Source: an uncultured Ruminococcus sp.
GTDB lineage: Bacteria; Bacillota; Clostridia; UBA1381
Assembly (NCBI GenBank): GCA_902783115.1
Contig: CACZPW010000155.1
Location: forward strand, 1 to 37,240
DNA length: 37,240 nt
Direction: 5' to 3'
Part shown: piece after piece, positions 1-37,240 of the stretch
Position numbering within the stretch: the first letter of the stretch is position 1
Layout of the letters: each line of letters begins with the position of its first letter
Position numbers and translations under genes: made by a program
The notes under the pieces: model-generated
The model's database searches: none
The model's input: only the letters and a program-made list of their open reading frames with translations
Told to the model about the DNA's origin: nothing

Positions 1-362
1 CCGAGAAAGCGCGCGAAAAAGCGGCAAAGGATATTGAATTTTCATACACCGTACCGAAGCTTACGCTCATAAAGGATGATGCACAGGTTAAAGCTATGTC
101 CGCACTTAGCGGCGGTGATACCGTAGCGGTTATGCTTGGCGGAATAGAAACGGAGGCGGCGCATTCTCCGAAGCTCATAGTTGCGCAGTATGAAGGCAAT
201 AGCTTAAAGACGGCAAAATTAGCCGATGCCGCAGGTAATTTTACGGCGGGCAATGAATTTGCAACCGATTTTACGGTTGCAGACGGTACTGACAGAATAA
301 AGATAATGTATTGGAATATGGACAGCTATACACCGCTTATAGCTTCATACGAACTAAATTAA
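1..362 (+). CDS. C-terminal end of a large secreted protein (partial)
   Basis: The reading frame is open from position 3, at the window edge, to the TAA at 360-362, so this is the tail of a gene starting upstream. It encodes about 119 residues. The end has a beta-rich pattern: a stretch with LIVAQYEGNSL, then FTVADGTDRIKIMYW, then a Pro-Leu pair close to the C-terminus. Similar 'small-molecule-like beta strand, then K/V-x-hydrophobic-Trp' tails occur in the secreted proteins at 3901 and 17538 (FTVPDDSV...VSICLW and FTVPSDVD...MSVFVW). That suggests one shared accessory beta-sandwich domain. Such tails are common on clostridial extracellular carbohydrate-active enzymes. The catalytic part, if any, lies outside the window, so no function can be assigned. 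Confidence 0.75.
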   Translation, partial: EKAREKAAKDIEFSYTVPKLTLIKDDAQVKAMSALSGGDTVAVMLGGIETEAAHSPKLIVAQYEGNSLKTAKLADAAGNFTAGNEFATDFTVADGTDRIKIMYWNMDSYTPLIASYELN

Positions 363-376
363 AAAATATGAGATTA

Positions 377-407
377 TTTTGCATTTTGCATTCTGCATTT
401 TGCATTT
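377..407. repeat. Short tandem heptamer repeat (TTTTGCA x4)
   Basis: Four consecutive 7-bp units, TTTTGCA, TTTTGCA, TTCTGCA and TTTTGCA, run from 377 to 404 in the short gap before the glycoside hydrolase gene at 433. A related GCATTTTGCA core sits in the palindrome near 28268. I see no coding function. It may be a simple-sequence expansion or part of the 5' leader of the next gene. Confidence 0.7.
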
Positions 408-432
408 ATTAAAAAAGTGGGGGGTGTTCCGC

Positions 433-3400
433 ATGAAAAATTTAAAGAAGGGTATTGCATTTATACTGACTCTTGCCATGCTTACGGTAAATACGGGCAT
501 TTCGGTAAATGCCGCCCAAAATACGGACGGTGACAGCGAATACTATCCTAAAGTAACGCTTGGCGCACCTGTAAAAGAGGAAGGACTGCATATCATAACA
601 AGCTTTACTCCTGCCGTAAGAAACGGCCGTAACGGGCTTATGTCCGGCGAAAAAGCCGGCGGCGGAAACCCCGAATATATCAATGTAGATGTTGATGATA
701 ATTATATGTATGACGCGCCGATTTTTACGGCGGTCGAGGTCACCGTTGAATATTTTGACGATGAAAGAGGCAAGTTTAACCTTACATATAATACTCATAA
801 TCCCGAGGAGGGCAAATTCATTGCGAATAATGACCGTTTCGGCGGCTCAACGCTTATTGTAAACCTCACAGGTACGCATGAATGGCTTACGCATACATTT
901 TATCTTGAGGACGCAAAATTTGCAAACCAATTGAGCGCCGGAACGGATTTCAGAGTAGGTATCTGGAGCCCGACGATGGGATCGACCAACGGTGCGGTCG
1001 TCTTTGGTTCAATTTCCGTTAAAAAGGTTCCGGTAAGAGAAATTTTTAACTATGAGGGACTGGTTTCCGAGAAATTGGGTAATATTTTTACAAATACGGA
1101 TGAGATAAAGCTTTACAGCGATCTGAAGGTAAAAACCAATGATACCGTAACGGCGGACATAAAATCAGAGGTTTTTGACGCAAACGGCAAGCTTATATAT
1201 GAAAACGATCAGAATGTCAACTTTGGACCTGCCGAGTCAAAGAAGGTAGAGTTAGAGCTTGAAAATCCCAAAATATTCGGCATATATACCGTAAAGACAA
1301 CGGTTAATTCCAGGACGGAAGCCGGGCTTGAGTTTACCAATGAATATACCGATGAATTTTCCGTTTGTGATGTTGTCGATGAGGAAAACGGAAATCCGAT
1401 GATAGGCTATTGTTCGCAGGTTATGCACCATAAAGGTATTCCCGAGGAAACACCCGGTCTTATAATGCAGGCGGGCGGAACATGGCTGAGGATCGACGGC
1501 GTCAGCTGGAACGAGCTTGAAAGGAGCAAGGGCGTTTATACCTTCCCTGAGGAAGCAAGGATATGGGCTACTACCATGAAAGAGCGCGGCATAAATATCA
1601 TGGGTATTTTCAAGGGCAGAGTGTCATTTTATGATAACGGTAACAACCCATCATCACCTGAAGGTATTGCCGCATTTGCAAAGTATGCAGCATATCTTGC
1701 CAATGAATTGAAGGGCTTGGTTGATTGCTGGGAGGTCTGGAACGAATGGAATATCCAGAGCTTTAACCCGTCGCTTGAGCCGCCGGAGGTATATGCCGAG
1801 GTTTTAAAGGCGGTGTATACGGAGGTTAAAAAGGTAAATCCCGACGCGATGATCATCGGTCTTGATACCGCAGGATTGCCTCACGAGAAAGCGTCACCGA
1901 GCGTGTACGACTGGGTAAAGCGTGTAATGGCGGCGGGTGCCTATGATTATATGGACGCAGTCAGCGGCCACCATTACGACTGGGGCAAAGAAGGCGTGGA
2001 CGAGATTAAGCTTATCGAAGCCGTAAGAACGCTCAGGGAAATAGTAGGTCAATACGGACCGCAAAAGCCTGTTGTCATTTCCGAAATAGGCAGCTCTACC
2101 GCACATGGCGGCACGTCGCTTTTGGATCAGCCCGGCGCACTCGCTATTTACTACGGCATTCTGCGCTCATACGGGCTTGCGGATAGAATGACGTATTACT
2201 GCTTGTATGACAGGGCTGATGATGCGGATGTTGAGGCGAGCTGGGGATCTCTGTACTGCTGGCAATATAATTACAACACAAACCCAGAAGCAAAGAGGAC
2301 GCGAAACGGCGCAAAACCGTCATACATCGCAATGGCGGCAATGAACAATTTTGTCGGTGGTACTGCCGATTTTGAGCAGGTGCTTGAAAAGGACAGGACC
2401 TATGCCATGAAATATTATAACAGGACTCTTAACAAGACCGTTATAACGGCAGTGGCAGGCTACACGGGTGAGCAGGAGGGAAAAGCAATAAGCTACGATT
2501 TCGGTACAAACAGTATAGAAATATACGATATGTACGGAAACAAGGTCTCCGACCTTACCTCTGACGACGGTACATATACCTTCTATGTAAACAGACAGCC
2601 TATTTACATCATCGGCGATATAAATAGATTTGAGCTTGCCGGTGACGGAAAAGCGATAGTTACCTCAGATAAGGGCGAAAAAAACTCAATAGCGGGGGAT
2701 GTTGTTGAGTTTACATATACAAAGCATACGGATAAGGAGCTTACGATCTCCTGTGACCTTCCCGATTCCTGTGAGCTTGTGGAACAGCCCGTATTTGAAG
2801 GCAATACCGCAAAGGTTAAAATAAGGATTTTAAATAATAACGGAGATGTAAGATTTACGACGAATATATCATCGGATTCGGGTGCGCTGATGTATTCGCA
2901 AAATCACAAGATAATTTTGGGTGATTCGGTAAAGGTGGATATAACCTCCGGGCAATTTATACACAACTCAAACCATTGGCGTGCCGAGGTCAAGATAAAA
3001 AGCCTGTGCAGCTCGCTTACAATGTCGGGCAACGTTAAAATAACGGCTCCCGATGAAATGGTTTATATATCGCCTGAACGTAATTTCGTTCTGGCTCCCG
3101 GTCAGGAGGTAGTTTTCTATTATCCCATACCCGAAAAAACCATTCAGAATATTATGAATATAACGGCGGTTATCGAGTGCAGTAACGGCGAAACGATCAC
3201 AAAGGATGCGGCGCTTGATTTCACATCTGCGGCATATACCAAAAAACCGCCAAAAATAGACGGAATACTCGAACAGGGCGAGTGGAATTCCGTATGGGTA
3301 GGAGCCGATCAGAAAAAGGACGTAGTGCAGATCACTGATTGGCGCGGTCCGACCGACCTGTCATTCGGCGGCGTTATGCAGTGGGATGAAAACAATTTCT

Positions 3401-3873
3401 ACCTTGCGGCGGTAGTGAACGATGATTATCATTCCGTAATATATACACCGTCGGGCGCGAAGAATATGTGGCGCGGAGACAGTATTCAGTTTGGTATAGA
3501 TGATCATCTTGAGATAAATGCCGCGGACAAGGTTCGATTTACCGAAATAGCCATTGCCCAGGTACCCGATGAAGGTGATGTTGCATGCAGATACAAATCC
3601 GCATACGATCTTCCGACAGGTGTCAATGTTGACAAAGCGCAGCTTGCAGTCAAGCGTATGAACGGCTATACCGTTTATGAGCTGTCACTGCCGTGGTCGG
3701 AGGTGTTCTATGACGGATATGTACCCAATCCGGACATACCGTATCATTTTTCGCTCATGGCAAACGATAACGACGGTCAGGGCAGACGCGGCTGGATAGA
3801 GTACTGTTCGGGAATAGGCACACATAAGGACGTAACGCTGTTCGGAACAATGAATCTTTTGAAAACCAGATAG
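433..3873 (+). CDS. Secreted clan-A-type glycoside hydrolase with C-terminal CBM9-like domain
   Basis: This 1146-residue protein is probably exported and cleaves a polysaccharide outside the cell. I start it at ATG 433, after a G-rich Shine-Dalgarno run, because MKNLKKGIAFILTLAMLTVN then gives a clean signal peptide ending near Ala28; an in-frame ATG at 379 would bury it. Residues 30-310 are beta-rich, including an Ig-like stretch. Residues 320-640 form a TIM-barrel hydrolase: WEVWNEWN supplies the likely acid/base Glu438 and VVISEIG the likely nucleophile Glu551, the two-Glu pattern of clan GH-A (GH39/GH5/GH30-like). Residues 937-1146 (KKPPKIDGILEQGEW... then WRGDSIQFGID) match CBM9-like/DOMON domains. 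There is no SLH domain, so it is either free or held by its neighbours. It is probably co-transcribed with the surface proteins that follow. Family and substrate are not certain. Confidence 0.88.
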   Translation: MKNLKKGIAFILTLAMLTVNTGISVNAAQNTDGDSEYYPKVTLGAPVKEEGLHIITSFTPAVRNGRNGLMSGEKAGGGNPEYINVDVDDNYMYDAPIFTAVEVTVEYFDDERGKFNLTYNTHNPEEGKFIANNDRFGGSTLIVNLTGTHEWLTHTFYLEDAKFANQLSAGTDFRVGIWSPTMGSTNGAVVFGSISVKKVPVREIFNYEGLVSEKLGNIFTNTDEIKLYSDLKVKTNDTVTADIKSEVFDANGKLIYENDQNVNFGPAESKKVELELENPKIFGIYTVKTTVNSRTEAGLEFTNEYTDEFSVCDVVDEENGNPMIGYCSQVMHHKGIPEETPGLIMQAGGTWLRIDGVSWNELERSKGVYTFPEEARIWATTMKERGINIMGIFKGRVSFYDNGNNPSSPEGIAAFAKYAAYLANELKGLVDCWEVWNEWNIQSFNPSLEPPEVYAEVLKAVYTEVKKVNPDAMIIGLDTAGLPHEKASPSVYDWVKRVMAAGAYDYMDAVSGHHYDWGKEGVDEIKLIEAVRTLREIVGQYGPQKPVVISEIGSSTAHGGTSLLDQPGALAIYYGILRSYGLADRMTYYCLYDRADDADVEASWGSLYCWQYNYNTNPEAKRTRNGAKPSYIAMAAMNNFVGGTADFEQVLEKDRTYAMKYYNRTLNKTVITAVAGYTGEQEGKAISYDFGTNSIEIYDMYGNKVSDLTSDDGTYTFYVNRQPIYIIGDINRFELAGDGKAIVTSDKGEKNSIAGDVVEFTYTKHTDKELTISCDLPDSCELVEQPVFEGNTAKVKIRILNNNGDVRFTTNISSDSGALMYSQNHKIILGDSVKVDITSGQFIHNSNHWRAEVKIKSLCSSLTMSGNVKITAPDEMVYISPERNFVLAPGQEVVFYYPIPEKTIQNIMNITAVIECSNGETITKDAALDFTSAAYTKKPPKIDGILEQGEWNSVWVGADQKKDVVQITDWRGPTDLSFGGVMQWDENNFYLAAVVNDDYHSVIYTPSGAKNMWRGDSIQFGIDDHLEINAADKVRFTEIAIAQVPDEGDVACRYKSAYDLPTGVNVDKAQLAVKRMNGYTVYELSLPWSEVFYDGYVPNPDIPYHFSLMANDNDGQGRRGWIEYCSGIGTHKDVTLFGTMNLLKTR

Positions 3874-3900
3874 GTCGGTATATTGGGAGGTATTATTATA

Positions 3901-6900
3901 ATGAAGATAAAGAAAATTACAGCCTTGGTATCCGCTCTTGCTATTGCGATAACAAATTCCGCCATAGTTCCCGCAGTGCTTGCAGAGGACGACGCGGCGG
4001 AAAGTAACGGTTTTTTTGAGGATTTTGAGGGCTATGAAGAAATAAGCGACACATACACCCTGGTTGACGCTATGAACGATTTGTATGCGGACGGCTGGAG
4101 CGTAGCGGGCGACAATAGTTTTACGGCACGCAACGCGGACGACAAAAATCAGAAGTTTGCCCGTGTTGTCAGTGACGGCGGCAATAAGGTTTTGGAGCTT
4201 ACTACATCAAAGGCGCTGGGCAGAATGATTGATTCATCAACGCAGACGCCGTCGGGCTCGTATGAAATTTCATTTAAATTCAAGCCCGTTGATATCGGCA
4301 AGCCGCAGATGCTGTTTGATTTATCACTCAACAGCTTTGGGGAAGCCGCAGCGACAGCAAAGCATAACATACTTTATTCTTATAACGGTATGAAAATGGG
4401 ACACCGTATGAACAGCGTAAGCGTACCTATGACCTTGGTCGGCACTCCCGAAGAGGTCTGGTATGATGTTAAGTGCGTTGTAAATAACGACGGAGGCTAT
4501 TATTCCACGGAGCTTTATAAGGAGGGCGTGCTTGTGGCACGCCGCGGCGGAATAAATTATGCCGGAGACGAAAAAATAGGCTTCTTAAAGTTCAGCGGAT
4601 TCGGAACGATGATCTATGTAGATGATGTTTCGATAAAGCCCTGCGAGCCGGAAATGCTTATTTATGAGGATGATTTTGAATCATACAAGGAGGTAAAGCC
4701 GGCGGCAACACAGCTCGAGGTAGGTTCTGCCGTGTCGGAGGCAAAATCAAGAGAGGGCGACAGCTTCTTTGACGGATATTCGCCCTGGAGAGCGTTAAAG
4801 ACCTTCGGCAACAATTACGGCTTGGTATATGATACGACGCTTGAAAGTCAGGTAGTAAGACTTGGTGATGACAGCACTACCACAAACGTGCAGGAATCAA
4901 CGGGTATGATACTGATGGCTTTGGACGGTGAATTCCTCAACAAGGAAACGCAGACAAAGCGCGGAAAGCTCAGGCTTACCTATAAATTCAAGCACTATTC
5001 GCAAAACGGCTATGCTTCGGCAATTGACCTTTTAAGCGATTACACCTATAGTGGCAAATGGGACTATCCGCCGCAGCTTCTTATCCAGGAAAAGGGCTTG
5101 TCGCGTCCGGCCGTTGCGGGATTGCCGTATCTTAGGACGCTTGAATCGCCGATAAAGATAACCCAGACGACCTGGTACGATGCGGAGGTCATATTCGACC
5201 TTATAAACGATGATATTACCGTTACGATAAGAGAGGACGGCACAGGCGCGGAACTCGCACATTTTACACATGATACGAACTGGATAAATCCGGCGTCGGC
5301 TCCGACCTTTGATAAGGTAAAGGCGTTAAATTTCAGAGTAATAACCGGAAGTGCGATATATGTTGATGATTTCCGGCTTGAATATTATATAACAGACCCC
5401 GAAATTTCGGGCAGCGGTATTGTTATGACGGACTACAGGGGCGAACGTGTAACGGACAGGAATAATGTTCCTGCGGCGATAAAGGAGATAGAGCTCCCGT
5501 TCGGATGTGAAATGACGCCGGAAAGCACGAACACCTCAAGCGTTACATTAAAGGACAGCAAGGGGAAATATATAAGCTATACGCCGTCATACAGCGCAGG
5601 CTCCTACAAGATGGTGCCGGACGGATTTTTGACTCCGGGCGAAACGTATACTTTGAGTATACCCGGGACTGTAAAAAATACCTTTGGGCGTGAGCTTGGC
5701 ACGGATTTTGAGTATTCCTTCAAAACGGTTGCGGCTTATCCGGAGCTTATGGCGTTATCGTCGGTAAGCCTTTCGGATCTGGAGAATCTTAAAAACGGCT
5801 TGAAGGTAAGTGCCGTGATCGATTATGTAAACACCACCCAAAATGCTATTGGCAGCATGCCGTTCATTGCATATTACGGTGATGATATGCTTCTGGCAAC
5901 ATCAAGTATAAAGCCGGATCAGATAGGCGCGGGTGAAATGGGAACAAAAACCGTTTCCTTTACCGTTCCGGACGATTCGGTGCTTGATACGAACAAAGTG
6001 GATAAAGTTTCAATATGCCTTTGGAAGGGATTTGAAAATTCCGCTCCGTACTGTGCCGGCATAGATTTGGGATCCGCACCGTATGCCGCAGGAGTCAGTG
6101 AAAACGCGGCATCAAAGCCCGTTATCACATATTCGTACAGTGATTCGGTAATTAACATAAGCGGCAAGGCGGGGAATACGGATAAGTATCTGACAGTACA
6201 GATCCTGAAGCCTGGAAATACCTTTGACGAGGCAGGCGCTTCCGACAGCAAGGTATTTTACAGAGCGCAGGTACCTGTAACAAACGGCAAGTATTCGCTT
6301 GATATAAGATTTGACACAAAGGGAAATACGGCGTCTTCGCTTGAGAGCGGAGTATATCCGGCGGCTTTATACATTGACGATAAAAAGCTTGATACGGACA
6401 GTGTATATATTTGCTCCTATCCCGATTTTGTAACGGTTTTGAGCGATCTTAACGCTGCCGCGTCGGGTGATGATTTTACGGAATTCAAAAATATTTTAAA
6501 TAACAGGCGTTCGACACTTAACTTTGACAGTGAGCTTTTGGACGGTGTGACTGTCGGTAACGAGATAAGACCGTATTTTGACTATGTAAAGCATAATCCG
6601 CTCAGCGTTTCAAACGAAGTCAAAAACATACAGATGTTTGACACCTATGTTCTTATTGACAGACTTAACGGCGGCAAGATAGAAAATATCAGCGGCGATA
6701 TAAGCGATATGTCTATAGACGACGGCATAAAGGAGCTTTGTGATAACACATTGACAAACGCCGAAAAGGACAAGTATTTTACTTCTCTTATTTCAGGTAG
6801 GGGCATAAGCGATCCGGAGGGGCTTGAAAAGAGTATAAGCGAAGCGCTGATGCTGACTGCCGCACGTTACGGAAACGGCTACGGCGAATTAAAGGCGGCT

Positions 6901-7728
6901 CTTGAAACCTGCGGCTCACAAATAGGTATAAGCGCTCCGATATCCGATTCGGCGTGCAGAGCGCTTATGGGCAAAACTTTCAAGGATGTAAACAACTTCA
7001 AGAGTGAATACAACAAAGCCGCATCTTCATCTGCCACAAGCGGCTCAAGTGGCGGCGGAGGTGGCGGAGGCGGCGGAAGCAAACAGCCGGCGGTGGCGTC
7101 TGTTCAGCTTTCGGCATCCGAGGCAAACCCGAACTCATCTGAGCTTAAGCCTATTAAAAAGATATTCAATGATATAGACAATTACGAGTGGGCAATGACC
7201 GGTATCCTGGCTCTTGCGGACAGGAACATCATAAACGGAGTTGCTGAGGACAGATTCGATCCTTCAAGGAACATAACGAGGGAGGAATTTGCAAAAATAC
7301 TTATCGGAGCGCTCGGAACGACGGACTATGCGTACGACAGAAACATATTTGCCGATGCAAAGGACAGCGACTGGTTTGTAAAGCATATAAATGTCGCCGC
7401 AAGACTCGGAATCGTAAAGGGTATCGGCAACGGGGTATTCGGTACGGGCAATAACATTACAAGGCAGGATATGGCGGTAATGATATATAATGCCTTAAAA
7501 TACCGTAATGTAGATATGCCGCTTAGCGGATTTAAATTCGAGGACGATTGGCAGATCGCAGACTATGCAAAAACTGCCGTCGGCGCGCTTCACGATATGG
7601 GCGCAATAAACGGAGTAACGGAAACGACATTTGTTCCGCAAGGTCTTGCTACAAGAGCGCAGGCGGCAAAAATTATATACAGTGTAATTAAGGGCCTGCA
7701 AGGTCAGGGGGGAGATGGTGATTTATGA
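3901..7728 (+). CDS. Cell-surface protein: two concanavalin-like modules, Ig-like domain and three C-terminal SLH domains
   Basis: A 1275-residue exported protein likely tethered to the cell wall polymer by SLH domains. ATG 3901 follows GGGAGG at 3885-3890 and gives a signal peptide (MKIKKITALVSALAIAITNS, cleavage after AVLA). Module A (about 38-250) and module B (about 254-497) are LamG/concanavalin-like repeats beginning FFEDFEGYEE and IYEDDFESYKE. An SbsA-like Ig domain follows (about 500-615), then beta domains to about 830, a helical stretch, a Gly9 linker (1051-1059) and three SLH domains from about 1086, 1149 and 1211. I see no catalytic residues, so its role is probably glycan binding or display. 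Modules A and B recur in the phosphoesterase at 17538. Its stop overlaps the next start (ATGA), so the two are translationally coupled. Confidence 0.9.
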   Translation: MKIKKITALVSALAIAITNSAIVPAVLAEDDAAESNGFFEDFEGYEEISDTYTLVDAMNDLYADGWSVAGDNSFTARNADDKNQKFARVVSDGGNKVLELTTSKALGRMIDSSTQTPSGSYEISFKFKPVDIGKPQMLFDLSLNSFGEAAATAKHNILYSYNGMKMGHRMNSVSVPMTLVGTPEEVWYDVKCVVNNDGGYYSTELYKEGVLVARRGGINYAGDEKIGFLKFSGFGTMIYVDDVSIKPCEPEMLIYEDDFESYKEVKPAATQLEVGSAVSEAKSREGDSFFDGYSPWRALKTFGNNYGLVYDTTLESQVVRLGDDSTTTNVQESTGMILMALDGEFLNKETQTKRGKLRLTYKFKHYSQNGYASAIDLLSDYTYSGKWDYPPQLLIQEKGLSRPAVAGLPYLRTLESPIKITQTTWYDAEVIFDLINDDITVTIREDGTGAELAHFTHDTNWINPASAPTFDKVKALNFRVITGSAIYVDDFRLEYYITDPEISGSGIVMTDYRGERVTDRNNVPAAIKEIELPFGCEMTPESTNTSSVTLKDSKGKYISYTPSYSAGSYKMVPDGFLTPGETYTLSIPGTVKNTFGRELGTDFEYSFKTVAAYPELMALSSVSLSDLENLKNGLKVSAVIDYVNTTQNAIGSMPFIAYYGDDMLLATSSIKPDQIGAGEMGTKTVSFTVPDDSVLDTNKVDKVSICLWKGFENSAPYCAGIDLGSAPYAAGVSENAASKPVITYSYSDSVINISGKAGNTDKYLTVQILKPGNTFDEAGASDSKVFYRAQVPVTNGKYSLDIRFDTKGNTASSLESGVYPAALYIDDKKLDTDSVYICSYPDFVTVLSDLNAAASGDDFTEFKNILNNRRSTLNFDSELLDGVTVGNEIRPYFDYVKHNPLSVSNEVKNIQMFDTYVLIDRLNGGKIENISGDISDMSIDDGIKELCDNTLTNAEKDKYFTSLISGRGISDPEGLEKSISEALMLTAARYGNGYGELKAALETCGSQIGISAPISDSACRALMGKTFKDVNNFKSEYNKAASSSATSGSSGGGGGGGGGSKQPAVASVQLSASEANPNSSELKPIKKIFNDIDNYEWAMTGILALADRNIINGVAEDRFDPSRNITREEFAKILIGALGTTDYAYDRNIFADAKDSDWFVKHINVAARLGIVKGIGNGVFGTGNNITRQDMAVMIYNALKYRNVDMPLSGFKFEDDWQIADYAKTAVGALHDMGAINGVTETTFVPQGLATRAQAAKIIYSVIKGLQGQGGDGDL

Positions 7729-10400
7729 TTAAGGCTTATAAGAGATTACTTGCATTATTAATGGCAATTACAGTATCATTTGGCTGTGTCGTTATGAATG
7801 TAAGCGCCGAGGACGATACCGACGTAGCGGCTGATATAGCGAAGCTCCTGACTCAGGAGGATGACGGTATTTCTCCTCAGATACGGAAAATGATGACCGT
7901 TCTGAGGGCGTTCGACATAATACCTGATTATTACGACTATAATGTTCCCCTTACATACGAGGTGCCGCGTTCGGATTTTGCGGCGTCTGTTGCAAGAATA
8001 ATGGGAAAAACCTCATACGGCGGCTCGGAGGTATATTTTTACGATGTACCTAAGAACTATTGGGCGTTTGATGAAATTTCAAACCTGACGCAGATGGGTA
8101 TCATAAGCGGTTCGGGCAACAAGCTGTTCAACCCCGGCGAGCCTATAACAAAGGCGGCGGCGTATAAGATGCTTCTGTGCGCAATGGGATACGGTCCGTA
8201 TGCGGAGCGTATGGGAGGCTATCCCACAGGCTATACAAGCACTGCCGCATACATAAAATTATCTGTCGGTGTAGGCAGTGGCGAAAAGGTAACGATGTCG
8301 GATATGCTCTATATCCTCTATAATGCGCTTACCGTTAAGATAATGAAGGTGACATCCTCGACCGGTACCTCAATAAAATATGAGGTAAGCGACGATGAAA
8401 CGCTCATATCGTCATACAGAGATATTTATTATGACGAGGGTACGGTAAACGGCGCAAATTCTATCGTAATAAACGGCGGTACCTTAAAGGATAATGCCGC
8501 ATTGATAGGCAGCGAGGTATACGACAGCGAAGGTATCAATATGATAGACTACCTCGGCGAGAAGATCGAATTCTTCTACGAGGAAAAGGATAAATCGGGC
8601 GATAGAAAGCTTTTGTGGGTAGGTCCCGGGCGCAGGGCGTCATCGGAAAAAACCAAAACCGTTTCGGTTGACTGTGACGCAGAGCTCAATACCAACACCT
8701 TCGTTTACACATACCGTGACGAGAACGGCAGAAAGCAGAAGGTCAATCTTGACAGGAGCATAGTGCTTGTATATAACGGCTCCGTTGTTGATTCTGGCTA
8801 TGACAGGATACTGAATAACAAAAGATATGTGGTAAAGCTTGTTTCAAATAACGGCAAATACACCGTAATGGTGGTCAGGGAATATGAAAACTATGTTGTC
8901 GGTAATATAAACACCACAGATTGCGTGATCTACGATAAGAACAGACCGCATGATTCCATCAGCCTCAATGAAGCGGATTACGATACCTTCAGCATCAAGC
9001 TTATGGGTAACGACGAGATCCCGTTTGAGGACATAAGGGAAGGAGCAGTTCTCACCGTTTATCTGTCGAAGGATAAAAGGCATATAGAGGTATATGTAAG
9101 CTATAATACGGCAAACGGCGTTATTGAATACATAAACAGAAACGACAGCACAAAGATTTCAATAAACGGAAACCAATACAGAGTTGACGACAGAGTGCCG
9201 GTAAGCGACTATTCCACAGGCGATGACGTTACGATATATACCAATGTCTACGGCGAGGCGGCGTATATTACGGTAAATACCGGCAGTGCCAAGGGCGCAT
9301 TTCTCTTAAAGGCTATACTTGACGACAGGGAAGATGCGGATATGTACATCAAGCTGCTTGGCGAGGACAGTAACGTAAGCCGTGTAAAGTGTGCTTCAAA
9401 CCTCACAATAGACGGTGTGCGGTATAAAACGCCGAAGGAGGCGTATACTGCAATCCTTGCCGGAGAAAACAAGCTGACAGCGCAGTTTGCGCTTATAAAG
9501 CAGGACGTAAACGGCGATATAAGGGATATAGACACAACGTTCTATAACAAGGAAACGGAAACCTCAAATTCCCTGCAGATAGACGTTCCGTTCTGGTACG
9601 GCGCCGAAACGACGTATACGCAAAGACTTATAAGAGCAAGCGCAAACGCCGCAAGGATCGGTGAAAAGATAGTATTTGACGCTTCTACGAAGGTATTTAT
9701 TGTGCCGCATGTAACGGATTACGAAAATGTAAGCGATAATGACCTTTGGGTAATCAGCGGTTCAAAGCTTGTAAACGATACTGGCACTTATGCTCAGAGC
9801 TATAAGACGGCTGAAAATATCGGTATAACCAAGTACATACTGTTAAAGGCGTATGATCCCAACAGAGTAAATGCGGAAATGCCGATACTTGCACAGGAGA
9901 TAAGCATAGGTACCGATGATGACCATAATACGGTCGAGGTGCTTGAAGGCTATCAGGGCAACTCACCCGTAAGCATAAAGGCTGATGAGAGCGTTAAGAA
10001 CCTGTTCACCAAAGCCGGAGTCCAGGCGGGCGATGTTGTAACGCTGACAAAGGACAGCTACGGAAACGTAAAGGGCTGTACGGTGGTATATGATTACAGG
10101 ACCGGCGAGCATAAGGCAATATCGGCGCTTAATGATATAGTCGGAATGTTTGTCGGATATGCAAACAGCGTTGTGGACAATGTTGTAAAGATAGGCTTTG
10201 CAAGCGGTGCAGACTGCGACTTTGCGGTAAATGCAATGTCAAAGCCGGTGCTTGTATATGATACATCAAAGGCAAGAAATGCCATATCGACAGCCACAAC
10301 AGGCGATATCATTACATACTTGAACGATCCTACAAACTGTTCTACGGTATTCATAGTAACAAACAGAATGCAACCGCAGATGTTTATTGTTTATAGGTAA
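7725..10400 (+). CDS. S-layer-homology protein with N-terminal SLH domains
   Basis: An 891-residue exported protein. ATG 7725 overlaps the upstream stop by 4 bases and has a GGGGGGAG ribosome site about 10 bases before it. The signal peptide is MIKAYKRLLALLMAITVSFG..., with cleavage near NVSA-ED. SLH-like segments occupy about residues 42-90, 97-155 (YDVPKNYWAFDEISNLTQMG, then FNPGEPITKAAAYKML) and, weakly, 158-200. The remaining 690 residues are beta-rich with no enzyme motif I recognise. N-terminal SLH here versus C-terminal SLH in the preceding protein suggests two differently oriented wall-anchored partners. It could be an S-layer structural protein or a scaffold for the sugar-uptake system encoded next. 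Function beyond surface anchoring is unknown. Confidence 0.85.
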   Translation: MIKAYKRLLALLMAITVSFGCVVMNVSAEDDTDVAADIAKLLTQEDDGISPQIRKMMTVLRAFDIIPDYYDYNVPLTYEVPRSDFAASVARIMGKTSYGGSEVYFYDVPKNYWAFDEISNLTQMGIISGSGNKLFNPGEPITKAAAYKMLLCAMGYGPYAERMGGYPTGYTSTAAYIKLSVGVGSGEKVTMSDMLYILYNALTVKIMKVTSSTGTSIKYEVSDDETLISSYRDIYYDEGTVNGANSIVINGGTLKDNAALIGSEVYDSEGINMIDYLGEKIEFFYEEKDKSGDRKLLWVGPGRRASSEKTKTVSVDCDAELNTNTFVYTYRDENGRKQKVNLDRSIVLVYNGSVVDSGYDRILNNKRYVVKLVSNNGKYTVMVVREYENYVVGNINTTDCVIYDKNRPHDSISLNEADYDTFSIKLMGNDEIPFEDIREGAVLTVYLSKDKRHIEVYVSYNTANGVIEYINRNDSTKISINGNQYRVDDRVPVSDYSTGDDVTIYTNVYGEAAYITVNTGSAKGAFLLKAILDDREDADMYIKLLGEDSNVSRVKCASNLTIDGVRYKTPKEAYTAILAGENKLTAQFALIKQDVNGDIRDIDTTFYNKETETSNSLQIDVPFWYGAETTYTQRLIRASANAARIGEKIVFDASTKVFIVPHVTDYENVSDNDLWVISGSKLVNDTGTYAQSYKTAENIGITKYILLKAYDPNRVNAEMPILAQEISIGTDDDHNTVEVLEGYQGNSPVSIKADESVKNLFTKAGVQAGDVVTLTKDSYGNVKGCTVVYDYRTGEHKAISALNDIVGMFVGYANSVVDNVVKIGFASGADCDFAVNAMSKPVLVYDTSKARNAISTATTGDIITYLNDPTNCSTVFIVTNRMQPQMFIVYR

Positions 10401-10427
10401 ATATTGGGAAAGGAAAGTGATTTTACA

Positions 10428-11822
10428 ATGACACTGAAAAAAATCTTATGTGTGGTACTGGGACTTGCCGTATGCGTATCCATGACGGGCTGCGGCAATC
10501 AGAACAAAGGCAGGACAGAGGACGGCAGGATCGCTATTTCAACAAGCGGTTGGCCCGATCCCGATTCACCGAACTACCCAAAGGCACAGGAGCGTGAGCA
10601 GGGCTTTGAGGAGGCTAATCCTGACGTTGATCTGACTGGCGATACATGGACGTTTAATTTGCAGACCTTCTATCCGAAGGCGGAGTCAGGTACTCTTCCT
10701 ACGATCTATCGCTGTAACTTTACCGAGATACAGAGGATAATAGACGGCGAATATGCGGCGGATATTACCGATGTTCTCAAAAAGAGAGGCTACGAGGGCA
10801 AGTTCACAAAGAAGGTTGAGGATGTTATCTCAAAGGACGGCAGGATATATTCATTCCCGATGTCTACTTACATACTCGGTCTTGCGGTAAATATGGATCT
10901 GTTCAAGGCGGCAGGTCTTGTAGATGCAGACGGCACGCCCAAACAGCCCAAGGATTGGTTTGAGCTTGCTGAATTTGCAAAGCAGATCAAGGAAAAGACA
11001 GGCAAGGACGGCTTTGTAATGCCTACAATGAACAATGCGGGCGGCTGGATATTCACAGTTATCGCATGGTCGTTCGGCGCAGAGTTTATGAAGCAGGACG
11101 AGGACGGAAAGTGGATAGCGACCTTTGATTCGCCCGAATGTGCCGAGGCTTTGCAGTTTATAAAGGATCTCAAGTGGAAATACGATGTATTCCCGCAGAA
11201 TACTCTTATAGACAACAACGGCACCGCAGAATATCTTGCAACGGGTAAAGCGGCTATGATGCTTGCGTCGGGAACGGTAGGTACTCAGATGGCTACCTAC
11301 AGCATCAATCCCGATTCGTTGGGTATGATGGCGATACCCGCAGGTCCGAAGCGTTATGTAACACTTTTGGGCGGTGACACAAGAGCGATAAGAGACGATG
11401 CTACAGAGGAACAGATAGACGCGTGCATAAGATTTTTGGAATATACCGGAAACGGCTATGATATAGACGAGTCGGGCAAGAAGGCATTGGAGGATACAAT
11501 GCAGCAGAACAAGGAGCACGGTGCCGTTATAGGTATCAGGTCGTTAAGCCCCTGGAACGAAGAAAGCGCAAAGCAGAAATTCCAGAACGAGCTTATCGAA
11601 AAGTATGCGAACGTAAGCCCGAACAATGTAAGGCTTTATAACGAGTTTTTGGATGACGAGGACGTTGAAGTTCAGCCCGAAGAGCCTATATGCGCTCAGG
11701 ATCTGTACGGTGTTCTCGATAACTGCATACAGAATGTTCTGGGTGATAAGAATGCCGATTGTGCCGAACTGTTAAAGAAAGCAAATTCGGATTTCCAGAC
11801 AAATTTCCTGAATAACTTTTAA
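10428..11822 (+). CDS. Sugar ABC transporter substrate-binding lipoprotein
   Basis: A 464-residue extracellular solute-binding protein of the CUT1 (carbohydrate uptake 1) type. ATG 10428 follows AAAGGAAAG and gives a lipoprotein signal, [20 protein letters not shown], with the lipobox ending MTGC (Cys22 lipidated). A TTG 24 bases upstream would lengthen the signal and is less likely. The mature part shows the usual binding-protein pattern: [10 protein letters not shown] near the start, a [19 protein letters not shown] strand-helix, and [16 protein letters not shown] late in the protein. Two permease genes follow in the same direction, so the three form one importer, probably for oligosaccharides released by the surface hydrolase. 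The ligand cannot be read from sequence. Confidence 0.93.
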
Positions 11823-11857
11823 CGTTACATCATTTAAAAGATGAGGAGGGTATCCAA

Positions 11858-12778
11858 ATGAGCAATAAAAACCGTGGAGAGGCAAAAAGATCAAAGAGCG
11901 GTGCGTTTTACAAAAAATCATTTATCACTTCATGGCTTTTTGCAGTGCCCGCCATTGTGCTTATGTATATGTTTATATGGCGGCCTACGGTAATGGGCTT
12001 TGTATGGTCGCTGTTTAAAATGAAGGGGTATACGCCTACACATTTTATCGGAATAAAGAATTATGTTGAGGTAATGAACGACACGCAGTTTATACCGCTG
12101 TTTATAAATACCTTGGAATATGTGTTCTGGTCTTTGGTGGTTGGCTTTTTGCCGCCGATACTCCTTGCGGTCATTGTAAACGAGATGGTGCATTTCAGAC
12201 AGAAGATAATGACATTTCTCTATATGCCCGCCATCATACCTGCGATCGCTGTTTCGCTGTTGTGGAAGCAGATGTACGATCCCAGCGATATAGGACTCCT
12301 GAACATGATCCTTATAAAGATAGGTATGTCGCCGTATCAGTGGCTCAATGACGGACATTTTACCATATTATGGATAATCGTGTCAATGACGTGGAAGAGC
12401 TTCCCCGGTGCGATGCTTTTGTACTATTCGGCATTGCAGGGCGTAAACCAGGAGCTTTACGAGGCTGCCACGATAGACGGTGCCGGAATGGTAAAGCGTG
12501 CATGGTACGTTACACGGCCGCAGATAATGGGCGTATTGATACTTAACTTTGTGCGTCAGATAATAGGTGTATTCCAGGTTATGGAACAGCCGCTTGCAAT
12601 GACGGGCGGAGGCCCCGACGGCGCTTCGGCGTCCTTGGGCTACCAGCTGTACAAATACGGCTTTGTTACGCAAAGAGTAGGTCATGCCATGGCTTTGGGT
12701 ACAATAATATTTGTAGTGCTTATACTTATGACGGTCTTTTATTTCAGGCTGAATAAGAAGCTTGAAGAGAGTATGTAA
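11858..12778 (+). CDS. Sugar ABC transporter permease (UgpA/LplB type)
   Basis: A 306-residue inner-membrane permease with about six transmembrane segments; the first is SWLFAVPAIVLMYMFIW near residue 28. The cytoplasmic EAA loop that docks the ATPase reads YEAATIDGAG, with Glu202. ATG 11858 has a strong AGGAGG site. It lies 35 bp after the binding-protein gene and 14 bp before the second permease, so the three are co-transcribed. The partner ATPase (MsmK/UgpC type) is not in this window; in Firmicutes CUT1 importers often share one encoded elsewhere. Confidence 0.94.
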   Translation: MSNKNRGEAKRSKSGAFYKKSFITSWLFAVPAIVLMYMFIWRPTVMGFVWSLFKMKGYTPTHFIGIKNYVEVMNDTQFIPLFINTLEYVFWSLVVGFLPPILLAVIVNEMVHFRQKIMTFLYMPAIIPAIAVSLLWKQMYDPSDIGLLNMILIKIGMSPYQWLNDGHFTILWIIVSMTWKSFPGAMLLYYSALQGVNQELYEAATIDGAGMVKRAWYVTRPQIMGVLILNFVRQIIGVFQVMEQPLAMTGGGPDGASASLGYQLYKYGFVTQRVGHAMALGTIIFVVLILMTVFYFRLNKKLEESM

Positions 12779-12792
12779 GGAAGGAGCAGGTT

Positions 12793-13716
12793 ATGAGTAG
12801 ATTTCAGGAAAAAACTACGGGATTGCTTACAAACGTCGATTTAAAAGGCGCAAAGGGCAAAATCATATACTGGGCATTTTTTGCAATACTTATTGCGTGC
12901 TGTCTGATAACCTTCCTTCCGGCAGTATGGACGGTTTTTACCGCATTAAAGGATCCCAACGAAATATATACAAGTACGAAATTTTTCCCCGAACATCTTT
13001 CGTTGGCTATTTTTACCGAACGTATATTGGATTCGTGGAATCAGCTTAAATTCGGGAGAAGTATTCTCAATACATTTTACTTTTCCGTCGTTGCATGGGC
13101 TATAAAGCTTACGGTATGCACGTTTGCGGGCTATACTTTCTCAAAGCTCAAGCCAAAGGGAAGTACGGTAGTTTTTGTTATCATATTATGGACAATGATG
13201 ATGCCGTCGCAAATGCGTACGGTGCCTAACTACATAAGCTTTCTGTCATTCCCGTTTGCGTCGAAATCGGAGTTTGGCATAGGCATAAATTTGCTTGATA
13301 CGTACTGGCCGCTGTGGCTTGGCGGTGCGGTTGACGCATTTGCGGTCATGCTTTTTAAGAATGCGTTTGACTCGATATCAGATTCGATAGTCGAAGCCGC
13401 TACGATCGACGGTGCGGGCAAACTGCAGATATTCTTTAACGTTATGATACCCTTAAGCGTGCCGATAATCATATACGAGTCGATTATGACGCTTTCGGGA
13501 GCGTGGTCAAACTTCTTCGGTCCTTACCTTATAATCCAGGACACGAGAAAGCAGCTGCTTCCGGCTAAGATCTTTTTGATTGGTAATGACGGTACTGTCA
13601 AGCAGAATACATATCTTATGGGACTTATCATTGCGTCAATGCCGCAGCTTCTGATATTTGCATTTTTCAAGAAGTATATCATGGGCGGTATAAATGTCGG
13701 CGGTGTTAAGGGCTAA
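12793..13716 (+). CDS. Sugar ABC transporter permease (UgpE/MsmG type)
   Basis: The second, 307-residue membrane subunit of the importer. The EAA loop reads VEAATIDGAG, with Glu201, followed by FFNVMIPLS, the typical pattern of the UgpE-like half. Hydrophobic segments include IIYWAFFAILIACCLITFLP near residue 24 and AWAIKLTVCTFAGYTF near 105. The start ATG follows AAGGAGCAGG. It is the last gene before a hairpin-rich gap and is probably the 3' end of the first transcription unit. The fold, position and motif make the assignment secure; the sugar is unknown. Confidence 0.94.
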   Translation: MSRFQEKTTGLLTNVDLKGAKGKIIYWAFFAILIACCLITFLPAVWTVFTALKDPNEIYTSTKFFPEHLSLAIFTERILDSWNQLKFGRSILNTFYFSVVAWAIKLTVCTFAGYTFSKLKPKGSTVVFVIILWTMMMPSQMRTVPNYISFLSFPFASKSEFGIGINLLDTYWPLWLGGAVDAFAVMLFKNAFDSISDSIVEAATIDGAGKLQIFFNVMIPLSVPIIIYESIMTLSGAWSNFFGPYLIIQDTRKQLLPAKIFLIGNDGTVKQNTYLMGLIIASMPQLLIFAFFKKYIMGGINVGGVKG

Positions 13717-13730
13717 AATACTGTAAATAA

Positions 13731-13788
13731 GTCTTAAAAAGACTTTAGCAATGGGTTGTTTGAAAAGTGTAATTTTTAAACAACCCAT
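13731..13788 (+). terminator. Two hairpins after the transporter genes; possible terminator or mRNA-processing structure
   Basis: A small hairpin (AAGTCTT/AAGACTT) at about 13731-13746 is followed by a long one. Its left arm is 13751-13766, loop 13767-13772 and right arm 13773-13788. All 16 positions pair, with one G-U. There is no T-run after the long stem, so it is not a textbook intrinsic terminator. It may dampen read-through or protect the 3' end of the transporter mRNA, allowing lower expression of the glycosidases downstream. Confidence 0.55.
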
Positions 13789-13820
13789 AACTTTAACTCA
13801 AAACAAAAGGAAAATAAAAT

Positions 13821-15170
13821 ATGACAAATATAACTGTTGATTTTAAGCAAAAATGTGGTAAAATAAAGCCGATGCACGGGGTGGGACAGCCACCCTTCGG
13901 AGGCATGGATTTTTCGTTTATCAAATACTTAAAGGACGCAAATATTCCGTACTCACGTCTTCACGATGTCGGAGGTTGGTTCGGTGGTAATTTGTTTGTT
14001 GATATACCCAACATATTCAGGGACTTTGAAGCAGACGAAACCGATCCCAAATCCTATGATTTTGCGTTTACGGATATACTTATCGAGGCTCTTGAAAAAA
14101 ATGACTGCGAGCCTGTATACCGTCTTGGCGTCACCATTGAAAATTTCCATTACATAAAGGCGTACAGGATATTCCCGCCGAAGGATGTGCAAAAATGGGC
14201 AAGGGTATGCGAGCATATAATACGGCATTATAACGAAGGCTGGGCGGACGGTTATCATTACGGCATCAAGTATTGGGAGATATGGAACGAGCCGGATAAC
14301 GGTATCGACGATACGCAGAATATGATGTGGCACGGCACAAAAGAGGAATTTTACGAGCTGTATAGAGTCACGTCAAAGCATCTTCGCAAGGTTTTCGGAA
14401 ACTCAATTAAAATAGGCGGTTACGGTCATTCGGGCTTTTATGTTGTTGACAGCGTGGAGGATATTGAAAACTCTATCGGCATAGGTCTGGGAATGAAGGA
14501 GAATCCGACCGATTGGGAAAAACGGACGGAGTATTTTATCGAGTTTTTTGACGGATTTATAGATATGGTCGTAAAGGAAAACCTGCCGTTTGATTTCTTT
14601 TCACATCACAGCTATGCAACGGTCGGCGCAACCTTAAGACGCCAGAAATATGTTGAAAAGCGTTTGTGTGATGCGGGACTTTCGGACGTTGAAATACACT
14701 TAAACGAGTGGAATACCAATGCGCGCGCCAAGGAACGCGGCAGATCGGTAGCCTCAGCAAATGCGGCGGCAATGATGTGTGTTATGCAGAATACAAAAAT
14801 GGCGCTTATGAACTATTACGATGCAAGGCTGGGCGCTTCCATGTACGGCGGTCTGTTTAATCCGATCACGTACGGGCCGCTGTGCACATATTACAGCTTT
14901 AAGGCTTTTGGGAATCTTTACAGGCTCGGAACGCAGGTTGAGGCAAAATGCGATAAAGACGGTATTTATGTGCTTGCGGCAAAGGGTGAGGACGGCGTTG
15001 GAGTTCTGATCACAAATACGCTAAGCGATGCGCAGTTAAGCCTTGATACGGACAGAGAGCTTTGCGCGTACTTAATAGACGAAGATAATTTTTATAAGGA
15101 GACAGATATTGACACAGCGTCTTTTACGTTAAAAGAAAATCAGGTGCTTTATCTGGAAGGTAAACTATGA
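13821..15170 (+). CDS. Cytoplasmic glycoside hydrolase, GH39-like (beta-xylosidase-type fold)
   Basis: A 449-residue enzyme with no signal peptide, so it acts on imported oligosaccharides. The N-terminus (MHGVGQPPFGG) and barrel resemble GH39. YWEIWNEPDNG holds the likely acid/base Glu157, and IHLNEWNT holds the likely nucleophile Glu296. After the barrel (to about residue 370) comes a small beta domain ending NQVLYLEGKL, as in GH39 and related clan-A enzymes. ATG 13821 follows AAAGGAAA. Its stop overlaps the start of the next glycosidase (ATGA), so the two are translationally coupled. GH39 members act on xylosides, iduronides and some other substrates, so the exact sugar is open. Confidence 0.85.
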   Translation: MTNITVDFKQKCGKIKPMHGVGQPPFGGMDFSFIKYLKDANIPYSRLHDVGGWFGGNLFVDIPNIFRDFEADETDPKSYDFAFTDILIEALEKNDCEPVYRLGVTIENFHYIKAYRIFPPKDVQKWARVCEHIIRHYNEGWADGYHYGIKYWEIWNEPDNGIDDTQNMMWHGTKEEFYELYRVTSKHLRKVFGNSIKIGGYGHSGFYVVDSVEDIENSIGIGLGMKENPTDWEKRTEYFIEFFDGFIDMVVKENLPFDFFSHHSYATVGATLRRQKYVEKRLCDAGLSDVEIHLNEWNTNARAKERGRSVASANAAAMMCVMQNTKMALMNYYDARLGASMYGGLFNPITYGPLCTYYSFKAFGNLYRLGTQVEAKCDKDGIYVLAAKGEDGVGVLITNTLSDAQLSLDTDRELCAYLIDEDNFYKETDIDTASFTLKENQVLYLEGKL

Positions 15171-17509
15171 AAAACGAAACATTGAACCGTCTTTTAAAAC
15201 CTGAGTCTGAATTTTCACCGCTGCCGTTCTGGTTCTGGAACGATAAGCTTGATGAAAACGAGATAATAAGGCAAATCAGGGAAATGAACGCTAAGGGAGT
15301 AAACGGGTTTGTTATCCATCCGAGAATAGGCATACCGTATGAGATACCGTATATGTCCGGTATTTATATGCGCTATGTAAAGTGCGCCGTTGAGGAAGCG
15401 GCGAAGCTTGGTATGAAGGTCATTTTATATGACGAGGGAATGTACCCGTCAGGCTCTGCGCACGGAATGGTGGTAAAGAAAAACTCCGGTTTTGCTACAA
15501 GGGGCATACGCTGTGAGGAAAGCCTTGAAAGTGAGCCTGAGCTTGAAGCGGGTGAAAACTTGCTATATACCTTTACCGCAAAAAAGACCGGCGCGGATTC
15601 TCTTGATAATATTGAAAAATACAAAGGCGATGCTTTAAAGGACGGCTATGTTTTCATACATTTGATCGAAGGCTTTACACACGGACATATCCGCGGAATA
15701 CATATAGGCGAGGACGACTGGGAGGAGCCGCCCGCATCGGCGGATCTGTTGAGCTATGAAGCGGTTTCCTGCTTTATTGAGCTTACCCATGAGGTATATT
15801 ATAAAGCGCTGTCGCAATATTTCGGCACCACTGTTATAGGCATTTTTACGGACGAGCCGTCCGTATTGGGTCGCGGCGAGGATAAGCGAATGAAGCCGTG
15901 GACGGTAGGCTTTGCTGACGAGCTTGAAAAGGTAGGAATAAAGCCTATTGATATTGCGGCAATGTGGTATGATACCGGCGATGATACAAAACGTATAAGA
16001 CAGGCGTATGCAAAGGCAGTTCATGACAGGCTTACCGACAGCTTTTATAAGCAGCTGTACGATTGGTGTACGGCGCATGGCATAGGTCTGGTGGGGCATC
16101 CGGGCAAATCCTGGGATATAGGTCTTTTAAAATATTTTCATATCCCCGGTCAGGATCTTGTTTTCAGACGTGTCGCTCCGGAGGACAGTAAAGCTTTAAC
16201 AGGTGCCGACACAGTCCAGGCAAAATGCTCCTCCGATTCCGCACGGCACAGAGGCAGAAGAAGAAATCTTAACGAGTGCTTTGCCTGCGGAGGAAAGGAT
16301 TCGATAGAGTGGTCGTTTAATGCCGATGATATGAAATGGACAATGGATTGGCTGTTTATACGCGGTGTAAATATGCTTGTTCCGCACGCATTTTTCTACT
16401 CACTGGACGGAGAAAGACGGTTTGGGGAAAGACCGCCCGATGTTGGATTTAACAATATCTGGTGGAAGCATTATGATACAATTTCCGATTACATAAAAAG
16501 AATGTGCTTTATGATGACCGATTCCGTCAATACGACAAGCATTGCGGTGCTTTGCAGGGCTGATTCCCTGCCGGTCGATACAGTAAAGCCGCTTTATGAA
16601 AATCAGATAGAGTTTAATTATCTTGAGGAGGAGCTTATAAGTGATGGAACATCTACTGTAAGTGACGGCAAAATAAAAATAGCGTCACAGTGCTACGATA
16701 CCCTCATAGCAGAGGATATTTCAATGCTGAGCCCTGAAATTAAAAAGCTTACAAAATGCGGCGTCAAGGTAATAGTGTATAATCCCGGCGGTGCAGAGGT
16801 TGATAGCGGTATTATCTCCGTGCAGTCATTTGATGAGATTTTAACATATCTTAAAAAAGACCTTGTGATAATTCCCGAATGCAAGGATTTGAGGGTGAGC
16901 CATATCATAAAGGACGGCGAGCATTTTTATATACTTGTAAACGAGGGTGAAAACGCTGTTACGGGTGATGTAACTGTTTTTGCCGGCGGTGAGATATCGG
17001 TATTTGATCCGTGGCAGGGTAGGGAGCTTTGCACTGCCGGTCTTTCGCTTGACAGGCGTGAGAGCCTTATAATCTGTGCGGGCAAAGAGCCGACTGATAG
17101 GGTGACTTTGCACTTTAAAGAACGGTTTGGCATATCAAAAGCCGAAAAAGAGCTTAAAGATTGGTACATAGACGATAAAAAAACAGAGCTTGGCTCATGG
17201 ACAGAAAATGAAGCCTTAAAGGATTTTTGCGGAACTGTATGCTACAGAACGGAATTTGAAGCGGATATAGCGGATAGCGCTACTCTTGTTCTTGATATGG
17301 GTACGGTTTGCGAACAGGCAGAGGTATATGTAAACGGCGAATATGCGGGCTTTAAATTGTGGGCGCCGTATACGCTTGATATTACCGCTTTTGTCAAAGA
17401 GGGGAATAACAGCCTTGAAATCAAGGTAACAAACAGCCTTGCCAATAAATACGGCAATGTCGTATTGCCGTCTGGACTGCTTGATAGGGTTACATTAAAG
17501 ATATATTAA
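15167..17509 (+). CDS. GH106-like (alpha-L-rhamnosidase-type) glycoside hydrolase
   Basis: A 780-residue cytoplasmic protein. Its N-terminus PLPFWFWNDKLDENEIIRQI, then VNGFVIHPRIG, then KVILYDEGMYPSGSAHG follow the pattern of the large GH106-like group ('F-W-F-W-N ... DE ... YPSG'). A later GIFTDEPSVLG is the conserved T-D-E-P segment that probably carries a catalytic acid. Residues 680-780 form a jelly-roll carbohydrate-binding sandwich (AEVYVNGEYAGFKLWAPYTL). It overlaps the GH39-like gene by 4 bases. GH106 enzymes remove L-rhamnose, for example from rhamnogalacturonan, but many members of this wider group are uncharacterised, so the activity is tentative. Confidence 0.75.
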   Translation: MKNETLNRLLKPESEFSPLPFWFWNDKLDENEIIRQIREMNAKGVNGFVIHPRIGIPYEIPYMSGIYMRYVKCAVEEAAKLGMKVILYDEGMYPSGSAHGMVVKKNSGFATRGIRCEESLESEPELEAGENLLYTFTAKKTGADSLDNIEKYKGDALKDGYVFIHLIEGFTHGHIRGIHIGEDDWEEPPASADLLSYEAVSCFIELTHEVYYKALSQYFGTTVIGIFTDEPSVLGRGEDKRMKPWTVGFADELEKVGIKPIDIAAMWYDTGDDTKRIRQAYAKAVHDRLTDSFYKQLYDWCTAHGIGLVGHPGKSWDIGLLKYFHIPGQDLVFRRVAPEDSKALTGADTVQAKCSSDSARHRGRRRNLNECFACGGKDSIEWSFNADDMKWTMDWLFIRGVNMLVPHAFFYSLDGERRFGERPPDVGFNNIWWKHYDTISDYIKRMCFMMTDSVNTTSIAVLCRADSLPVDTVKPLYENQIEFNYLEEELISDGTSTVSDGKIKIASQCYDTLIAEDISMLSPEIKKLTKCGVKVIVYNPGGAEVDSGIISVQSFDEILTYLKKDLVIIPECKDLRVSHIIKDGEHFYILVNEGENAVTGDVTVFAGGEISVFDPWQGRELCTAGLSLDRRESLIICAGKEPTDRVTLHFKERFGISKAEKELKDWYIDDKKTELGSWTENEALKDFCGTVCYRTEFEADIADSATLVLDMGTVCEQAEVYVNGEYAGFKLWAPYTLDITAFVKEGNNSLEIKVTNSLANKYGNVVLPSGLLDRVTLKIY

Positions 17510-17537
17510 CAAATATACGCTAAAGGAGGGCTTTTAA

Positions 17538-20500
17538 ATGAAATGGCGTAAGATGATAGGTGCAGCCGTTGCGGCTGCCGCAGTTGTGGCAAGTGCCGCG
17601 GTAATATCCATGCCGCAGGCGTATGCCGAAACGATAAATACCGATACCGTGTACAGGGAGGATTTTGACGGTTTTGAAAAATTAAACTATTCTCCCACAC
17701 TCAAAGCATTAAAGGATTACGGCTGGTATGCGGCGGATAACAATACGCTTTATACCGAGGTTGATAGTGTTCCGCCATATAAAACCTATGAAGGCAAGTT
17801 TGCGCAGATTGCAAAGGTTGACGGCAGTATGGTACTGGTTATAGCGTCTGCAGGCGAGGGCAACAGTACTCAAAATTCGGATATTCCCAAATATGGCTAT
17901 GGAAAAACCTTCCCCGGAGCAAGTGCGTGTGAAGCGGTAACAGGCACATGGGAAATAAGCTTTGATTTTAAACCGTATCTATCAAATAAAATGACGCAGT
18001 TTGCGTTCACTTTCAATACGGGCGATGAATCGGATCTCACTGAAGCAAGTGCGCAGCATAATATCATAGCGGGCTACGGACAGAGATTTTACCTTGGCTG
18101 CCGTGACTATAAGTGGCTTTTGGACAACAGCGTTACACAGGGTACTTTAAAAGCTTCAGACATAGGCGGTGAGGTATGGTATACTGTTAAAACCGTATTA
18201 AACTGTGATGCCAGATATTATACGGTAGAGCTTTATAACAGGGCTACCGGTGAGCTTATCGCGCGCAGGTGTCCTATAAGCTATGACAAGGACGAAAACA
18301 TAAGCTTTATAAAGTTCTCGGCATTGGGTTTTAAGCAAAAATCCTATGTGTTTGTTGATAATATTTCCATAGAAAAAACAGAAAAAAATGCTGTTATATA
18401 TAACGAAACCTTTGATACGTTTACAAACGAAAGCTATCACGCGGCGGACGGTATCAGAACCGGCACAGAGTCGGAGGATTTTTCGGGTAACAGCTATTTT
18501 AAGGGCCATACACCCTGGAGGTTTGATGAAAGTATCGGTAATGACTATTGCTTTGAAGATGATGATACGCTTTCAAGTCAGGTTGTAAGACTCGGCGATG
18601 ATATAAAAACCGCAGGAACATATGAAAAATCGGGACTTATATATATGCAGGCAAACGAGCCGCTTATAGACCGTAAAACGGCGCCATACAGGGGCATGTT
18701 AAAGACAAGCTTCAAGATAAAGCCCGAAACCGTAGCAGATGATTTTTCGGTGAATGTCATACCCGATGCAAACGTTGATATTGCATCAGATGAGAGTGCA
18801 TTTTTCAAAATAGTAAATCTTAACGGCACTCCCGCAGTTTCGGACGGTGATGGCGAATATGTAAGTCTTGACAGTTCAAAATGGTATAATGTTGACCTTA
18901 CATTTGACGCTATGGGCGATGCAGCATCGGCAGAGGTGACGGATCTTAGCGGAAACTACGTTGCAAAAAGCTTTGTAACGGGTGATTCGGCGCCCGATGC
19001 CATAAAGGCAATAATGCTTGTATCTAAAGGCGGCACGTCCGTTCTGGCAGACGATATCAAGCTTGAATATTCGGACAGGCTGCTTGGCGTAACCTCCGTA
19101 ACCGTAAACGAAGAGCCGCTTACCTCTTTATCGGATATAACTCCTCTTTCGACCGTAAATGTCGGGATTTGCTATAATAACCAAACTAATCAAACGCTCA
19201 ACAGCAATGTAATATTTGCATTATACAGCGACGATGCCCTTGTAAACGTGCAGACGGCAGATTTTTCCGTACAGTCATCTTTGCACGGTACGGACTCACA
19301 GGCGGCGGAATTTACGGTGCCGTCCGATGTTGATACTGACAGCGTCAATAAAATGTCCGTATTTGTCTGGGACGCTCTTGACGGTATGCGGTCTATGACT
19401 CAAAAGACGGGCGAAAAGAAGCGTACAGCCGGAAAATACAAGGATTATGTTGATTTTACCGTCGATATAGAGGACGGACGCGGCGCTGTTATCCTTCAGC
19501 TTACGGATACACAGATCGTGGATTCAAAGCAGATCCGTGAGGGAATTGAATATAACCCTGCAATGCCCAAATATTGGCTGCCGCAGCTTATGAATCAAAG
19601 GCTGTTCAATGATTTAAGAGAGATAATAAATGACGTAAAGCCCGATCTTATTCTGCTTACGGGCGACTGCGTATACGGCGGCTATGACGATAACGGAACG
19701 TCGTTTGTAAGACTTGTTGACTTCCTTGACAGATTCGGTATTCCATGGGCGCCGGTATTCGGAAATCACGATAACGAAAGTAAAATGGGCGCAGATTGGC
19801 AGTGTCGCTACCTTGAGAGCCGCAAAAACTGTCTGTTCAAGCAAAGGACGCTTACGGGTAACGGAAATTACAGCATAGGCATTTCTCAGGACGGTGAGTT
19901 AAAGCGTGTAATATTTATGCTTGACAGTAACGGCTGCGCTGTAATGAGTGATGAAAGCTTTGCTAACGGACATTCCAAAAAGACTGCGGGCTTCGGTGAT
20001 GACCAGATAGCATGGTATACCGCAGCAGCGGAAAAAATAAACGCTGATTTTGAAAATATGAAATACACCTTTGCCTTCCATATCCAGCTTGCGGAGTTTG
20101 AAGATGCGTTCGCTAAATACGGCTTTTCAAGCAGCGCCGAAAGGAAGGAAAACGGAGACCTTGCTTCGCCTATAAATATTGATACCCGCGAGGATAAGGC
20201 GCCTACGGATTTCGGATATATCGGAAGAAAGCTTAAGGGGGCATGGGATCAGGACAGGAGCGTATATAACGGTATAAAAGCCATCGGTGCGGATTCGATC
20301 CTGGTCGGACATGAGCATTGTAACAGCGCAAGCGTTGTATATGACGGAATTCGCTTCCAGTACGGTCAGAAAATAGGCGAATATGACAGAATAAACTTCA
20401 AGGATTCGGATGGTAATATTACCGGCGCGGTTGCATACGCCACAGGCTACGGCACGCCCGTTCTCGGCGGTACGGTTATGGAATTGTCGGAAAATACGGG

Positions 20501-20540
20501 CGAGATCGCCAATGCATATATTCATTATTGCAGTAAATAA
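17538..20540 (+). CDS. Secreted calcineurin-like metallophosphoesterase with two N-terminal concanavalin-like modules
   Basis: A 1000-residue exported protein; ATG 17538 follows AAAGGAGGG and yields a signal peptide with cleavage near AYA-ET. Module A (about 39-280) and module B (about 287-510) are close relatives of those in the SLH protein at 3901: both B modules share TPWR/SPWR then SQVVRLGDD. A beta domain (about 512-625) ends in MSVFVW. Residues 645-1000 are a metallophosphoesterase: LTDTQ (Asp657), TGDCVYGG (Asp710), GNHD (Asn743, His744), a FHIQLAEFE His, and GHEH (His925, His927). The first motif is D-x-Q instead of the usual D-x-H. No SLH domain is present. It may remove phosphate from a glycan outside the cell; the substrate is unknown. 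Confidence 0.88.
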   Translation: MKWRKMIGAAVAAAAVVASAAVISMPQAYAETINTDTVYREDFDGFEKLNYSPTLKALKDYGWYAADNNTLYTEVDSVPPYKTYEGKFAQIAKVDGSMVLVIASAGEGNSTQNSDIPKYGYGKTFPGASACEAVTGTWEISFDFKPYLSNKMTQFAFTFNTGDESDLTEASAQHNIIAGYGQRFYLGCRDYKWLLDNSVTQGTLKASDIGGEVWYTVKTVLNCDARYYTVELYNRATGELIARRCPISYDKDENISFIKFSALGFKQKSYVFVDNISIEKTEKNAVIYNETFDTFTNESYHAADGIRTGTESEDFSGNSYFKGHTPWRFDESIGNDYCFEDDDTLSSQVVRLGDDIKTAGTYEKSGLIYMQANEPLIDRKTAPYRGMLKTSFKIKPETVADDFSVNVIPDANVDIASDESAFFKIVNLNGTPAVSDGDGEYVSLDSSKWYNVDLTFDAMGDAASAEVTDLSGNYVAKSFVTGDSAPDAIKAIMLVSKGGTSVLADDIKLEYSDRLLGVTSVTVNEEPLTSLSDITPLSTVNVGICYNNQTNQTLNSNVIFALYSDDALVNVQTADFSVQSSLHGTDSQAAEFTVPSDVDTDSVNKMSVFVWDALDGMRSMTQKTGEKKRTAGKYKDYVDFTVDIEDGRGAVILQLTDTQIVDSKQIREGIEYNPAMPKYWLPQLMNQRLFNDLREIINDVKPDLILLTGDCVYGGYDDNGTSFVRLVDFLDRFGIPWAPVFGNHDNESKMGADWQCRYLESRKNCLFKQRTLTGNGNYSIGISQDGELKRVIFMLDSNGCAVMSDESFANGHSKKTAGFGDDQIAWYTAAAEKINADFENMKYTFAFHIQLAEFEDAFAKYGFSSSAERKENGDLASPINIDTREDKAPTDFGYIGRKLKGAWDQDRSVYNGIKAIGADSILVGHEHCNSASVVYDGIRFQYGQKIGEYDRINFKDSDGNITGAVAYATGYGTPVLGGTVMELSENTGEIANAYIHYCSK

Positions 20541-20574
20541 CTTATGGCGCAAAAAGCCGAAGGAGAATATAAAA

Positions 20575-22683
20575 ATGGACGTAAAGAAATTGCTTTCCCG
20601 GATGACGCTTGATGAAAAGATAGGACAGCTTGTGCAATTCGGACCATCTATTTACAAGAATTTTGAGGAAATCAGGTGGGATACGTTAAGAAACGGCGAA
20701 ATAGGCTCATTTATACGGGTAAGAGATCCGAAAATGGGGAATAAGCTCCAAAAATGTGCCGTCGAGGAGTCAAGACTCGGCATACCACTGGTTTTTGCCG
20801 ATGACATCATACACGGCTATTATACAAACTTTCCCGTTCCTGCGGCTGAAGCGTGCAGCTGGGAACCGGAGCTTGCCGAAAGAACTGCGGCTCTTGCCGC
20901 AAAAGAGGCAAGAGCGTCGGGAATACAGTGGACGTATGCGCCCATGGTCGATTTGGCAAGAGATGCAAGGTGGGGCAGAAATTCAGAGGGCGCAGGCGAG
21001 GACCCGTATCTTTTGTCATGCTTTGCAAAGGCAAGAGTCAAGGGCTTTCAGGGTGATGATATTTCGGCTCCCGATAAGGTCGCGGCGTGTGCAAAGCATT
21101 TTGTGGGCTACAGTGCCTGCATAGGCGGCAGGGACTATAACAGTGTCGAAATGTCGGAGCAAACTCTTTACGATATGTTTCTTCCACCGTTTTTTGCGGC
21201 GATAGATGCTGGCGTTGCAACGGTTATGTCGGCATTTCACGATTTTAACGGAGTACCCTGTGCAGGCAATAAATGGCTTATGACCGACGTTTTAAGAAAC
21301 GAAATGAAGTTTGACGGCGTGCTTATAAGCGATGCGGGCGCAGTTGGGCAGCTTCAAACACACGGATATACCGAAGATGAAAAGGATACCGCAAAAAAGG
21401 CAATGGACGCCGGTACGGATATTGAAATGGCAAGCTTTACATACACGCATCATTTAAAGGAGCTCGTAAATGCCGGTGATATCTCAATAGAACGGCTTGA
21501 TGAGGCGGTATTAAGAGTTCTTGAATTAAAGAACAGACTCGGACTGTTTGAAAATCCGTATGCTGATACGGATATGGCAAACAGTATCGGCGCTACGGAG
21601 GAAAGTCTTGCTCTTGCAAGAGAGTGTGCGAGAAAGAGCATTGTTTTACTGAAAAATAAGAATAACATACTTCCCATCAATAAAAAATCAAAAATTGCAG
21701 TCATCGGAGCTTTGGCAGGAAACGAAGATGATATGAATGATGTATGGAGCGGAAAAACAAAGAATGCAGTAACCATATACGCAGCGCTCAAGGCTGATAA
21801 TTATAAGGTGAGGTATGCAAAAGGCTATGATTTAAAGACCGATGAGGTGTTTGTTGAAGAAGCGCTAAAGGCGGCACGGGAATGTGAAATTATTTTGTTC
21901 GTGGCAGGCGAGGGCATAAATTATCAGGGGTATATGTCGGGCGAGGCGCGGAACCGTTCCGATATCAAGATACCCAAAATACAGCAGGAGCTTTTAACGG
22001 AGCTAAAGAAAACAGGAAAGCCCATAATTGCATATATATTTTCGGGTAGACCGCTTGCTTTGCGAAATGTTGATGAAGCAGTCGATGCGATGCTCTGGTC
22101 GGGCGGCTTGGGTACGGAAACGGGCAACGCCGTTATGGATATACTGTCAGGTGACTATAACCCGTCAGCAAAGCTTGTATGGACGTTTCCGACGTCAAGC
22201 GGTCAGTCCCCGTACTTTTATAACCATAACAATACAGGTAAACCGCCTATCAGGGAAATATGGTATTCATCAAAATACATTGACGCGCCCATAGGTGCGC
22301 AATATCCGTTCGGGTACGGTTTATCGTATACAAGCTTTAAGTATGATAATCTGCGGATATCGGGCGCTAAATTCACTGTTGATGATGTCCTGGAAGCGTC
22401 TGTTGACATTACAAATACGGGAGAAGTGTTCGGTGAGGAAACAGCGGAGCTTTATGTAAGAGATGTTGTGGGAAGCAGGGTACGGCCTGTAAGAGAATTA
22501 AAGGGCTTTAAAAAGACAGGTCTTTATCCGGGCGAAACAAAAACGGTCACAATAGATGTGCCGGTAAAAAATCTGGGCTTTCATAACGCCGATATGGAAT
22601 ATGTGGTTGAGCCGGGAAAATTTTTGCTTTATATAGGCCCCGACAGCGAAAGCGGACTCAAAACGGAGTTTTTTGTAAAATAA
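20575..22683 (+). CDS. Glycoside hydrolase family 3 (beta-glycosidase)
   Basis: A 702-residue cytoplasmic exo-glycosidase that removes single sugars from non-reducing ends. I chose ATG 20575, after AAGGAG, over an upstream in-frame start that overlaps the previous gene, because MDVKKLLSRMTLDEKIGQL is the canonical GH3 beginning. Domain 1 contains RWGRNSEGAGEDPYL, KHFVGY and GVLISDAGA, with nucleophile Asp253. Domain 2 holds SGEARNRSDIKIP, the likely acid/base region, and the C-terminus is a fibronectin-III-like domain (YPFGYGLSYTSFKYDNL, then VDITNTGEVFGEETAELYV). It is the last + strand gene of the first locus. The sugar specificity is not readable. Confidence 0.94.
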   Translation: MDVKKLLSRMTLDEKIGQLVQFGPSIYKNFEEIRWDTLRNGEIGSFIRVRDPKMGNKLQKCAVEESRLGIPLVFADDIIHGYYTNFPVPAAEACSWEPELAERTAALAAKEARASGIQWTYAPMVDLARDARWGRNSEGAGEDPYLLSCFAKARVKGFQGDDISAPDKVAACAKHFVGYSACIGGRDYNSVEMSEQTLYDMFLPPFFAAIDAGVATVMSAFHDFNGVPCAGNKWLMTDVLRNEMKFDGVLISDAGAVGQLQTHGYTEDEKDTAKKAMDAGTDIEMASFTYTHHLKELVNAGDISIERLDEAVLRVLELKNRLGLFENPYADTDMANSIGATEESLALARECARKSIVLLKNKNNILPINKKSKIAVIGALAGNEDDMNDVWSGKTKNAVTIYAALKADNYKVRYAKGYDLKTDEVFVEEALKAARECEIILFVAGEGINYQGYMSGEARNRSDIKIPKIQQELLTELKKTGKPIIAYIFSGRPLALRNVDEAVDAMLWSGGLGTETGNAVMDILSGDYNPSAKLVWTFPTSSGQSPYFYNHNNTGKPPIREIWYSSKYIDAPIGAQYPFGYGLSYTSFKYDNLRISGAKFTVDDVLEASVDITNTGEVFGEETAELYVRDVVGSRVRPVRELKGFKKTGLYPGETKTVTIDVPVKNLGFHNADMEYVVEPGKFLLYIGPDSESGLKTEFFVK

Positions 22684-22727
22684 ATTTCGGTTTGGAGTGC
22701 GGACAGTCGAGGACGCCTGTCCCTACG

Positions 22728-22950
22728 AAACGCATATTGGTTTGTGCTGTAGGGACAGGCCTCCCGGACTGTCCGCCGCTTGCGGTTTTGGTTACCGTAT
22801 AAAAAACGGACAATTCGTGAATTGTCCCTGCAAAACGCATATTGGTTTGTGTTGTAGGGACAGGCCTCCCGGACTGTCCGCCGCTTGCGGTTTAGGTTAC
22901 CGTATATAGCGGACAATTCGTGAATTGTCCCTGCAAAACGCATACAGAAT
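22728..22950. repeat. Tandem ~105-bp repeat with internal palindromes
   Basis: Two near-identical units start at 22728 and 22833, and a third partial copy starts at 22936 (periods 105 and 103). Each contains GGGACAGGCCTCCCGGACTG, CCGCCGCTTGCGG and the near-perfect palindrome GGACAATTCGTGAATTGTCC (9-bp arms, 2-base centre). A degenerate partial copy precedes the first unit (22695-22722, GGACAG ... CCTGTCCC). No gene reads through it, and it fills the 324-bp gap between converging genes. It looks like a palindromic intergenic repeat of MITE/REP type, duplicated in place. Confidence 0.85.
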
Positions 22951-22951
22951 G

Positions 22952-22990
22952 TATTAAACGGACAGGTGTTTGGCGCCTGCCCGTTTAATA
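22952..22990. terminator. Hairpin between convergent genes, probable bidirectional terminator
   Basis: The 15-base arms are TATTAAACGGACAGG (22952-22966) and its complement at 22976-22990, with one mismatch and a 9-base loop. It lies between the GH3 gene (+) and the AraC gene (-), whose stops face each other. The A/T ends of the stem give weak U-runs on both strands. It may also be a variant of the neighbouring repeat, since it shares the GGACAGG core. Confidence 0.6.
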
Positions 22991-23007
22991 TAATAAATGC
23001 CGTATTA

Positions 23008-23880
23008 CTATACAAGTCCCAATGATTTGTTCATTGATGAGCCGTACATTTTTTTGAATTTGGAGGGGGATACCCCTTGTTTTTTTGTAAATACCTTTAT
23101 AAAATATTTGATATCCGTATACCCGACAAGCGCTGACACCTCATCTATCGATATATTTGTGTGTATGAGCAGAAATGCCGCCTCATTCATGCGAATCGTC
23201 TGCTGATATGATTTAAAGGATTCGCCCGTTTCGGTCTTGAATTTTTTGCTTAAATACGGAACGCTGTAATTGAGCTGATCTCCTATAACCTGCAAAATAT
23301 TATGCTCCGCATAGTGGACGGACACGTAATCCTTTATGGTTTCGGAGATAAACGCACTTGTAACATTTCCCGGATCAAGCTTCCGTACCGTAAGCAAAAT
23401 AACGGTATTAAGCAAATTCCTGGCAATGAGCTTATATTTGTAGTTTTTGTTCTTATATTCGTCACGCAGCATAAGAAAAAGCTGTCTTACCGTTCCTTCG
23501 GGGTCGTGGTATATCCCGCTTATCCTGTCGGGCTTTATGCTTTGGGAGTTAATGTTCAATGAAGGATTCTGTATACACTCGTAAAGCGAATTTACCTTTG
23601 CCGAGGGGTAGGGAAAGCTGGCGGTAAAAATGCAGTTGATTATCGACAGATCCTCGGTTCCCAGCTTTACGTACTGATGACTGCTCCCCGGCTCTACGAT
23701 AACATAGTCGTTTGCCTTAACAAGCTCTGTTTTTCCGTCAAGCGTGTGCATTGCTTTGCCGGACAGAGTATACGCTATCTCGATAAACGAATGAGAATGT
23801 AATTCGCATTTGGCAAGGTCGGTATGATAAATAATACCGAAATTCCTGTTGTTTATAAGAACAGTATTTAGTTTTTTCAT
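23008..23880 (-). CDS. AraC-family transcriptional regulator
   Basis: A 290-residue regulator. The N-terminal cupin-like ligand domain (LAKCELHSHSFIEIAYTLSG, then YVIVEPGSSHQYV) is followed by a C-terminal double helix-turn-helix: ILQVIGDQLNYSVPYLSKKF, then ISIDEVSALVGYTDIKYFIKVF. I start at the ATG at 23880 rather than a TTG at 23901. It lies 65 bp after the oxidoreductase gene on the same strand, so it may be the last gene of the - strand unit or have its own promoter. Such regulators usually sense a sugar or related small molecule and control neighbouring genes; here the likely targets are this - strand set or the glycosidase locus. Confidence 0.92.
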   Translation of the reverse strand: MKKLNTVLINNRNFGIIYHTDLAKCELHSHSFIEIAYTLSGKAMHTLDGKTELVKANDYVIVEPGSSHQYVKLGTEDLSIINCIFTASFPYPSAKVNSLYECIQNPSLNINSQSIKPDRISGIYHDPEGTVRQLFLMLRDEYKNKNYKYKLIARNLLNTVILLTVRKLDPGNVTSAFISETIKDYVSVHYAEHNILQVIGDQLNYSVPYLSKKFKTETGESFKSYQQTIRMNEAAFLLIHTNISIDEVSALVGYTDIKYFIKVFTKKQGVSPSKFKKMYGSSMNKSLGLV

Positions 23881-23945
23881 TAAAATCGACCCCCAAACCA
23901 ATCAAAATTTTTCCAATGCAGTGTCGGATAACAGCCGCTTTATCA

Positions 23946-25202
23946 TCAGCGCTTATCCCAGGGCAATACTTCCCAGTCTTCGGGCGGAGTGCCGAGATCC
24001 GGAACGTCCATAACCTTTCCGCCTGCCAATGCTGACTGATGCGCAACAAGACCGGGTATGTTGTATCTTGCGACCTCCCAGATATTTGTGGGCGAAAGCT
24101 TACCCGTTTCATAAGCGCGGCAGAAATCGTCTATGAGGAAATGGTGCGTGCCGTTATGCCCGTTATGTATACCTTCATATTCCTTGGGCAAACGCTCCGT
24201 CGGCTGAACGGGCGCTGCGTCATACCAGCCTGCACCCGATGCGATCTGCTGTATTGCGTCCTTGTAATCGGTATTTATAAGCTTTGACACCGATTCGGGC
24301 TGTATCTGTTCCGTAACGTCTTCCATAATAGTCTTGTGATCGTCCTCGGGATTCCAGCGTGATAAGCTGTGATGTGCAACCGAGAATTCGTAGCCTGCGC
24401 TGTCGCCGTAAAATTGAGTTATATACGTTTCGGGCGCAACCCAACCTACACAGCGGTTTTCGCATACTCTTACAACACCGCCGTTTGAAAGCTCCAAAAG
24501 CATGGTTTCGTTAGCGAACGGATTGTTGTAGTTATTCTGCCCGTCAGTGCCGTAAATATCAGTTCTTTCGCTGCCGCCAAAGCCGAATGCCACAACCTTT
24601 TTTGCATATACTCCGGGCATAGCCGAAAGTATCATAGAGGTTGAATGTGAGGGATAGAAGAACGGCGGTATTCCCGCAAACCGTTTCCAGTCCTCGCCGC
24701 CGGAGCTTCTGAAGCTCTGCTCCATATTCCGTATGTCGTGGTTATACTGCGCCTCGCCGTATGTAAATCTGCCGAAGGTACCTTTTGCAAACTCTTTACG
24801 GCAGAAGCATGCCGGAGCGCGGTAAAAGCCTGTTTCGCCCATTGAATAGGTAAGCCTTGATTCTCTTACAAGCCGTTCGATTTCCTTTATCTCATCAACC
24901 TTTACAGCGCAGGGAACGGAGCTGTAGACGTGCTTTCCCGCTTTAAGCGCTCTTATTACCATTTCGCCGTGAGTAAAACGCTGTGTAAATATTGCAACTG
25001 CGTTGATTTCCTTTGACGCAAGCACTTCTTCGTAAGTATCTATTATCTTAACGTCAAAATCCTTTGCGAATTTTTCCGCACGATCTCTTTTTAAGTCGCA
25101 TACATATACCTTTTCAACGATTCTGTCCGCTTTAAAAAGCGTAACAAAGAACGGGCTGAATCTGCCGCAGCCTATTATTGCAATTTTCATTTTCTCTTTC
25201 AT
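23946..25202 (-). CDS. Gfo/Idh/MocA-family NAD(P)-dependent oxidoreductase
   Basis: A 418-residue Rossmann-fold protein. The dinucleotide loop is IAIIGCGRFSPF (residues 7-18). ATG 25202 has AAGGAG at good spacing. Where most family members have E-K-P at the end of the nucleotide domain, this one reads YSSVPCAVKVDE (about 93-104), so the conserved Lys is replaced by Val96. The rest keeps the family pattern (YSMGETGFYRAP, then GTHHFLIDDFCRAYETGK). I recall this 'S-x-V-P' form as a recurrent subgroup with unclear substrates. Members oxidise or reduce sugars and cyclitols or act as redox glycosidases. It is co-oriented with the Fe-S genes and only 23 bp from the next one. Confidence 0.9.
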   Translation of the reverse strand: MKEKMKIAIIGCGRFSPFFVTLFKADRIVEKVYVCDLKRDRAEKFAKDFDVKIIDTYEEVLASKEINAVAIFTQRFTHGEMVIRALKAGKHVYSSVPCAVKVDEIKEIERLVRESRLTYSMGETGFYRAPACFCRKEFAKGTFGRFTYGEAQYNHDIRNMEQSFRSSGGEDWKRFAGIPPFFYPSHSTSMILSAMPGVYAKKVVAFGFGGSERTDIYGTDGQNNYNNPFANETMLLELSNGGVVRVCENRCVGWVAPETYITQFYGDSAGYEFSVAHHSLSRWNPEDDHKTIMEDVTEQIQPESVSKLINTDYKDAIQQIASGAGWYDAAPVQPTERLPKEYEGIHNGHNGTHHFLIDDFCRAYETGKLSPTNIWEVARYNIPGLVAHQSALAGGKVMDVPDLGTPPEDWEVLPWDKR

Positions 25203-25225
25203 TTTATTTTACACTCCTTTTTTTA

Positions 25226-26203
25226 TCAAGTTCTTCCGCTGAAATGCCATTCTTTTTCTCTTTTTTGGGTTTCAAACTGCTTTGTGCTCAGCTTCCAATC
25301 CTCGCCGCTGCGGAATTTTTTCTTAAAGCTTTTTTTGAGGATACCCTTTTCTTCGAGATGTATATAGCAAGCTCTGTCACAGGCTCTGCCACAAATGGAC
25401 GTCCTGTAATAATGCTTCGCGGGCGGATAAAAGTAAATGCTGTCAAGTATTTCCTTTGCTTCCTCGGCGTCAAATTCCGCCGTACCGTTTATAATATCGA
25501 GTCTGTTATCAAAGTCGGGGAAAGCGTCGGGCGGCATAAACGGATTTTTACTGCCGTTTCCGCCGTTATAATACACGGCGCATCTCCAGGAATCCACATT
25601 CCCGTTCTCGTCTATAGCATGGCCGGGACAACCCTTTATACATTCGCCGCACTTATCGCAGATATGCGGCTCATACATCGGCGTCGGATCAAGCTCCGCA
25701 TCCGTTATTATAAAGCAATATCTTAAAAACGGACCGTAATCATCATTTAAAACCGCACCCGACAAGCCCCTTTCGCCAAGTCCACAAAGAACGGCGCATT
25801 TGTCAAAATCGATCTGATTTTCAGCCGTTATGCCTCTGTAGATATCATTGTAGTCCACTTCCGGGTTTGTTTCGTTTTCCTCGCTCATTATAAGCTGATT
25901 ACGCCTTTGCGGCATCGCCTCATAGCCGTATTCCTCTATAAGAGTGCTGATTTTTAAAAGCGCAAGCGGCATTACCGTTTCTTCAAGATTTTCAACGCCC
26001 ATTGTCGTGTACTGATAATATGTCGTACCTTCCTCAACGCCTCTGTATTCGCCTCTTAAAACACGGAACCCGAGACCTATGACCGTTTTTGCGTTGGGGA
26101 ATATTTTAAACACCGCATCGTCCTTATCAAAGCGTGACGCAGGCGCAAAGCCCACAATATCGGCATCGAATTTAAGGGCAGTATCAATTATTTCTTGTCT
26201 CAT
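25226..26203 (-). CDS. QueG-like double-[4Fe-4S] protein, paralogue 1
   Basis: A 325-residue cytoplasmic redox protein related to epoxyqueuosine reductase (QueG) and reductive-dehalogenase-type folds. The C-terminal double-cluster domain has Cys182, 185, 188 and 192 (CDKCGECIKGCP), Cys208 (WRC), and Cys271, 275 and 279 (CGRACDRAC), enough for two [4Fe-4S] clusters. The N-terminal part (DADIVGFAPASRF, TVIGLGFRV, CGLGERGLSG) matches the QueG N-terminal/GLG region, which in QueG binds cobalamin. The QueG catalytic Asp-containing segment is not recognisable here, so tRNA modification is unlikely. It overlaps the upstream paralogue by 4 bases (ATGA). The substrate is unknown. Confidence 0.85.
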   Translation of the reverse strand: MRQEIIDTALKFDADIVGFAPASRFDKDDAVFKIFPNAKTVIGLGFRVLRGEYRGVEEGTTYYQYTTMGVENLEETVMPLALLKISTLIEEYGYEAMPQRRNQLIMSEENETNPEVDYNDIYRGITAENQIDFDKCAVLCGLGERGLSGAVLNDDYGPFLRYCFIITDAELDPTPMYEPHICDKCGECIKGCPGHAIDENGNVDSWRCAVYYNGGNGSKNPFMPPDAFPDFDNRLDIINGTAEFDAEEAKEILDSIYFYPPAKHYYRTSICGRACDRACYIHLEEKGILKKSFKKKFRSGEDWKLSTKQFETQKREKEWHFSGRT

Positions 26204-27105
26204 ATCCTGCCTGCCTCCTTTAAATGCTTATAGCATACCGTTTCGCATTTTCTGCCGCAAAGACAGGGTACATATCCAAAATGCGTGTTCGGTAAAAATT
26301 TCAGCTTATCGTAGATCGCTTTTGCGCTTTCGCTGTCAAATTTCATATCTCCGTTTATTATCTTTTCACGGTCAGGATCGCCCGCAAGGAAATCCTCTTT
26401 CATAAACGGGTTCGATTTATGTGCGCCTCTGTAATAGACGCTGCACTGCCACGTATCAACGCCGTTTTGGTCGATCGCGTGTCCGGGACATGCTTTCATA
26501 CATTCGCCGCATCCATCGCAAAGCTCGGTCTCTATGGGCTTATCACATTCAAGCGGCATATCGGTTATTATAAATGCATACCTCATGTATGTACCGTATT
26601 TGGGAGCAATCACCTTACCGTTAAGCCCTATAGTACCCAAACCGCATGCAACTGCGGCCTTGTTGTAGTCTATTATAACCTCGGGAGCGGGCTTGCCCTC
26701 CTCTACGGGACTTGAATATTTCAATTCGTATGTCAGACGTACCTCGGGGGAAGTCGATTTATCGCCCTTTATCCTGAGCCCGGGAACGCTTCTTTGAAGA
26801 CATGCGTCAAACCCGGCGTTTTCGATGATGCGTGCCATTTTCAAAAGTAAGATCTCAACAAGCGCTTCGTCTATGTATTTAACGCCCAGGTTTATATAAT
26901 TATAATACTGCACCTTGTTTTCCATCGCATTGTAAAGAGCGTTCGGTATCTTCATTCCGAAGCCTATGATGCATTTTGCGTCGGGCAATATGCATTTGGG
27001 ATCCCTTTGCGGATCGGAGCCGTCGAAACAGGAAATATCACCTATGCCGCAGGTTGCCGCACCCAGCTCTTTAGCCTTCTGTTTTATAAATTCAGCAGTC
27101 AGCAT
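26200..27105 (-). CDS. QueG-like double-[4Fe-4S] protein, paralogue 2
   Basis: A 301-residue paralogue of its neighbours. Cysteines lie at 196, 199, 202 and 206 (CDGCGECMKACP), 221 (WQC), and 283, 287 and 291 (CGRKCETVC), with an extra Cys281. The N-terminus reads ELGAATCGIGDISCF and the middle AAVACGLGTIGLNGK, which corresponds to the QueG A-G-L-G-x-I-G-K loop. The start at 27105 has AAAGGATG upstream. It is the shortest of the three and ends soon after the last Cys. Tight packing and coupling to paralogue 1 suggest the proteins act together, perhaps as different subunits or as enzymes on related substrates; that is inference. Confidence 0.85.
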   Translation of the reverse strand: MLTAEFIKQKAKELGAATCGIGDISCFDGSDPQRDPKCILPDAKCIIGFGMKIPNALYNAMENKVQYYNYINLGVKYIDEALVEILLLKMARIIENAGFDACLQRSVPGLRIKGDKSTSPEVRLTYELKYSSPVEEGKPAPEVIIDYNKAAVACGLGTIGLNGKVIAPKYGTYMRYAFIITDMPLECDKPIETELCDGCGECMKACPGHAIDQNGVDTWQCSVYYRGAHKSNPFMKEDFLAGDPDREKIINGDMKFDSESAKAIYDKLKFLPNTHFGYVPCLCGRKCETVCYKHLKEAGRI

Positions 27106-27132
27106 TTGTATTCATCCTTTCTGTAGCTTTAG

Positions 27133-28212
27133 CTACCTGTCCATTCTCCACGCTTTTTTTGTGCGGAGCGGCTTTTCAAATCTTCCTGCCATACAGCCGC
27201 CCTTTTTCTCAAGCATACTCACACATGCACGGATACAGCCTCCGCATTTTGCCATGTTATAGCCGACCCAGCTCGGAAAATATTTTTCAAGGCTTGTATA
27301 TACCTTCATTATTTCCTTTTCGTTTGCCAAGTCTGTTTTGCCCTCAAGCAGATCGAGCATACCGTCCTTATTTTCGTCAAACACATCTTTAGGAACAAAC
27401 GGGTTGTAATATCTGCCGGCATGGGTATAGAATGCATAGCAGCGCCACATATCGATATCGCCCCACTCGCATATCTTGCCCGCAAGGTTTACTCTTACGG
27501 TTTTTCCCGAATTCAGGGGCGGGATGCATGAGCCGGGACATTCTCTTACGCAGGCGCCGCATTTTCTGCAAAGCGGCTCGCCGTTATACATTTCGTCGTA
27601 TTCAAGCTCTGCATCGGTAAATATGAACGCCACACGCTGCAAGGGTCCGAATTCCGGCGTGAGAAGCATTTTGCTCCAGCCTATTTCGCCAAGCCCGCAG
27701 GCAACTGCCGCAAGCCTGAACTGAAACTGCAGATCGGGCGGCACCTTGCCGGGACCTACCTCTCTTGTAAACTGAACGCTTCTGTGATGGGCGGTCTTGC
27801 CCTTTGCGTGCTTGCTGACCTCTATTTGTTCTTCGGGTGACAGGGTGTTGCCGGGACTTCCGTCCATATCAGAAACGATGCCCCTTGCGCCCGTGTTTCT
27901 GTAGACTACAGCCTCATAGCCCTCGTCCTCAATAACCTTTCCAACGTGATAGAGAACAGCGGGCGCATATATTTCGTTTATGCCGCCGTATGCCATTGAC
28001 GGGTACTGATAAAACTGCGTACCCTCCTCAATACCCCGCTGGACTCCTCTGGGTATTCTGAACACAAAGCCTATACAGCTTTTTGCCGTGGGAAACAGCT
28101 TTCGCGGATCCATTTCGGGCGGCGCACCCTCAAAACGTGACATGGGCGCTATGCCGCAGTTGTCCGCACCCGCTTCATATGCGGCGTCTTTGATCATTTT
28201 ACTTGTCAGCAT
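27133..28212 (-). CDS. QueG-like double-[4Fe-4S] protein, paralogue 3
   Basis: A 359-residue paralogue, the first of the three in transcription order. I start at ATG 28212, after AAAGGAA, where MLTSKMIKDAAYEAGADNCG aligns with paralogue 2; the longer frame upstream reads through repeat DNA. Cysteines lie at 215, 218, 221 and 225 (CRKCGACVRECP), 258 (WRC), and 323, 326 and 330 (CGGCIRAC). It has two features the others lack. One is an insertion after residue 110. The other is DENKDGMLDLLE (279-290), which fits a canonical EF-hand calcium loop. It differs most from the other two in the last cluster, so it may have a different partner. Confidence 0.85.
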   Translation of the reverse strand: MLTSKMIKDAAYEAGADNCGIAPMSRFEGAPPEMDPRKLFPTAKSCIGFVFRIPRGVQRGIEEGTQFYQYPSMAYGGINEIYAPAVLYHVGKVIEDEGYEAVVYRNTGARGIVSDMDGSPGNTLSPEEQIEVSKHAKGKTAHHRSVQFTREVGPGKVPPDLQFQFRLAAVACGLGEIGWSKMLLTPEFGPLQRVAFIFTDAELEYDEMYNGEPLCRKCGACVRECPGSCIPPLNSGKTVRVNLAGKICEWGDIDMWRCYAFYTHAGRYYNPFVPKDVFDENKDGMLDLLEGKTDLANEKEIMKVYTSLEKYFPSWVGYNMAKCGGCIRACVSMLEKKGGCMAGRFEKPLRTKKAWRMDR

Positions 28213-28246
28213 TTTTATAAATATTCCTTTCCGAGGAAATAACTCC

Positions 28247-28331
28247 GTGAATAGTTCAAAATGCAGAGCATTTTGCACCTTACTTATTCACTATTCCTTA
28301 TTACCTCTTACCTGTCTTGATTTATCAAGAC
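28247..28331. repeat. Palindromic intergenic sequence with two hairpins
   Basis: An imperfect palindrome spans 28247-28291: GTGAATA pairs with TATTCAC, and inside it AAAATGC (28258-28264) pairs with GCATTTT (28268-28274). A second perfect hairpin, GTCTTGAT/ATCAAGAC (28314-28331), directly follows the stop codon of the U32-like gene on the - strand. Neither is followed by a T-run. They may set the relative expression of the genes on either side, or be remains of a small mobile repeat. Confidence 0.6.
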
Positions 28332-29321
28332 TTATTCCTCCAGTTTTATAAGTGCAGATTCCAAGCCTGAATATATAAGCCTTTTATCTGTTACGGTTTT
28401 GTTTATTTTTTCATTATCCAGAATATACGGATACAGTGTATGAGAGTGATTCGGTTCAAGCAGCTCAAGAACATTGCCCGGAAATTTTTTGTTTTCGATA
28501 TACGCCTTTAAAATACGCGCAGGATTCGGTGAGACCCGTGTCGCAAGCTTCATGGCGGGGGTGAGCCCCTCATAAAGCTCCGTATCCTCCGGCCTTATGA
28601 AATTTGTAATATCAAGGAGCGTTTTTCTGTTTTTGACATCCGATAAATATGTACGGCATATTCCCTCAAAAGCATACCCGTTATCCATTTTCCGTATCTC
28701 GTTTTCATGCGATACCAGATTATCGTGGAAAATATGCGCCGAGCAGTTGTTAAGACAACCGCTGTTTGCAAGTATGAACAGCTGCTTGTTGTTATCATCG
28801 CACCACGCTTTTAAGCTTCTTATTGCCTCGAAGTCTCTGTTAAGCTCACGCTTTAAGTAGAAGCTGTCAAAATAGGGAGCAACATAGTCCATACCCTCTT
28901 TAGTGCCTATTGACATATTTACGGACGCCCTGACATTGATGAGGGGAAAATTATCCTTAATGAATTTACCTATCAAGGGTGATGTGGTTGTAACACCGCA
29001 AAGCCCGAAATTGCTTTTTACATAATCGACAGTATCGCCCACGCTTTCAAAAAATGATTTTGACAGACTGTCCGCTCCGTAGCAGGTAGCGTTGAAAAGC
29101 AGATTGAGGTTTATCCCGTTTTGGGAAAGAAGTGCAAGATCGTTCATTTTTTGCTTGCTTGCTTCCCATTGAGGAAGATCGCGGGCTATGTATGTCGTAT
29201 TGCGCCCGTTTGCAAATCCGTCCCAGGCAAAGTATACCTCGTATATGCTTTCCTTGTTTGATATTATCGTTTGTAAAAAATCAGTATCCGGCATAAGCTG
29301 GTAGCCGACCGAAAATTTCAT
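28332..29321 (-). CDS. Peptidase-U32-like TIM-barrel protein, possible Fe-S protein
   Basis: A 329-residue protein that resembles the U32/YhbU-V (UbiU/UbiV) group. The segment RASVNMSIGTKEG then SFYLKRELNRDFEAIRSL follows the U32 pattern in which a strand ends in 'L-x-R-E-L'. It is followed by LFILANSGCLNNCSAH (Cys189, Cys193) and ICRTYL (Cys222), a spacing reminiscent of the Cys set that holds a [4Fe-4S] cluster in that group. It is the first gene of the - strand unit and has GAGG 9 bases before ATG 29321. UbiU/V-type proteins support hydroxylation or RNA-modification chemistry without O2; which job this one does is unknown. The family call is moderately sure. Confidence 0.65.
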   Translation of the reverse strand: MKFSVGYQLMPDTDFLQTIISNKESIYEVYFAWDGFANGRNTTYIARDLPQWEASKQKMNDLALLSQNGINLNLLFNATCYGADSLSKSFFESVGDTVDYVKSNFGLCGVTTTSPLIGKFIKDNFPLINVRASVNMSIGTKEGMDYVAPYFDSFYLKRELNRDFEAIRSLKAWCDDNNKQLFILANSGCLNNCSAHIFHDNLVSHENEIRKMDNGYAFEGICRTYLSDVKNRKTLLDITNFIRPEDTELYEGLTPAMKLATRVSPNPARILKAYIENKKFPGNVLELLEPNHSHTLYPYILDNEKINKTVTDKRLIYSGLESALIKLEE

Positions 29322-29349
29322 AATACATACCTCGCATTTTATCTGTATT

Positions 29350-29384
29350 ATGCTATTGATTATAGCATTTATTTGTGGTATAAT
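29350..29384 (+). promoter_or_regulatory. Promoter with overlapping operator-like palindrome
   Basis: A -35 box TTGATT (29356-29361) and -10 box TATAAT (29379-29384) are 17 bases apart, pointing at the AraC gene at 29467. A perfect palindrome, ATGCTAT-TGATT-ATAGCAT (29350-29368), overlaps the -35. It lies in the divergent gap between the two transcription units, so a repressor or the AraC protein bound there could control both. A - strand -10-like TATAAT (29359-29364) lies inside the same palindrome. Confidence 0.7.
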
Positions 29385-29466
29385 GTTTTAAATAATAAAA
29401 AATAAATATAAGAAAACAAACTTTTTTGATGTATGGAGCATATTAAATAAAACGGGGAAAATTGAT

Positions 29467-30312
29467 ATGGAAGTTCATAATATAAACCCAAATATCCGCT
29501 ACGCCAGAGAACATAACAATTTCAGGGGCGTGCCGTATGTGAGCAAATGCTACGACTGCAGAATATTTTATATATGCAGCGGAGAGGGCTATGTGACGGT
29601 AAACGGCGAAAAATATAATTTTCTGAATAATTACATAATATTTTTTCCGCCCGGGACCGAATACAGATTTACAATAGATTATGATGAAAAAAATTCCGTT
29701 CAAGTCCTGAACTTTGACCTGTCCGATATGTATTTTGACAGCCAAGAGCATCTCGGAACGCCGTCAAAGGAGGATTTTGAAGCAAAAAATGTGCCAGAAT
29801 ACGAGCTTCCGAAGGAATTTGCACATATAATAATAACGGAGGATTTTTTCGGGATAAACGAGTTGCTTGAAGAGTGTATAAAGCTTTTCATATCAAAGCC
29901 CAGATATTATAAGGAAATAGCGTCGTCAATACTTAAAAAATGCCTGTTGATGCTGCTTACGGAGGAAAATTCGCTCGGAAAAAACAACAAGCTTATAACG
30001 GCGGTTTTGGACTATATCAACAAAAGCTATGCGGATACTTCATTGTCAAACAATACTATAGCGGCGCAGTTTAATTATCATCCGTATTATCTTAATAATC
30101 TTGTCAGGAATTTTACGGGCAAAACCATACATCAGTATATAATATATTACCGCCTCAGAGTTGCAAAGGACATGCTGCTTACGACAGATTATGACGTTAA
30201 TTCGATAGCGTGGAGGGTGGGTTTTAACTCCTCCTCGCATTTTATAAGCACATTTCACCGTCATTTCGGGCACACTCCGTATGAGTACAGGCAGTCAAAT
30301 ATTGCGTATTGA
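29467..30312 (+). CDS. AraC-family transcriptional regulator
   Basis: A 281-residue regulator. The N-terminal cupin-type sensor (YICSGEGYVTVNGEKYNFL, FFPPGTEYRF) is followed by two helix-turn-helix units: SLSNNTIAAQFNYHPYYLNN and VNSIAWRVGFNSSSHFISTF, then HFGHTPYEYR, the classic AraC signature end. It is divergent from the U32/Fe-S unit and followed at 30331 by direct repeats that look like its operator. It probably controls the downstream mannosidase/esterase unit and possibly the divergent genes. It differs clearly from the other AraC protein at 23008. Confidence 0.93.
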   Translation: MEVHNINPNIRYAREHNNFRGVPYVSKCYDCRIFYICSGEGYVTVNGEKYNFLNNYIIFFPPGTEYRFTIDYDEKNSVQVLNFDLSDMYFDSQEHLGTPSKEDFEAKNVPEYELPKEFAHIIITEDFFGINELLEECIKLFISKPRYYKEIASSILKKCLLMLLTEENSLGKNNKLITAVLDYINKSYADTSLSNNTIAAQFNYHPYYLNNLVRNFTGKTIHQYIIYYRLRVAKDMLLTTDYDVNSIAWRVGFNSSSHFISTFHRHFGHTPYEYRQSNIAY

Positions 30313-30330
30313 GCAGAGTATTTTTTCGCC

Positions 30331-30397
30331 GGGAAAAATTATCACCCAAAAAGGGAAAAATTATCATATTTAAAAGAAAGCGGCATAATGGTAAAAT
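30331..30397 (+). promoter_or_regulatory. AraC-type direct-repeat operator and promoter
   Basis: The 14-base word GGGAAAAATTATCA occurs twice, at 30331-30344 and 30353-30366, with a 22-bp period, so both copies face the same side of the helix. The second copy ends two bases before a weak -35 (TTTAAA, 30369-30374), which is 17 bases from TAAAAT (30392-30397). This is the arrangement used by AraC-type activators that overlap the -35. A partial match (GGGGAAAATTGATA) lies just before the AraC start at 29467. Confidence 0.75.
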
Positions 30398-30401
30398 ATA
30401 T

Positions 30402-30738
30402 ATGTATGATGTTGTGATAAAAAACGGAACAGTTGCAGACGGAACGGGCGGCGGACTGTATACGCCAAAAGCACACCGTTTCCCTTGAAGAAATGGTAAG
30501 GAAATGTACATCAATGCCGGCACAGGTATACGGACTTTTCACAAAGGGCGTAATAAAGGAAGGCTTTGATGCGGATATATGCATATTCGATGCGGAGCGT
30601 ATAATTGATAAAGCCGATTATTCCGATTGCCGCAAACGGTGTGAGGGGCTTTCGTATGTTATCCTCGGCGGTGAAGCGGCAGCCGAAAACGCCGTATATA
30701 CAGGGATTAAAAAAGGCGGATTTATACAAAGGAGATAA
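30402..30738 (+). pseudogene. N-acyl-D-amino-acid deacylase remnant (internal deletion plus frameshift)
   Basis: MYDVVIKNGTVADGTG (from ATG 30402) is the standard beginning of amidohydrolase-type D-aminoacylases. After about 22 residues the frame meets a stop near 30490. From about 30470 another frame reads HTVSLEEMVRKCTSMPAQVY, then KEGFDADICIFDAE, then YVILGGEAAAENAVYTG, ending at TAA 30736-30738. This is the C-terminal metal-dependent-hydrolase tail of the same family. Family members are about 500 residues, so some 390 residues of the middle, including the metal ligands, are gone. It is a decayed gene and cannot make an active enzyme. Confidence 0.8.
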
Positions 30739-30953
30739 GAATTTACAATAATCTCGGTATCGGGGTAAAGGAGGAACCGTATTCACTTGGATTTTTAATG
30801 GATGCGGACGAAATAATACTGTCATCAAGCTCAAATTTCTGTATTGCGGCAACGCATATCGACGGTACTGCCGTAGGCGGAAAGGCGCCGGGGCTTTTAA
30901 GAAAAATACAGGACGCGCTTATTGAAGATTATTTAAGATATACAGGAGAATGA
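30735..30953 (+). pseudogene. D-amino-acid aminotransferase C-terminal remnant
   Basis: In the frame ending at TGA 30951-30953 the sequence reads RIYNNLGIGVKEEPYSL, then DADEIILSSSSNFCIAATHI, then DGTAVGGKAPGLLRKIQDAL. This is the C-terminal part of fold-type IV aminotransferases such as D-alanine aminotransferase (compare the family pattern 'V-x-E-x-P-F ... A-D-E-v-f-x-t-s-t ... D-G ... G-x-G-x-P-G'). About 70 of roughly 285 residues survive; the PLP-lysine portion is missing and there is no start or ribosome site. It overlaps the deacylase remnant by 4 bases, so both belonged to one operon for using N-acylated D-amino acids. Confidence 0.75.
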
Positions 30954-30955
30954 TA

Positions 30956-33619
30956 ATGAAGGTTAAAAAAATTGATGTTGTGTCAAATACACACTGGGAC
31001 AGGGAATTCCGTTTCAGCTTTGAAAAAACAAGGCATAATCTTCTGACTATGCTTGATACCACGCTTGATATTTTGGAAAGCGATAAAAATTATCACTCAT
31101 TTACCATGGACGGACACTCCATAATGATAGACGATTACCTTCAAATGCGCCCTCAAAGGCGTGAGCAGGTAGAGAGATTTATCCGTGAGGGCAGGCTTAT
31201 AATAGGTCCGTATTACACTTTGCCCGAGGAATTTACGATCTCGCATGAGGCGTTGATAAGGAACCTGATGTTCGGGCGTGAAACGGTTGCAAAATACGGC
31301 GGCAGAGTGCCGAAGGTTGCATACACGCCGTCTTCATGGGGGCAGACCGGGCAATTACCGCAGATATTAAAGGATTTCGGTATAGACTATATGATGTTTT
31401 ACAGGGGCATATCCCATGATGAAGCGCCTGCCGAATATATATGGAAAGCCCCCGACGGGAGCGAGGTAACTGCAAGCAGGTTTGCACTTTATTGCAGATA
31501 TAACTGGTATTATCAGGTACACAGGGCGGTATCGAGAAACAGAGTATGGTCAAAGGACTATAAATGGGGCGAATTTGACGAAGCGCCGTTCAGACGTGCG
31601 GACGGTTTTGTGGGACCGTCGATAAACTATGATTTGAAATCACCCGTTGCAAATTACGATAACAGTAACCTCAAACAGGCAATCATTGATATGCTTGACG
31701 AGGAGAAGGGACATTTTACAACGCCCGTATTTTTGGGTATGAACGGGCATGATATTTCCGTAGGCTTTCCCCGTGAGAGCGAGGTAATCAGGGATGCCAA
31801 AGAAGCCTTTGCGGGTGATATGGAAATAGAGCATACGAACCTTGAAGGCTTTTGGAAGGATGCGGAGGAATATCTTGACAGGGATAAAATGACGGTTTTG
31901 ACGGGCGAGCGGCGTTCGTATTTAAAAGAGGGCAAATGGACGTATCTGTTCCCGGGAACGATATCGGCAAGAACATATTTAAAGCAAGCTGATTTTAATG
32001 CCTATACCGAGCTTTCGTATATTGCGGAGCCGTTGAACGCCATTGCCGGAAACGACAGTGAGCTGTATTTAAAACGCGGTTGGCAGTATCTTTTATCCAA
32101 TCACAGCCACGATGCAAACGGCGGTTGTGCGCCGGACTGCGTATGTAAGGATATGGAATACAGATACCGTAAGGCGAGTGATATCGCCGAGATCGTCTCC
32201 GAGGACGCAATGGCGCATATCGCCAAGAACCTGTCACCTGACGGGCAGGACAGGAATATCGTACAGATAATTGTATATAACACGCTTCCGTATAAAAGAG
32301 ATGTTATCACTCCCATTGATATAGAAGTACCCGATACCTTGGGTAAGGGCATAAAAATCGACGGTGTAAGGCTTCAGGTTATCGAAAGCGGAAAATCAAG
32401 TATATTTATGGATAATATATGGGACGTTCCGACGATATTGGAAAGCACTCATCACAGATTTTATGCCGAATTCAAGGATATTCCCGCTATGGGCTATAAG
32501 GTATTTGAAATAAAAGGCGATACACATAAGCCGCAGAAAAAGGCGGGTATCGCAATGGGGAATACGCTTGAAAACACTGAATTGAAGGTAACTGTGAATC
32601 CGAACGGCACGATAGACGTTTTATATAAGGAGACGGGCAAGGAATACAAGGGACTTAATTTCTATACCTCGCAGGGTGAGGTGGGGAATGCGTGGCAGCA
32701 TAAAAGCCCCGAATTTGACAGAAAATATTCTACCGTCGGCACAAACCACAGGGTATATGTGACCGAAAGCGGAGAGCTGTCGGGTACAATAGTAACCGAA
32801 TGTGAATTTGAAGTACCCGAAAGCTGTGAGAAAGATCCGAGCGGTATATATACAAAAATACCCATTAAAACAAGCTATACGCTTGATAAGGATTCGGATT
32901 GCATAAAGGTCAGGACGGAGCTTATAAATACCGCAAAGGATCACTGGTTAAGGGTGAATTTCCCGGCGGGTATCAGGACGCAGTATTCGTATTCGGACAG
33001 CCATTTTGATATTGTAAGGCGTGACATTGCCGTTCCCGATTCAACGGGCTGGGTGGAGCAGGCGTTCGGAATGCAGCCGTTAAGAACATTTGCGGCTGTT
33101 ACGGACGGTGAAAACGGATTTTCGGTTATGCCCAAGGGCTTGTTTGAATATGAGGTGTTTGACGATATGACCGTTGCTCTGACGCTTATAAGGGCGTGCC
33201 GTATAAAGCTTGCGGTATCGGAGGAAAAGGTAACGGAGCTTGAGGACGAGGGCGTACAGTGTCCGGGCAGACAGGTATTTGAATACGCCATTAACTTCAA
33301 TAACGGTGAAACGGCAAACTTACCGAATAAAGCGGCGGAGCTTTTTGCAAACGTAAAATGCGCCGTATGCGGAAGAGGTAAGGGAACGCTGCCGCTCAAG
33401 AACAGCTTATTTGAAATTGATAACAAGAATGTGCATATAACGGCAGTAAAAAGAGCCGATGACAGAAACGGCGTTATCGTAAGAATGTATAATCCTACCG
33501 GGGACGAGCAAAAGGTCGGTCTTAAAGGTCAAAGGTGCAGAATGGACGAGAGTCCTGCCGGAGCATTTGACGGCACAGTCGCTGCAAAAAAGATCGTTAC
33601 GGTAAGGATCGGTGGTTAA
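30956..33619 (+). CDS. GH38-like alpha-mannosidase
   Basis: An 887-residue cytoplasmic enzyme. ATG 30956 is about 8 bases after AGGAGA; an ATG at 30950 is too close. GH38 features seen: VVSNTHWDREFRFSFEKTR with zinc ligands His13 and Asp15 of H-x-D, GYTP-like AYTPSSWGQTGQLPQIL (about 122-138), FYRGI, and late NHSHDANGGCAPD with a likely zinc His. C-terminal beta domains follow. Usual members read P-D-x-F-G-H where this one has P125-S126-S127-W128-G129-Q130, so the canonical Asp nucleophile is replaced. It probably removes alpha-mannose, but altered activity is possible. It is followed by an overlapping esterase gene. Confidence 0.85.
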   Translation: MKVKKIDVVSNTHWDREFRFSFEKTRHNLLTMLDTTLDILESDKNYHSFTMDGHSIMIDDYLQMRPQRREQVERFIREGRLIIGPYYTLPEEFTISHEALIRNLMFGRETVAKYGGRVPKVAYTPSSWGQTGQLPQILKDFGIDYMMFYRGISHDEAPAEYIWKAPDGSEVTASRFALYCRYNWYYQVHRAVSRNRVWSKDYKWGEFDEAPFRRADGFVGPSINYDLKSPVANYDNSNLKQAIIDMLDEEKGHFTTPVFLGMNGHDISVGFPRESEVIRDAKEAFAGDMEIEHTNLEGFWKDAEEYLDRDKMTVLTGERRSYLKEGKWTYLFPGTISARTYLKQADFNAYTELSYIAEPLNAIAGNDSELYLKRGWQYLLSNHSHDANGGCAPDCVCKDMEYRYRKASDIAEIVSEDAMAHIAKNLSPDGQDRNIVQIIVYNTLPYKRDVITPIDIEVPDTLGKGIKIDGVRLQVIESGKSSIFMDNIWDVPTILESTHHRFYAEFKDIPAMGYKVFEIKGDTHKPQKKAGIAMGNTLENTELKVTVNPNGTIDVLYKETGKEYKGLNFYTSQGEVGNAWQHKSPEFDRKYSTVGTNHRVYVTESGELSGTIVTECEFEVPESCEKDPSGIYTKIPIKTSYTLDKDSDCIKVRTELINTAKDHWLRVNFPAGIRTQYSYSDSHFDIVRRDIAVPDSTGWVEQAFGMQPLRTFAAVTDGENGFSVMPKGLFEYEVFDDMTVALTLIRACRIKLAVSEEKVTELEDEGVQCPGRQVFEYAINFNNGETANLPNKAAELFANVKCAVCGRGKGTLPLKNSLFEIDNKNVHITAVKRADDRNGVIVRMYNPTGDEQKVGLKGQRCRMDESPAGAFDGTVAAKKIVTVRIGG

Positions 33620-34268
33620 TGTGTATACAAAGCATAAATGGAACTCAGATACATATTATAATTTCAATTATGCACGGTATTTGCCAAAGGATTTTGATAA
33701 AGACAAAAAATATCCCTTGGTTTTCTTCCTTCACGGTGCGGGGGAAAGAGGCGATGATTTAGACGTCGCCGCCCGTAACGGATATATGAAATATGTCCGG
33801 GAGGAGGGTAAGGAATATCCGTTTATCTGTATATTGCCGCAATGCCCGGACGGCAAATATTGGGGCTGTTATACCGAGTCACTGCTTGCGTTTTTGGACT
33901 ACATCTCTGATACCTTGCCGGTTGATGAGCAAAGGATATATCTTACGGGCTGTTCAATGGGCGGATACGGAACGTTTATGCTTGCTATGGCGGATCCTGC
34001 GCGGTTTGCGGCGCTTGCGCCGGTGTGCGGCGGCGGAATACCGGCTATGGCGGGATTGGCGGCAAGTATACCCGTATTTATGTATCACGGTGATTGCGAT
34101 CCTGTGGTGTCCGTTACGGAAAGCGTAAATATGTTAAGAGAGATAAACAGAAGAGGCGGCAGGGCACAGCTTAAAATATGTTACGGAGTCGGGCATAACG
34201 CATGGGATCATGCTTATACCGATGAACAACTGATCGATTGGCTTATGTCACAAAGGCGTGAAAAATAA
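33612..34268 (+). CDS. Alpha/beta-hydrolase esterase (dienelactone-hydrolase/carboxylesterase-like)
   Basis: A 218-residue cytoplasmic hydrolase. YPLVFFLHGAGERGDDLD gives the oxyanion-hole HG segment. GCSMGGYG holds nucleophile Ser115, DCDPVV the acid Asp163, and GVGHNAWDHAY the His195, a complete triad. The start is ambiguous: GTG 33612 overlaps the mannosidase by 8 bases; GTG 33621 is the alternative. This family often removes acyl groups from sugars. Its coupling to the mannosidase fits the deacylation of an imported, esterified glycan, but the substrate is unknown. Confidence 0.88.
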   Translation: MVNVYTKHKWNSDTYYNFNYARYLPKDFDKDKKYPLVFFLHGAGERGDDLDVAARNGYMKYVREEGKEYPFICILPQCPDGKYWGCYTESLLAFLDYISDTLPVDEQRIYLTGCSMGGYGTFMLAMADPARFAALAPVCGGGIPAMAGLAASIPVFMYHGDCDPVVSVTESVNMLREINRRGGRAQLKICYGVGHNAWDHAYTDEQLIDWLMSQRREK

Positions 34269-34283
34269 AAAACGTACAAATTA

Positions 34284-34318
34284 TTTTTGGAGTTTACACA
34301 AGCTTGGGATATTCCCGA
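34284..34318 (+). repeat. Left copy of a ~35-bp inverted repeat
   Basis: It begins TTTTTGGAGTTTACACAA and continues to GGGATATTCCCG. The reverse complement of 35266-35300 matches it: the first 18 bases are identical, then GGGATATT recurs after a one-base offset. The TTTACACAA core resembles IS256-family ends from memory; no transposase lies between the repeats. Confidence 0.8.
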
Positions 34319-34394
34319 ATATAATCAGAGAAGGAGTGGTAGCGGCAGACTTATTTACGGCAAGCCCAAAACTTTTAAGAAAGGAGAAATGCGA

Positions 34395-35027
34395 ATGAAG
34401 AAAATCATATTATGCATGGTATTTGCGTTGTGCGCAGCTGCGAGCGCAAATGCGTATGCGGCAGATCCTGTGTATAACGATGCGACCGATACGGTTACAG
34501 CTGATGAAAGCGGTATCAAGACCGTTATTATAACAAAAGTTACCGGCGAAAAATTGGAAGACAAAGATATTTACTATATGGATCAGGCATTGCAGGGCTC
34601 AACGCTTAATGCGGCATTAGGCTTTGCAATGAAAAAGGATACGCCTGCAGGTACATATAAGATGACGTTAAGATACGACGATCCTACAGCTGAAAATAAA
34701 ACGATCACGTTCAGTGTTGCAAACCAGGTAAAGTCAGCCGATCTGCTTATGACGCCGCTAACCGGATCGAATCCGCCGGCATTTGTAACGACAGATGCAG
34801 TAAATTCATCGGAATATAAGAGTATTAAGGTTGGATTTACAAAAAACGGAGCAACAACATACTTTGGCTGCAATTTATCTGAGTTGGAAGTGTCTGAAGT
34901 TTCTTTGTTGGGAGAAGGTGCGTTCCTTGGCATTCAGCTTGACGATGTTACCGAAGCTTATGACAGCATATCAATGTACTTATCAAAGGATGAATTAACT
35001 AAGAAGGGGGTAACGAATAATGACTAA
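34395..35027 (+). CDS. Secreted protein of unknown function
   Basis: A 210-residue protein I do not recognise. ATG 34395 follows AAGGAGA at good spacing (ATG 34389 is also possible) and gives a signal peptide, MKKIILCMVFALCAAASANA, with cleavage near AYA-AD. The mature part is beta-rich and Thr/Val-rich (NDATDTVTADESGIKTVIIT; KDTPAGTYKMTLRYDDPTAE; NKTITFSVANQ), with the look of an Ig-like or pilin-like extracellular domain. It ends KKGVTNND. There is no anchor motif. It lies inside the inverted-repeat island and overlaps the 57-residue peptide gene by 8 bases, so the pair is probably co-translated. Confidence 0.8.
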   Translation: MKKIILCMVFALCAAASANAYAADPVYNDATDTVTADESGIKTVIITKVTGEKLEDKDIYYMDQALQGSTLNAALGFAMKKDTPAGTYKMTLRYDDPTAENKTITFSVANQVKSADLLMTPLTGSNPPAFVTTDAVNSSEYKSIKVGFTKNGATTYFGCNLSELEVSEVSLLGEGAFLGIQLDDVTEAYDSISMYLSKDELTKKGVTNND

Positions 35028-35193
35028 ATATATACCTCCCGTAGTGGAAATTTGTGAATTTAAGGGTGAAGATATCATAACAGCCTCAAACGCCCTGAGC
35101 GACGCTTTGCAGAGCTGGGCAAGCGGCAAACCGGAAGGTACTGCCGTAACGGCACAGGTGGATTATGATAAATTGTATACCTACTACGACTGA
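35020..35193 (+). CDS. Small 57-residue peptide, unknown function
   Basis: ATG 35020 to TGA 35191-35193 encodes 57 residues: MTKYIPPVVE, then ICEFKGEDIITAS, a helix-like middle (NALSDALQSWASG) and a Tyr-rich acidic end (YDKLYTYYD). A G-rich site (AAGGGGGTAA) lies upstream, and the start overlaps the preceding gene, which supports real translation. From memory, short clostridial peptides beginning 'K-Y-x-x-P-x-x-E' with a later 'D-x-I-x-x-S' are common and uncharacterised; this one fits. There is no signal peptide and one Cys. It might be a leader-type or exported peptide. Function unknown. Confidence 0.65.
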   Translation: MTKYIPPVVEICEFKGEDIITASNALSDALQSWASGKPEGTAVTAQVDYDKLYTYYD

Positions 35194-35235
35194 TTTAAAA
35201 CAAACTAATTAAACACTCCAGAAACAGGTTTTGCT

Positions 35236-35256
35236 AAATAAGCCGTGCGGCTATTT
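35236..35256 (+). terminator. Hairpin after the small peptide gene
   Basis: AGCCG (35241-35245) and CGGCT (35248-35252) pair around TG, extended by AAAT/ATTT with one bulged A. The following CTGGTTTG is only weakly T-rich, so it may be a poor terminator or a mRNA-stabilising end. Confidence 0.4.
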
Positions 35257-35265
35257 CTGGTTTGA

Positions 35266-35300
35266 CGGAAATATCCCGGGCTTTGTGTAAACTCCAAAAA
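35266..35300 (-). repeat. Right copy of the ~35-bp inverted repeat
   Basis: Read on the - strand it starts TTTTTGGAGTTTACACAA, then GCCCGGGATATTTCCG, matching the left copy at 34284-34318 closely. It directly precedes the bidirectional terminator at 35304. Confidence 0.8.
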
Positions 35301-35303
35301 CCG

Positions 35304-35340
35304 AAAAAAATACCACCCGCTATGCGGGTGGATATTTTTT
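35304..35340. terminator. Bidirectional intrinsic terminator
   Basis: A perfect 8-bp GC-rich stem, CCACCCGC (35313-35320) with GCGGGTGG (35324-35331) and a TAT loop, is flanked by A7 on the left and T6 on the right. It therefore makes a hairpin plus U-run on both strands. It ends the - strand transaldolase unit and insulates the + strand island. Confidence 0.93.
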
Positions 35341-35346
35341 GGGCTT

Positions 35347-36000
35347 TTAGTTAGCTTTTTTCGGAACGGTTTCCCAATCCTTCAAGAATCTGTCAATTCC
35401 CGAATTTGTAAGCGGATGATGAAGCATCTGCTCCAAAACCTTGAAAGGAACCGTTGCAATATTACAGCCTGCGCGTGCGGCGTCGATAACGTGTATCGGA
35501 TTCCTTACGCTTGCCGCAATTATCTCGGTATCGATATTGTGGGGCTTGAAGATGTCTGCAATCTCCTCAATCAAAATCATACCGTTCGTTCCTATATCAT
35601 CGAGTCTGCCCAAGAACGGGCTTACAAACGATGCTCCCGCGCGGGCTGCCAAAAGAGCCTGTGCCGCCGAGAAAATAAGCGTCACATTAGTCTTTATGCC
35701 CTTGGCGCTGAGGATCTTAACAGCCTTTAAGCCCTCCTCGCACATGGGAATCTTGATAACAATATTCTTGTTGATTCCCGCAAGCGGAATTGCCTCTTCA
35801 ACCATTTTGTTTGCCTCAAGAGAAATAACCTCTGCGCTGATAGGACCGTTTACAATAGTTGTGATTTCCTTTACTACCTCAACAAAATCTCTGCCTTCCT
35901 TGGCGATGAGCGACGGGTTTGTGGTTACACCGCAAATGATTCCCATATCGTTTGCACGCTTTATCTCATCGACATTGGCTGTATCTACAAACAACTTCAT
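35347..36000 (-). CDS. tal: Small transaldolase (transaldolase/fructose-6-phosphate aldolase family)
   Basis: A 217-residue cytoplasmic TIM barrel of the short TalC/Fsa type. [16 protein letters not shown] and [13 protein letters not shown] are the family signature; the Schiff-base lysine is Lys83 in [20 protein letters not shown] follows. It transfers dihydroxyacetone units in the pentose phosphate pathway, or splits fructose 6-phosphate. The start at ATG 36000 follows GGGGGATATAGG. It is 22 bp after the SCP2-tail gene, with a shared terminator at 35304, so the two form one unit. Short-type members are often true transaldolases in Firmicutes. Confidence 0.95.
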
Positions 36001-36022
36001 TACCTATATCCCCCGTAAAAAT

Positions 36023-36646
36023 TTACTTTGTTTCTTTCTTTGCAGCAGGCTTCTTTACCTCAGCCTTCGGCGCAGCCTTTGCTTCTGCCTTCTTTGCTTC
36101 AGCCTTGGGTGCTGCCTTTGCTTCTGCCTTCTTTACTTCAGCCTTTACAGCGGCTTTTGCTGCCTCTGCCTTAACTGCGGTCTTTGCCGCTGTTTTAGCT
36201 GCGGTTTTAACTGCCGCCTTTGCTGCTGTTTTAGCTGCAGCTGTTTTTGCTGCTACCTTTGCTGCGGTCTTCTTTACCTCTTTTTTTACAGCCGCCTTTT
36301 TTGCGGGAACCGCTTTTTTTACCGCCGCCGCTTTTACTGTCGCTCTCATAAGATCAATAACAGCTGCGTCGCCCTTTAAGGTAGCGCCCTTTTCGATTGC
36401 CCTTGCAAGTGATAATTTGCCGCCGATAAGAGAAAGTAAATCAGTTTTAGCTATATCCAATACTGCGTTATTATCTCTGTAATCATAAGGCTCAACTGCA
36501 AGAACTCCGTCCTTTACTGCAACATATAATGTACCGCCGCAGTCCTCGTCCGACATTGTAATTTGTAATGCGAAATCAGCAACATTCTTTGCGTCTGCTT
36601 TTTCAAATTTCTTCTTTACCGATTGAAAAGCTTTTTCAAAATCCAT
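36023..36646 (-). CDS. SCP2-domain protein with a histone-H1-like Lys/Ala tail
   Basis: A 207-residue protein. Residues 1-102 look like a sterol-carrier-protein-2 domain (MDFEKAFQSVKKKFEKADAK, then TLYVAVKDGVLAVEP, then LLSLIGGKLSLARAIEKGAT), which binds lipids in a hydrophobic pocket. Residues 104-207 are almost all Lys, Ala, Glu, Val and Thr in imperfect repeats (KAEAKAAPKAE, KTAAKTAAKTAV), as in bacterial H1-like DNA-binding tails. The start has an ideal AAAGGAGG site and a consensus promoter at 36718. It is first in the unit with transaldolase. The fusion suggests DNA- or RNA-associated function, but it is not proven. Confidence 0.8.
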   Translation of the reverse strand: MDFEKAFQSVKKKFEKADAKNVADFALQITMSDEDCGGTLYVAVKDGVLAVEPYDYRDNNAVLDIAKTDLLSLIGGKLSLARAIEKGATLKGDAAVIDLMRATVKAAAVKKAVPAKKAAVKKEVKKTAAKVAAKTAAAKTAAKAAVKTAAKTAAKTAVKAEAAKAAVKAEVKKAEAKAAPKAEAKKAEAKAAPKAEVKKPAAKKETK

Positions 36647-36717
36647 TTCCGATTTCCTCCTTTCGTTTTTTCGGATAATAATAGTATTACCCGACTTGCT
36701 TTAAAATTTACGGGTAT

Positions 36718-36746
36718 AGTATACAACAAATAAAAAACAGTGTCAA
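36718..36746 (-). promoter_or_regulatory. Sigma-70-type promoter for the SCP2-tail/transaldolase unit
   Basis: On the - strand, TTGACA (36746-36741) and TATACT (36723-36718) are exactly 17 bases apart, close to the consensus, and 72 bases before the ATG at 36646. This fits a strongly expressed housekeeping-type unit. Confidence 0.85.
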
Positions 36747-36853
36747 TTCGTAAATGTGATAAAACATTTCAATATTAAAGCACCGCTTTTGGTTTTTTTA
36801 CACATCAAAAGCTGTAAAATTCAAGAAAAATATAAAAAAATTTGGTAAAAGCA

Positions 36854-36882
36854 TTGATATTATGGTTAAATTTCGTTATAAT
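36854..36882 (+). promoter_or_regulatory. Sigma-70-type promoter for gltX
   Basis: TTGATA (36854-36859), a 17-base spacer and TATAAT (36877-36882) lie 57 bases before the gltX start. A 7-bp inverted repeat, GCTTTTG/CAAAAGC, lies upstream at about 36785-36811. Together with the - strand promoter this explains the 293-bp gap; I see no T-box. Confidence 0.85.
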
Positions 36883-36939
36883 AGGTACAATGGTGTAATA
36901 TGGACTGATTTAAATTTTTACACAAAAAGGAGTCAAACG

Positions 36940-37240
36940 ATGTCAGATAATAATGCTATGGCTGAGCTTTTGTTCCCGGATATCAAGGCGCTGCCAAAGG
37001 ACTATGAGGAAAAGTATCCTCCAAGAGCCATAAAAGAGGGTGCCGTTGTTACAAGGTTTGCACCGAGCCCTACGGGATTTTTGCATTTCGGAGGTTTGTT
37101 TGCGGCGTTTATCGGGAGAACTGCGGCAAAAAGTACGGACGGTGTTTTTTATCTCCGTATAGAGGATACGGACAAGAAACGAGAAGTCGAAAACGGCGCG
37201 GAGCTTATAATAAAGGGGCTTAACGATTTCGGGATAGAGA
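36940..37240 (+). CDS. gltX: Glutamyl-tRNA synthetase, N-terminal part (cut by the window end)
   Basis: ATG 36940, after AAGGAG, opens a frame to the window edge, about 100 residues. After an extension (MSDNNAMAELLFPDIKALPK, then DYEEKYPPRAIKEGAVV) it reads TRFAPSPTGFLHFGG, the HIGH-type ATP-binding signature of class I GluRS/GlnRS, then YLRIEDTDKKREVENG. It charges tRNA-Glu in the cytoplasm. The extension before the signature is longer than in standard GluRS, as in a clostridial variant I recall. The KMSKS motif lies beyond the window. Confidence 0.95.
   Translation, partial: MSDNNAMAELLFPDIKALPKDYEEKYPPRAIKEGAVVTRFAPSPTGFLHFGGLFAAFIGRTAAKSTDGVFYLRIEDTDKKREVENGAELIIKGLNDFGIE

Follow-up and report, generated by a model that had tools for sequence, protein, structure and literature searches.

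The analyzed window is a stretch of 37,240 nucleotides from an uncultured Ruminococcus sp. The first-pass annotation had described a run of five same-strand open reading frames at 23946-29321, encoding a U32-like protein, three paralogues and an oxidoreductase (GFO), bracketed by two AraC regulators; all five frames are present, as are both regulators (Table 1). The paralogues, designated Q1, Q2 and Q3, had been proposed to be double-[4Fe-4S] proteins, and each displays eight conserved cysteines in the QueG/RdhA pattern. Q2 and Q3 overlap by 4 bases, and gaps of 27, 23 and 65 bases separate Q1 from Q2, Q3 from GFO and GFO from the AraC gene, respectively. U32 and Q1 are 119 bases apart in the window, as compared to a 3-base spacing in close relatives; because the genes are only a few bases apart in the latter, the 119 bases were read as an insertion, which folds at -31.1 kcal/mol. 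A search of the window for Rfam elements returned none. The genes are under purifying selection (dN/dS about 0.03-0.11), and the ATG start of Q1 agrees with aligned relatives.

Table 1. Features of the cassette locus and its surroundings (window coordinates).
Feature	Coordinates	Strand	Remarks
U32-fold protein, 329 aa	28332..29321	(-)	invariant C80, C189, C193, C222
Q1, 359 aa	27133..28212	(-)	class III cobalamin superfamily, two [4Fe-4S] motifs, Tyr75/Asn106/Arg193
Q2, 301 aa	26200..27105	(-)	Q1 paralogue; eight Cys; Val for Tyr, Asn106 mostly replaced
Q3, 325 aa	25226..26203	(-)	Q1 paralogue; eight Cys; Tyr mostly Val, Asn106 to Arg/Lys
GFO, Gfo/Idh/MocA NAD(P)-dependent oxidoreductase	23946..25202	(-)	optional member; DgpA is nearest solved structure
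AraC-family regulator 1	23008..23880	(-)	cupin sensor + HTH
AraC-family regulator 2	29467..30312	(+)	divergent from cassette
Hairpin-rich 119-base insertion between U32 and Q1	28213..28331	(-)	not in close relatives
Sugar-type ABC transporter (context): solute-binding protein + two permeases	10404..13716	(+)	
Glycosidases GH39, GH106-like, GH3 + metallophosphoesterase-domain protein (context)	13821..22683	(+)	
GH38 (mannosylglycerate-hydrolase-like) + esterase (context)	30950..34268	(+)	

Both Clostridia and the Kiritimatiellae/Lentisphaerae phylum have U32-Q1-Q2-Q3 as a conserved four-gene cassette, of which Planctomycetota and Opitutales each furnished a single case. The cassette occurs in bacteria from the gut and from the environment that belong to several phyla, and a two-gene version, composed of a Q1-like and a U32-like gene, is likewise widespread; one single-contig genome of 5.7 Mb (G823) carries Q1-Q2-Q3 plus a separate Q1-like/U32-like pair. 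When 391 Clostridia genomes were searched, strong Q1 and strong U32 matches shared a genome, and the cassette was present, in 22 of the 23 U32-positive ones; in the remaining one the locus ends at a contig end. Among the best 23 Q1 loci of the Kiritimatiellae phylum, Q2 was adjacent in 23, Q3 was present in 22 and U32 in 19, and the four-gene order was kept. The distances of the four cassette proteins were correlated (Mantel r 0.59-0.89; 0/2000 permutations equally high). Co-occurrence elsewhere had been set beforehand as a test of the five-gene proposal, which survived it in that the cassette genes were found together widely; the set nevertheless consists of four genes and an optional oxidoreductase, as GFO was found in a subset of the loci only. 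The set had also been thought undescribed, and no description of it, or of QueG-like paralogues in glycan loci, was found in the literature searched, in which few subscription papers were covered.

Q1 has the layout of the class III cobalamin superfamily, in which a nitroreductase-like core precedes a two-[4Fe-4S] module with eight cysteines. Its AF2 model, in which residues 108-150 are poorly modelled, scored highest with QueG (Z 16.0) and PceA (Z 15.6), followed by the B12 enzyme MMACHC (10.4); by sequence, PceA was the best solved-structure match. In a multiple alignment with QueG and reductive dehalogenases (RDH), Tyr75 of Q1 occupied the column of the catalytic Tyr (19/19 QueG, 18/18 RDH), Arg193 was shared with RDH (18/18) but not with QueG, and the position of Asn106 held Asn in 17 of 18 RDH and Asp or Glu in QueG; the roles of these residues are taken from PMC4646009. 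Within Q1, Tyr75 and Arg193 were conserved in 41/41 sequences and Asn106 in 37/41. A profile-to-PceA alignment placed Tyr82, which is not invariant, opposite Tyr246 of PceA; this candidate was dropped in favor of Tyr75, since Tyr75 is invariant and aligned across all QueG and RDH rows, an assignment that depends on the multiple alignment. Q1 is presumed to be the catalytic subunit. It may also bind cobalamin, although fold likeness alone is no proof of B12 binding. The source genome encodes a protein with a B12-binding domain and also has a cobalamin riboswitch; as these markers were found in 13/13 and 11/13 of the genomes tested, respectively, with or without the cassette, their co-occurrence says nothing about cobalamin dependence.

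By sequence, the Q proteins fall neither with QueG nor with the known reductive dehalogenases but into a separate clade of the class III superfamily. In a quick tree, the QueG rows (n=19) formed one clade (support 99) apart from the Q clade, and the RDH rows (n=18) another (support 100). The QueG model TIGR00276 yielded partial matches to the Q proteins (27.7-49.6 bits vs a cut-off of 200), and the RDH model TIGR02486 scored 38-61 bits against a cut-off of 160. DUF1730 (PF08331), matched in 7/14 control genomes, had no match in the Q proteins or elsewhere in the source genome, nor was PF13486 matched in that genome. QueG is recognized by a DYH-type Tyr and an Asp, with no equivalent of Arg305, whereas Q1 has Tyr75, Asn106 and Arg193, and Q2 and Q3 are without the Tyr; the RdhA Tyr/Asn/Arg triad is complete in Q1 and partly lost in Q2 and Q3. 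QueH is encoded in the source genome, in which QueG was not detected, and several cassette carriers (G073, G085, G111, G119, G169) possess a separate DUF1730 gene. The first-pass annotation was staked on the best matches of the paralogues not being verified QueG, and clade, DUF1730 and residues bear this out; its "QueG type" label was too narrow, because the active-site residues of Q1 are reductive-dehalogenase-like.

The three paralogues fall into separate orthologous groups with the catalytic Tyr in Q1 only, in keeping with the divided roles suggested for them. Since Q2 and Q3 have kept all eight cluster cysteines and have lost the catalytic Tyr and usually the Asn, their probable task is to deliver electrons or to give the complex its shape. 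The identification of the fourth protein as U32-like held by fold and not by sequence: its AF2 model (pLDDT 93.5) best matched the U32 peptidase Mk0906 (5d88; Z 18.9, rmsd 3.1 over 221; next Z 12.4), whereas neither the U32 profile nor any other Pfam entry matched at E 0.1. Its four cysteines are invariant in 42 homologues, together with polar residues. Their spacing, C-X108-C-X3-C-X28-C, differs from the U32 oxidase cluster motif CX6CX15CX3/4C, from which UbiU and UbiV deviate too (PMC6747719).

GFO is a member of the Gfo/Idh/MocA family (PF01408, 72.9 bits; cut-off 24), and its match to DgpA (E 4e-18) covers mainly the N-terminal domain. AraC homologues occupy the position of regulator 2 in most Clostridia four-gene loci, and cassette loci carry their own AraC or LacI regulators. 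Glycan families, chosen from cassette neighbourhoods, were found in 21/40 cassette regions vs 3/20 control regions; the other 19/40 cassette regions contained none of the families tested. GH106-like, GH28, GH29, GH3, MGH1-like and DUF5696 genes recur near the cassette. The ABC transporter is syntenic in two relatives' loci (L006 and L007), the GH39/GH106-like/GH3 block is partly so in four (L006, L007, L010, L011), and GH38/esterase genes also lie near the cassette in three (L008, L010, L012). The proposed link to the glycosidase locus is thus upheld to a moderate degree; no constant glycosidase partner was found across the cassette loci. The dedicated regulators and the moderate enrichment in glycan genes suggest a reductive step that is catabolic and inducible.

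Taken together, the cassette probably carries out a reductive reaction not yet described. Our best explanation, at a probability of roughly 45%, is that U32-Q1-Q2-Q3 is an inducible, strictly anaerobic reductive system, in which Q1 would be catalytic with cobalamin, supported by Q2 and Q3 and partnered by U32. Gene conservation, fold, conserved cluster ligands, conservation of the triad, the separate clade and purifying selection are observed, and cobalamin use, complex formation, substrate and reaction are inferred. The nitroreductase-type domain of Q1 would hold base-off cobalamin, electrons would reach it singly via the two [4Fe-4S] clusters, and Tyr75, aided by Asn106 and Arg193, would serve as the proton donor. 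The bond broken by Q1 would be a C-O (or other C-X) bond, and the small molecule that carries it would in most cases be a sugar or glycoside derived from plant or host glycans. The U32 barrel, with a four-Cys cluster of its own, may be a catalytic partner acting on the same substrate, and GFO, where present, could turn a sugar hydroxyl into a ketone and so activate the neighbouring C-O bond. More tentatively, a new cobalamin/iron-sulfur complex of three class III paralogues and U32 might reductively strip an oxygen substituent or an alkyl ether from sugars or glycosides; if true, this would be an anaerobic deoxygenation or de-etherification step so far not known in carbohydrate metabolism.

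A rather unlikely scenario makes U32 the catalyst, of an O2-independent hydroxylation or of its reverse, an IspH-like reductive dehydroxylation, with Q1-Q3 as electron-transfer partners. The barrel with its invariant polar residues and four Cys, and the two cluster motifs of each Q protein, would suit such a role, and U32 oxidases are [4Fe-4S] hydroxylases of unsolved mechanism for which an IspH-like one is discussed (PMC11574389). However, Q1 is much more conserved than U32 and has its catalytic triad intact, some Q pairs lack a U32 gene, and the Cys spacing is unlike that of the U32 oxidases. Reductive dehalogenation of natural halogenated compounds by a cytosolic system, to which the PceA-type triad and the sequence match to PceA could point, is more doubtful: the Q clade stands apart from RDH, whose models score far below cut-off, no RDH membrane-anchor or partner gene was noticed, sugar genes lie nearby instead, and known dehalogenation has no role for Q2, Q3 and U32.

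Anaerobic O-demethylation of methylated sugars, in which Co(I) of Q1 would take the methyl group and the sugar would enter an isomerase/kinase/aldolase route, was given little weight, slightly below that of dehalogenation. Two-gene versions adjoin sugar kinase (FGGY), fucose- or arabinose-isomerase-like and aldolase genes, and the GH106-like, GH28 and GH29 genes are suggestive of glycans of the pectin type; URO-D-family genes were noted by the cassette, but in one locus only (L036), the cassette has no visible methyl acceptor or THF gene, and we know of no methyl transfer by class III enzymes. Very improbable is an RNA-modification cluster in which the Q proteins are QueG, perhaps duplicated, and U32 a tRNA/rRNA hydroxylase. 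Known U32 proteins do modify RNA (PMC11574389), and the QueG fold and partial TIGR00276 matches are in its favor; against it are the inducible type of the regulators and the sporadic distribution, and a tRNA-queuosine role was rejected in view of the position of all Q proteins outside the QueG clade, the absence of DUF1730, the residues of Q1 (Asn for the QueG Asp, RDH-type Arg present), QueH, and the separate DUF1730 genes of carriers.

For class III cobalamin enzymes, the sources consulted here describe only two reactions, dehalogenation and epoxyqueuosine reduction (PMC4646009; PMC7585037). A third clade that combines one conserved catalytic copy with two conserved degenerate ones, usually alongside a U32 protein, would extend B12 chemistry to rumen and gut glycan breakdown, and would give the unsolved U32 mechanism a second setting. 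The gene sets found, including that of the G823 carrier, make the function directly testable.

In comparison with known systems, GFO shares its NAD-binding domain with DgpA and other Gfo/Idh/MocA glycoside oxidoreductases, but unlike in DgpA systems no DgpBC- or 3-keto-hydrolase-type partner was identified in the cassette. The U32-fold protein has the Mk0906-type TIM barrel and four invariant Cys in common with U32 oxidases and peptidases (UbiU, UbiV, RlhA, TrhP; Mk0906), and departs from them in Pfam match, Cys spacing and its cobalamin-superfamily partners. Q1 resembles QueG in fold and cluster pattern, but is without DUF1730, has Asn for Asp and an extra Arg, and belongs to a separate clade; the epoxyqueuosine reductase step of QueG is covered by QueH in the source genome. 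With PceA/RdhA, Q1 shares the fold, both [4Fe-4S] motifs and the Tyr/Asn/Arg triad, whereas it is shorter, lies in a clade of its own, and is one of three tandem paralogues accompanied by U32 in a sugar-gene context.

All five genes, here called U32, Q1, Q2, Q3 and GFO (the Gfo/Idh/MocA oxidoreductase), and the two AraC regulator genes that the first-pass annotation had placed in the window were found as proposed (see table), and all five are under strongly purifying selection when compared to close relatives (dN/dS 0.03-0.11). The U32 and Q1 genes are separated by a hairpin-rich 119-base insertion which is not present in close relatives, and a 35-base stretch of which has a 91% match in L162; it may be a small mobile repeat. 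The window lacks a small cupin gene with a weak WbuC-type match that separates Q1 from Q2 in close relatives; in the operons of L014, L050 and L162 this gene is placed elsewhere.

Coordinates of the cassette, its neighbours and related features in the window and in homologous loci (L handles)
Locus	Position (strand)	Feature
Window	379-10400	three very large surface-type proteins
Window	23008-23880 (-)	AraC
Window	23946-25202 (-)	GFO
Window	25226-26203 (-)	Q3
Window	26200-27105 (-)	Q2
Window	27106-27132	Q1/Q2 gap
Window	27133-28212 (-)	Q1; start ATG 28212, inferred from relatives
Window	28213-28331	insertion
Window	28332-29321 (-)	U32
Window	29467-30312 (+)	AraC, divergent
L010	12058-12444	cupin
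L011	12054-12419	cupin
L012	12054-12419	cupin
L162	12659-12693	match to insertion
L030	12045-14417	tandem-Q protein
L053	11984-14356	tandem-Q protein
L170	6336-8687	tandem-Q protein
L171	6544-8859	tandem-Q protein
L051	9986-10546	apparent U32/Q3 fusion
L135	4783-5709	radical SAM/SPASM
L017	5139-6131	radical SAM/SPASM
L141	6887-7882	radical SAM/SPASM
L016	6020-8993	glycyl radical enzyme, likely activase

With each species represented by a single genome, scanning recovered 44 U32 loci whose records are named. They come from Clostridia of the rumen and gut and from Kiritimatiellae, Lentisphaerae, Opitutales and Planctomycetota, and a Q gene adjoined U32 in 37 of them. Two arrangements were seen: U32-Q1-Q2-Q3, in which a cupin and GFO may or may not be present, and a pair of Q1-like and U32-like genes. 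Of 391 Clostridia genomes, 22 gave strong matches to Q1 (>400 bits) and 23 to U32, with 22 common to both; in the sole U32-positive genome without a strong Q1 (G076), a Q1 fragment adjoins U32. A Q1-family gene was found in 72/309 genomes of the phylum of the Kiritimatiellae locus, where in the best 23 loci Q2 was adjacent in 23, Q3 in 22 and U32 in 19, and in 8/314 genomes of the phylum of the Planctomycetota locus. The four cassette proteins show correlated pairwise distances, and cassette G+C is in most cases near that of the surroundings. The suggested five-gene co-occurrence holds for U32-Q1-Q2-Q3; GFO is an optional member, confined to a subset of loci.

Q pairs without U32, of two distinct clades (L147, L150, L164, L166, L167; several beside an AraC-like gene), are a related, separate system. 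Proteins of ∼770-790 aa with two tandem Q-like domains were also seen, those of L030 and L053 adjoining a sugar-type ABC transporter, and L051 apparently fuses the U32 N-terminus to the C-terminal part of Q3, as though the mid-cassette had been deleted.

A divergent AraC gene adjoins most four-gene loci of Clostridia, LacI-type regulators (one checked by Pfam) stand beside at least six loci of the Kiritimatiellae phylum, and IclR-like regulators, recognised by eye, lie near some two-gene loci; local regulators of this kind fit an inducible pathway. Around the cassette in the window lie a sugar ABC transporter, GH39, GH106-like, GH3, GH38 and an esterase; DUF5696, GH28, GH29, GH10, MGH1-like enzymes and esterases recur elsewhere, and two-gene versions have FGGY kinase, sugar isomerase and aldolase genes beside them. 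Glycan families occurred in 21/40 cassette regions compared to 3/20 control regions from the same genomes (Fisher p 0.005), so that the proposed glycosidase link is retained at moderate strength, as the query families were chosen from cassette loci, own-genome matches were left out and the loci are only partly independent.

DUF5696 proteins (weakly GH101-like) follow Q3 or U32 directly, or lie near, in L140, L143, L149, L169, L019, L021 and L287, and are spread over several genera. Within the operon of L135, and 3' of Q3 in L017 and L141, lies a gene for a radical SAM/SPASM protein similar to maturases of tungsten-cofactor oxidoreductases (TIGR04317, scoring under the cut-off); a similar-looking divergent gene is found in L038. 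Upstream of the L016 cassette lie a glycyl radical enzyme, below all named equivalog cut-offs, and its likely activase. The surface-type proteins preceding the window's sugar ABC transporter carry SLH domains (two) and CBM9 (one).

The Q1 model, which has a pLDDT of 79.6 and is weak over residues 108-150, matched QueG (Z 16.0), PceA (Z 15.6) and then the B12 enzyme MMACHC (10.4). Tyr75 of Q1 aligned with a Tyr in every QueG and reductive dehalogenase (RDH) row; Asn106 is RDH-type, where QueG carries Asp/Glu, and Arg193 has an equivalent in all RDH rows and in none of the QueG rows listed. Their equivalents in the S. multivorans dehalogenase are Tyr246, Asn272 and Arg305, the last being absent from QueG (PMC4646009). 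All Q proteins keep the eight cluster Cys; the Tyr position is Val in Q2 (8/8) and Q3 (6/8), and the Asn106 position is mostly substituted in both. The Q families lie on one side of a quick maximum-likelihood tree (branch support 94), separate from QueG (99) and RDH (100); Q1, Q2 and Q3 each form a single clade, Q2 and Q3 being sisters (99). The label "QueG type" given to the paralogues proved too narrow, the active-site residues of Q1 being RDH-like. At the sequence level, the Q1 profile recovers PceA ahead of QueG. Identity with QueG was rejected on the separate clade, Asn106 and Arg193, the lack of any match to its marker domain DUF1730 in the source genome, and the presence there of QueH, which covers this step; identity with known RdhA was rejected on the separate RDH clade.

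The U32 protein had no Pfam or NCBIfam match. Its confident AlphaFold2 model (pLDDT 93.5) resembles U32 peptidase Mk0906 (Z 18.9 over 221 residues), with other barrels far behind (12.4). Across 42 homologues there is no variation at C80, C189, C193 and C222, nor at many polar positions.

The analysis establishes the conservation, the folds, the conserved cluster ligands and the triad. Beyond these we infer, with a probability of roughly 0.45 and ahead of its rivals, that Q1 is a cobalamin-dependent enzyme of reductive cleavage, in which case Q2 and Q3 would be electron-supplying or non-catalytic subunits of a complex and U32 a partner acting on the same substrate. The invariant residues of U32 could instead mark it as the main catalyst; with the RDH-like triad residing in Q1, this seems unlikely. 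Dehalogenation would agree with that triad and sits poorly with the separate RDH clade, making it less likely still; sugar demethylation, compatible with the glycan neighbours, ranks slightly lower. As for tRNA modification, the fold shared with QueG is set against the separate clade and QueH, and it is very improbable. The small remainder of the probability is allotted to no reading.

The nearest solved structure to GFO is that of DgpA, an enzyme making a 3-keto glycoside; a ketone adjacent to a C-O bond would render reductive cleavage easier. The first-pass annotation knew of no described pathway, and the open-access literature searched likewise gave no account of this gene set. The cassette parts are members of known superfamilies, and its function could prove to be categorically new.
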